A stretch of 64,000 bases of DNA from Antedon mediterranea (taxonomy: Eukaryota > Echinodermata > Crinoidea > Comatulida > Antedonidae): NCBI RefSeq assembly GCF_964355755.1, contig NC_092678.1, positions 20,248,922 to 20,312,921 on the forward strand, in the 5' to 3' direction. Below the pieces are notes generated by a model. The model had not been told where the DNA came from. It ran no database searches and saw only the letters and a list, made by a program, of their open reading frames with translations. How positions within the stretch are numbered: position 1 is the first letter of the stretch; every line of letters starts with the position of its first letter. Positions 1-64,000 of the stretch are shown in pieces. The translations under genes and the position numbers were made by a program.

Positions 1-110
1 TGTACAATGATGTATACTGTAATCAACCAATCAAAGGGTGAAAATTCAATGCTTGGTATCTTTGGTTTAATTGGCAGAAATGACATTACAAATACAAATT
101 ACACTATAAA

Positions 111-227
111 AACCAGGGAGTTGTAAAATAACCAGGGAGTTGTAAAATAACCAGGGAGTTGTAAAATAACCAGGGAGTTGTAAAATAACCAGGGAGTTGT
201 AAAATAATTTTATTTTACAACTCCCTG
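111..227. repeat. 19-bp tandem repeat followed by an inverted copy
   Basis: Five perfect copies of a 19-bp unit (AACCAGGGAGTTGTAAAAT) run from 111 to 205. An inverted copy of most of the unit follows at about 207-227, so the tract can fold into a hairpin. The spacerless units do not resemble a CRISPR array. It is probably a terminal or internal part of an AT-rich mobile repeat. Confidence 0.85.
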
Positions 228-268
228 ATAAAAACCATCGAATAGGAAATGCACTCAGTTAAATAATA

Positions 269-1827
269 GGGTCATTCTTCAGCAAGTGTCTAAAATCGTG
301 TCCCGATACTTTGGTGGGATAGAGACTGAAAATTCATCATTAAAAAATAAAAATTCTTGACTTAAATCATAATCAACAATATTGTAAATTATAATTAATT
401 ACATAAAACAAAGATAATTACATTGATATTGTTAATTTTTATAAAAATGTTTCAGGCAACCCCCTAAAATCCTATGTCCCGATCGTACATCTTCAATTTT
501 ATGATCGCCGTATATATTTGATAACAGAACTTTTGTAATATCGAAAATATTATAAAAAGTTAGTTAATCATGATATCATGCGATTATATTCTTTGAAATA
601 CATCTCTACATACATTAAATCTCAAACTTTAAAGTTTTTGTTTGGAAAAAGCTTGTCCCGCAGTTTTGTGTCATTTCCGTCACATAATTTAAATGTACCG
701 TCTACAGTTTAATGAACGGCGGTGAACAAAATTGACTGTGCGTTGTAAACATACGAAGATATTGAAATTAAACTAGCCGCACATCATTTTCAATAAAAGA
801 GGAAAAAAGCTAAAAAAAACGAGGTTTTAGAAAAATTACAGCTGCGTACCTTTATTGAATGTCATATCCGAACGGTATAGAACTCATTAAATAATTATAA
901 TTTCTGGTTTTTTTCAACTGGAAGTACAAGTTATTCACGGTATCTAGAAGTATGCAATCCGTCTCCGCTGTCAGACATGCCTACGATGTGATCCTAGGCT
1001 GTCCAATGCTAAATACATCATCTCCGTCACGGTCAGCTCCGTCACATTTCCCAATGTTTCGTTGTGACGGAGATGACGGCCCGTGACGGATATGACTTTT
1101 TGTTATTGCCAGGGCCTTTTTTTGTTGTACATTTTGTTTTGTATATCTTTATTATGTTATTACATTGTATATCTATGTGACTCTGGTCAATAAACATAAT
1201 CAAATCATATCTTAAAGTCATCTCCGTCACATGATTTTTTAGGTTCGTCATATCCGTCACGGTTTCATCTCCGTCACATGGATATTTTATCCTTTTAAAT
1301 CCTAAAATATTTAAGTAATGAACGCAATTATGTGGTATATTGAAATATAAACAATATTCTTCTACTACTGTATGTCAATGGATAGTAATATTAGTTCAAC
1401 AGAATTTTGTAAAACATCAGTGACAGTCATACTATTTTCTGAAAATTATTATTTTTTGGAACAGTAAATGGTTTTGAACGTATAACATCATAATAAATGT
1501 TAAAACAATCATTTTTTGATTAATAGAGACAAAAATAATATATAGTATCAAAGAATAATGGAAACAATTTTATAATTCCTGAACCGTTATTTTTTCTACT
1601 GTATCTTTTTATATTCCATAAATGTGACGGAAATGACAGTAACATAGAACCATGTATTTATAAATACGAATAAAATACGAAATATATAATAAAGATTGTG
1701 CCAAACATACGCTTGCCATGTAATACATGTTCATTTATCTGAATAAACTTTTAAAATTTTAAAAATGCAAATTTTAAAATTGATTTTTTTATAAACCTGA
1801 AATTAGACACTTACTGAAGAATGACCC
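269..1827. mobile_element. Non-autonomous TIR DNA transposon, about 1.56 kb
   Basis: Terminal inverted repeats of 25 bp with one mismatch lie at 269-293 and 1803-1827 and begin GGGTCATTCTTCAG. Flanking AATAATA (262-268) and AATAATT (1828-1834) fit a 7-bp target duplication with one mismatch. No transposase ORF is visible. The interior carries many copies of a TGTGACGGA-ATGAC motif in both orientations, near 668, 1018-1095, 1217-1280 and 1622, which could be transposase-binding subterminal repeats. An inverted partial copy of 300-690 occurs at 19360-19715. The superfamily is not assigned. Confidence 0.75.
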
Positions 1828-1848
1828 AATAATTCACTGACACAGGAT

Positions 1849-2090
1849 TGATTGATTGATTGAATTGAAATTTATATTTATACTGGGTAACCTCTCTTCA
1901 GTCAAAGACTGGTCTCCCAGAGGGCCCAGTTGGTGATCAGTGGCTGTGATGTACTAATACACCGGGGTAACTCGTTCTACCACCAGAACCATGGAGTGAG
2001 TGAGCCTCGAACCCCTGCCGATGTTAAGGCTACTGTACGTAATTACGGTTCCACTGTCTTAACCGCTCGGCCACTCACTCACTACCAAGA
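1849..2090 (-). mobile_element. tRNA-derived SINE
   Basis: Read on the minus strand, the element starts with a tRNA Leu/Ser-like head. It has a canonical A box (TGGCCGAGCGG, rc near 2060-2072) and a B box (GGTTCGAGGC, rc near 2004-2013). An unrelated body follows, ending in a short (CAAT)n tail at 1849-1872, typical of LINE-mobilised SINEs. The head cannot form a full tRNA cloverleaf followed by normal flanks, so it is a SINE and not a tRNA gene. Confidence 0.8.
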
Positions 2091-2149
2091 TGTGCTTTAC
2101 CAAAGTACTGTTTTAAGAAACATGAATGTATAAACAAATATGACCTGTA

Positions 2150-5100
2150 GTTTGTAATTTTTTTTTTTAAATACACACCTGAGTGTATCATTTCTATTTA
2201 ATTGGTTAATTGCATACTGTATCATGGGTTATTCAGTATTGGTTCTATTGAACGGAACAGTGATATTCAATCGTGAACGTGAATAATGAACGTTAATTGA
2301 ACAAACCTTTAGTGTGTGCCACCTATAAAATGTTTTATTCCGTCGTGTTCAAAGTGTGACATTCATTCAAGGTAGAAATTAAATATTCTCTCTATTCACA
2401 TTGAGATTTGAGAATTAAGATTATAATAAAATCAGACTTTGAATAGGCCATTTTGCAGGTGAAATTTTTGTACTCCATGCCATTAGAAATAAAAACATAG
2501 AATAATGATTTCACTTTTTATACACTAAAAAGGAACAATTTGGTTAGATTTTAAAAACCCAACTCTAAAACAATTAGACTATTTTTTCTACAGTTTTAAT
2601 TCAGGTAACTATTTTTTTTCCGATCTAATTTTTGGTCAATTTTTTTTAGTTATACAGTATGTGACATTAAAATTGCATATTTCAACCAAAAAAATGTTAA
2701 AATAAAAAAAAAATTGTTTAGCAATATTGGTAATCTAACTGATTTTTTTGTCGAGAAACATAGTGTTGTATCATATTTTTTTATTTTAGAAATGTGTACA
2801 ATAAGGTTGTTTTGTATAGCGTTTTGCTATGCAACACTGGTAAAATTATTGCCTGCGTTCAATATCATTTTTGTATAATGTAGACATAGCTAGTAGTCAA
2901 TTAATGTTTAAATAATGAGTGGTTGACTTTTAATACTTAAATAAAATGTTCATGTTTAAAGTTATCTTTATGATTATCATTTCACAAACCTTGACATTAT
3001 TGTGTGTGTCAAGTTTATAATAAAAGAAATTCTTTCTAATTGTTCGTTATGACCACAAGATACACAAGGGGTAGGAACGTGTATTGTTTAAGCTTCAACA
3101 GAAATCCCTAATATTGTATGCGAATGAACCCGTTAAATACGATTTGATATGCAAATTTGAATGCAAAACAAAATATTTTTTGCTACAAAAATAGTTAATA
3201 ATTATTACTAAACTTACCAGCGTTTGAAATTATAAAACTGGTCTGCCAGCCAATGGCCAGTTAATGCCTGGAAGACCAGCTATATACTAATAGTCAAATA
3301 ACAAGTCCGCTTGGCCAGTTAAAATGTCAATTAAAATCTGATAAAATAACAATAGTTTTACTCAATTCACCTCTCACAATTTCAATTACAAAATTGTTCA
3401 CTATGTATTAATTAAGATTTCTTAAATTCTGTATTGTCCCCCAAAAACATGAAAATGAAGATTAATTAAATCAAACATTGATTGGTTATTTTGTAGTTTT
3501 AATAAAGTTAATCACTTCCATAGAAAAAAAAAGAAAAAAATTTATGTTTTAACTTATAAAATGAGAAAATAATGGTTAAATTCAACCAAAAATCCATTGG
3601 CTGGCAGCCAATTTGACTATATTTTTCTTTAAATTACAGTTTTTTCAGGTTTATTTAAATACATTTTTTTCGATCTAATTTTTGGTCAAAGTGGATAACT
3701 ATTACATTGTATGTGACATTAAAATGGTATTCAAAAAAATAATTTTTAATTAATTAATTTTTAAGGGGTCAATACATTTTTAAATTCTGTACAGGTCTCA
3801 TTTTCATTTTTTTTAAAGGAATGTTCATTATTTTGGTTGTTAATTGGAGGTCTCCCTAATGTATACGCCCTTATTCTGTAACCAGTAAAAGGAGACCCCT
3901 GTACAGTACAATGTTATACTGTTCTTATTATTTAAGTGTATTTGTTTGTTTTTTTTCATGCAAAACTAACATTTTTGCCTGAATAGTAGACTAGTAGTAC
4001 TCCTCTTTATTTAGAGGACACTTTTCCATGAAATCAGTGAGGGTCAATATTCTGAATAATACTACAGCCAACCTCTATTCAAGGGACACCCTGATGAAAA
4101 CGACATCTTAGAAGGTCCCGAAGGCGTCCCTTTTATACAATGTAGGGGTTTATTATTAAAACTTTCAGAGGAACAGGACTTTTTTTCGCCCAAGCTATCA
4201 CATTTTTAACTTAAACTTGATTTATTGTATTCACAGACAGCAGATTTTTTTCTGGTACAGTAATTAAAAAAAAGAAGAGAAACACTCTCTAAAGGTTTAC
4301 ATAACACTGTAATTAACAGCAACATTCCATGGGTATTTCCTAATTGATGACTCATTCCAATCATAAAATCTGGTTCCAAAGGTCAGATAGTGGATTTCTA
4401 CTGTACAGTAGGGTATGTTCAGACTCACGGCGTTAAGGTAGCGTAATGTAAGAGGCGTACATATTTTTGTGTCTGAATTACTGTAGGCCGCGGATTAGCG
4501 TTGGGGAGCTGGTACACCACGCCAGTGGCGTTAATAACCCTTGCAGGAGAGGGTAGATTTAATAACGCTAATCCAGTGATGCATCAGTGATTTTAACATT
4601 AACCAACGAAAAGACACGACCACGATTAGCAGGCATACCTGTACAGCGCAATTTTAAAGTACAGTTCGCGTCAGCGATATGATATTTTCATAAATTAAAT
4701 ACAATACTGTGTAATAATCAGATAATTGTCCGTGTGCTAATTATGTTTAAAATTATTTTGAATTAAAATGCAATTCTGCAAGTAGTAAGAACAAATCAGT
4801 ATATTTTGAAGGTAACATTATACTGTATAAATAAAAATAACAAAAAACAACTTTACAATATAAACTGTAATCCATTTTTCATGAATGTATACATAGTTCA
4901 ATTTTCAATCTGATTAGACCTAATGTTCAGAGTCTTTTAAATGCAAGGCATTGGAATTTTGATCGTTGTGTCTGAAAACCTTGACTTTTAACGCCAGGAA
5001 TTACCGTACGCCTTGCGCTAGATAACAAACCTTACACCGTGTGTCTGAACATACCCTTAGTCTGCTATAAATAATAATCAAACTTTAATTGAATTTTAAC

Positions 5101-5160
5101 AACATGAATATAAACAATTTTTTGCCTGTGTCAATTACATGTTTTTATTTTGGGTTACAG
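2150..5160. other. AT-rich gene A upstream region, no gene identified
   Basis: No convincing exon is seen. The stretch holds two copies of a short interspersed repeat (about 2580-2690 and 3640-3760, sharing CGATCTAATTTTTGGTCAA). It also holds a block at about 2940-3110 that is conserved upstream of gene B (22430-22590). The missing signal-peptide exon of gene A should lie in or before this region but cannot be picked out by eye. Confidence 0.5.
2940..3110 (+). promoter_or_regulatory. Block conserved upstream of both receptor genes
   Basis: About 160 bp is strongly similar to 22430-22590 and sits upstream of the first visible exon in both genes. Each copy has a TATA-like TTATAATAAAAG (3014-3025 and 22482-22493). 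The short ATG frame inside is shifted between copies, so the block is not coding. A promoter or 5' UTR is possible, but it may simply be duplicated sequence. Confidence 0.3.
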
Positions 5161-6507
5161 GTGAAAAGGTCAAACATCTGCGACAATGTTAAGTGCCTTC
5201 CTGGATACCAGTGTTGTGAGGAAGGTAGAGATGCTTGTGGTGGAAATGAGTGTGAACAATGTATAGGTAATTTAATATATTTTATAATCTAACATTTCAT
5301 ATGATTCCCTGGTGCCCTGAACTGAAAAAAGTATCATGGAAATTGACTTCACACCAAATTTGTACGATTTTAATCCGTTTTTTTTTTCTTTACTGAAATC
5401 ATACATTTGTATTCTTTTGACCTATCAACAGTGATTATGAATGACCTCGCTTGACAACAGATAACCGTATTCATGTTCGATGTGAAAGCATGCACAACGC
5501 TCGCGATATTTCCTCAGGGTGCCAAACCGAATCCGGGCGCGATGTGAAAGTAGCTTATAGTCTACAGGGCTATCCACAAATTATCTAAATTCAGGCTGCC
5601 TACTGGAATTTTACACTGGCATACACAGAAATAAATGTACCGACCTATTTACAGCTATTTACCTACCTACTTAAGTGCCTATACCTTGTCATCTGCTATT
5701 TGGCAGGTCCATGAAAGTTTGCTTTCTCCACACTTCTCTATTTAGTGCTTCTTCTTTTAGTTCCATTTGTGTATTACTATTAGTAATAAGTAAGTAAGTG
5801 GTACTTTTATTTTTTAATCTATCAAGCATAGCTACTGTATCCTTGTTTTACTTTTGTATCTTCCTTCTGTCTACTGTATCACAATTTTCAATTATAATCA
5901 ATCCTTCCTATCCTTTTCATTATCTGCCTCTCTACTCTCTATCAATTTGTCCTTATTTCTTCTGAGTATTTGTATTTTCCTCCAGCACCACATCTCAAAG
6001 GCTTCAATACTAAATATTTCCTGCGTAAAAGAATATTCATTAAAATGTGTTCGATATTATTGAGTTTAATCACTGTCCTTCTCAAAGATAGAAACCCTAT
6101 TCTCAAGGCAAACATACTGTAAGCCATACACAATGATGTACACATCATCTTCTATCATTTTTTTGCCATGACCTCTGACATGATTTGAACCCAAGAATCT
6201 GCCAATCATCAACCCCAATTACATTTCTATTTAAATTATTGTCTTAACTCAATAGATGGAACATTCTCATCTGGTGAAGTTGGAGAATATTGTGAAAATT
6301 GTCACAATTGTCTCCATGGCGAAGACAAGATTAAGGACTGTACTCGTGAAAAAGACACGGTTTGTGAATGTCCATATGGTAAATATATCACCAGCTTTAG
6401 CACATGCGTACCGTGTGATGAATGCAATGAAAAAGATTGTAAAATAGTATGTAACACAACGACACCAAAATCAACGGCAACACCGCTAAAACAGTCCACA
6501 ACACCTG
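5161..6507 (+). CDS. Gene A exons 1-2: TNFR cysteine-rich repeats
   Basis: Exon 5161-5266 encodes a short Cys-rich module (C..VKC..GYQCCEEG..ACGGNEC..C). Exon 6256-6507 encodes a TNFR-type repeat with the pattern GTFSSGE..CENCHNCL, then CTREKDTVCECPYGKY and a final CVPCDEC..KDC. It runs into a TTTPKSTATP stalk. The spacing of Cys pairs and the CT...DTVCECPYGKY phrase are characteristic of TNFR cysteine-rich domains. The exons align with gene B exons 23241-23349 and 24925-25182. Confidence 0.85.
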
Positions 6508-9500
6508 GTAAGTTTCAATCGATTAGGAAATCATTCTCAATTTGGCAACCAAAACTAATTATATGATGATCAGGAAAACATTGTGGTTGTTTAGAAAATT
6601 GAGAAATATACCTCAAATGTAGTTTAACAAATACAACTTAAATTTATGTTAATTTGAACAACACAACAACTCTGATCTTTACTACACTACCTGGATTTGT
6701 GAAAACATAATTTTTAATTAATCGATCATTATTTGGACTATGTAACTTTTAATTTATTTTTATTTACTACTTTTCACAGCTAGAACCATTGTAATGACAA
6801 CACCAAGTCAAAAGACAACAACATCCACATCTATACCGCCTACCACCAATAACCAAGAAGAGGGTTCATCGTGGAAGGATATATACCTTGTACCAATTAT
6901 TTCCTCTTCAGGTAAGGCTCCCCTTAAAGGAAAAATGTTATGTCGATTTGTACTTGTATCAATTATCTAGTGGCATGACATGAATGAAAAAGACATGACA
7001 CCTGTTACTATCAGTGAATTACACCCACCTCTTGTATTGTGCACAGGTAGAGTATTGTATATTACAGCTCATTCATGAATAATTTGATAATTTAAATAAG
7101 GACCAAAATTTAGTGCATGAGAATTACTCCAAGCTAGTCACCTGTAGCCCATACAAGCTTTCGTGGTCATTCCTTGTTGCCATAGTCTTTGCCTACTACT
7201 ACTACTACTAAAAATCAATAAAACAGCATGTAGTACATTCTGTTTTATTGATTTTTTTTTTCAGTTTTATTTTTGGTTTTCTATTGGGAGAATGATTTTC
7301 TTTGTTGTCTTTACAAAACTAACCCAGATAACTACATATTGAAATTACACATATAAAATAAGAACATTCAGTTTCTGAATTTGTTATTCTTGTTATATTT
7401 TAGTGTTTGTTATCTTTGTTATTGGTGGTTTATGCATCTGTGCTAGAAGGAGTTTGTGCTGCTGGACTAGGGAGTCTCGAGAATTTTGGAGAAATTATTG
7501 TCCCTGGTGCTGTAAGTTTCTTATGTATAGATTTACCGAAGATTGTTTATGAAGTATTACGGCCCTGATTTTTAGAACCATTAACAGGTTATATAATGCC
7601 TAACGAATTTAAGGAGTATTTTTTCTAAAAGCACTAAATTCTTCAGCCAATAAATGTTTATAATCTTTGCTTCAATAAACAGTTTGTGAACATAAATTTG
7701 AAAACATTGGTTTGATCATACTAAAATGTTATTCTTCTGTATTTATTAGAAGAACCAACAAGTTGTATACAGTATAATTATCAATATATTTTGATTTTAG
7801 GCAAAACAACTGGAATTGAAGGTGGAAATGAAGGAATTGCTGTCTCCCAGGGTAATAAGAAATCTACCATGTGTAATATCCTAGCAGGTAAAAATATAAC
7901 TGATTTTATTAGTTTTACCAAACAAGTTTTTTACTAGTTTGAACAAATGTCTGTTTCAAATGCAATTTGTATTTTTGTTCTTCCTTTCTTGGAAAATGTG
8001 TGACTAGATTCGATAATAAACATTTTTATGTTGTTTCTATAGTAAAGCAGCTCAACAACTTTGTTTGTTTATTTTTATTATAGGGTGTTGTATAACAGTC
8101 CAACAAACGGGTAAATATATAATTTTTTAGTTGTAGTTACATACACTATTAATCATTTTCACTGTGTGTGGGAGAGATGAAAAATAATGTCACAGTTTGA
8201 TACAGAGTAGGGGCTATCAGTGAAAAATCTACAAGGCAGTACTGTACTGTAAGTAAGAATAACAATGTATTAGAAGACTGGAAATGAGCAAGATATACGG
8301 ATTCAGGACTACTGTAAAGGTCAAAGATACTTTATACTGTACTTGATTGCTTGATTGAGATTATGCTGTTATTTACAAGACTGGTAAAATGTGTAGGCTA
8401 GTCATTTCATTGATACATAGTCATAGACTGAGATTGTGGTGATACCTGAAATATTGCAGAACATATCACAAAGCGTAATAATGAATAGGAAATAGTGTGG
8501 AGGAGGGAAGAAAATGTGGAGTATGGCATCATACTTAAAACCAATTTAAAATTCCTTCTTTAAATTAATCTATGTGGGTGTGTGTTGGTAGTGGTGGAGT
8601 ACATGGTCAATAAGATAAGGAATAAATATATATATATATATGGTGTTTATTTTATTGTATTGTATCTTCGCTGAAGCCTATGTAAAATGGCATTATGCAT
8701 AAATATACATTTCCTAATAGTAAATTTGGTTTAAAAAAACATCATAATTTTCATTTTTTTTTAAGGGGCTGGAGACAATGCAGGTATTATTTCTAGATTT
8801 TAATGTCACATTTTCTCATCTTTATTCTTCACTATTCATTTTCTCCCTACTTGCAACATCTTTTAATCAAACAAAATTTTAAAAAAGATGTAGTTTGGGC
8901 CCAGCGAAAAATCATATTCTGCTACTGCATCTATCAAAATTATATAATATGATTATCAATATTTTTATTTGAAGGCAAACAAAACGAAAGTGATAATGTA
9001 GAAAGAAATAAGAAAACTACTGCTACTGCTAACATACAGTTAAAACATGTAAAAATAAAAGGTAAATATTTTGTAAATACCTGTTACTGAAGTTGAAGAG
9101 ACAATTTTACTAGTGGAAATGTGTTCTTCACATGCAAGTTAAAAGTTACACACACTGACCATAATCATTTCCATTAGGACATTAAATATTGAATTCTGTA
9201 CACTACTCATATATTTGTTATTTTATTATAGGTTCTTCCGTACATATACATGGTACATCAGCTACAGGTAAAATTATAATGACTTGTGTTTATAGTTTTT
9301 TTTAGTACATTTGTAAAAGATGCATTGTTCACATACTTGGTTGCACTGTGTGAGAGAGATGAATAATAATGTACAGCAGAACAATTTTAGGTGTATAAAT
9401 GAAACTATGGGAGTGTACTGTAGAGTAGGACACTCATATTAGAGTAGGAGGTGTTTTTAAAGTTCTTGAAAAGATCCTCTAAAGATGATGAAACTTGTCG

Positions 9501-12500
9501 TAGAGTTAACAAAAATGTGAACAAGGTAGACATTTTAGGCCAGACATGTGTAGAGTTTCCATCAGACCTCCCAACCCCAGGATAAGTCAGGAGTCTCCTG
9601 ATATATCAAGTCATCTTCTACTAATCTCCTGCTAAAATAGAATTTCTCCCAATTTGTTTATGCAAAAAAACATCCTTATGGATAAATGTATTACTTTAGG
9701 CTCTACTACAAGGCAAGGCAAAAATGTATTGCTCTAAAGCATTTACATCTGCCATACCCATTGTTTACTAGAATTATTAGTGATAGCACCTCTATAGTTT
9801 TTATTGCACCTTCTCTTGTTTTAAATGCTATCATAAACAATTATTCTAATATTTCATTTATTTAACTTGGGGCCTCTGTCTTTTCTGAAGATAGTATTGC
9901 ATGACAATAGAAGTAAGACAATAAATAGCAGACTTGAATTGGGGTGTGAGAAGGTATGGAGATAGGAATGGATCAGGGAAGGTGTTGCTGAGGATATCAA
10001 AAGAATTTGTGCAAAAAAAGCAGTAGAAAAAGCTATAGAAATTCAAATTCTATTCATTTCCGCAGTTTTCCTGAATTCAATCTTTATTAACATATGATGC
10101 AGTGAAATGTATATAAATGTAAAGTTTTATATCAATATGGCAATACTTAATTTTTTCTGAATGTTTGTTTATTCAGGTAATGATAATGTACAAAATACTA
10201 CTACTCCTGCACAAGGTATGTGTACTCTTTGTTTATTTTCATCATTATATAATATCATAATTACATATATATTGTATACAATATAATACTGTATTTATTT
10301 TTTTTAAGGAGCTGGAGACTGTGTATCAACAGGTACTGTTCATTATTGTCTTTTTAGATGTTAATTTCTTAATTGCTCACTATTCACTTTTCATTCTGAA
10401 TAGACAAAATGATATAAATTAAAACTAATTATTTTTTTTTTTTAAATCAGATAGTGTATTTGAAGAGGAAAATGACAAGACTGAAGGTAAGTTGGATAGT
10501 CAAAAATGGACACAAATTCTCTGTGGGAGGGGGTTTTAGACGTTTTATAGACCATAGATATTAAGAAATCAGTTATTTCTTGCCAATAGTCTATTACAAG
10601 TGTTATATGGTAGAAAGAAATTAGGGCCCTACTTGTTAATTTATGTATCAAATTTAATGCTCGGACAGAAAGGTCTAATATTAGTTAACTTACAACATAA
10701 ATTAATCAACTAGCGTTCACACAATCGTTTTATGGGAATTTTCCAATGAACAAACTAAGTCATCACAACGCTATCCCTGGGACGATTCGTCCCAGGGATT
10801 CTTTTTGTGCTTCACGAAAATTGTACATAATTTTTGCCCTAAATTCACCCATGAATAGGAGAGTCATTGAACAAGAGTACAAATACTGAAATGTTATTAC
10901 TGTTGTTTTAGGAACTGACAATCCTGAGAAAAAGCCTCTTATGAATCCTAATGGAAGTTCTGTGAAACAAACTAATGGAAGTTCAAGGAAGGGTAAAAGA
11001 AGTCTTATGAGCCAACGTTTATCCATCTCCAGTCTTCCTGATTTACCTGAAGATGGACCTCTAAGTCTACCTAGCTGGTGTTACCGTAAGATAAAGATAT
11101 TTAAACCTACCTTATTATTGAAATGATATCTGTCAACATCAAGTATGCCATCTTCTTTCTAAGAAGCATACAAGATTGTTTTCATTCATAAGTTTTCTTT
11201 TTTATAGAGGACAATGCAAGAGTTCAAAAGGAACACATATTAAACATCGCACCACACATTGGGAAAGAAGTAACAAGGATGGGTTTAAAACTTAACTTTA
11301 CAAATGGTGAAATGGAAACTATTGAGCATAAGCACGATTCAGATCTATTGAAACAAAATTTAGTGGTATTACAGCAGTGGGTGGAAAAAACAGGTGTTCA
11401 TGCTAAGAAGGGTGTTCTTGCACAGGCTCTTGATGATGTTGGAAAAGCAGAGTTTGCGATGAAACATTTGTGGTCTGATCAAGAATGGAAACAAGGTATT
11501 TAATTGAGTTAAACATTTTCAAAAACTTTTTTTTCATAATATTGTATTGTTTTTAATATTTTGTTTACCATATTTATATTTAAAGAGAAATCTAGTCTTA
11601 TTGCTGTTTAATATTTTGTTTAGGGATGTCAAAGATCACTAAAAAACCAACATTTTGGGGAAGAAGAAAAAGTCAGGAATTGGAGGTCAAACTTGATTCT
11701 GGTTAGTATTCTCTGATGAAATATGGTCAAATGATTAAATTCGAAATCAAAGACCCTAGACCTATATTTTTTACCTATTTTAAGGTCACACACTACATTT
11801 ATGTAAAATAAATACTATATTGACCTATTGCGATAATTTCTTTCTTTCTAATTTTTTAAATGGTTAAAGTGTAAAAAAATAAGTCATTTCTAATAATTTA
11901 GGCAGCCCGCTCTAATTCCCAACATGCATCGCGCACGGATTGTTATTTTCATATTGTGAGGTTATGCATCAATCGCGTGAAAGGGTAAACAAATAAAATA
12001 ACCGTAACTTTTCAGTGAAAATACAGTACCAGGAAAAAGGGAAAAAATTAATTCAGCAATGACACAAAGTTACCACTCTTTGGTAGGCCTAGAAACGTCT
12101 ATGAGAGATCTTTCAACACAAGTTACTTGCTATTAAGGAGAGGAAATTGTTTTCATATGTGAACAAGGAGCATTGTATGTTTTGCTACAGCAAACCACTA
12201 TTCATGGGATTTCCTTAATAATGGGACATTTTGTTTATTTGGTAAATTAATTGTATTTGATGATATTTCTATTGGTTTCTTCTTATTTTTGCAAAAAAAA
12301 CCCCAAAAAACAGGATTATGTTTAATCATAATCACCAATAAATTAATATTTTTAAGCTTCTCTGTTCCTTCTTATTTTGTCCCAAATAGCGATGACATAT
12401 TCCTCGTTTATAATGAATGATATATTCACAATGTTTATAATTTATAAATTATTTTATAGGTTATTTTCGTGGCAAGGACTGGACAAAGCAAAGCACATGG

Positions 12501-13220
12501 CAAGGGATCTGGGATATTATGTTAGAAAACGACTATGGAAGTTTTAGACAACTAAAATTAGCTTGCGGCACTGTAGAGCTACAACAACCTCGTCTTGATG
12601 GTGTACAAAGATGTCCGTATTTTAACCCTTCAAGTCATAGTTTGGATCAAGATTCAGTACCACGGATGAATTCACAGTGCGAAAATCGAAAACCTGTTAG
12701 TGTTCCTCATGGGGTTAATTGTTTATTTTCTGCCGCATCTATTATTTATTCTGGTTCAGAAGATCATTTCCTTGAGTTAAAACTACGAACTGTTATTGAG
12801 TTGACCTATCATAAAGATTATTATTTGAATCAAGAAACACTTATCCATTGTATAAAAGCGGAGTATGCACTGAGTCCAGAAGAGAACATTAAATTAACCA
12901 AACCCAAACATATAGAAGCACATTTTGAAAGTTTAGTTCGGAAAACATTAGGCAACCAAAGCGATTTCAGCCTACTGGGAAACTCCATCCATTTGTTCGG
13001 CCTTGCCTCAGTTCTAAACTGTAACATTCAGTCCATTTACCCTACGATGCGTGCATCACAACAAAGCCCTTTAAATGTACTTATTACTCCACGTAAAAAG
13101 GAGATAGAAGATCCAACAACTGTTTTCATTATGTGGTCTAGGCACACACCATTGCCTGAAGATGGACAGTTTGTTCCTAACCACTTTGTCCCTCTTCTTC
13201 AAATACCAACCACACATTAG
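5161..13220 (+). CDS. Gene A: TNF-receptor-like protein with death domain and C-terminal OTU-like domain (5' partial)
   Basis: The model joins exons 5161-5266, 6256-6507, 6780-6911, 7404-7511, 7801-7887, 8084-8110, 8766-8783, 8975-9061, 9232-9267, 10177-10215, 10309-10332, 10451-10486, 10912-11085, 11208-11495, 11624-11701 and 12460-13220. All have AG/GT borders and, after the first, symmetric phase 1. They sum to 2253 nt (750 aa plus stop) with no internal stop. The order is cysteine-rich ectodomain, Thr/Ser stalk, transmembrane helix, flexible linker, death domain, basic segment and OTU/vertnin-like domain. TNFRs bind TNF-family ligands outside the cell and recruit death-domain adaptors inside. 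A C-terminal OTU-like domain is not part of the usual family plan. No signal peptide is included. A readthrough start at the ATG at 5104 would give a weak hydrophobic leader, but gene B lacks an equivalent, so an upstream exon is more likely. Confidence 0.8.
6780..7511 (+). CDS. Gene A exons 3-4: Thr/Ser stalk and transmembrane helix
   Basis: Exon 6780-6911 gives a Thr/Ser/Pro-rich stalk likely to be O-glycosylated, ending WKDIYLVPIISSS. Exon 7404-7511 continues the hydrophobic run (VFVIFVIGGLCICA) and then a basic, Cys-rich juxtamembrane stretch (RRSLCCW), as expected for a type I protein with a stop-transfer signal. The juxtamembrane cysteines could be palmitoylated (inference). Confidence 0.8.
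7801..10486 (+). CDS. Gene A exons 5-12: run of eight small symmetric exons
   Basis: Eight exons of 87, 27, 18, 87, 36, 39, 24 and 36 nt each start and end in phase 1 with AG/GT borders. They encode a low-complexity cytoplasmic spacer in which a G-x-(G)-D-N theme recurs (GAGDNA, ESDNVE, GNDNVQ, GAGDCV), suggesting serial exon duplication. Any exon could be skipped without a frameshift. Gene B has only three equivalents. Exons this short are weakly supported individually; the joint phase consistency is the main support. Confidence 0.6.
10773..10799. repeat. 27-bp perfect hairpin in gene A intron
   Basis: Arms of 13 bp (ATCCCTGGGACGA and its complement) are separated by one base. It lies about 110 bp upstream of the linker exon at 10912. 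Such a palindrome could mark the end of an old mobile element or form a stem in the pre-mRNA. Confidence 0.7.
11208..11495 (+). CDS. Gene A death-domain exon
   Basis: This 288-nt phase 1-1 exon encodes about 96 residues with a death-domain pattern. It has an amphipathic start (IAPHIGKEVTRMGLKL), then a run METIEHKHDSDLLKQNLVVLQQW with the conserved Trp, and a last helix pair (KKGVLAQALDDVGKAEFAMKHL). Death domains form homotypic contacts that bring adaptors such as FADD or TRADD to receptors. The exon aligns without gaps with gene B 33331-33618 and gene C 55704-55991. The preceding exon (10912-11085) encodes a basic Ser-rich linker ending S-SLPDLPEDGPLSLPSWCY, also conserved in B and C. Confidence 0.85.
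12460..13220 (+). CDS. Gene A terminal exon: OTU/vertnin-like cysteine-protease-fold domain
   Basis: This 761-nt exon ends at TAG 13218-13220 and encodes about 253 residues. HGVNCLFSAAS resembles the OTU catalytic block DGNCLFRA-S, with the candidate nucleophile Cys codon at 12720-12722. Near the end PNHFVPLL places the candidate His codon at 13182-13184, after FIMWSRHT. This pair and their spacing are typical of OTU deubiquitinases and of the related vertnin-like family. The Asp of DGNC is His here but Asp in gene B. Activity is therefore plausible but unproven: vertnin-type members may be inactive. The preceding 78-nt exon (11624-11701) encodes a basic segment (FWGRRKSQELEVKLDS) kept in gene B. 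Confidence 0.75.
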
Positions 13221-15770
13221 GCCGTTTTTTTCCCACACAGAATAATTGTCCCTTGTTAGTTTTATCGAGAATGTAATGAAATCAACTGTTGAGGGCGCTA
13301 TGTTGTGACTTCCTCTTCCTCGGCGTTTTTTATTACCTTGTTCTCATTTGACTTTGTCCTTGACTGGTTATTTTTTCGGGGCGAATTTAGAGTTGTTCAA
13401 ACATTATTTGCTTTGAACTTTTTAAAATTAGTTTTACTGAAAAAAAATATTTTGTGATCGGGGTTTAAGATAAAAACTAATTCTTTCTGCATTGACAAAT
13501 TTCAAACCCATCTTAATTTTTATTTGATCCGTCTACAAACAAGTGCCCTTTAAAATTTTATTTTGGCAAGAATATTCCAATATTCAACTTTCTATGCAAG
13601 AAAATATGATAAGGGTGGTTAAAAGATTGAATGCAAAACCTTGAAGTAGTTTTAAATTTGAATACTGTTATTGTAAAAAGTAATCGTGTTATTTTTTATT
13701 TTAACAAATCCTTACTACAGTACTATAACTACTACTGTTTGGGACAACAGAAGGTAAAGGCTGATTTTAACCTCAAAATAAAAAATTATATTAACAATTT
13801 TTAGAATTAATTAAGGTTTATAATTGGTATAATTAGTCGAGGTAAATGTAATATATTCATTACAATGGCTGATATATATTATGCATATTTGTGAAAAAGG
13901 AAAGTATTTTTAGATATATTTTCAATTACAATATGATAGTAGATACAAGTTTACTTATAATTTGTAAATCAATATAATTGAACAAATTTTATATTTCTTT
14001 GAGTTAAACTAAACATTTTAAATGTAAAAAGCAAAAGTGAGCTTATGTTAAAATGGGAGTGAAAGAAACTTTGTTGACCGAGTGATCCGAGAAACTGACC
14101 TCAACTGACCGCACAGCTACGCAAAATAGGTCGACAAAAGCTGAGTTGATTAGTGGAAATAATAGGGAAAAAAAACTGTGGTTCATGTTGACATGACCAC
14201 GACCAGTTGTAATGTCAACATGGATCTTGTGCACATTGGTTCCACTCCCTCAATTACAGATTACGTCGCGTAATTAGGGCTTGTACACTACTAGTTACTT
14301 TCATTTAAGTTTTAATGTTCATGTCGGCGTATATATTAACTTAATACTGATGTTTTTTATCAAAGTCTGTATAACAGGTGATATTGAACAAATTCCAATA
14401 TCAATCATTCCTAATGAAAATCTGTGTTTGTGTGTTTAAAAAACAAATTAGAAATAGTTTTATTTTAAAAATATAAGTATTTGGATGTTACTTTTAGTAA
14501 AAAAGAATCACTCAACTCATCATTGTATCTCTGTACATATATATTACTGTATCATAGGCAATTCTTTGATACAGCATAACATGTTCATCACATGTCGTAC
14601 AGTACCTGTATCATGGAATGTTAGGTTAAGATTACAAAATGATGCATGTGACATACATGTTACACTGTTTCACAGAATCTACCTTTGATACTGGACAAAG
14701 TACAGATACAGTACTGAGAATTAAGTGTGTAACTTAACTACTACACACATCTTTCATTTGTAGCTGCTTGTATATTATTATGGGTACTTGAACAAAATAG
14801 CTATACATATCAATATATTTTATATTTAATATATTATGTGGATTGTGATTTTTGTGTGTTATAAGCGTCAATATTGAAACAGAAATATTAATTCTGTATT
14901 CTTGTAGTTTAATAACAAATGTATAACCAAAGTAGATAAGTATTATATTTTTAATGACAAAACCAATTGTAACTAATTAAATATATAGCAATTGTATTTA
15001 TGTATTGTAATAATTAAGTGTCTTTCCACATCATTATGTATGGTAGATGGGAAAGAAGACATTTTTAAATTGTATTGTAAAGAAAGTTTTTTATACGAAT
15101 AATACCATACATATCAATTTTATAAAATACATTTTTTTTAACTTTAAAAATAGTTTAAATTTGCATATTTTCACATGCAGATAAATAAGATGTATGCAAA
15201 TTCAATTGTTTGTTTGTCTTTTCACTATAAATCCCACCTGAATGATTGACCCCACACTTGACCCAATGTTGATTCCCACTGAGGCCACCTTTATTTCACC
15301 TTTATATATAGAGGGTAACAGAGTCTTTAGCACAACAAGTATATTTTTTTTTTAAATATGAACAATTTCTGTAAATCTATAGATTGTGATTGGTCAATTA
15401 TGTCCTTGCGTCCTATGGCAACCATGCTTTGTGATAATTCAATGTATTTGGTGCTAATAGTTAGATAAATTGTTTTAATATTTTATTATTCATCATTTTA
15501 CTAATGTATTTGCACTGCCCGGCTATAATATTTTGCCATTATTATAATTATGTCTTCAATTAATGTATGGCGATGCTGTCTTGTAAATAACTTACTAAGT
15601 GTCGGTTGAAAAGAGGTTGGGGGGTGGGTGTGTAGAGGTGAGGGTGAGGGAGATATCATTACTAATTCCATGTGATATACTTTAGTACTATTCCACTGTA
15701 CATGTTCATAGTGTTTTTGTCCTATTAGATTATTTGGACATATGAAAATACAGATAATAGGATGTCTTAT
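13221..15770. repeat. Gene A 3' flank, duplicated downstream of gene B
   Basis: Sequence after the gene A stop is similar to 35178-37905 after the gene B stop (for example GAATAATTGTCCC, TGAGGGCGCTATG, ATTTGATCCGTCTACAAAC, and the block near 15240 and 37440). It likely includes the 3' UTR, but no clear ORF is present. The two copies together define the right side of the tandem duplication. Their differences reveal later insertions beside gene B. Confidence 0.8.
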
Positions 15771-17421
15771 ATCAAAGTAACAAAATGTGGTAATTTTGAA
15801 CTCGCATATCTTCTCATAAACCCCTATAAAGGGGACACTTTTTTGGGTTTAAATGGTGTCCCCTTAATAGGTGTTATAGTTGTATTTTCTTTGGCCATTA
15901 AGAGTTATGTTTCTGTATATAAATTATGCTTCATTCTGAAATATAAGTGGACACAATACAAGGTTTGAAGATACTGGTTTGTTTGATATAATGGTTTCAT
16001 AAACAACTATTATAATGCCATGCTTTGAAGTATTTACTTTTGTTAACTGCCTGCTAAAAAAACAATTTAATTTGGTTTTAGTTTTTTATGTAATTAATAA
16101 AAAGAGAAATAATGTATACTAGAGTTATAGAACTCCTACTGTTGGACTCTATTAAAGGGAACAATTGGTTGGTGTCCATTTTTTTATGTGTATATGTAAT
16201 TCCACAGTTAAACTGAACTTTTTTTATATGATTATTAAATTATATTAAAATAAATTGTGTTAGACGAAATGTATGCGTTAATGTTATAATGGGTAATTAT
16301 GACTGTTCATAATTTAAGATTTTACTTTAAAAAAGTTGCCATTGACACTTTTTTTTTTTAATTCATTACGCTAAAAGCAAAGTAGTTTTATCCCAAGAAT
16401 ATCCACAAAAGTATATTATAGAAATAGTTTAGCTATTAGACTGGTTGAAAAAGATTATTGATTTTAGAAAATATACCCATTGACATTCCAACTGTGTGGG
16501 TTATTGAAGGTGGTATTTTGTAAAAACCGTAACAATTTTGGCGACACCTGCACCCCATACACGATCAGTTCTGATAAACCGAACGGTATAAAATGTTAAG
16601 TACCTTGATATTCATGTAAACATTAATTTTAATTCATTTCCTTCAGAACACATACTTAATTATTATTAATCTGGTATGGCCGTCGGGCTACATTTATTTT
16701 ATGATCTTTGCAATTATGTACACTGTATTCTAAAATGTTATGGTATTTTTATGTTACTAAATTTGTATTGCGAAGTTTTACTCATCAATGTATGATATGT
16801 AATTGCAATAATTTTCTATGCATATAACTATATTAAATATTTGTTTCTTTATAAGTGTTGTGTAGTTATTTCAATTAGCCTACAGTATAATCCCTCCTTT
16901 TGGAAACCACTATTTAGGGAACACGCCAATTAATAATTCCTGAAACAACAAGAGGAAATACTATGTTATAACACTTCGTATAACACTAACACTACTATAG
17001 GGAACACTTGTGTTGGGTCCCAACGGTTTTTCTTAATAAAGACCAATGGATAAAATTGCTAAATATAATGTATTACTTATATACGGTAATTTTGATTTCG
17101 AGTAAAGTTCTCTTCTATGCATCGATGGAGTTTTCGTGTCTCACCTGCAGCGACAGAGATGTAAATACAACAATTTGATTGGCTGTATAGGAGTAACGAA
17201 TAATAATAAAGCGAGTTACAGGTGCAAGAGTATAGCGTGACGGAAAATGGATACCAAATGTATCTTAAAGGTTATTGAAATATATCGTAATGGAATCATA
17301 ATATCTTTTTGGAATATATGCCTACTTCCAATAGCAAGACAAGAGGACAGTTTAATGTAGATGTAGGCCTACTAAATGCTGGTTCTTAATTTAAGGTAAA
17401 ATTAACCGATATTTTGCAATA
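15770..17421. other. AT-rich intergenic DNA, nothing recognised
   Basis: Only short ORFs without family resemblance are present. No RNA gene, terminal repeat or clear tandem array was seen. Confidence 0.5.
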
Positions 17422-18672
17422 GGGTTGGTGAAATTCAGTCCAAAATACGCAGAATTTTTTCCAAAATACGTCAAGTTGAGGGCGCTATACTAATCCAAAA
17501 TACGCGAGTCTTTCCAAAATACGTCGACTTGGGGGCGCTATTCATTTCCAAAATACGCGAATTGTCCAAAATACGTCAAGTTGAAGGCGCTAGTCATTTT
17601 CCAAAATACGCAATTTGTCCAAAATACGTCAATTTGGAACCGCTTGTAATTTTCCAAAATACGTCAACTTGAGAGCGCTATTCATTTTCCAAAATACGCA
17701 ATTTAAATAACTCCTTTACTTCTTCTAACCAATTAATTATTGCTATTATTTTAATCACAATACCATATGCTTTTTATTATTATATATTATATGAAATAAT
17801 TATTATGTTAGATTTCAGATTAGGTAACTTATGAGACCATAAGTACTGTACATTAAATTGAAAGCGATGTTGGTCTGTCGAGCTCGGGAAAAATACCGAT
17901 TTTGTAGATCACCAAATATATAACACATACCTATCACTATACTTAAATACTATATACGTACATGCTGGTTTTGTAGCCGGTTTATGCCGCATTTAAACTA
18001 GCTACGTCTGGCAATGCAATCGTACATCGTTCAGACATTATTAACGTATATTATAGGCACTGTCTATTGACTGATGTTGGCACATATTTGTTGTTTTTCA
18101 GTAATAAATGATTACATTGAAAAATAATAATTGGCTACTCTATGACATTTTATTTACAAAAAATTCTGCCTTCTAATACTTTCATTTATAACTAAAATGT
18201 ACTTGTTTGTTTTATTCCAAGAAACTTTTTTTGAATACATTAAACTGTAATTTTACCTTACACTCTCAATATGATACATTTGGAATTGGAAAGGCTCTCG
18301 TATTTTGGAAAAAAAAGTTTGCCGCCCTCAAGTTGACGTATTTTGGAAAATTACTAGCGGTCCCAAATTGCAAATTGACGTATTTTGGACAAATCGCGTA
18401 TTTTGGAAATAAATAGCGCCCTCAATTTGACGTATTTTGGACAATTCATGTATTTGGGACAGAGCCATATATATATATGGCTCTGATTTGGGATAATTTA
18501 TAGCGCCCTCAACTTGACGTATTTTGGACAATTCACGTATTTTGGAAAATGAATAGCGCCCTCAAGTCGACGTATTTTGGAAAGACTCGCGTATTTTGGA
18601 TTAGTATAGCGCCCTCAACTTGACGTATTTTGGAAAAAAATCTGCGTATTTTGGACTGATGTTCACCAACCC
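17422..18672. mobile_element. Foldback-type element with tandemly repeated inverted arms
   Basis: The ends are inverted (GGGTTGGTGAA at 17422; complement at 18662-18672). Each arm (about 17437-17705 and 18287-18655) consists of several diverged copies of a unit containing CCAAAATACGTCAAGTTGAG followed by GGCGCTAT, in opposite orientation on the two sides. The middle (about 17706-18286) is AT-rich and noncoding. The right arm also contains an AT-rich perfect palindrome, AGAGCC-(AT)n-GGCTCT, near 18460-18484. This is the architecture of foldback elements. No target duplication was clear. Confidence 0.8.
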
Positions 18673-18714
18673 GATTCATATTTTGTTGATGTGTGAAATG
18701 AATTGAAATTATAA

Positions 18715-19000
18715 CTGGACTTGAACTCGTGATTTAAAACGAGTTCACCACGCAAACGCAACATGCACAGAAAATGCGTACACAGAAAATGCGTACACAG
18801 GAATTGATTACGCCATCCTCATGACCAGAAATAAATACATGTGTACTTTAGTTCCGTCTATGTTGAATCTTTATACTACATACAGTGTAGCATTGTTGAA
18901 ATTACAAACTAACCATCAATTATTCTAATTTTTTACATAATGAGGTCATCAAAATGAAACATAAAAACCAAAATAAAGGAAAACAAAGATAATTGTCTGA
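18715..19000 (-). mobile_element. Helitron-like 3' fragment
   Basis: The stretch is similar to the 3' end of the Helitron-like copies: a diverged hairpin (GAACTCGTGATTTAAAACGAGTTC), then GCAAACGCAACATGCACA as at 39590, then the noncoding body with GAGGTCATCA. It is older and more diverged than copies at 25656-28759 and 39545-41090. Family assignment depends on those intact ends. Confidence 0.6.
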
Positions 19001-19359
19001 GCAAGAACATATTAAAAACTTGGAAGAAAATCGGGCACATGTAGGTGATGACTATTACTTACATTATTACTACACATCAAGAACTCGATAAGTTTAACTT
19101 AGAAATAGAAGATAAACTGAGGTTCATAAAGTATAGGCCTACCTGTGGTTCTTATTATGACATTACATTTAGTTTAATTAGTTTATGTAAAAATATTGAA
19201 ATTATTATTCCCTGACAACAGTATTGTTAAAAAAGTGGTTTATCAGACGACGTCCTTCCGACCCAAGTCTTCCTATCCTCCACTATCATGTGTGCTGATT
19301 GTAGGCCTATTTCCATGTCTTTGCATTCAATTTGTTTTCCCCGTCGTTTCTTAAACGGC

Positions 19360-19715
19360 AAATCTAAATGATGTGACGGAATTTGACACAAAAACTGCGG
19401 GGACAAGCTTTTTCCATAAAAAAAAACTTTACAGTTCGGGATTTATTGTATGTAGGCTTTAATGATGGTTTTTGAATAATAAAATCGCATGAAATCACAA
19501 TTAAAGTACTTTTAAGAAATATTTTATGAACAAAAGTGCAGTTATCAAAAATATATACGGCGATCATAAAATTGAAAATGTACGATAGGGGGTTGCCTGA
19601 AACATTTTTATACAAAACTAACAATATCAATGTTATTATCTTTGGTTTATGTATTTATGCTTAATTAATTTTTACAATAATGTTGATTATATTATATTTT
19701 TTAATGATGAATTTT
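19360..19715. mobile_element. Inverted partial copy of the TIR transposon at 269-1827
   Basis: On the minus strand this matches about 300-690 of the window, including GACACAAAACTGCGGGACAAGC-like sequence next to a GTGACGGAA motif, ATCATAAAATTGAA and the TTTTTAATGATGAATTTTCAG end. It lacks the terminal repeats, so it is a truncated relic. Confidence 0.65.
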
Positions 19716-20182
19716 CAGTTTGTATCTCGAGTTGCTACTAATTATTACTCTAACTGCATGGACCATGGAGGTATAAAATGGACTAACTCAAATAGGATTG
19801 ATAGAAATTTAGTTTTGTTTTGACAATCCGGTGGTTCCAAAGTTCAGCTGCAGTTGATTACTTACTGCCCCTAATAATCAAGCTATATTATAATTGTGAC
19901 AACATGAATCACTTGTAATCTAGCAAATGTTGGGTAACACCGGTGTTTTGGCCGCAAATTTGTAAAAAAATTAATATCTGATTCAGATAACATGTTTCTA
20001 ACTACACCGCTCGAGTCTTCTGAACAGGTGTGGAGTTGTTGAGTCGGTTGTCATGTAAATTACGAGACGTTTACTATATAATTTTTTAATTAAATTTAAT
20101 GGCTATTTAATTATGTCTAAGCTAAAATATAATATATAATATAACAAATTGTCAATGATCTATTACGTTACAGGGTTTACAG

Positions 20183-20292
20183 GCGAAAAGACCGATATCT
20201 GTAAACATATTGAGTGCTCTCCTGGGTAGGCATACCAGTTGCGAGGGAGGTAGAGACGCTTGTGCTGGAAAATGAGTGTGAACCATGCATAG
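20183..20292 (+). pseudogene. Dead copy of TNFR cysteine-rich exon 1
   Basis: The sequence aligns with exon 5161-5266 and exon 23241-23349 (…DI-C-…ECSPG) and keeps AG and GT borders. A 6-bp insertion after the GGG codon introduces TAG, and a 2-bp loss follows at CAG-TTGC, so the frame is broken. The flanking intron also matches that of gene B (for example near 20350-20420 and 23480-23560). It is a relic of another receptor copy or of a duplicated first exon. Confidence 0.75.
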
Positions 20293-23240
20293 GTAAAGAT
20301 GATGGTTCCTCTGTAATCAATATTGTTTGTAGTAGCCTATGAAGATGGTATAGTCTGGAATTAATCATATTCTTTCAGTCAACAGATCGAGACGATGATC
20401 AAATCCGGGGTACCTGGGAATTTAGGTAATTGATTCGCTCATACATTCACAAAAATGAAAAAATCTTTAAAATATTGTGTTTTTTACTGACGTCCTTTTT
20501 AAGTGGAAACCCAACTCACAAGACACAAATATGCTATACTCAAACATATCTTTTTTTGCCATGATCTCTGACAGGATTTGAACCTAGAACCTGGGTAGCT
20601 ATAGGCATCTTGCTAAAACTTTTTACATACGTTCTATTTGAGAGTCAAACCTCTCTTTCAAACACGTGTTGTCCTCCTCTGTTGTGGGAAAACCCCTGAC
20701 CATAGAGTGCGCGATGCATGTTATCCATCACTGCACTGTCATATCATGGAACTTATTATTATAGTTCCATGCATGCTGAACTCAAGGACATTTAAAAAAT
20801 GATCGAAGATATGAGCTAGTATTAAGGTGTGTGTAGCCGTTCTTGTTTATGGTGATGAAATCCTAAGCCTTTAAGTCGTATTAAATGGAATTGTCACATT
20901 TCACTATCCCTATTATATTTGTATTTATTCAATATTCTATCATTTTAGCGAGTCCAGTTCAAATTAAGGTAGGTGTAAATAATCATATCCGACCAAACTA
21001 GAGGCTAGGCTAGGCCTAGCTAGGCCCTAGCCTTTATTAAGAAGGCTCGTATAGGGCTTAAAGTATTAGGACTAGGGCCTAGGTAGCGTACCCAGGACTA
21101 GTCTTTGGCCAATTGGAATACAGTACTAGGCCTAGGCCTACTGCTAGCCTACTGTAGGTTTAGATTGGATACTGTGGTATAGGGCCTACTGTAGATAGCT
21201 AGGCCTAGGCCGTGGCATGATTTTAGGTTGACTTGACTGACTGGCAAATTTAGATGGTTTTGGTTGGGATGGAACTTATTATGTGTTCATTCGAATAAAA
21301 TACAAATAGTTAGTAGGACTAGACTGTGGGCCCTAGCCTAGCCTAGTGTATTAGTTTTATTTCATGATTTATATTGTATTATTTATCATGACTGTAATTA
21401 AAAACAAATGTTTTTACTGTATGTAACAACAAAAAGAAAACAATTTTATCGCATTACACTAACAGTAAAAAAAAACTTTGCCAATCCATCCCCAACATCA
21501 TAATGCTTTGTAATTATAGTACAGTACTTCAAAATACAAATTCCATGAAATAAACAGAGTTTTGTACAAATCTACTTTTAAAAAACCAGTTGCACTAATA
21601 TAAAACTATTGTTTTTTTTATTTTTTATTTTGTACACTATTATTAAGTCAGAGAATAGTGATACTGTATTAAATATCACCTCCGATATATTAATTACATT
21701 TCCATGACACAATTAAATTATGTATTATGTGTGGTAATGTTTGAACATTTTTTCATTATTAAAACCACATATGCTGATGTTATGATTTAATTTGATTGAC
21801 AGACCTCGAAACAAAACAAAAATACACATTAGAAAAACCACCTGGAAAGGAAACGCCCACAGTACATTGCTCACTGACAGGATAATATGCTTTAACTTAA
21901 GTACTGTTTTAAGAAACGTGAATGTTTAAACAACAAACAATAAATATTTGATAGGCTAGTTATTTTTCAAAGCATCAATCAAATAATTAAAAAAAAACAT
22001 CGTAGATAACAGTTATTTACAACACTTATAATTAAAGATGTATTGTCCCCCTGAAAAATGTTTGACTTTTCTTTTGTTGAATATGCCATTAGATGTCACA
22101 TAATAGTTATCCACTTTGACCATACAATGAATGATAAATGATTAAATGTTCAGCTGTTTGGAAACTTTCTGATTGACTGATCAGAGTTTGAAAACCCAAC
22201 ATGAGTGTGCGTTGTATAAAAATGTTCTACTTTGCTACCAAAATTGAAGCGCTTTTTTCAAGCCTATATCCTCATCCTAACAGATTATTAAAATTTAATT
22301 TTAAAAATATTTGACATTTTAGAACAGTAAAAAATAATTAAATAAATAAATGTTTTGTTGTTGGAAAGAATATTTCATTTGTTGAACAATTGTTATGATT
22401 GCCTTCTAAATTTGTTTCTGTTTAAGTTTTCTTTATGATTATCATTTCACAAACCTTGACCTCATTTTTGTGTGTCAAAAGTTATAATAAAAGAAATTTC
22501 TTCTAATTGTTCGTTATGACCACAAGAATACACAAGGGAAGATCGTGTATTGTTTAAGCTTCAATAAAATTCCCTACTCTGTTATTGTTAAATGAACCTG
22601 TAGCAGGTTTACAAAGTTACTCTAAAAGTACTGATACACAGTGATAATAATAATTGGGAAGTATAAAAATTTTAAATTTTATTTAATATAAATGTTGCTA
22701 AAAATGGTTAATTATACTGCAAAGTTTAAAGTCTGGTTCTTATTCTCTTCCTTCTGAATAAGTTGTAGTTGACACGCAGAGCTACAGTATACATTTCATA
22801 AAATATTTTCCACCAAATTGGGCGTGTTCCACAGGGTCAATTTCAAGGTCAAAATATCGCTCAGTTTCATCCAACACAAGAGTACACAATACTATACAAA
22901 AATACCTCAAAATCGGACATGTATTTCCAGAGATATAACTATTTAAAATGTGGCAGCCACGCCATTTTTCAAAAATAAAGAAGAAAATTTAAACTTTAAT
23001 ATCTTGAAACCACTAGTCCGATGAAGTAAGCTTTACTCGGTAAGGTAAGATTTAAAATGTATTTTTTGTGTGAACTGAGTTTAAATGACCCAACTTCTAT
23101 TTTTTTTTTAACACACGCTTCACATTATAATATACAGTACTTAACTGTAAAAATAATGCTTTTAATTTGAATATTTAAAAGAGAACATTGTAAATTAATT
23201 TTTTTTACTTTAGGCCTACCTGTATCTTTTTGGTTTATAG
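20293..23240. other. Intergenic DNA with a TAGGCC-rich cluster; possible gene B 5' region
   Basis: A palindromic CCTAGG/TAGGCCTA-rich cluster lies at about 20998-21215. The block conserved with the gene A upstream region lies at 22430-22590. No confident exon was found. Gene B's signal-peptide exon should lie here or further upstream. Confidence 0.45.
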
Positions 23241-26200
23241 GTGAAAAGATCAGTAGATATCTGCAGAGACGTTGAGTGCCCTCCTGGGTACCAGTGTTGC
23301 GAGGGAGATAGAGACGCTTGTGGTGGAAAAGCGTGTGAGCCATGTATAGGTAATGCTATATTTGTAATAAAATTGTTATTCTTTAAAAAAAAATGCAAAC
23401 ATTCTCATGGTCAATAGAATATTTGAAAAGCTTAAATGATTGTAATTTATAGTAAAAACAAATGTGTATAAAATGATATGTCTGGAATTATTACTGCCTT
23501 CTCTGATTCAACAGATTGAGAAATTATCAAATCCAGGATGCCTACTGGAATTGGGGTAATTTTGCTCTAACTAACATAGACTAGTTGTTTGGCAGATTGT
23601 TTTTCACTGTCCAGCAAAAAGGAGGCAACCATTGTTTACAAGACATACAGTCTTTTTGTCAATGATAAACAGTCTTTCCTCTCGGACAATACATGATGTG
23701 AACCTAGGTCCCTCTTAACTTTAATTATAATAGAAATTATTTATTGTTTTAAGATGAGGAAATCTGTGAGATATTATTATTATTATTTATGGTATCTGTT
23801 ATTTCATAGAGATCTATGGTTATTTCCATATTATTAAAATACAGTGACAGCCAAAAGCTGAAATAAAGTATCTTTTAACAATTAAAAATTGGATAAATAA
23901 ACAGCAATAGTATTCTGGCGCTTACTAAATACTAAAAACAATATAAAAAACTCAACAATGACATTCACTAATACAAAAATATCAATATCTATGTAAAATA
24001 TCATTATCATACAATATTCACATTATCACAATTTATGAATTAAAAATGGGTAACATTATTATTGTATTCATATTATCATTGTTATTTTAAAAATCAATTC
24101 TATAAGTCTATATTGCATTCATTTCATTTCTTAGCTATATTTTATGGTCGCATTTGGTTTGTTAATAATAATTAATAAAACTTTATTTAATCACGGTAAC
24201 ACTTGTTCACCTCAATGGTGTTTTTCGACAAGGCTGTAAAACATTATACACAAATCAAATTTAACAATTAAACAATTAACAGCAAGAGTTTATCTTTAAT
24301 GATTTACACTTAAATTAGAATGACTTAGAATTTAACAATAGATTGTAAAAGCCAATTTTACAAAAGAATAAACATCAAAATGAACAGAGCATATTTTTAC
24401 TTAAATAATTAAACTTAATACTAAAGATATTAAATAAATTATTAATAAGAATTTAACTATAAAAAAACTGTTTTGAACCTCCAGCGCAGTGGGAGGAGAA
24501 AACGGAGGGAATGCCAGGGTTAGTAACACCATTGATAATCAACCCTGTCATTCAAAAGACGGGTGAGATAAGGTATTGGACTGTTAAAATAAGGTATTGG
24601 ACTGTTAAAATAACGTGTTGTTTTGCATTTATATTCCTGATAATTGCTTTCTGAACGCCACTGCGCTGGAGGCCCGCTTAAAAAAATTTTCAAACATGGT
24701 TGTTTTTTTTTACATTAGACACAAACGATCGATCATGGTACGGTGGAACAACACTAGTTCTGTAGAGAGATCAAATTGAAAAGACCTCACATTTCAATTC
24801 ATCAATTCATGAATATAATAAAACCACCAAGTACAATTGTTAAGATGCCCTTATGTTCTTTTTTATAAGATAATATGGTTACACTTTTACATTCCTAATT
24901 TAATTAATTGTTTTGTCTCAACAGATGGAACATTCTCTTCAGGTGAAGTTGGAGGAATCTGTCAGAATTGTCACCATTGTCTCCATGGCGAAAACAAGAT
25001 TGAAGAGTGTACTCGTGAAAAAGACACGGTTTGTGAATGTCCATATGGTAAATATATTACTAGCTCTCGCGTATGCTTATCGTGTGAAAAATGCGGTGAA
25101 GAGGACTGTAAAAAAGTGTGTAATGTAACGACAACACCAAAACCGCCAGCACGAACAACAACGCAAAAAACAACAATACCTGGTAAGTTTCAATTTATCA
25201 TAAACTCATGATCTATCCGATTTAAGCAAAACATCTTTGGTTTTTTTTAAATATTTTTCTGCTATTTAATGTTTATATTTCGTTGTTTCTTTATTTATTA
25301 TTCCTTATTTGTCCTTTTTTACAGCCGAAACCACAGAACATCCTACCGACCCAGAGAAGAAGAGTTCTCCGTGGAAAAATATATACCTTCTGCCGATTCT
25401 ATGTAATAAACTTAATATAGTTTCTGATAATTTCACATGTAGAATAATAACTACTAGTTTACTGTAGTGTTACTTAAATAACTACACATTTTTTTATTTT
25501 TTTTTTAACCAATCTCTTTGTCTATGTGTACATACAGACACAATATAAAAACAAAAATCTAGTTAAATTACTCCATAAAATTTACTGCAGAACTTCACAT
25601 TTTTCTTGCAGAAGTCCTAACTCCTTGTAACTGTATGAAATCATCTTTTTAGTTATCCGCATTGAGCGGATAACTCCTTGTAACTGTCCTGTTTCATCAT
25701 CTTTTTTTTTTTTTTCTGTATTCTTCTTTCTTTCTGTCTTTTTTGTGTCTCGCGTAACTCAAAAACGTGTAAACATAACATTTCATAACTTTGTCAACAT
25801 GTGGGCATTTACGTGAAATTGTGCACCTCCTATTTTTGAATGACGTCAGAGTTGCGCAACATGACTTACGCGCGTTTTTCCGAATTTCGCGTATTTAACA
25901 TAGATCGAAAACCATATAACAATTTAATATGAAACTTGACAAAAGTTTAAGTTATATCTTGCGCTAACTGACTATGGGGAAAAAATGGCATGTTTCACAC
26001 GAAGTTACGCGCGCACGCGTGTTTAAAATTTCAAAATGCGAAAAATCAATTTCTAATCAACTTTCTACGCGTTTCATGTAATTTTAAGCATGTACAAAAT
26101 TCCCACGCGCGCGCCTTTTTTTACGCGCATGGTGCGAACGTAGCGTTGAAAACACTTTTTTTTGTGTGATTTATGTTTTTTCAGCCTTTTCTAGTAATTT

Positions 26201-29200
26201 TACCAACTTTTAAACAATTTCGATTTAAAATTACGTCATACGGGCACGTTGAATTGAATAATTTACGTGCGTTTTTTATGAAAAAGTTAAAAAATTTGTC
26301 AAAATTCGTCAAAATTATGCCTTTTTTTAAACAGTCTAAACAACGAGGTGAAATTTTTTTAAATTACAAATTCTTGAAGTTGATGAGTTGTAGATATGGG
26401 ATCATGAATCAATATGGCTAACCGGACATTGTGACGTCATCATATGGCCACACGAATGAAAAATATAGGATTTTTGTCTCTTTCGTTATTGCTCATCATA
26501 TTCAATGGAGCGCATCACGCCTATCTGTATTCCTTTTTCTCCGAGATTTTAATATTGTCTAGGTCAATCAACTATCTTTCGCATGAGTTAAAAATATTTT
26601 AATTTTTATGACGTCATCATGCCTAAAAATTATAATTAACAGGGTTATTAATTTCATCTTTACAGTAAATTTTAATCTGTTATAGCTCGTAAGAATAAAA
26701 AGTGATAATTATGATAAAAACGTTTTCTGGAAGCTATTGGACTGTAGATACGAATTAATGTGAACATTTTGCCAATCGGATGTTGTGAAGTCATCCTATG
26801 GCCAGTTGAATAAAAAAAGTCGTATTTTCATATTTTGCGTCATGGTTCATCATATTTAATCGAGCACGCATCCATATTCTACGTATTCAAATTTCTTATA
26901 CACGTTAATATGTTGTTGGTGAGATAATGTCCTTCCGAAATTGCTATCTTAGTGTTTAATTTTAATACCATGTTAAAAATTGGAATAAACGGTGGGTCCC
27001 GTAATTTCACCTATTCTACACTGTATGTAATATGTATACAGATTATACTGCATATACTATATGACACAAAATAGACAGAATTCAGCACTAACAAGATATG
27101 ATATTCTTCAGTTCAGGTCATAATGCCATAATCTTTTTCTGTGTGCAATATTCCAACGTATGACGTGCACGTGGCGTTTGTCGTGCGGATAACTAACTCG
27201 TCAAAGTGACGAGTTTCATGTCTAGTTTTTTTTTTTTTCTGTATTATTGTGTCTCGCGTATCTCAAAAACTTGTAAACAAAACATTTTATAACTTTGTCA
27301 ACATGTGGGCATTCACGTGAAATTGTGCACCTCCTATTGTGAATGACGTCAGAATTGCGCAACGTGATTTACGCGCGTTTTAACGAATTTCGCGTATTTA
27401 ACATAGATCGAAAACCATATAGCAATTTAAATTGAAACTTAACAAAAGTTTAATTTATATCTTGCGCTAACTGACTGTGGAAAAAAAATGGCATGTTTCA
27501 CAAGAAGTTACGCGCGCACGGGCGTTTAAAATTTCAAAATGCGAAAAATCAATTTCTAATCAACTTTCTACGCGTTTCATGTCATTTTGAGCATGTCAAA
27601 AATTCCCACGCGCGTGCATATTTTTACTCGAACGGTGCGCACGTAGCGTTGAAAATAAATTGTTTTCGCGTGATTCATGTTTTTCCAGCCTTTTCTGGTA
27701 ATTTTACCAACTTTTGAACAATTTTGACCTAAAATTACGTCATACGGGCACATCCAATTGGATAATTTACGTGCGTTTTTGATGAAAAAGTTCAAAAATG
27801 TGTCAAAATTCGTCAAAATTATGCCTTTTTTTAAACATTCATAGATTCTAAACTACGAGGTGAACTTTTTTTAAATTATATATTCTGGAAGTTGATGAGT
27901 TGTAGATATGGAATCATGCATTAATATAGCTAATCGGACATTATAACGTCATCGTATGGCCACGCGAATATAAAATATAGGATCTTTATATCTTTCGTCA
28001 TAGCGCATCACATTTAATAGAGCGCATCTCCACTTATCCGTTTTTTATTTTCACCCCGATTTTGATATTGTCTAGGTGAATGAACTATCTTTCGCATGAG
28101 TTAAAAATATTTTAATTTTTATGACGTCATCATGTCGAAAATTGTAAATAACGTGGGTCACTTATTTTCATCTTTACAGTAAATTTCAATCTGTTATAGC
28201 TCATCAGAATAAAAAGTGATAATCATGATTAAAACGTTTTCTGGAAGCTATTGAATTGTAGATATGAAATCATGTAAACATTTTGCCAATCGGATGTTGT
28301 GACGTCATCATATGGCCAGTTGAATAAAAAAAATTGTATTTTCATATTTTGCGTAATAGTTCATCACATTTAAAAGGGTGCGCATCTATATTTTACGTAT
28401 TCAAATTTCTTCTACACGTTAATATGTTGTTCCTAAGATAATTTCCTTCTGAAATTGCTATCTATGTGTTTCATTTTGATACCGTCGCCATGTTAAAAAT
28501 TGGAATAAATGGCGGGTCCCGTAATTTCACCTATTCTACACTGTATGTAATATGTATGCAGATTATACTGTAGTGTTTGCATGTATACTATATGACACAA
28601 AATTGACAGAATTCAGCACTAACAGCATATTATATTCTTCAGTTCTTGTCATAATGCCAAAATATTTATCTGTGTGCAATATTCCAACGTATGACGTGCA
28701 CGTGGCGTTTGTCGTGGTGCGGATAACTAACTCGTCAAAGTGACGAGTTTCATGTCTAGTTATAATTTATTTGGAACAACAGCACTCTACAGAGAACTTA
28801 ATTAAAATAAAATACACCTTCAATATTTATAGAAATATCAAGTACAGGTGCAAGAACATACATTGTTTTTTGGTTCCAAACATCAATTGCAATCGACAGA
28901 ATTTGCTCAAGCATTGCCAATTCCTTCAGTCTAATATTCTGGAGGTCAGGTCATGAGGAAAGGATCTTCAGTAGTAGAATTATATAGGTTACATAAGCTG
29001 TCTTTATTGTTATCATCCGACCAGCTTAATATACATTGTAATGTATTGGACTGCAATTTTAATTTTAAACTTGCACTTTCGAACCCTATACATTGTGGTG
29101 CAACTATGTTCTTCTCCTGACATGCATAAACAGTGATACTTATTGTGGTCTATGGTACTTGATAATCAAGAGAATTCAGTGTATTTTAAACTTTCTTATA

Positions 29201-32200
29201 TTTTTAGTATTTTTACTCATCATCGGCATAATCGTTCTTTGTTGCAAGTTTAATGAGAAGTTTCGGAAATTTTTGGAAAATCTCTTTCCTGGCTATTCCT
29301 TTGGTAAGCTGTTTTTTCTATTACTTTAAAAAAAAGATTATATGAAGAATTTTCCCCATCATTCTCTTTGCTCCAACCCATACACGGAAGATAAATGCAA
29401 GCAATGCGTCTACAATAAGCACTGCTCTTTTCCAATAGTGTACCAAGTTTTTTATTGTACATGGTAGACCAACGGCTTAACAACAACCTGAAGGATGAGG
29501 CAATAAGGGAACTGTACCTTTTCACATGCCAGTCCAATTCATGAATACACCATTGTGATTTTTGGCCACTTCCCCTCTCGCTAGAGATTTAAAGGATTAT
29601 CTTTGTATCATGCCGACGTTTTTATCTGTGTTTATTATTACAATTGTATAGTAATGAAATAAATAAAATATAATTCTGTTAACAAACTCAACATTTTTCT
29701 TACCTGCAATCAAAAAGCCTAGCTGAAAAAATTATTTATTTTGTTATATGTTTTTTGGAAAACTGAAGTGTTAATTTTTTTCTTTTAGGCATAATACATA
29801 AAAAATTTGCAGAGGGTGATAATAAAATCCAGGATGAGAAATCTGATATCACACTGGTTAATATGGCAGGTAAACATTTACTTAATAAAATGTATTAAAT
29901 AACAACATAATAAACAATGACACTACAGAACAGATGACTTGTATTGTCCAAATAAACTGGAAATATTGAATATCGAAACGTGGCAGGCTCTAGTTAGAAT
30001 TTATAATTTAAACTTACGATACTTTTATAGTATTGTATATATTCGGGAGTAGCCGCTGCATACTCTCTTTGCTTTTCTTCCTTATATGTATCTATACTCT
30101 TCATGTTCAATTATTTATACTAACATATAATTATTATATTGATACGTATAACATAACAGTTAAATATGTAAATGTAACAATTAATGAATAACCAATCTAC
30201 TACACGATAATTTAATCTATACACAAGATCATTATTCCAAACTATTTACACTAATAAAGTTAAATATCTTATTTCGATTTCTGAAAAAACATTTCAATCT
30301 TCTAGCTACTAAAGCTGAAGTATAGTCATATCTTGGGACCATTCTATAGTTAACACCAGATAGGTTTTCTTCATCAGTGCTTCTTCTGTTGAGCGCAGGA
30401 ACGCTAGTTGACAATACCCAATTTAAAAACTCCTACAAAATGTAAAGTACAGTGATCTCTGGAAAGGTGCCATAATATAGTTGTTAATGTAATGTTATTT
30501 AAAGAATAAATTACATGCACACCTCTGTCCGTTTTTCTTCATCTGAGAAGGAAAATGCATTAGTAAATTGATTTTAATATTTTTTTGTTTCATTTTAAAC
30601 ATTTTTTCCCCAAATTGATGATTAAATAATGATTTTATTGTTTTTTAAAGGTGGTGAGGACAGTGTACCAAGTGACGAAAAAAAATCACAAGGTATAATG
30701 TTTTGTAATTTTTACAATTATAACCCACATGATTCCTTCATGTTCATTCATCTAAAACCTCCAATACCATAGGCCTACTGTAATCTCAATTCCTGCCAAG
30801 CAAACATTATAAAGTTTTGTTTCCACACAAGTGATTTCAATATAATAGGGTTTTAGCTAAAATAGATAATAGACTGTACAAAAGCCATTATGTATTTTCC
30901 TAGATTTTCCATCAATTGACTATTCTTTTCACAAAAAAAATAAATAAAAATAGTTTTTGTCCAGGTTTTTTCTTAAAACTTATCACTTGACATTATTTGG
31001 GTTCCACATACAGTAGAGACTTATACGCTCGTATTCCTAAACCAAACTTTAGTCGTAGTTCGAAGTTCGACTTGAAAAAGTCCTAGTTCGAGCTATTACT
31101 TCAATTTTGATTCATAAACGAAGTAATCAAAGTTTGCAGTTCGACTTAATGAAGTCGAGCTTTTAGTCGAGTTGCACACATCTGGGTAACAAAGGCTATA
31201 CATTGGCCAATGACAAGAGAGTATTTGAGGAGGCAGACGAAATTTTGCTCATTGATATAACTTTCCATTTTCTTACAAAACGTTTTACGCATCAGGACTA
31301 TAATACATGAAAAATAATTTTAATTGTTAATTATTAGAACAAGATCAGTATTAATTAATAACAGTGAAGTACTTTTGATTAACAACAAACAAAATCTTCA
31401 AAATATATTTAGGAACCATGGCTTATTTTCTAGGCCTCCAACAAAGTATGATCGCGACGAACCACGTACTTCATAGTGTGACAAGAAAGCGCTAGGCCCC
31501 CTAAACATTCCATCGCGTGGTGAGTTTCCGCATCTCCCATTGTCGCTATGGCGTGACGTAGTTCAAAAATAATAATGTAATTTGTATAATATGGTTGTAA
31601 ATAAACATGATTTAAGCATAAACATATACCAATGTATATTTAAGTAAGCTAATATAAAAATATTTCATTCTTCAATATCTGGCCAATATTACAACTCAAT
31701 GACTGTTTAACCTTGTTTAAATACCATTTATTTGGTGATTTAGCCTGCCCCCTCGAGGACTAAAAAAATCGATCAAAATCCGTCTCGATTTAAGTCCGGT
31801 TTAAGAAGACGGGCGATAGAGTCTAATCAGACTATGGTTTCTGCAAAATAAATTTCACATTGTGCACAGGTTCAACTTGGAAATATGAAATATCGTGGCC
31901 AAACATACTGTATGTAATCAATATTGGGCATCAGCATCTAAACAAGGTGTGGCCTATTCTGACGTGTATTGTGGAAAGTGCATCACCAAAAAATTATTTT
32001 AGGTAACCAAAAGGAGTGTAGAGAGACTATGAGGATACTTGTAATATAATTCAATACAATCAGGAGAAACAATAAATGTGGAAACTCCCGCGATTAACGC
32101 GAGACTTGATTGTGCTACACACCTACTAACTATATATAATACTGTATTCGAAGTGTTAAGAAGTGTCCAAAATGGCTTTTGTCAGATATCCCATGTTTAT

Positions 32201-35177
32201 TTGCAATTCTTTATATAGATTACAGTATACAATTTTGACTCTAGTAATGAATATGAATAAAATTAAATCAATTTTTCATTTGTTTATTATACAGAAACTA
32301 TGAGTGCATCATGTAAAAATGATGTTGACAAGCCTAAAGGTTAGTTTAAACTCTTACCTTTTATAAAAAGAGTATAATATGCAAAGATTTATTTAAATAA
32401 AACTAATTACCTAATGATAGTTTTTCTTAGTTAGACAATAACTATTTTAATCTAACTGGTTACTGAAAAAGGGAGAGGATTGGGGGAGGTAGAGAGAGGA
32501 TTGGGGGAGGTAGAGAGAGAGGATTGGGGGAGGTAGAGAGAGGGAGAGGAACTCTAACATCTCTAATATGTAAAGATGGATAAAGGTAAATGCAAGAAAA
32601 CTGAAAAAGTTTCATTAACCAAGACCCAAATTCTTTTTGTTTTTGTAATTAAAACGCTTTTATATGGCCCTTTGTCAAAAAAAATGTAATCAATCATTTT
32701 GACAATTCAAAAGATATGTGTAATATTGAAATTATATTATTATTATTTAGCGATTGAGGAACAAGAGCCACTTATGAAGTCTGATGACGTTTTCGTCAAA
32801 AAAGGTAGTGGAAATTTAGGGAAATCTGCTGCTTTAAAAAAGAGGTTTCCAAGACGACGTTCCTCGACCTCCAGCCTTCCTGATGTACCAGAAAACCGTC
32901 AATTATCAGTGGTTCTACGAAAATGGTGCTATCGTAAGAATTAAGATCATTCAATATTCTTCTGATTTGCGTTCTTTAAAAAATTAAACATAATGTGTTT
33001 TAACTTCTATGAATGATTGCTTAAAACACTTTTTTGTTTTCATATAGTGTACCTATACTTTGTTTTTATGGTATACAGTAATGCCTAAATAGATTTCTGT
33101 CATTTGATGATAAAAAATAAGCACCCTATTTTTGTCGGCGGAAGATAAATAAAAAAATAAAATAATAGATCCTTAAATTTTATGGCCTGTCACTTTCACT
33201 TTCATTTTTAATTACTCTTTTTATTTTATTTATTTCTTGGATTACTTTTTTTATGTGAAGCGCATTTATGACATTAAAAGTCCAAATTTATTATTATTAT
33301 TGAATAAAAACAGATATTTTATATTCATAGAGGATAGGGCAAGAGTTGAACCGGAACATGTTTCTGAAATCTCAAAACACATTGGGAAAGAAGTAGCAAG
33401 GATTGGTTTCATGCTTGGCTTAACAAATGGGGAAGTGGAAACTATTGAGCATAACCACAAGTCAGATCTTTCTAGACAGAATTTAGTAGTTTTGCAGATA
33501 TGGTTGGAAAAGAGAGGTGTTTCTGCTACGAAAAGTGTTCTTGCACGTGCTCTTAACAGTATTGGAAGACCCGAACTTGCATTAAAACATTTATGGACTG
33601 ACCAAGAATGGAAACAAGGTAATTCCTTTAGTTCGAATGTTTGTTTTCATGAAAAAGATGTATATTTAAAGCCATGACCATAGAGATAATATTGAATAAC
33701 TAGACAGTCAACTCTAACACAATCACATCTCTTTTTAACATGGAGAGGAACCATCAAAATATTGCAGTATCGCATTAGCTGTGCCGTGCCTACTACTTGG
33801 CCATTCACCACTATATCTCTGTTGTAGTATGTTAACTGTATCAAATGTATTCTTAATAGTTAATTTTATAAAAAGTGTACTGTATTTAAAACAAATATGT
33901 TGCCATTTCGGGGAGTCCTTGCCCTGTCAAATTACTAATTGTCTCTTAGGTAACTCTTGAGTAGATTAGTATATATCTCTAAATAGCCATGACAGATTTT
34001 TTTTTTTTTCGACTGTCAGAATATTTAAGTTTTTTTTATATGTTCACCTATATTTAACATTAATTTAATTTAGGGATGCAAGCAGTCAATAAAGAATCAA
34101 CGTTTTGGAAAAGAAGAAAAAGTCGGGAATTGGTGATCAAACTTGATTCTGGTTAGTACTTGTTCAACTTCATTGACCAATTATAATTTTCAAGCCCTAC
34201 TCCTCCAAACCTACAGTACTGTACCTTTCTATAAAACTTTATATAAGAAATTGTAATCAGACCTAAGCCATATTAAAATTGACCATTCTACTGTATTCTC
34301 TCCAGTGTCTGTCTGTAAGTTTTTAGGTTTTTTAAGTCTTTTAGTGTGTTAATTTTAGATGGACAGATAAATTACAATCTGTTTTTTATTTCTTTATTTA
34401 AAATTGTATTTTATAGATTATTTTGATGGCAAGGATTGGGAAATGCAAAGCACATGGCAAGGTATCTGGGAAATTATGTTAGAAAATGACTTTGGGAATT
34501 TCAGACAACTCAAATTAGCTTGCGGTGCCGTAGAATTACAACAGCCACCCCTTGAAGGTGCAGAAAGCTGTCCATATTTTAAGGGGAATCTTTGCTTGGA
34601 TCAAAATGCTGAACAATTGATTGATTCAGAGTTTATACATCTGAAGCCAGTTTGTGTATCAGATGGCGTTAACTGTTTATTCTCTGCTGCATCTGTTATC
34701 TACTATGGTTCAGAAGATAATTTTCTTGAGTTAAAACTACGTACAGTTATTGAGTTGGCCTATCATAAAGATCACTATATGAGACAAAAAGCACTTATCA
34801 AGTGTATAAAAGCGGAGTACGCACTGACCAAGTTAGAAGAGAATGATGTATTAACCAAACCTAAAGATGTAGAAGCAAACTTTGAAAATTCTATCCGGCA
34901 AACATTAAGTGAACAAAACCTCTTCAGCCTGCAGGGAAACTCCATCCAGCTGTTCGGCCTTGCATCAGTTTTAAACTGCAATATTCAGTCCGTCTTTCCT
35001 ACGATGGGTGCATCGGAAACAAGCCCTTTGAATGTACTTATCACTCCACGTAAGGAACAAGAAAATCCAGCAACAGTTTTCATTATGTGGTCTAGGCACA
35101 CACCATTACCTGAAGATGGACAGTTTGTTCCTAATCACTTTGTCCCTCTTCTTCAAGAACCACCAACCATAAATTAG
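23241..35177 (+). CDS. Gene B: TNF-receptor-like protein with death domain and OTU-like domain (5' partial)
   Basis: The model joins exons 23241-23349, 24925-25182, 25325-25402, 29208-29303, 29789-29869, 30651-30692, 32295-32339, 32751-32933, 33331-33618, 34074-34151 and 34417-35177. The total is 2019 nt (672 aa plus stop) with no internal stop, and phase 1 throughout after the first exon. The architecture matches gene A: two Cys-rich exons, a short TTTPKPP stalk, the transmembrane run IYLLPI-LFLLIIGIIVLCC, a linker, DD and OTU-like terminal exon. It differs in a shorter stalk and fewer small linker exons. The 3.8-kb intron before the transmembrane exon holds two Helitron-like copies. It is a tandem paralogue of gene A; both appear intact in the visible part. 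Confidence 0.8.
24478..24672. mobile_element. Short MITE in gene B intron
   Basis: Perfect 15-bp inverted repeats (CCTCCAGCGCAGTGG at 24478-24492 and its complement at 24658-24672) bound 195 bp with no ORF. Inside is a tandem duplication of a 21-bp unit containing AAGGTATTGGACTGTTAAAA. No clear target duplication was found. Confidence 0.6.
25656..27225 (+). mobile_element. Helitron-like element copy 1 (non-autonomous)
   Basis: The proposed 5' end is TCCGCATTGAGCGG after an A. The 3' end is CTAG (27222-27225) followed by T, with a hairpin (ACTCGTCA-aag-TGACGAGT) about 10 bp before it. TC…hairpin…CTRR inserted between A and T is the Helitron signature. No Rep/helicase ORF is present; the ORFs inside are short and differ between copies. 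It lies in the gene B intron, immediately followed by copy 2. Confidence 0.7.
27226..28759 (+). mobile_element. Helitron-like element copy 2, head-to-tail with copy 1
   Basis: It repeats copy 1 from its poly-T tract onward and ends with the same hairpin and CTAG (28756-28759) then T. The first roughly 30 bp of the 5' end are missing, so the junction runs from the CTAG of copy 1 straight into the T tract of copy 2. Tandem arrays with 5' truncated internal units are known for Helitrons. Unequal exchange within the T tract is an alternative. Confidence 0.7.
29955..30425 (+). mobile_element. Old Penelope-like terminal-repeat relic in gene B intron
   Basis: The reverse complement of the 444-bp terminal repeat at 47691-48134 matches here over nearly its whole length, from ATATTGAATATCGAAACGTGGCAGGCT through CTCTTTGCTTTTCTTCCTTATAT to AACGCTAGTTG. 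It is clearly diverged. It lacks coding sequence, so it is a solo terminal repeat of the same family. It extends the family terminus by the AATATTGAATATC stretch, which the copy at 51807 lacks. Confidence 0.7.
32470..32551. repeat. Purine-rich minisatellite
   Basis: About three and a half copies of a 21-23 bp GGATTGGGGGAGGTAGAGAGA unit lie in a gene B intron. It is purine on one strand throughout and could form triplex or G-rich structures. Confidence 0.8.
33331..33618 (+). CDS. Gene B death-domain exon
   Basis: This 288-nt exon is co-linear with the gene A DD exon: EISKHIGKEVARIGFMLGL, then EVETIEHNHKSDLSRQN, LVVLQIWLEKRG with the conserved Trp, and LARALNSIGRPELALKHLW. It is the apparent source of the copy at 55704-55991, which differs by six bases. 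The linker exon at 32751-32933 ends SSTSSLPDVPEN…KWCY and is also copied at 55165-55347. Confidence 0.85.
34417..35177 (+). CDS. Gene B terminal exon: OTU/vertnin-like domain
   Basis: DGVNCLFSAAS matches the OTU block better than gene A because the Asp is kept. The candidate Cys codon is 34674-34676. The candidate His is in PNHFVPLL at 35136-35138, after FIMWSRHTPLPEDGQ. The domain boundaries match gene A. The exon ends at TAG 35175-35177. Catalytic function is inferred only from these motifs and their spacing. Confidence 0.75.
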
Positions 35178-37103
35178 TCTTCTGGTTATTCACACACAGA
35201 ATAATTGTCCCTAGTTAGTTTTATTGAAATCAACTGTTGAGGGCGCTATGTTTTTTTTTTACCTTGGTCGCATTTTGCCCTTGCATGGTCTTTTTTCGGA
35301 GAAAATTTATAGTTTTTGAGTAGTAGTTAACTGAGTTTAAGTAGTTTGACTGAAAAAAAAAATCTTTTGCGATCGAGGTTTAAGATAAAAAAAAAACTAA
35401 TTCTTTCCTTGTTGAAAAATTTCAAACCCACCTTAATTTTTATTTGATCCGTCTACAAACAAGTGTCCTTTAAAATTTTATTTTGGCCAGAATTTTCTGA
35501 TATTCAACTTTCTATGCAAGAAAATATGGTAAGGGTGGTTAAAAGATTGAATGCAAAACCTTGAAGTAGTTTTTCATTTGAATACTGTTAACAATTTTTA
35601 GAATTAATTAAGGTTTTATAAATGGTATTAGTAGAAGTATATAATATATTCATTACAATGGCTGATTTATTGATATTTTTGAAAAAGTAAAGTATTTTTG
35701 AAATATATTTTCAATTACTATATGACAGTAGATAAAAGTTTACAATATAATTGGAAAAATTTTATATTCCTTTGAGTTGAACTAAACATTTTAAATGTAA
35801 AAAGCAAAAGTGGGCTTATGTTAAAATGGAACTGAAAGAAACTTTGTTGACATAAGTGATCCGAGAAACTGACTTCAACTGACCACAAAGCTACGCAAAC
35901 TATGTCGACATAAGCTGAGTTGAGTTGCGGATCTGATAGGAACAAAAAAAAAACTGTGGTTCATGTTGACATGGTATTTGTAATCACGACCAGTTGTAAT
36001 GTCAGCAAGGATTGTGTGCCCATTGGTTCCACTCCTCAATTACAGATTGCGTCGCGTATGCAGTATGGGTAACCATGACTAGATAGAATCCGTTCCATAC
36101 TTGGTACACTAGATATTTTGCTTCTCCAATGGCGACACGTGTCCTATTGTTACTTTCCATACATAAGAGCTTGTATACTACTAGTTACTTTCAGATAAGT
36201 TTTACTGTTTATGTCGGTGTATATATTAACTTAATACTGAAGTCTGTATAACAGGTGATATTGAACAAATTCCAATATCAATCATTCCTAATGAAAATCT
36301 GTGTTTTGTGTGTTTAAAAAACAAATTAGAAATAGTTTTTAAAATGACAATGTGTACAGTATTTGTAATGTTACTTATGTATGTGTTACTTAAAAATATA
36401 AGTATTTGGATGTTACTTTTAGCATGGAGTACTTTTAGTAAACAAGAGTCACTCAACGCATCAGTGTATCTCTACATACATTTATTACTGTATCATGTTC
36501 ATCACATGTGCCACCTACAGTATATCATGGTTAGATCAAGGTTAGATCAAGATTACAAAACGATGCATGTGATACATATGTGACACTGTATCACAGAATT
36601 TGCCTATGATACTGGACAAGGTACAGATACAGTACTGAGAATTAAGTATATAACTTTACTACACATATCTTTCATTTATAGCTGCTTTTATATTATTGGC
36701 AACAAAATAGCTATACATATCAATATATTTTATTTTCAATATATTATGTGGATTGTGATTTTTTAAAAATTGTGTGTTATAAGTGTTAATGTGGAAACAG
36801 AAATATTAATTTTGTATTCTTGTAGTTTAAAGTAGATAAGTATTATATTTTAATTGACAAAACCAATTGTAACTAATTAAATATATAGCAATTATATTTA
36901 TGCATTGTATTAATTAGCTGTCTTTCTTACATCATGGGTAACACACCTTATTTATGGTAGATGGGAAAGAAGATATTTTTTAATTGTATTGTAAAGAAAT
37001 TTTAAATAATTTATGATCGCATACATTAATATCAATTTTATAATTTTTTATTTTTTAAATATTTAAAATTTGCATATTTTCACATGTAGATAAGTTATAT
37101 GCA
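35178..37103. other. Gene B 3' flank, paralogous to 13221-15200
   Basis: Noncoding sequence collinear with the gene A flank, probably with the 3' UTR at its start. A roughly 100-bp segment near 36058-36165 is absent from the gene A copy and probably represents a small insertion here or deletion there. Confidence 0.7.
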
Positions 37104-37389
37104 ACACCGGCGCAGATCCTTGGGGGTTGAGGGACATGTCCCCTCACATATTATTTAGTGGGCCCCCCTCACTTTTCAACAGCAAAATCATTAAATTATT
37201 GATGAAATAGAAAGTAAGACTTCTATGACACGCATGACGTATTTGTATGTAATTCCAGAAAATACAGTACCTAAGAAGAATAGATTTTGCGTGAATATAA
37301 CTAGTGGTGCATCGGCCACCTGGCCCCCAGCCTAAAGTATTTCATTTTTTTACATCCCCCCAATATTTAAAACGGATCTGCGTCGTTGG
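37104..37389. mobile_element. MITE, hAT-like, inserted after the A/B duplication
   Basis: The 286-bp segment is absent from the matching place in the gene A flank (near 15185). Imperfect 16-bp inverted ends share CGCAGATCC. TTATATGCA and TTATATGTA flank it, fitting an 8-9 bp target duplication of the kind hAT elements make. It is noncoding. Confidence 0.65.
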
Positions 37390-37904
37390 TTATATGTACA
37401 CAGATTAGAATATGTTTGTCTTGTCACTAAATCCCACCTGAATGATTGACCCCAAACTTGACCCAATGTTGATTTCCAATGAGGCCACTTTTATATATAG
37501 AGGATAACATTACATGCTATTCTAAGTCTTTAGCGCAACAAAAGTATTTCAGAAAAATATTTAAAAACAACATTTCTGGTAATCTATAGCTTGTGATTGG
37601 TCAGTTATTGCGTCATTGTGTTGCCTCCTATGGAAACCATTGCTTTATAATAATTCAATGCAATTTGTGCTAAATAATAGTTAGATAAATTGTTTTGATG
37701 TTTTATTATTCATCATTTTAATAATATATTTGCACTGCCCAGCTATAATATTTTGCCATTATTATTATAATTAATGTATGGTGATGCTGTCTTGTAAATA
37801 ACTTACTAAAGAAGTGTCGATTGTTTTTGGGGGTGGCGAGGGGGATATAATTACTCGTTCCATGTGTTTTCCACTTTACATATTCATAGAGTTTTTGTCC
37901 TATA

Positions 37905-39505
37905 TTAGTCATAGTCATAGTCATATATACTTTATTGTCCATTTAAAAAACAGAAATGTGATTTGAAAACTGGCAAAATACAAAAATATAAAATACAATT
38001 TACAAGAACACACACAAAAAGTTAAGAGGCTAAAAATTGTTAAAATTAGATAAAAATTATCGGTTACATTTTACCTTTGTACTCTGGAGTTATATAAGTG
38101 TATAGCATTAGGTACAAACGAGCACCTAAACCGTTTTGTTTTGGTATTAAGTGCACGTAGTCTTATGCCAGAATTCATGAGAGCAAATTGTTTGTGAAGA
38201 GGATGTGTTTCATCATCAATGATACTTTTTACTTTTTTTAACACATTTTCTTTATACAAGGATTCAACATCAGGTAAGTGCTCTCCTACTAGTCTAATTG
38301 CTCTATTTCCTATTCGATTAAGTTTAATTTTATCTTTTTGCATTGTATTACCATAAAAACAAACATTACAAAAAAGTATTACACTGAGAATTACAGAGTT
38401 ATAAAACAATTTAAGTATAGTTTTGTCAATTTGTAGGTACTTCATTTTTCTTAAAATAAACATCCTTTGGTTGGCTTTGCATGTGGCTTTATTTACATTA
38501 TTTATCCAATTTAGCTTATTGTCAATTATACAACCCAGATATTTGTACTCATTTACTACTTCAATCTCATTTTCATTTATAATCAGAGGTTCTAAGGGTT
38601 CTTTAATTTTCCTAAAATCAATTTGCATTTCTTTTGTTTTCTTTATGTTTAGTTTCAGGTTGTTATTGCAGAACCAGTGATAAAAATCACATCCTAGTTG
38701 TCTATAGCTTGTTTCATCATTGCCAGTAATGTATCCAGTGATGACTGTGTCATCTGCATATTTTACTATACAACATTCATTTGAATTGGCTCTGAAACTG
38801 CTGGTGAACAGTGAAAACAACATTGGGGAGATAACAGACCCTTGTGGCGTGCCAATGCTAACAGTTCTTTTATCAGATAAAATACCGTTTAGTTTAACAT
38901 ACTGGAACCTTTTTGTTAAGAAATTATATATCCATGAAGTCAATGTGTCGTTTACGTTCATTTCTTTAAGTTTGCGTACTAATGAACCAGGTTCAACGGT
39001 ATTAAAAGCACTAGAAAAATCTATATACAAACATCTTACATATGATTTAGGCACATCTAAATGTTGGTAAATATTATGTAAGTGGAAGAGCACAGCATCT
39101 TCAACACTTCTATTACTCTGATAGGCAAATTGGAGAGGATCGAGAAACAATTTGGTCTGATCAAGCAACTGCCTAAGTACAATCTTTTCTAGGCACTTAC
39201 CAACATTGGATGTGATAGCTATTGGCCTATAGTCATTAAGTTCCTTGGGATTTTTTATCTTAGGAATAGGTGAGATACAGGCCGTTTTCCATTGATTGGG
39301 CACTGTACCACTTGCTAAACTCTCATTAAAAAGTTTGGTATATATCGGTGCCAACTCTTGGTTGCAGTATTTAATAACACGATTTCCAATTCCATCAGGG
39401 CCAGTACTTTTACCAGGCTTTACTTTGGCGAATACATTACGCACATCAACTACATTTATGACTGCATTGTTTACTAATGAAGTCTCATTTTATTTGAACA
39501 TATTA
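37905..39505 (-). mobile_element. 5'-truncated LINE with reverse transcriptase (L2/CR1-like)
   Basis: This insertion interrupts the flank shared with gene A (compare 15720-15770). The ORF at 38071-39444 (457 aa) encodes a reverse transcriptase from its fingers onward: GKSTGPDGIGNRVIKY, NDYRPIAITSNVGKCLEKI, IDFSSAFNTV (motif A), GTPQGSVISPMLF (motif B), VKYADDTVITG (motif C with the catalytic DD) and a KYLGCIID thumb motif. The endonuclease is missing, as expected for 5' truncation. The 3' end (low coordinates) has AATAAAG followed by a hexameter tail (TATGAC)n at 37905-37925. The ORF is open to its 3' end but cannot mobilise itself. Confidence 0.85.
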
Positions 39506-39544
39506 TGAAATAATAGAATGTCTTATATCAAAAGTAAAAAATAA

Positions 39545-41090
39545 CTAGATTTGAACTCGTCACTTTGACGAGTTCGGGTTATCCGCGCAAACGCAACATG
39601 CACATACTTTAAACTATATGAACCTCGACAATTATTATGCCATCCTATGACATGAAATAAACGTGTTTACAGTGCTGAATTGTACCTATTTTGTAGCATA
39701 CAGCATAGTACAGTGTTTACAGAATACACTGTATGTTATATACAGTGTAGCATAGACGAAATTACGAGACCCATCTTTTAAATCCAATTATTAACACGAT
39801 GACGTCATCAAATTGACATATAAAAATAACAATTTTAGAAGATAATTATCTAAATAATTACATTAAAACAAATTTGAAGAATTTTGGGAACGTAAAAGTG
39901 AGATGCGCTCTCGTTTAAACGCAATGAACTTTTACCCAAGAGATGAAAATATGACTTTTTGAATTCAACTGGCCATATGATGACATCACAACATCTGATT
40001 GGCAAAATATTCACATCAATTCGTATCTACAATCCAATATCTTCCAGAAAACGTTTTAATAATGATTATCACTTTTTAATCTGACGAGCTATAACAGATT
40101 GAAATTTACTGTAAAGATGAAAATAAGTGACCCAAGTTATTTACGTTTTTAGACATGATGACGTCATAAAAATTAAAATATTTTTAATTCATGCGAAAGA
40201 TAGTTGATTGACGTAGACAATATTACAATTGCGGGGGGAAATGGAATACGTATAAGCGAGATGCGCTTTGTTGAATGTGATGAGCAATAACGAAAGAGTA
40301 AAAAATCCTATATTTTATATTCGGGTGGCCATACGATGACGTCACAATATCCGGTTAGCCATATCAATGCCTGATTTGAGAAATAAAACTCATCTACTTC
40401 CAGAATATGTAATTTAAAAAAAGTTCACCATGTAGTTTAGAATTTATGACTGTTTAAAAAAAGGTCTAATTTTGACGAATTTTTAAAGTTTTTCATCAAA
40501 AACGCGCGCAAATTATCCAATTCTACGTGCTCGTGTGACGTGATTTTAAGTCGAAATTGATTGAAAATTGATAAATTTACTAGAAAAGGCTGAAAAAACA
40601 AAAATCAAGCAAAAAAAAGATGTTTTTGCGCTACGTGCGCACGCGCGCGTACAAAATTTGCGCACGCGTGGGAAATTTTGAAATGCTCAAAATGACATGA
40701 AACGCGTAGAAAGTTGATTAGAAATGAATTTTGCGCATTTTGAAATTTTGAACGCGCGTGCGCGCGTAACTTTATGTACAACATGCCATTTTTAATCCAT
40801 AGAAAGTTTGCGCATGATATGACTTAAATTTTTACCAAGTTTCAATACAAAATGACTATTGGTTTTTAATCTATGATCAATCATTGAAATTCATAAAATC
40901 GCGCGTAACTTACGCTGCGCAACTCCGAAATCGCCGAAAAGCTTGGCTGCACATCTACAGTTATAGGTCAACCTTATGACAAAGTTATACAATCTTATGT
41001 TGGCCAGAAGATAGAGATATGCTGCGAACAAAATTCGGCTCTTTCGTCAAATTTATACAAATTTCAAAGAGTGCGCAGTGCGCTCCTAGA
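39545..41090 (-). mobile_element. Helitron-like element copy 3
   Basis: On the minus strand it starts TCTAGGAGCGCACTGCGC after an A (41090/41091). It ends with the hairpin AACTCGTCAAAGTGACGAGTT and then CTAG (39545-39548) followed by T. The body is similar to copies 1 and 2 (same GACGTCATCA, TAACAGATTGAAATTTACTG and GCGCACGCG-rich blocks). Its 5' end differs from copy 1, so it is a sub-family. It has no replicase ORF. Confidence 0.8.
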
Positions 41091-42391
41091 TAAAAAGAAA
41101 ATTACAGTATTTAATAAGATATAATATAGTAATAATATTCTGTATACCTATAAACTATATTTAATAAAGGCAACTTAACAACAGGATGCTGAATGAGCTC
41201 CTCCAGAGATCAATGGGTTTATCTGTGGCTGTGATCAAAGGACTGTTACGAATTCCTATCTTTGCAAGGCGATCTTGGTGTCCTGCTGTTGATAGATTGT
41301 CTACAGAGTGGGGCCGGGAGGGCCTTTTTTATTCTGACCACATTAAGTCCCAACCCACCAAGAAGAAGAGTTTTCTTAACTAAATTGTTTGCATACTATT
41401 TCCCCATATAAAATAGGCCTAGGCCCCTATGTACGCTCTTAGGCCAATTGGCAAAAAAGGTAGGACCTAAGCTACTAGTAGGGCTAGGGCCTATGTCTAT
41501 ACTTCTAACTACTGACATCTTAGTCATCATTAATATAGGTTAGATAGTATAGGCCTAGCTCTGAATGCCAAACCTAGCTAACTAGGCCCTAGGCCTACTA
41601 CTGTACTATTACTAGCCTAGCCTAGTAGTTGTGGCATAATAGGCCTAGTTAGGACTAGGGTGTGTGACCGAAACGGCCGCCAACATTTTCTATGGGACGC
41701 CAATACAGTATTATAAACGTACAGTAAAGCCTATGAAACCATGATGGAGGAACAAATAAATGAAACCAACCAATATATGTTTAAGAATAAAATCAAAGAA
41801 TAAACGTATTTTTTAGTTAAGTTTTTATTAAAATAATGTTTATTATAATAATTCACCATTCTGAATTTATTTAACGTATTCAAACAAATACTGTATCAAT
41901 TATTGAAGTTGAAATAGGCAAAACAGTCGGCGGCCGTTTTTAATAATATTATAATATTTAATGTAATGTAAAATTAAAATAATGATAATTAAAAACATCT
42001 ATCTGTTAATATTTATTAAGTCACATACGTCTAAAGTCAGTTCAATCTGAAAAAAAAAGTAAAACAATTGTATTAAACCACACGTCGTTTTGATTACACG
42101 TTGTTGACAAACGGCACACGCGGCGTTTCATACATTCAATTGTGTTTTAATTGGCGGCCGTTTCAGTCGGCGGCCGTTTCGGCAGTAAACCATCAGGGCT
42201 AGGCCTAGTAGGCTAGCCTAGGCCTATAGTCAGAATAAATTGCGCGCCGCCTGGCGATTTCAATTAAAAATTTCACAAACACAACCACAACAGGCTTACA
42301 AAGTTTATCCGTGACAGATCATACAAAACTAGGCCTATGTTGTAAAACAAATTGTATTTGTACCCTCCCTCCAACTATGCTGCTATGCTAT
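41091..42391. other. Intergenic stretch with TAGGCC cluster; no gene supported
   Basis: A TAGGCCTA/CCTAGG-rich cluster lies at about 41413-41655 and again near 42195-42225. A 66-codon ORF at 41186-41383 has no recognised family. A MITE occupies 41668-42182. Confidence 0.5.
41668..42182. mobile_element. MITE with GGCCGC-rich terminal inverted repeats
   Basis: Perfect 14-bp inverted repeats (CCGAAACGGCCGCC at 41668-41681; complement 42169-42182) bound 515 bp of AT-rich noncoding DNA. Extra internal GGCGGCCGTTT copies lie near 41930 and 42153. The GC-rich ends stand out sharply from the surrounding sequence. Confidence 0.65.
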
Positions 42392-45300
42392 TGTTGTGAA
42401 AGGGGTCTCGCGCTTGAATACCCGGTCCAGTTTGCTCATTTGCATGTAAATCAGCTGGTTGAAATGCATGGTTGACCCCACCAGGATAGGCTAGTTAGCT
42501 CACTTGATGTCTGGACCCCATGTAGGAAACATGCTTGATGCATAAGAGTACCCTGTACTATAAACAGTATTTACCCTAGAGTGGTACTGGACATTGAGTC
42601 TCTGTAGTGGTTTAGGTACTGCGGGACTGAATAAGGTGAGTGTATTTGCTTGCTTTAGTAGGCCATTTCAGTGCTAGCCTAAAATCACAACATTGGCGCT
42701 GCGAGCAAAAGCTCGGAAATCTTTTTTTTTGGTGGGGAGGCGGGTGCCTTGATTGCCAGCTGGCATTCTTAACGTGATCGGGTTGATTGCGAGGTATTTC
42801 GTCCTCTGCTGAAACTATTAACTTATTGTACTTACGGTGCATTTGTTAGTTTATTGAAGTCGATATCTTTATTGAAGATTACAACATACCGGTAAAGTTA
42901 ATCACGCAGTATTGTGGCATTTGGATACTTGCTGATTAGCGTATCGACGGGGTAGTCGATGCGTACCGGGAGTTGTATTTATTTTGCTGTAGTTGAAGGA
43001 TTAGTGGGCAGTTTACTAGGCCGTATCACCTGGTGGGATACTAGGCGTGGCCGTTGAACTGAGTGGCACCACTAATTTTAACTTTGATTATATACTGGCT
43101 GTGCGTAATATATTGTGTTAACTTCACAGTGGCATTACCGCTTTCCTTTCTTTGCATCGGGGGAAGGTTTAGTGGTAAGTGTTGTTAAACTGTATCGACG
43201 TCTTTTTAATAATCTAGTTGCTTGTTATTGCAGGTTTGCTGGTGCAATATTTTAACTGTATTTGTATCGCCAGCTGCCATTTTGCAATATTTGTGTGCGG
43301 GTTATTGCATTGAAGATATTTTATTATACTGGTGTGCTTGTATTTATTACTACGTCTATCAGTATTTTAATCCATATTGTATTCTATGCTAAATAACATC
43401 TGTTATCTCACACTGCAGCTAGTTTTACCACACTGAAGATCGTAAAGTGTTACTACAACTTTTATTCCGGGCCAGTCTGTTTTCTTCTGGAAAGCTTGAA
43501 GACTGTTCACGTGATTTGTGACTTCAACTTCACACGCTGATTATCACTGCCTTTCTGTGGAGGGGAGTGGTCTGGTGATCAGTGTTCGTTGAGCATTACC
43601 AAGATCTGGATTTGAAGTATCGTCATCATTTGAATGCTGTGCAATTGGTGAATGTATCACAAATGTTTTAATAGTTTTATGTCCATTTTAATAGTACAGG
43701 CATTGGTATTTTATGGCATTTTACATTCCTAGTTTATACACAGTATTCATCTTAAACCGGATAAGTACTAGTGGCAGAACATACATTTAGATACATTTTA
43801 ATGAAAGTCTTTGACCTCTGGCAATACTTTTATATCGTATGTTTTAAAGGATGCCTCATGTTGCAATAAATTTCTGGACAGAGCCGGAGCTCGTCCATCT
43901 ACTAGGAAAGAGAGCTAGGAAAATTACTGATTGGAGGTCCAAATTTGGAAATATTAGAGCCTGTGACTTAGAATATTTAACTGGAATCAAGTGCTTGTCA
44001 TCCAAAACGACTCGCTGGGATTTCACACCGAATCCTCAATTAGTGAGTAGTTGGGTTCAGAACACTAGCACTCCTCAGTTGTTCCATGCAGCACAAGTTC
44101 CATTTGGAACTTATTCTGGTGATTTACCTGGTGGTAGTTTCTCATGGAGACACACCAGTACCAACCAACCTAGTTCTGACCACAGAGAAAAGACGGATTC
44201 AGGTTGTAGGAATACTCACTATAGGTATGCAACCAAAGCAGAATGTCAACCAATATCTGAACTGTTAGCTTTAGACTCTAGTCTTAATGTACGGGGTCAC
44301 CATTGCACTAAAGGTAGTAAAACCTCAAAAACTAGATCTGTGTCTAAGCTTTGTAGATTACTGACAGAGGATTGTTTCAGTGACTCTTCTAGTAGCTCTA
44401 GTCTTATGGACTCCAGCTCTAGTAATGATGAGAGTTGTACAAGTGACGAAGATAGTGATCAGGATATGGCTTATGGTAAATATTCTACGAGTGTTCAATC
44501 TAGAAGACGACACTCGCATAGGCATTCCCAACAATCACAAAAACTATTGAGACAAAAAGACATTCCCAAGTCTCTAACTTTTAATGGCTGGGATGATGAC
44601 TGGTATCCTTTTAAGAAACGGTTCAGATCTTTCGCAAAGGCGCAGAACCTTACCACCGGGGATAGTAACAATGCCCTTTTTTGGTGTATGGAGGGACCTG
44701 CGGCGAAGTTCTTAACCAATCTTTTAAGGATGGAGCCAACATTAGACTTCAAAGAGATGATGGATGTCCTCAGTGTACGTTTCGGAGACGGTGAGCGGTC
44801 TCTAAAACAGGAACGACACGAAGCTATAGAAAAATGGGGACGTAGAGTCATGATGGTAACCGAGAAAGCCTGTAGTGATCTACCTAGATCTAGAGTGCAA
44901 AAGCTACAGGTGGAATGGTTCTGCACTGGGTGTCACGACAAGGAGGCTGGTGAGTATGTTTCACGGAAACATTGTGCTACTATCACCAAAGCTCTTGAAA
45001 AATATAGGAGGTTTGACTGTCGCCGCAAAGGGTTGTACAGAGAGCATGGGAGAAAAGTCAGAAATGATTTAATGCCCCGTACTAGGTCTATGACTTATAC
45101 TCTCTGTAGCTCAACCCATCATCACATATCCTCACACGAAGATGAAGCCGAAAACCATTATCAAGCTTCTGAAATCTGGAGTAGGCCGAAACTGGAAACC
45201 TCAACCTAACTCACATCAATATAAACCTGCCAAATGGTTGCATTACTTTTGCTCGTGGCAATGTAATGTACATTTGTTGAACTCGGGTTGATCTTGGAAG

Positions 45301-45787
45301 TTGCTGCAGATGGTAAGTATAGTGATGCAGGAGCTGATATCTGTACATCAGTATGCCTCCTGAGCTTCACACTTACCATGATGATGTAGAAGAAGACGTA
45401 CAATACCCACATTTCAGGGAGTTTCCCCGGTGTATTCAAGCTAGTGTGAGAAAGGTGGAATGCTTCCCTTTTAGAATGGGGAGGTGTGTTGTGAAAGGGG
45501 TCTCACGCTTGAATACCCTGTCCAGTTTGCTCATTTGCATGTAAATCAGCTGGTTGAAATGCATGGTTGACCCCACCAGGATAGGCTAGTTAGCTCACTT
45601 GATGTCTGGACCCCATGTAGGAAACATGCTTGATGCATAAGAGTACCCTGTACTATAAACAGTATTTACCCTAGAGTGGTACTGGACATTGAGTCTCTGT
45701 AGTGGTTTAGGTACTGCGGGACTGAATAAGGTGAGTGTATTTGCTTGCTTTAGTAGGCCATTTCAGTGCTAGCCTAAAATCACAACA
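42392..45787 (+). mobile_element. Gag-only LTR retrotransposon with target duplication
   Basis: Two 301-bp LTRs (42392-42692 and 45487-45787) differ at only two positions seen. Each begins TGTTGTGA and ends TCACAACA. A 4-bp duplication CTAT flanks the element (42388-42391 and 45788-45791). After the 5' LTR comes a primer-binding-site-like TGGCGCTGCGAGC, and before the 3' LTR a purine run GAATGGGGAGG. Between them is a 1.16-kb leader and one gag ORF, but no protease, RT or integrase. It must depend on another element for movement. Confidence 0.9.
43851..45209 (+). CDS. Retrotransposon Gag protein
   Basis: The ORF encodes 452 aa. The N-terminal half is basic and low in recognisable motifs, with a Ser/Asp-rich acidic stretch at about residues 175-207. 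The region about 239-360 has the Gypsy-type gag core: PKSLTFNGWDDDWYPFKKRF, then the W-CMEGPAAKFL block and DVLSVRFGD. A Gypsy-type continuation FCTGCHDKEAG follows. No zinc knuckle is seen. Gag packages element RNA in virus-like particles. A short remnant reading PPELHTYHDDVEEDVQ near 45355-45405 could be the end of a lost pol. Confidence 0.8.
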   Translation: MPHVAINFWTEPELVHLLGKRARKITDWRSKFGNIRACDLEYLTGIKCLSSKTTRWDFTPNPQLVSSWVQNTSTPQLFHAAQVPFGTYSGDLPGGSFSWRHTSTNQPSSDHREKTDSGCRNTHYRYATKAECQPISELLALDSSLNVRGHHCTKGSKTSKTRSVSKLCRLLTEDCFSDSSSSSSLMDSSSSNDESCTSDEDSDQDMAYGKYSTSVQSRRRHSHRHSQQSQKLLRQKDIPKSLTFNGWDDDWYPFKKRFRSFAKAQNLTTGDSNNALFWCMEGPAAKFLTNLLRMEPTLDFKEMMDVLSVRFGDGERSLKQERHEAIEKWGRRVMMVTEKACSDLPRSRVQKLQVEWFCTGCHDKEAGEYVSRKHCATITKALEKYRRFDCRRKGLYREHGRKVRNDLMPRTRSMTYTLCSSTHHHISSHEDEAENHYQASEIWSRPKLETST

Positions 45788-45791
45788 CTAT

Positions 45792-47150
45792 GGATGTGGT
45801 CAAAGAATATATATGTCATGTGGTGCATGTGGAGGTGTACAGTCTGTACTGTGCTGCTAGCAAAGAACTTATAACACAAGAATCTCCTGTTCTTCAATTT
45901 GCATTCAAAACACAGTATCGGAAGTACAGGGTTAAAAGGTCAAACTGGGCGACGCCATTTCACAGCATGGAGCAGCGCCCCCTCCAAACTAGGAAGTCAA
46001 TTACTCCATCCCCTATAGTATTAGCAGATCCCCTCTATGATTTTGACTTTCTAATTTGATGCGGGCGCCCTACTCCATGGCTCACAATATGGCGCCACCC
46101 ATAGCTCTATTCTATCCCACAATGCCTTTCGAAATTGTTGCGCGCTTCGTACGAACAGGAGATTCTTGTGTTATAAGTTCTTTGCTGCTATGTACACCAA
46201 CACACGTCACACACGTCACCGCCAAAAAAGGGGTTATTCCAAATTAGAACGAGTGTTGACTTCTCTTTGGAAGAATACAGTACTAGGCCTAGGTCAGGTA
46301 GGCCTAGTAAGTTAACTAAGTAAGATCGTTTAATAAATTGTAGATATTTTCAATTTGAAAATAATTAAATATTATTCGTTATATCGTTTTAATTATTCAT
46401 TTACAATTCTATTTTTTTGCAATTATGTGGACTACACTTTTTAATGCCACATGGAAACTCCCTCTGATACAATTGAGTCGACTAGATACAAGGGGATTTC
46501 CCTTTCTTATCCGGAAGTTGATGAGATGATCGTCGAACCTGGATCATCCTCGCTGTTTGCTTTCGTTTTAAAAAAAAGAAGAGTAAACTCTATTTATAAA
46601 CTATGGTTTGTAAACGAACGTATTTTAAATAGTAGAGTGGAATTAACCAATAACTAAGTCAGACCCTAGCAGTGCTATTTCAGTTCAGTCTGTACTGACT
46701 GATCCAAACAGTCTTGTTTTTAGATGCCCTTTCTTAGGAGGTCTCGGGGGAGGTCTGGTTTAGAAATAGGGCCTATTCTATAAAAAGTACTTTGATAGGC
46801 TAGACCTAGCAGGACGCTGAGTGTTCCACTTGCCCAGATAGGCTATTGTAATGGACTTTGATCTGTAGTGTTAGGCTTTGACGAATTAATATGTTGAATT
46901 GTTGTTATTGCTATTTAATTTCATTTTGACATCTCATTTTTAAAATTGATTTGATTGAATTAGACACAAAGTTTCAGATTTAACAGTTCTTTTAAGTTCT
47001 TTTTTTTTGTGAATTGAAATTGTGTGTACCATTAAATTTCATTTTGACATTAAAATGCGTACATGATATATATACTCACTTTATTGTTATGTTTCCCAAA
47101 GAAGTGTCCCTAAGACATTCTCATTAATTCTAGCATTGATTAATTTGCTT
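45792..47150. other. Intergenic stretch, no gene supported
   Basis: Several ORFs under 90 codons are present (for example 45790-46059 and 46451-46657) without family resemblance, codon or splice support. A small TAGGCC cluster lies near 46280-46310. Confidence 0.45.
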
Positions 47151-47151
47151 T

Positions 47152-47446
47152 GAGGATATTGACCCAAAAGATTTATTTAAATTGTCTCACAACATCAGAA
47201 CCAGGGGACACAGCTTAAAACTATATCGTCCAAAACTTAGAGGAAATCTTATGTGCAGGGTCAACTTTTTTACCATCAGAGTCATACATCACTGGAATTC
47301 TCTGCCTGAATATGTAATACAAGCCTCTTCAGTGAACATCTTTAAGTCTAGACTTGACAACTATTTTCGGCTAGAAATGGAATCTAATAGGCACTAGCCT
47401 AAACTATTTCCATCAAACATTAAGTGTAAGTGTAAGTGTAAGTGTA
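47152..47446 (+). mobile_element. LINE 3'-end fragment
   Basis: The reading frame through 47182-47397 gives the typical carboxy terminus of LINE reverse transcriptases (HSLKLYRPKLRGNLMCRVNF, then RVIHHWNSLPE and FKSRLDNYF). It is followed by a stop and a (AAGTGT)n hexanucleotide tail at 47421-47446. Upstream RT domains are absent, so it is a dead 5'-truncated insertion, of a different family from 37905-39505. Confidence 0.75.
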
Positions 47447-47690
47447 ATTTATATTGAAAGTTGGAAGGGTTTTGAATTAAATCAATAAGCATTTTTGCTG
47501 TTTGTATCCCATGTCACGTACACAATTGATCAACCATAAACTTTGGTATGAAAAATCTTCTATCTTCAAATGTTTTATGTTATAAAACATTGGAGAACAT
47601 TTTCAACAATTTTTATTTAGAATTAACATTAAAGTTCCTGGTTATGCATTATTTCTGTGAGTTCTAAAAACAAATTCTAATTATATTGTG

Positions 47691-50600
47691 TCGTGAGGTG
47701 GTTTCCCGAAAGATTGTAAAATCAAAACGGTACTGGGTATGACCAACTAGCGTTATTGTCACCGGCTAGTCATCCATTCATAGAAGTACTAATGTAGTAG
47801 CCTACCTGTACGGTGACCATAGAATGTGACCCGAGGCATGACTAACTACGACTTTTAGATGATAGAAAGTTGAGAAAAATTGTTACGAGTAGTTTTACGA
47901 CATGAAGATGTTTATGAAATTATGTTAAAGATGTAAAAACATATTACATTAGGTATATAAACAGTAATGAGTGTTAGTAAAAATAATATAATGTAAAAAA
48001 GATATAAGGAAGAAAAGCAAAGAGATTATGGAGCGGCTGTACCTGAATATACAATATAAATATTGTAAGGTTAAAAACTAGAAATTTAGGCGATCTTGTC
48101 AAAGGTCAAGCGCCTTCAGCCTGCCACGTTTCGATATTCAATATTGAACTTGACCTGACGTGGTTCCACAATATCTTTATATGAAAAATTTGTAGAGTGG
48201 ATAGAAAATTATTAAAATGGTTATTGTTAAATTGTTTTTAAAATACGTTGTTCGTTTTAATGTTAAACAATGTTTAAATTTTCTCACCTTTTTAGAAAAA
48301 ATATTATTATTTCAATATGAAGAAGATTGAAAGTTTATGTTACGTACTTGTTTCTGTGTATACAGGACGCTAAAAAATTATTAAAATTATTATGCCTAGG
48401 CCTAGGCCTAACTAGCCTAGCCTAGATAGGATTTACGTAATATGATTATATTTTATAGTTTAACTGAATGTAATTTAAAGTAGAATTTATTTAGTTCTAA
48501 ATATAATATTAATTAGTCTTACCTTGTGTACAAAGCTATTTGGTTTGGATTTTATAGAAAAAATGACAATGTCGGAGCTGTAGAAAATTCAATATGTTTT
48601 TACCGACCTTTCCTTAGTGAGAATGTTATGTTTGAAAGTAACAGGTTCGAATGTTTGCTATGCGCGTGTGTTAGAACGCGTTATTGAAATTGACGCGGGT
48701 GTTTATGATTACGCGTAAAGGTCTGTATTCTTATTATTAATTAACGTACAGGGACAATTTTCATTTAAAAATTTTGTCAAAAGGTAAATTTATGTCAATA
48801 AAAATGGGTGCTTATAATATATTTAATCTGGTATAAAAACATTTTATAAGTCATAAAAAATTCAAAATTAATGAATAAATATAGAGGTAAACATAATGGT
48901 ACAGTATGCACAACGATTTATTTGACAAAATAAAGGTGTTTATAATACAAGAATATTATAAAATACAACAATTTAGTATTAAAATATTATAATAATTAAT
49001 AATATATAAATTATACAAAACTTTTAATTTAATATGTTTGATAGGTTGCCAGTTTGTTGTGCAATTGTTTATTAGTGCAGCATATTTGTTTAATCTTTCT
49101 GTCGTTATAAAAAACGTATTGTATTTTATACTTGTTTTTGAGTAGGTGTTTGTGGTTATTTATAATACCTTGCATAATATTTGTTTTATCTGTGGTTTTA
49201 TCAAATTTGGTTTTAATACAAATTGTTTGTTTATTAATATTCTTTGTGATCTTTTCTTTGGGGTTCTGTTGAAAATGTGTCAAATGTTTATTTATGAATT
49301 TATGGCTGTAACCTATTTTCTTTAGTCGTAAAGAGAAGAGGGAGGTGATGTGTAGATATTCTTTTATATTACATGAAAGTCGGTTATAACGATGGGACTC
49401 TGTTTTGATAATACCTTTAAAAATTGATGGGTTATGGTTGAATGTTTTATGAATGTATGTATATTTTTGGTATGGTTTTTGATATATTGAGTAGTGTATT
49501 TTGTTTGTTGTTAGTGTTGTATAGTTGATGGAAATGTGTGTGTCCAAATATATCATGTTAGTAGTATTAAAAGTAAAGTTGAGTGGAATATTGTGTGGGT
49601 AGATGTTGGATATGGATTTAATAAGGTCAAGAGAATTAATTTTAGGGTTGCTGATAATTAGTGCGCCGTCGTCTATGAATCGGGTAAATAAGAAGTTGGA
49701 AGGGTTTAGTTGAAATCTTTGTTTTAATGTGGTGAGGAAGTTTAATTCTTTCAAAAGGAGGGTAAGATTAGCGATTTGGGCGCTGTGGTAAGACCCCATA
49801 ATGATTCCCTGTATTTGCTTATAAAAATAAGGTCCGGCTTTGAAGTATGCGTTTTTATTAATTATGTTGTTTAATTTTGTGAGATATAATTTGGTTTCAT
49901 TGTTAACATTTAAGAGGTCGCAGGCATTTGTGATGGTGTCATTGGTATCTTGTATAGTGATGTTAGTGTAAAGGCTTTCGAAGTCCCAGGAAATAAAGAA
50001 ATTTGTGTCGGAGAATTTTGTGTTAATTAATTGTGTTTTGGAAACAAATTCGTTTGAGTTTTCAATAATGGGAAAGGGTACATTTTTGTCATAGAACATA
50101 TCTTTAATTTTGTTTATAATTAATTTAAGATGGTGGCCTAGTGTTTTGGATAGGGGGGTAGTAGTCCAGCTATGGGCTGTAATAATTGGTCGTCCTTTAA
50201 GGTCTTGTTCTGTTTCGGGTGAGGGTGGTTTTTTAAGTTTATGGGGTTTGGGTAGAATCTTGAGGGTAGGTAATTGTAATTTGGAGTTATCGATCCAGTT
50301 TGTAATTTGGTTGATTTCTTTGATAAAATCGTGGTCTTTGATGTCTGTATCATTAATTAGTTTAATCATGTCATTTCGAACTTTAAGTTTTAATTTTGTT
50401 ATATAATTTCTTTCATCAATTTTAGGATCGACTTTTTGATATATTTCGTTGTTAAGTTGTCTATCATATTCTTGTTTGTACCATTTTGTAGTATTAAGGC
50501 ATAAACCTAAATTCTTGTCTGATGTTTGTATTATTATTTCTGGGTTTTTGGCAAGTGTTTTCAATTGTTTGAGTTGTGATTTAGTTGTATTTCTTTTATC

Positions 50601-52250
50601 TATACATCTAAAATTTTCGATGCATTCTTGGTTTAGTTCTTCGATATTGTTGTAGCAGAAAGCAGTTGTGTTTGGTTTAATGTGAGGATGTGTAATTAAT
50701 TCATGGAAAAGTGTTTTGTGTTTATTATGTATAGGCAATGAGTGTGGTTTAGTGTGAGTTGTTTTGATTTTATGCTTGTAAATCTCATGTTTCAACATTG
50801 TTGTAAAGGAGGACTTAATATCGTTATGTAGTTCTGTTTTAATCTGCTGTCCGTTCTTGAAGGTTGTGGGTATAAACGATGGTCCCTTGTTCAATATTGT
50901 TTTGGTGTGTTTATTGATTTTAAAGTTAGTAAAATTGTGGAAGTTCAAATCATCTTTCTTGTTTTCGTTTCTAATTTCGTCTTCCTTCTTTTTAGCATCA
51001 TAGTTTTTCATAAGTTTTTTAATTAGTATTGTGTGCAAAACACTTCTCTGTTGACATAAATTATTTGCATAGTCAAAATCTGAGGTGGTTTTTTTAAAAA
51101 CGTATTTCTTATTAATTGCATTCTTCTGTTTAATTTCTTCGATTGTATCTTTATATTTCTGTAAGATACTTTGTTTCAAGAGTTGTGTTTGTCGGTATCT
51201 ATGTTTAATAATATCGCTCAATTCTTCCAATGTGTTAATATTGTCGCTCAATTCGGTGTCCTCAATACTTTCCCCGGTATTTATATTAATGGTATAATTC
51301 CTGATTTGGCTGATTTTGTTGTCAACGAATTTTATTTCTACGTTATGGTTGTTGTTTATTTTGAGTAGGCTAGGTGTCAGTTGTTCTATTTTGTTATAAT
51401 ATCGACTACAGTTAATTATTTCTTCTCTGAAAATATTTTTAGTCGTCTTGGTATGTATCCTATTCCATTCGTTGATTGTTGTAATTTTCCTAATATCTTT
51501 TGGTTTAAATGTTGGATGAACCATATTCTGTGGGTGTTTAAATAGTTATGTAATATTAGGCTTAAAATAAATATTGTGTGTTGAAAAATTATATTGTGAA
51601 ACATGATGTTTATGCTATGAATGTCGTACGTAGGTAAAGGAATAGAAAAAACAAGGATCTAAATGTAGAAAAATGAAAAAAGTAGTATAGAATGTAGAAA
51701 TAGGAAAAGTTTGTTAATAAAAAGAATAGATTTTGAATGTGAGGAATGACTTATGACGGTTAGATCCCACTAGAGATCTATGTCGGCTCCTAGGCCTGTA
51801 AAATCGTCGTGAGGTGGTTTCCCGAAAGATTGTAAAATCAAAACGGTACTGGGTATGACCAACTAGCGTTATTGTCACCGGCTAGTCATCCATTCATAGA
51901 AGTACTAATGTAGTAGCCTACCTGTACGGTGACCATAGAATGTGACCCGAGGCATGACTAACTACGACTTTTAGATGATAGAAAGTTGAGAAAAATTGTT
52001 ACGAGTAGTTTTACGACATGAAGATGTTTATGAAATTATGTTAAAGATGTAAAAACATATTACATTAGGTATATAAACAGTAATGAGTGTTAGTAAAAAT
52101 AATATAATGTAAAAAAGATATAAGGAAGAAAAGCAAAGAGATTATGGAGCGGCTGTACCTGAATATACAATATAAATATTGTAAGGTTAAAAACTAGAAA
52201 TTTAGGCGATCTTGTCAAAGGTCAAGCGCCTTCAGCCTGCCACGTTTCGA
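47691..52250 (-). mobile_element. Penelope-like element with terminal direct repeats
   Basis: Direct repeats of 444 bp at 47691-48134 and 51807-52250 look identical by eye. They enclose a single long minus-strand ORF. Penelope-like elements are known for such pLTRs around an RT ORF. The lack of visible divergence between repeats and the uninterrupted ORF suggest recent insertion. GGCTCCTA occurs just before and just after the right repeat (51785-51792 and 52251-52258), which may reflect the insertion mechanism. The element ends about 70 bp upstream of the gene C start codon. Confidence 0.8.
49029..51524 (-). CDS. Penelope-like reverse transcriptase
   Basis: The ORF is 831 aa and very rich in Lys, Asn, Ile and Thr. 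The order fits Penelope-like RTs: an N-terminal segment with IIIQTSDKNLGLCLNTTKWY (about residues 335-355), then KILPKPHKLKKPP, GRPIITAHSW, motif A FISWDFESLYTN (about 510), IMGSYHSAQIANL (motif B-like), and motif C FTRFIDDGALI (about 616) with the catalytic Asp pair. A GIY-YIG endonuclease, normally C-terminal in canonical Penelope elements, is not visible, which suggests an endonuclease-lacking lineage. The start at 51524 is the most 5' ATG of the frame. Confidence 0.75.
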   Translation of the reverse strand: MVHPTFKPKDIRKITTINEWNRIHTKTTKNIFREEIINCSRYYNKIEQLTPSLLKINNNHNVEIKFVDNKISQIRNYTININTGESIEDTELSDNINTLEELSDIIKHRYRQTQLLKQSILQKYKDTIEEIKQKNAINKKYVFKKTTSDFDYANNLCQQRSVLHTILIKKLMKNYDAKKKEDEIRNENKKDDLNFHNFTNFKINKHTKTILNKGPSFIPTTFKNGQQIKTELHNDIKSSFTTMLKHEIYKHKIKTTHTKPHSLPIHNKHKTLFHELITHPHIKPNTTAFCYNNIEELNQECIENFRCIDKRNTTKSQLKQLKTLAKNPEIIIQTSDKNLGLCLNTTKWYKQEYDRQLNNEIYQKVDPKIDERNYITKLKLKVRNDMIKLINDTDIKDHDFIKEINQITNWIDNSKLQLPTLKILPKPHKLKKPPSPETEQDLKGRPIITAHSWTTTPLSKTLGHHLKLIINKIKDMFYDKNVPFPIIENSNEFVSKTQLINTKFSDTNFFISWDFESLYTNITIQDTNDTITNACDLLNVNNETKLYLTKLNNIINKNAYFKAGPYFYKQIQGIIMGSYHSAQIANLTLLLKELNFLTTLKQRFQLNPSNFLFTRFIDDGALIISNPKINSLDLIKSISNIYPHNIPLNFTFNTTNMIYLDTHISINYTTLTTNKIHYSIYQKPYQKYTYIHKTFNHNPSIFKGIIKTESHRYNRLSCNIKEYLHITSLFSLRLKKIGYSHKFINKHLTHFQQNPKEKITKNINKQTICIKTKFDKTTDKTNIMQGIINNHKHLLKNKYKIQYVFYNDRKIKQICCTNKQLHNKLATYQTY

Positions 52251-52320
52251 GGCTCCTATGACACTGTTTCTTACTACTATTGTTTTTTCTTTTTTATTTT
52301 AGAAATGGAGACAAGATAAC

Positions 52321-55300
52321 ATGGCTAAATCAGGTAGAACTTAATGGAATTCAAAGACTATGAAGCTTGATTTTACAATCATTGCATATAACATTCACCC
52401 TTCCTTACCTTACAGATGATAGAATAATGTGTAATCATTTCAGACCAAGAAAATAATTATTTGCCATTACAAACTCTACTATGTTTGCATTTGCCTCATA
52501 ATTTGCATTCAGAGTATATTTTGCTAAAGGATAACCAAGATTGTTTCTACTTTACATACTGTATTTATAAATAAAGTTGTTTCTGTTGTTATTGTTTTTT
52601 AAGAAATATTTGTGTTCAAACAAGTTGGTATGGTATTTTACATTTTTGTTTTCTTTTTTTCCTAGAAATATCTGGCAAATCTTTTAACCAGACTTTGGTA
52701 TGTTTTTCAACTTGGTATGATGACCGATCCCTCATCACAAAACTGAAAGTTTTGTACCAAGGTTATATTGCAGATGCTGACATACACAATGCCACTATGA
52801 CGATGGACTTAATGAAACAATTGACGAATTCTGGACATCTTAGTTCAAAAAATCTAACCCTTCTATATGATACCATAAAAGCTACTAAACAGTTTGGTAT
52901 TGTAGACGAGCTTCGAGTTCACATACCAGTACCATCATTTTCTAGTGCTAAAGAGATGGTTATTTCAAAATTCAGTCATCATCAACAAAAAGTTCTGAAT
53001 TTGGGTAATGTTCTAATAGAGGAGGATGTAATAAAAATTGACAATATTTACAATGATCCACCAAAGAAGTATAAAGATGGATGGAACCTTATACTTCATC
53101 TACAACACAAAACCATCATATGTGAAGCAAAAATGGATGAATTTGTGGAGACCTTAAAAATTCTTAAAATTCCCCATGCTGTGGACATTTTTACTAAAGG
53201 TATATAGCCTACATTAATTCATTTTCAATAGTACATTTTGCAATGTAGCACTACTGTATTAGAAAGATCTTAAATTGATGCAGGCCAAAGCATAGTATTT
53301 GATACTACAGTTAAATGAAATGTATTATCAGGTAGTATAAAATATTAGGAAGTTGAAATATTTAAACTCTACTGAAATTTAATATAGAAAGACACAATGT
53401 ATCAAGTGGAACACAATATTGATTAGTTTTGTAGCATACAAATTAAATAATGTTTGCTACAACAAGACATAATATTTACTATTATTTTAAAACCGTTTTC
53501 AATGAAATTCAACTCTTGCATTTATAGTCATTGTTTGCTAAATAATGATTGAACTGTGATAAATTGTCAATTTTCTAAATATGTCTTTTTCAGCCATTAA
53601 TGTATTTTTCTATTATTATTAAAGAGGCTCAATTACACTTAACTCTGAAACGTAAACGAGGACGATCTAACTCAAGCTATCAACCTCCTTCGTCATCAGA
53701 AAGAAACCTTGATGAGTATCAACCTCCTCCTGGCCAAAGTACAAATCCTGTTGAGATTTTAGATCATCTTAACCAACATAAAGGCAATCTGAAGTTTGAT
53801 GATGCATTGGAATTTACTGATAAACTACAAGAGCTTGTTAACTACTACAGTCAGCGTGGTGTAAAATTAACCCTCATGACAGAAGGATGTATAGTCTTCC
53901 ACTTATCTGTCATTGATAAATATGCGCTGATAAATTTACGTGAAATCCATGATAGTGGACAACTTTTGAAAGACTTAGCTGAAATATTAGTAGCAGAGGA
54001 AAATCAGCAGAAATTGTTTCAAAAGGAATGGATCACACACATTGATCAACTTGAATACCACAATGGACTTTGCATGCTCATAAAAAAAGGTAAACATGTT
54101 TTATCATGATCTCTATATATACTGGGTTTATCATCTAATTTTTCCCCCGAAGTACCCTTTCAGACACATTTGTAATTAGGTTATATGCATTATCATGCAT
54201 ATAACATATAATATTGACTATAACCTTATTGATTTTGTCAGAATCTTTATTTATTTATTCTTTCCTTAGCACTATTTTGTTCGTCAATTATCTTGAGATC
54301 AATTTCATCAGCTAAGTCAATTTTTCAAAGTATATTCTTTATGGCCAGGAATCGATGTGGTTATGTTTTCACGATGCGCAATCAAAAATTACGCGATATT
54401 AACGAAATCACGTTTGGAATCATATCTTCACAAGCATGTATCATAATCAAATTTGGTACTCATAAATTTCATGGCATATATTTTTTTTTTATTCGATCGA
54501 AAACAACAGCAATAATTACCGCCACTAACAGGTTTGATACAGACAAAGACAGGACTGTTTAAAGCACCTTGATTGGTCCTAACATTGATCAAGGGCTTCT
54601 CTCGTCCAATGCCCACTGTTATGTTTGTGGGTTATGATGAAGACAACGTTTTTTATCGTGCAGAATCAATCACACGGACACTCGTGGTTATGCGCCATGA
54701 TGAATGTGTTTTATTACTAGACTTTATGTTACAGCCGTTATTTCGATATATCACATCACTTCCTTCTATAAGTTAAGTATGACAGACAGTGTATATTATT
54801 TTACGAGTTATGTCAGATTAATGATTAAAGACTAAATTGTTAAAAAAAAACCCGAAACCAAAACTTCAAAACATTATAAAACTCCACTCTAAATTCTAAC
54901 GATAACAATCATATGCCTCTCGTATTCTTATATAAGTAGCATCTTCTATGACTACAGTACCTGTACATACTATTGTGATGTTTTGTAACTAAAGTACCGT
55001 ACAGTGCATATGTCTAAAAACTATAATAAGACTTAAAATCAAACATTTTCTTTTTGTTTTGTTAATTAAAACGCTTTTATTTGGCCCTTTGGCAAAAAAA
55101 ATGTAATCAATCATTTTGACAATTAAAAAGATATGTGTAATATTGAAATTATATTATTATTTAGCGATTGAGGAACAAGAGCCACTTATGAAGTCTGATG
55201 ACGTTTTCGTCAAAAAAGGTAGTGGAAATTTAGGGAAATCTGCTGCTTTAAAAAAGAGGTTTCCAAGACGACGTTCCTCGACCCCCAGCCTTCCTGATAT

Positions 55301-56050
55301 ACCAGAAAACAGTCAATTATCAGTGGTTCTACCAAAATGGTGCTATCGTAAGAATTAAGATCGTTCAATATTCTTTGATTTGCGTGCTTTAAAAAATTAA
55401 ACATAATGTGTTTTAACTTCTATGAATTATTGCTTAAAACACTTTTTTGTTTTCATATAGCGTACCTATAATTTGTTTTTAATGGTATACAGTAACGCCT
55501 AAATAGATTTCTGTCATTTGATTTCACCCTATTTTTGTCGGCGGAAGATAAATAAAAAAAAAAGAATAGATCCTTATATTTTATTTTTTATTTTATTTAT
55601 TTCATGGATTACTTTTTTTATGTGAAGCGCATTTATGACATTATGTGCTTAAAAGTCCAAATTTATTATTATTATTGAATAAAAACATATTTTATTTTCA
55701 TAGAGGATAGGGCAAGAGTTGAACCGGAACATGTTTCTGAAATCTCAAAACACATTGGGAAAGAAGTAGCAAGGATTGGTTTCATGCTTGACTTAACAAA
55801 AGGGGAAGTGGAAACTATTGAGCATGACCACAAGTCAGATCTATCTAGACAGAATTTAGTAGTTTTGCAGATATGGTTGGAAAAGAGAGGTGTTTTTGCT
55901 ACGAAAAGTGTTCTTGCACGTGCTCTTAACAGTATTGGAAGACCCGAACTTGCATTAAAATATTTATGGACTGACCAAGAATGGAAACAAGGTAATTCCT
56001 TTAGTTTGAATGTTTGTTTTCATGAAAAAGACGTATATTTAAAGCCATGA
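52321..56050 (+). CDS. Gene C: DED-containing protein joined in phase to a receptor-derived death domain (FADD-like layout)
   Basis: The model joins exons 52321-52333 (ATG GCT AAA TCA G), 52666-53199, 53625-54089, 55165-55347 and 55704-56050; the last is read through its donor to TGA 56048-56050. It totals 1542 nt (513 aa), and every junction is phase 1. The first half has a death-effector-domain pattern (LITKLKVLYQGYIADADI, then GHLSSKNLTLLYDTIKATKQ), then a possible second death fold (VLNLGNVLIEEDVIKIDNIY, DGWNLILHLQHK). Next comes a module with GCIVFHLSVIDKYALINLRE and DSGQLLKDLAEILV, which resembles a TRADD-N-like domain. The last two exons are a near-identical copy of gene B's linker and DD. 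No membrane segment is present, so the product would be cytosolic. Whether the halves are really spliced together is unproven; the original 3' end of the DED gene is not visible. Confidence 0.5.
52666..54089 (+). CDS. Gene C exons 2-3: DED and TRADD-N-like exons
   Basis: Exon 52666-53199 has AG/GT borders and a DED-like pattern (LKVLYQGYI…LMKQLTNSGHLSSKNL…). Exon 3 starts at 53625, not at the stronger-looking AG at 53593, because the latter runs into TAA in the frame left by exon 2. The exon encodes a basic KRKRGR stretch and a Pro/Ser-rich linker, then about 110 residues of TRADD-N-like sequence. It ends in phase 1 at 54089. DED proteins link receptors to caspase-8-type proteases or regulate them. 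Confidence 0.65.
54617..55045 (-). mobile_element. Probable 3' LTR of the Gypsy element
   Basis: On the minus strand the segment begins TGTTTGATTTTAAG and ends CATAACA (TG…CA with TGTT/AACA ends). It contains a TATA-like TATATAAGAATACGAG near 54920-54940. A 57-bp part of it (about 54703-54759) recurs at 62861-62917, where the matching 5' LTR would lie. A TGTTTGATTTT start also follows the purine run after pol at 56372-56385. The boundaries are inferred, since no complete second LTR survives. Confidence 0.5.
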
Positions 56051-56361
56051 CCATAGAGATAATATTGAATAACTAGACAGTCAACTCTAACACAATCACA
56101 TCTCTTTTTAACATGGAGAGGAACCATCCAAATACTGCTGCATCGCATTAGCTGTGCCGTGCCTACTACTTGGCCATTCACCACTATATCTCTGTTGTAG
56201 TATGTTAAATGTATCAAATGTATTCTTTTACTTTAAATAATTTCATTTCACTTTCATCAACAATAGTTAATTTTATAAAAAGTGTACTGTATTTAAAACA
56301 AATATGTTGCCATTTCGGGGAGTCCTTGCCCTGTCAAATTACTAATTCTTAAGTTTTTTTC
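55046..56361 (+). repeat. Captured gene B segment (linker and DD exons with introns)
   Basis: About 1.3 kb is collinear with gene B from about 32628 to 33940, plus a few bases like 34025, including both exons and their introns, with roughly 2% coding difference. It is flanked by an 18-bp direct repeat, AAAATCAAACATTTTCTT, at 55035-55052 and 56362-56379. On the minus strand that repeat spans the junction between the Gypsy polypurine run and LTR start. Both exons stay open and spliceable in sense with gene C and antisense to the Gypsy element. Confidence 0.8.
55704..55991 (+). CDS. Gene C death-domain exon copied from gene B
   Basis: The exon is 288 nt and phase 1 at its start, with the gene B sequence except for six substitutions, five of them amino-acid-changing (G to D, N to K, N to D, S to F, H to Y). 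The conserved Trp of the DD is kept. The donor at its end is intact, but the next gene B exon was not copied; reading through the donor gives 19 more residues and a stop. Confidence 0.75.
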
Positions 56362-56435
56362 AAAATCAAACATTTTCTTCTTTGTTAAACACTTCGAACA
56401 ATAACCAACATTTTTAATTTGAACTTCTAATAAAA

Positions 56436-59400
56436 TTATGCTTCTTCGATCAACCTGCTTCTTGCTTTCTTAATTCTGTGTGGTTTAGTATTAGGACTTT
56501 TAAATACATTCACATCACTCCTCTCAACATTTTGAGTAGATTTTGTACTACCTGTATCAACAATCATATGATCAGGGTGCATCACTTTGACACCGTGTGA
56601 AGTATGGATTTCATACTTTCTAGGTCCTAAACATTGGGTTACGACTCCCTTCAACCATTTTTCTTCTTTGGATTTGGGTCGCATGTTCTTAATTAAAACA
56701 TTATCATCGATATGAAATTGTCTTTCTTGATTAACATGACTTTCACTTTCTGTGACTTTTGTTTTTCTTCGACCCTTTGAGCCATGTTTGGACTAACTAA
56801 GGATAGTCGTGTACGTAACTTACGTTTCATTAATAACTCAGCAGGAGTAAGTCCTGTAGTGGAGTGTGGAGTCGTCTATCAAAATCAAAAAATTGTCGCC
56901 GTTCTTTTCTGCAAAATCTATATGTACTCTCTGAAACGGTCTACTGGGCCATTTCCAAGGTAATAAGGGGGTGCTAGGTGGGACATTTCTCATACTCTGA
57001 CAAGTATTACATCTCTTAACTACTACTTCAATATCACAGTCCAACTTGGGCCACCATACGTATGATCTGGCAATGGCTTTCATCGCACATATTCCGGGAT
57101 GCTCCCAATGCATTTCATCAAGCACTTTAGAACGTAGTTTAGAAGGGATTATGACCCTGGAGCCCCAAAGTAAGCAATTGCCTTCACACGATAGCTCAAG
57201 TTGTCTGTTTACATATGGTTTTATATCATCATCAAAATTGTCAACGTTTGGCCATCCATGTTTTACATAGTTAAGTACTTTACATAATATATTGTCTCTT
57301 AGTGTTTCTTTCTCAATGTCTTTTGCTGTTATCGGAAAGTCGTCTTCAATCGCGGTAACGTTAAATACGCTTTGCTCTAGGTCGCATTCATCGCTCTTTA
57401 TTGGTAGTCGCGATAAAGCATCTGCAACCGCGTTCTCGTTTGACGAAATATACTGTATATCATAATCGTATTGGTTTAACAGAAGAGCCCATCTTTGGAT
57501 ACGTCCTGCAGCCATTACTGGGACTTCAGTAGTTGGACCAAAGATTTTCAGAAGTGGTTTATGGTCCGTCTTGATGGTAAACTTTCTACCCATAAGATAT
57601 TTGTAAAATCGTTTGATGCCGTAGATGATTGCAAGTGCCTCTTTTTCTATCATGCTGTAATTTATTTCACTTTTGGTTAATGTTCTTGAAGCGTAGTGTA
57701 TGGGTAACCTCGATCCATCATCCATCTGATGCATTATTACCGATCCGATTCCATACTGACTAGCATCGCATTCAAGAATTATTTTTCGCTTAGTATCGTA
57801 GTGTGTCAGACATGATTCGCTGCTTAGGCTTTCTTTGCACCATTTAAAAGCTTGTTCTTGTTCATTTTTCCATTGCCACTCGACATCGTCACGAAGCAGC
57901 ATGTTCAACGGTTGTATGCGCGTAGACAGATTTGGCATGAATTTTGAATAAAATTGCACCATGCCAAGAAATGATCGAAGCTGTGTAACAGTTTCTGGTC
58001 TCGCTGCATCTTTGATTGGTTTAACTTTGTCGTCAATCGGTGCGATTCCATGTTTGTCAACTCTAAGTCCAAGATATATTACTTCATCTTCTAGGAATTT
58101 ACATTTCGCTCTCTTCAAACGAACATTATAGTGGTCAAATCGTCGAAAAACTTCTTTGATTATTGCCAAGTTTTCCTTGACTGTCTTTGTACTAATCAGC
58201 ACATCGTCCTGATTACATAATACATTATTAATACCATTCAAAATCTTATCCATTTTACCCTGGAATATTTTTGAGGCTGGTTTTACACCGTATGGTAGTT
58301 TGTTGTATGAGTAAAGACCTTTATGGGTGTTAATTGTAACATATTTTTGACTCTCATCATCTAGATTTAGTTGAGCATATGCATGGGATAAATCTAATTT
58401 AGTAAAAATACATTTTCCTGCTAACTCTGCATATAAATCATCTGAGCTTGGAAGGCTATATACCTCATCATCAATAAACTTATTGATCGTTACACTATAA
58501 TCGCCACAGATTCTAACTGTGCCATCACTTTTTGGAACAACTACGATTGGTGTTGCCCAATCACTCTTATCTACTTTGTGTATAACACTATTTTCCTCCA
58601 ATTTCTTAAGCTCATCTTCAACTTTACATTTGTTGGCATAGGGGACAAATCTTGCTTTAACATACACAGGGGTAACATTTTCTTTAACATTAATGTGAGC
58701 AAGTTCATGTTTCATGCCCTCATACGAATCTTCAAATAATTTACCATATTTGTTCAGTAAACCGTTCAAAGTCATAACGTCATTTTTACCCTTATTTACA
58801 GATGTGTTATGTTGTTCTACATTCTTGTCTTGCTTACAACTATTTACAGTTTTAGAGTTTAACCCTTTCGTGATCTCTTTCCAATTTAACTTTACAACAG
58901 CAAGCCAATCTAGTCCTAGTAGTGTAGGTCTATTACTGTAATCAACCACATTAGCAGTTAAGTTGTGTGCATTACCATCACAATCAATAACATTACACTT
59001 TACTTTACCAAGTATCTTTAATCTCTCACCACTATAGTATAAGTTTTGAGTGGTATGATATCATCATTAGTGATTGGAATATTACTAAAATACTTATTGT
59101 AAGTATCGATACTCATTATTGTGTCATCAGCTTGTGTATCTATGTACATTTGTAACTCACTACCATTTACATTTAATACAATTCTAAACTTATCTCTATG
59201 TAATCTATCATCATTAGTACACATAAACATATCATGTTCCTCATCGTCCTCGTAATAATCGTGTTGTTGTCTTTGAGTTTGGTTGACTCGGTGACCACGC
59301 GGGCGACGTGAAGCACTATTTCCGCGTCCTCCGCGTGCACCGCGTCCTCCTCTCTGCTGATAATGTGATGCGTGCTGCTGTGTATTGCGACAACAACTTG

Positions 59401-59797
59401 CAAAATGGCCAATTTTACTGCAATTATAGCATTTTTTATCATTTATTCATTTTATTATTTATTTAGTGTTTGGTGGGTTAGAGCTTCTCTTTACTTTATT
59501 TATCTCACCTGATTGTTCAGTACCGCCATCATCGAAATTGGGTTTAGGATTTTCAATGCTCTCCGCTCGTAATTTTGCTGTTTCTAGAGATCTCGCTTCA
59601 TTTAATACCTCTGCCAATGTCCATGCTGGGTGTTTAAATATTTCTCTCCTTAGCTTTTTGTTGCTTGTTTTCTGTAGTATTTGAGCACGTATTTCGTTAT
59701 CTAGATTATTAAACTGGCAGTGTTCGCCTTCGATTTTTAGCCGTGTTACAAATTGATCAACGGTCTCATGTACTCCCTGTTTTAACTCACGAAACGT
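56436..59797 (-). pseudogene. Decayed Ty3/Gypsy gag-pol
   Basis: From high to low coordinates the element reads: a gag part (59797-59469) with a retro-gag pattern, a zinc knuckle C-YNC-SKIGH-FASC (near 59395-59440), a protease remnant near 59160 with DTQA instead of DTGA, and the 703-codon ORF 58949-56838. That ORF has RT (KLDLSHAYAQL, NKLPYGVKPA, CNQDDVLIS where a Tyr is usual), RNase H (LECDASQYGIG, TDHKPL) and the integrase zinc domain (H-H-C-C). The integrase core is mostly deleted, joining ILIDD directly to a TTGLTPAELLMKRKL-like segment in another frame. A C-terminal tail ORF lies at 56684-56436. The 5' end is cut at about 59797 by the LINE. It is a dead copy. Confidence 0.85.
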
Positions 59798-59799
59798 GT

Positions 59800-62700
59800 A
59801 TACTGATAAAGAAATTAAGAAGAAAAATATCGGTGATTATTAACACACCTTACTCTAGTAAAGCTAGTAAAACGAGAGGCCGAGTAATGAGCAATCTTAT
59901 AACTATTGAGAATACTAAGTACATGAACATAAACGTTTTTTCGTGCCCCAAGATTTTGTTAACAATGTAAGGTCAATTAGAAACAAAGTGGATGAATTTG
60001 AGGCTACCCTTAGCAAATACAAAATTGACTTGGCAGTTGTAACTGAGACGTGGTTAAATGCCGAAACTGAAAATTTAGCAACTATTCCTGGATATCAACA
60101 TTTCAATAAGATGCGTGTTGGAAGGAAAGGTGGTGGAGTATCTGTGTACTCAGTTGACAGGCTAATTATGAATCACACTGAACACCATGATCAGTGTAAT
60201 TTTGAGTGTCTTTGGTGTTGTATTACAATACCCAATAACATCAGGCGCTTGAAACACTTATATGTTGGTGCGATATATTATCCACCCGCAGCGGCTGGAG
60301 CTGAACAACTTGTATCGCATGTGATTGAAACAGTCGACAGGATACGCAGTGCCAACCATGAAGTTCCAATTATAATTCTAGGTGACTTCAACGACCTTAA
60401 TACTAATGAGCTTTGTGACAATCTTGGCCTAACTCAAGTAGTTAATTTTCATACACGGAAAGATTCTACACTTGACAAAATTTTTATGAATTACCCTGAA
60501 TTATATGATGATATACTGTAGTACGGAAAGCACCCATTGGGAGCAGTGATCACGTCTCGGTGTTAATGAAGCCTATAACTTGTTTACCTAAAAATGATCA
60601 TTTCGCGGTAAAGATTAGACCTATGAAGGACTCGTCCATGAGGCAATTTGGCCAGTGGTTAGTTGATTATGAATGGAATAATGTCTACGACCTTATGGAT
60701 ACAAATGATAAAACTGCGATGCTACTGTAGCTACTACTCTACAAAATGCCTATTATAGTAATTTCCCGACTGAGTTGCTGAAAATGAGGAGTACTGATCA
60801 CCCATGGCTTACGAAAAGAGTGAAACAACTCATAAAGCAACGACAAAAAGCATATGTTAAATTTGGAAAATCTAGCAAGTGGAAAAAACTTCGAAATGGT
60901 GTACAAAAAGCGATTATGGACGCGAAAAAATCTTACTACCAAGACGCGATTTCTGGCCTTCACAATTCGGACTCCTCCAAATGGCACAAGAATGTTGGAA
61001 AACTTTGTAATCTTAATCAGAAGCAGTCATTTAGCATTCCAGGTCTTAACGAAAAGGAAACCACTGAATCAATTAATCAGCACTTTGCGGATGTCTGTTG
61101 CCAATTACCTGCTCTGGACCAAAACAACTTGCCTGCATATCTTCCATCCTCGCAGCCGCCTCCTGAAATCTATCCTGGACAGGTCCAGAGATTGCTACAA
61201 TCAATAAAACCCAAAAAGGCAGGACATCCAGAAGACCTGCCTGCTAAACTTTTAAGAGAATGTGCTTTTGAACTAGCGCCCCCTATAACCAATGTGTTTA
61301 ACTGCGCCCTAAAAGCAGGTACTTTCCCTGATAGGTGGAAGCATGCGACAGTAGTACCTGTCCCTAAAATCAAAGGAGCTAATACCTGTAACGATCTGCG
61401 TCCTATTTCACTTACACCCTTATTAGCAAGAACTTTTGAGACTTTTTTAGTTAATTGGATCATAGAGGACATTAGCGTTAAGCTTGATAGTCGACAATTC
61501 GGGAGCCGCAAGGGTGCATCCACCACCCATTACTTAATTAGTTTAATTGATTCTGTATTGAAGGATACTGATGGTAAACATTGTTATGTTAATTTATGCG
61601 CGGTTGATTTTGCTAAAGCCTTTGATCGGGTTGATCATACTATAATTATTAACAAATTAATAGATATCGGAGTGAGATCATCCATAATACCCATCATCTG
61701 CAGCTTCCTTACTAATAGAGGCATCAATACCAGAGTGGGTAAGACCATCTCGGGTACAAGAAAGATCACCTGCGGCGTGCCCCAGACTAATTAATGATGC
61801 CAGTCTAGGAAGCTGCAGAAGATGGAAGTATGTGGATGATCTCACTCTAGGTGAAGTCGTGAAAAAAAACAATAATTCCCATTTACAGGTCTCCCTTGAT
61901 GACTTGGATGACTGGTGTAAAGCTAACAATATGTTGCCTAAACCGTCTAATGCCATGTTATGACAATTAATTTTTTGCGTAATGCTAGTGAGTTCCAGCC
62001 ATTCACCCTCAACAATACTATCCTTGAATGTGTTGGCAACCTCAAACTGTTAGGGGTTACTATTCAAGATAACATGAAATGGGACATGCATGTCACAGAC
62101 ATAGTCTCTAAGGCATCTCGAAAGATGTTTGCTTTATTTGTGATGAGGAGGTCTCGCGCGTCTGTGAATGACCTGATCAAGGTGTTCTGTTGCTATATTA
62201 GACCTATTCTTGAGTATGCATGCCCTGTGTGGCATGGTGCAATTACTAAAAAATTAGCACATAAAATTGAAGCTGTTCAAAAAAGAGCTCTAAGAACTAT
62301 CCTGGGAAAAAATTATATATCGTACGATTTAGCTTTAGAGGAGACGCAACTCCTTTCGCTTGCGGCAAGGAGGGAAAGTCTGGTGCGTTCCTTTGGTCAG
62401 GGTCTCATAAAATCGACTTTGCACAGGGATATGCTCCCTCCTTGCCGCAAGCGAAAATTAAACCTTAGATCCAATGGTGGAAATCTGGAAGTGCCTAAAT
62501 GCAAAACCGACAGATATAAACGGTCTGCTGTACCGTATATTGTTAATCTGCTTAACTCGAAATAATTTTTTTTATATAGGATTTTTATAAGAAAATAAAT
62601 AAATTCATTTAAATTAATACTATTGTATATATTGCTTAAAATAAATTAAAACCTTGATAAATATTTTTAAAATACTAGATAAATTTTAATGATTAATGTA

Positions 62701-62860
62701 CAGTATATTTATTTTTCTTATGCATTTTGTAAATTGTTTTGTATTTTTTATCTGTAATGTAAATTTTTTATATAATGTGCTACAATAATTTCAGACTTGT
62801 TCTGCTTTTTGTAATGTTTTATATACCGAAATAAATAAAATAAATAAATAAATAAATAAA
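59800..62860 (+). pseudogene. Broken LINE with AP endonuclease and reverse transcriptase
   Basis: Fragments in shifting frames give an AP endonuclease (NVRSIRNKVDEFE, TETWLN, GGGVSVY, GDFNDLN and GSSDH near 60540) and then RT (WKHATVVPVPKIKG, LRPISLTPLLARTFE, AVDFAKAFDRVDH, YVDDLTLGE at about 61830). A C-terminal part follows at 61960-62565 (VCCYIRPILEYACPVWHG-type motif). Stops or shifts occur near 59960, 60519, 60728, 61790 and 61955. Motif B is cut short after GVPQ by a deletion. The 3' end is an (AAAT)n tail at 62830-62860. It resembles CR1/jockey-type LINEs and inserted into the Gypsy element. Confidence 0.85.
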
Positions 62861-62917
62861 TGATGAATGTGTTTTATTACTAGACTTTATGTTACAGCCG
62901 TTATTTCGATATATCAC
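62861..62917 (-). mobile_element. LTR fragment of the Gypsy element
   Basis: 57 bp match about 54703-54759 almost exactly (…TGTTTTATTACTAGACTTT…). They sit between the LINE tail and the 5S-derived SINE. The position is right for the remnant of the 5' LTR of the minus-strand Gypsy element, broken on one side by the LINE and on the other by the SINE. Confidence 0.6.
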
Positions 62918-63122
62918 ACCCACCTTGACCAGAACGTCTGAGGCAGATACTAGATGCAGGGGCTGCCATATTAAGAGTCAGCAATGCTGATTGTAAACGG
63001 GACCCCAGCTCAGTATACAGCAGATTTCCAGATGGTCTCCCATCCAAGCTCTAACCACCCCCCGACGCTGCTTAATTTCGGTGATATGACGAGAACCGCT
63101 GTTTCAACGTGGTAAAGCCGTA
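62918..63122 (-). mobile_element. 5S rRNA-derived SINE (SINE3-like)
   Basis: On the minus strand, 63122-63010 reads as a degenerate 5S rRNA. It includes the TACCACG-TTGAA stretch, AAGCAGCGTCGGG (box A region) and TTGGATGGGAGACC (box C). An unrelated body (about 63005-62918) follows. Mismatches such as CGTCATATCACCG and the GGGGGG run, and the fused body, show it is not a functional 5S gene. Confidence 0.8.
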
Positions 63123-63129
63123 TTTCATC

Positions 63130-63390
63130 ATATGGCAATACAATTACGTGCGTAGCGCACATAACGCATGTGTACGCGCGCTTATAATTTTAAAAATAGA
63201 TTTTCCATGAAATTAAAGTACTTTTCAGGAAATTGTAAGCGTTTACAAAATTTTTATGATTTTCGCGTTAAACGTTATATGCACTCTTTTTGTTTTACAA
63301 CCTTTCTAAAATAATTTCATCATATTTTATTCACGTTTTAATTCGAAATTGCGTTATACGAGCACGTCAAAAGTACGGTGGCCCACAACT
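63130..63390 (+). mobile_element. Helitron-like body fragment
   Basis: The fragment resembles 26000-26250 and 27510-27760 in order and wording (ACGCGCG-rich, ATTTTAAAA, TTCATG-AAATT, CAACCTTTCTAAAATAATTT, AAATTGCGTTATACGAGCACGT). It is diverged and has no terminus. Confidence 0.45.
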
Positions 63391-63415
63391 GTCACGCACT
63401 CTATACAAATCATAT

Positions 63416-63680
63416 TCACACAATTAAAGAAGGAATCACACAATTAAAGAAGAAATCACACAATTAAAGAAGGAATCGCATATAAACAAAAGAAAGCATG
63501 AAAATATAAAACGAAATGCACAAATAAAGAAGAAAAGAGCTAAGCATAATTAAAGAAGTCCGCAACAAATTCGAAAGCTCCTCGCACAATTATAGAAGTC
63601 CGCAACAAATTCGAAAGCTCCTCGCACAATTAAAGAAGTCCGCAACAAATTTGAAAGTACCTCGCACAATTAAAGTACAG
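63416..63680. repeat. Two short tandem arrays (20 bp and 40 bp units)
   Basis: Three copies of a 20-bp unit with CACACAATTAAAGAAGGAAT (63416-63476) are followed by about three copies of a 40-bp unit (63543-63665). Both units contain CACAATTAAAGAAG, so the second array probably arose from the first. Confidence 0.8.
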
Positions 63681-63724
63681 TAGTCCGTATGGAACGCCAT
63701 CACTGCCTCCGGCAGCAAACTTTA

Positions 63725-63970
63725 ATTCTATTCGGCTCTTATTCGGCCCATTTACCATTACGTTCGGCTCTTTCAGCATTCGGCGCATTTCTATTCGGCC
63801 CATTTACCATTACGTTCGGCTCTTTCAGCATTCGGCTCTTTTTTATTCGGCCCATTTACCATTACGTTCGGCTCTTTCAGCATTCGGCTCTTTTTTATTC
63901 GGCCCATTTACCATTACGTTCGGCTCTTTCAGCATTCGGCTCTTTTTTATTCGGCCCATTTACCATTATG
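63725..63970. repeat. 52-bp tandem repeat
   Basis: Nearly five copies of a 52-bp unit containing CATTACGTTCGGCTCTTTC and TTCGGCCCATTTACC. A 98-codon ORF runs through it only because the array lacks stops; it is not taken as a gene. Confidence 0.85.
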
Positions 63971-64000
63971 TGTTATAGATTTTAACATAACGCCAGTGCG

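Follow-up and report, generated by a model that had tools for sequence, protein, structure and literature searches.

Exon structure of the tandem receptor genes

The window analysed in this study is a stretch of 64,000 nucleotides (C9:20248922-20312921) of the Antedon mediterranea assembly (354 Mb), and positions given below refer to it unless they are preceded by C9. Gene A comprises 16 exons within the window (5161-13220), with AG acceptors at 16/16 and GT donors at 15/15 of the expected sites. Phase is 0 on entry to the exon at 5161 and 1 at each of the 15 introns that follow, which leaves a single open frame; the phase-consistent exons that the first-pass annotation had described for this interval were thus recovered. 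A signal-peptide exon with a GT donor was found at C9:20240084-20240170, about 8.8 kb upstream of the window, and for this reason the exon at 5161 is the second one of the gene and not the first. The ATG at 5104, considered as the start of gene A, was rejected, as the first residues are replaced by those of the upstream signal exon. The computed product of gene A has 779 aa and contains, in this order, a signal peptide, a TNFR Cys-rich region, one transmembrane (TM) helix, a death domain and a predicted OTU-fold domain. The exons of gene A in the window are:

5161-5266, + strand: Cys-rich ectodomain exon, the first within the window (AG/GT sites; alone without a Pfam match)
6256-6507, + strand: second Cys-rich exon with a TNFR_c6 repeat (borderline Pfam score; splice sites)
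6780-6911, + strand: Thr-rich stalk exon leading into the TM segment (splice sites, frame)
7404-7511, + strand: TM and Cys-rich juxtamembrane exon (hydropathy peak 2.53 over 19 residues)
7801-11085, + strand: cytoplasmic linker of nine phase-1 exons (7801-7887, 8084-8110, 8766-8783, 8975-9061, 9232-9267, 10177-10215, 10309-10332, 10451-10486, 10912-11085), with the same order in NCBI model P0001
11208-11495, + strand: death domain exon (Pfam Death E 3.6e-9, 37.1 bits, cut-off 22.6)
11624-11701, + strand: short linker exon (60% identity with its gene B counterpart)
12460-13220, + strand: terminal exon with the predicted OTU-fold domain (AlphaFold2; Foldseek, VIA and profile matches); Cys87 at 12720-12722, Asn240-His241 at 13179-13184 and the stop codon at 13218-13220 (residues numbered from 12462)

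Six phase-1 exons of the linker (8084-10486) are only 18-39 nt long, and skipping of any single one would keep the frame. The possibility that the terminal 259-aa ORF arose by chance was discarded, since in 60 first-order Markov simulations based on the window no ORF of this length arose (longest, 178 aa).

Gene B (20885-35178) has the same layout, with 12 exons including the signal exon. From the second Cys-rich exon onward only one splice combination fits the NCBI protein, with canonical exons and one open frame. Exon order and intron phase are as in gene A, and the exon order of paralogue D, described below, matches too. The exons of gene B are:

20885-20968, + strand: signal-peptide exon (28 aa)
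23241-25402, + strand: ectodomain exons 23241-23349, 24925-25182 (TNFR_c6, 31.6 bits, over the cut-off) and 25325-25402
29208-29303, + strand: TM exon (hydropathy peak 3.15)
29789-32933, + strand: linker exons 29789-29869, 30651-30692, 32295-32339 and 32751-32933
33331-33618, + strand: death domain exon (Pfam Death 3.1e-9)
34074-34151, + strand: short linker exon
34417-35178, + strand: terminal exon with the predicted OTU-fold domain (71% identity to A over 252 aa; Pfam OTU 0.007, below the cut-off)

The first Cys-rich exon also recurs in decayed form at 20174-20296, directly upstream of the gene B signal exon, and once more beside the near copy of gene B introduced below.

Receptor modules

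As listed above, the TNFR ectodomain, the TM helix, the death domain and the OTU-like terminal exon with its Cys and His blocks all lie where the first-pass annotation had placed them. The TNFR_c6 repeat of gene A is borderline, scoring 29.1 bits in the single exon frame and 29.4 bits in the joined ectodomain at a cut-off of 29.4, while gene B and a homologous protein of Anneissia japonica (30.0 bits) exceed the cut-off. Two hydrophobic peaks, assigned by hydropathy only to the signal and the TM segment, were found in the gene A product, in the Anneissia protein of 778 aa and in the first 218 residues of gene B; across the whole gene A product two peaks exceed 1.6, one of them being the TM peak. 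The death domains of A and B score over the Pfam cut-off and that of Anneissia reaches 20.0 bits, below the cut-off of 22.6. Nevertheless, a whole-protein model of the Anneissia sequence matched the death domains of Fas-FADD, RIPK1 and RAIDD, as well as the A20 OTU, and the best PDB sequence match of the gene A death domain was that of RIPK1 (1.2e-7). The Cys-rich repeat, the signal peptide with a single TM segment (type I, predicted) and the death domain on the presumed cytoplasmic side place these proteins, as judged from their sequences, in the TNFR superfamily.

The receptor array on C9

Genome-wide, the OTU exon gave 13 matches in Antedon, five of which are strong and lie in one C9 stretch, all after death-domain exons. 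They correspond to A, A' (a 94% copy of A), B, B' (a near copy of B) and D, with A' and B' being either true or assembly duplicates. The remaining eight matches (33-35% identity) are PHD-OTU repeat-type ORFs. Mapping of the array exons across 182.5 kb showed that paralogue D (L023, C9:20200932-20209645) possesses Cys-rich, TM, two death-domain and OTU exons. In the same mapping paralogue E (C9:20220416-20228604) has a TM segment and a death domain, with no OTU exon found, A' gave no ectodomain or TM match, and the Cys-rich exon match of B' is interrupted by a stop. A further fragment lies within the window:

55048-56347, + strand: gene C fragment, a copy of the gene B linker and death-domain exons (94-100% identity to 32631-33940)

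An ectodomain, TM or OTU exon of gene C was not found nearby.

The OTU exon is under constraint. Its dN/dS values (NG86) are 0.28 for A-B, 0.38 for A-D and 0.41 for B-D, and all 10 OTU-exon pairs fall within 0.28-0.41, below most death-domain pairs (0.32-1.35, defined for 26/28 pairs; the top value, B-C, is based on very few changes). For the Cys-rich exon the A-B value is 0.34.

Predicted proteins and conservation in a second crinoid family

Of 2482 candidates scored in a homology search with the death-plus-OTU region, six proteins reached E up to 1e-3, namely three NCBI predictions of Antedon mediterranea, one of Anneissia japonica, and P0005 (VRTN-like, Mya) and P0006 (FLYWCH plus OTU), the last two giving no Pfam death or TNFR match. 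P0001 (Antedon) is identical to gene A over the death-plus-OTU region and begins inside a gene A intron, without the signal exon; P0002 (Antedon) misses the TM exon and most of the ectodomain. The full layout is present in P0003 (isoform X2, Antedon), in which the first two exons of gene A (the signal exon and 5161-5266) are joined to gene B (24925-35178). P0003 represents either a chimeric model or genuine splicing between tandem genes. The Anneissia protein aligns with 98% of the query at 47% identity; it carries a signal peptide, a TNFR_c6 repeat over the cut-off, a TM segment, a death domain and an OTU region; the two species belong to different families within Comatulida. When the Anneissia protein served as the query, 3956 candidates were scored and three reached E up to 0.1, namely the query, P0003 and a Helitron-type protein whose OTU match is weak. 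Neither search (2482 and 3956 candidates scored) had a fusion from outside crinoids among its matches, but both are word-based and may miss distant ones.

Since P0003 joins gene A exons to gene B, predictions at this array can be chimeric, and the OTU exon could in principle belong to a separate gene or have been attached by mis-joined models. Such an artefact is nevertheless very improbable, as order and intron phase are the same in A and B, the exon order recurs in D, the domain order is the same in the second crinoid family, and the five strong OTU matches of 13 all follow death-domain exons of the array. A split or mis-joined gene was accordingly rejected on the exon structure of A and B and on the NCBI models in Antedon and Anneissia. 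The first-pass annotation had itself used the repeated layout of gene B as an argument against an artefact, in line with the shared order and intron phase of A and B, and it had named separate transcripts at the death-OTU junction as grounds for abandoning the fusion; the predicted proteins span this junction. The fusion is real at the genome and gene-model level and is conserved in two crinoid families, and we regard the TNFR-death-OTU architecture as nearly certain.

Fold of the terminal domain

Pfam OTU scores of the receptors all remained under the cut-off of 23.3 (13.8 for gene A, 14.7 for P0003 and 17.3 for gene B), with no match at E up to 1 for P0001, P0002 and P0004. Because of this, OTU membership was drawn from profiles and fold and not from Pfam. 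The AlphaFold2 model of the gene A terminal domain has a pLDDT of 89.9, and Foldseek and VIA searches matched it to OTU deubiquitinases including A20, with 12-20% identity in the fold alignments and modest Foldseek TM-scores (best TMq 0.53; VCPIP1). Profile searches matched the solved OTU enzymes Cezanne, OTUD1 and A20, while the alignment of the His block with A20 is by itself not significant. A single-sequence PDB search with the OTU exon found nothing, NCBIfam gave no match for the four proteins scanned, and BFVD yielded a single match within E 0.001, those listed being weak. Taken with the structure model, the Foldseek, VIA and profile matches assign an OTU fold to the terminal domain, in agreement with the OTU/vertnin-like fold proposed in the first reading of the locus, which was to be dropped had the prediction pointed to an unrelated fold.

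Putative active site

For comparison of the catalytic residues we aligned 93 relatives out of the best 120 of 434 from a third homology search, by profile (2735 candidates scored). Where the letter is present, these 93 of the best 120 have the Cys in 89/90, the His in 92/93 and the Asn preceding the His in 92/92 cases, and in the loop before the Cys an Asp at -3 in 85/89 and a Gly at -2 in 89/89. In the alignment all six crinoid receptor domains keep the Cys, the His and the Asn before it. The loop, in turn, reads G-V-N-C in the five Antedon domains and N-G-N-C in Anneissia vs. D-G-N-C in relatives, so that the canonical D-G-x-C loop is absent from all six. Given this change to the consensus loop, the domain can be called no more than a putative enzyme.

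The domain may thus be a pseudo-deubiquitinase, in which the OTU fold is retained as a ubiquitin-binding or docking module while the changed loop has abolished or much reduced catalysis. Besides the G-V (Antedon) or N-G (Anneissia) in place of D-G at positions -3/-2, this explanation is favoured by a Ser in the crinoid receptors where 72/90 of the aligned relatives (93 of the best 120 of 434) have an Arg after the Cys block, and by the description of human vertnin, a relative by name, and OTULINL as inactive OTU homologues, human vertnin being reported to lack the catalytic residues (PMC10318531). Yet the Cys and His are kept in 6/6 crinoid domains though only 101 of 240 gap-free columns are invariant. 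Moreover, DUBA D221A is reported to remove ubiquitin from IRAK1 as well as the wild type, while C224S does not (PMC12561430); D221 was equated with the -3 Asp from the D221/C224 spacing. Activity may survive without the Asp at -3, because the D221A protein still acts on this substrate, although for DUBA self-deubiquitination both D221 and C224 mattered (PMC12561430). We consider a docking module with lost or much reduced catalysis somewhat less likely than not. The altered loop lowers the likelihood of activity, which may nonetheless be retained.

Relationship to transposon-borne OTU domains

A tree was built from 59 of 128 cut domains, with midpoint rooting only, so that the root is arbitrary, and with vertebrate vertnin absent; an earlier quick tree contained 71 of 127 cut domains, with one MULE sequence absent and added by hand. 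In the 59-sequence tree the crinoid receptors form one clade (100/100) on a long stem (1.21), and a branch with 100/98 support parts them from seven vertnin-named mollusc sequences, leaving the receptors on the side with MULE, FLYWCH and Helitron sequences. Four sequences labelled as transposable elements group at 66/79 only, the label of P0006 being given from its domains alone, and ten further sequences on that side are without assigned origin. A plain vertnin orthologue was not adopted as an explanation, in view of the split from the vertnin-named mollusc sequences in this tree without vertebrate vertnin.

PHD-OTU ORFs of the Antedon genome belong to two kinds of dispersed repeat (L014-L021, on C2, C3, C4, C5, C6 and C11), whose copies are 99.35-99.92% (L014-L018, over 2.9-3.5 kb) and 98.5-99.0% (L019-L021) identical. 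The one copy scanned per repeat kind has a MULE-like transposase ORF nearby, at a distance of up to about 5.3 kb, the label resting on Pfam MULE scores of 27.3 and 25.8 bits, slightly below the cut-off of 27.6. Published work describes Helentrons that carry OTU genes and, for another class of deubiquitinase, domestication from transposons (PMC4067079, PMC9741609). Based on these comparisons, capture of the OTU domain from a mobile element seems plausible. In a fuller scenario, the crinoid lineage would have domesticated an OTU deubiquitinase of transposon type by turning it into the last exon of a death receptor. Such a receptor would edit ubiquitin by itself, as if carrying its A20 in cis, and would have expanded in tandem, with one-death-domain, two-death-domain and OTU-less versions; as a whole this scenario is somewhat unlikely.

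The same grouping bears on another explanation, by which the domain does work as a cysteine protease or isopeptidase but acts on a different target, such as another ubiquitin-like tag or the receptor itself, and performs no ubiquitin editing in a death complex. Substrates of the vertnin-like and transposon-borne OTUs with which it groups are not established, and the OTU domains of helitrons and of tegument-type viruses are reported to have had no activity test (PMC9741609). The best matched structures, on the other hand, are ubiquitin-cleaving OTUs, and we find such an enzyme improbable.

A possible receptor with ubiquitin editing in cis

The reading we prefer is that these genes encode a family of crinoid death receptors, predicted to sit at the cell surface as type I members of the TNFR superfamily, whose death domain was extended C-terminally by an OTU-fold domain from the vertnin/transposon group. 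Because the inner tail ends in a predicted OTU-fold domain, reception of a death signal and editing of the ubiquitin marks by which that signal is tuned may be combined in a single protein. A ligand would cluster the receptor, and the death domain would then assemble adaptors. The OTU domain tethered within that complex could act as a built-in A20- or Cezanne-like module, trimming ubiquitin or a ubiquitin-like tag from the receptor or its adaptors, and such trimming might limit NF-kB-type signalling and tilt the outcome. With catalysis included, we hold this mechanism tentatively, at slightly less than an even chance. The direct coupling of ligand binding to deubiquitination proposed in the first-pass annotation may therefore exist, given the kept Cys and His, but is made uncertain by the altered loop.

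TNFR1, Fas and p75NTR resemble the crinoid receptors in their Cys-rich ectodomain, single TM helix and cytoplasmic death domain, but their chains terminate behind or close to the death domain and engage ubiquitin enzymes via adaptors, whereas the crinoid proteins add an OTU-fold domain after it. Editing of TNFR1 complexes falls to recruited ubiquitin enzymes; A20, Cezanne and OTULIN are described as separate enzymes that damp TNF signalling, with A20 and Cezanne damping TNF-induced NF-kB (PMC7326080). CD137 is described as having no known intrinsic enzymatic activity and as depending on TRAF adaptors, akin to other TNFR members (PMC6262405). A20 (TNFAIP3), Cezanne (OTUD7B) and VCPIP1 have the OTU fold and the Cys and His blocks in common with the crinoid domain; they are, however, soluble non-receptors with a canonical D-G-N-C loop. 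Poor chain cleavage was reported for the OTU domain of A20 itself (PMC4765238). Vertnin (VRTN) and vertnin-like proteins, recovered in the profile search that supplied the aligned relatives, have an OTU-like domain of the same wider group, yet the vertnin-like proteins scanned carry no TNFR or death domain. Likewise, transposon-borne OTUs (Helentron OTU genes and the Antedon PHD-OTU MULE-like repeats), located on the same side of the tree as the crinoid receptors, differ from them in having an intact D-G-S/N-C loop, PHD or helicase partners and no receptor parts.

The closest precedent for such a shortcut receptor is the TNFR-caspase hybrid of amphioxus, also an invertebrate deuterostome, in which a TNFR ectodomain is joined directly to an intracellular enzyme domain; it is cDNA-supported in amphioxus and carries a caspase, a death executor, where the crinoid proteins carry an OTU domain, a possible ubiquitin editor (PMC2575513). 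A TNFR-death-OTU fusion was not described, judging by title and start of abstract, among the matches listed in open-licence literature, and a search of that literature for a crinoid TNF receptor with a death domain found nothing. If the OTU domain works in cis, it would show that a single chain can have the output of a death receptor and the editing of ubiquitin built into it together. Such a receptor would be a minimal system for the effect of local deubiquitination on signalling and would add a ubiquitin-related case to the shortcut receptors. Should the transposon source be true, a protease domain of a mobile element would have entered innate immune signalling.

Other elements of the locus

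Between and after the receptor genes, retroelement ORFs were noted at 38074-39489 (- strand), 56841-59060 (- strand) and 59919-61791 (+ strand), with matches to reverse transcriptase, RNase H, integrase zinc-binding and endonuclease domains. The longest open frame of the window encodes 838 aa (49032-51545, - strand) and gave no Pfam match at E up to 0.001. Across the Antedon genome at least 149 death-domain matches were counted (150/179 candidates scored), many of them clustered on C3 and C5.
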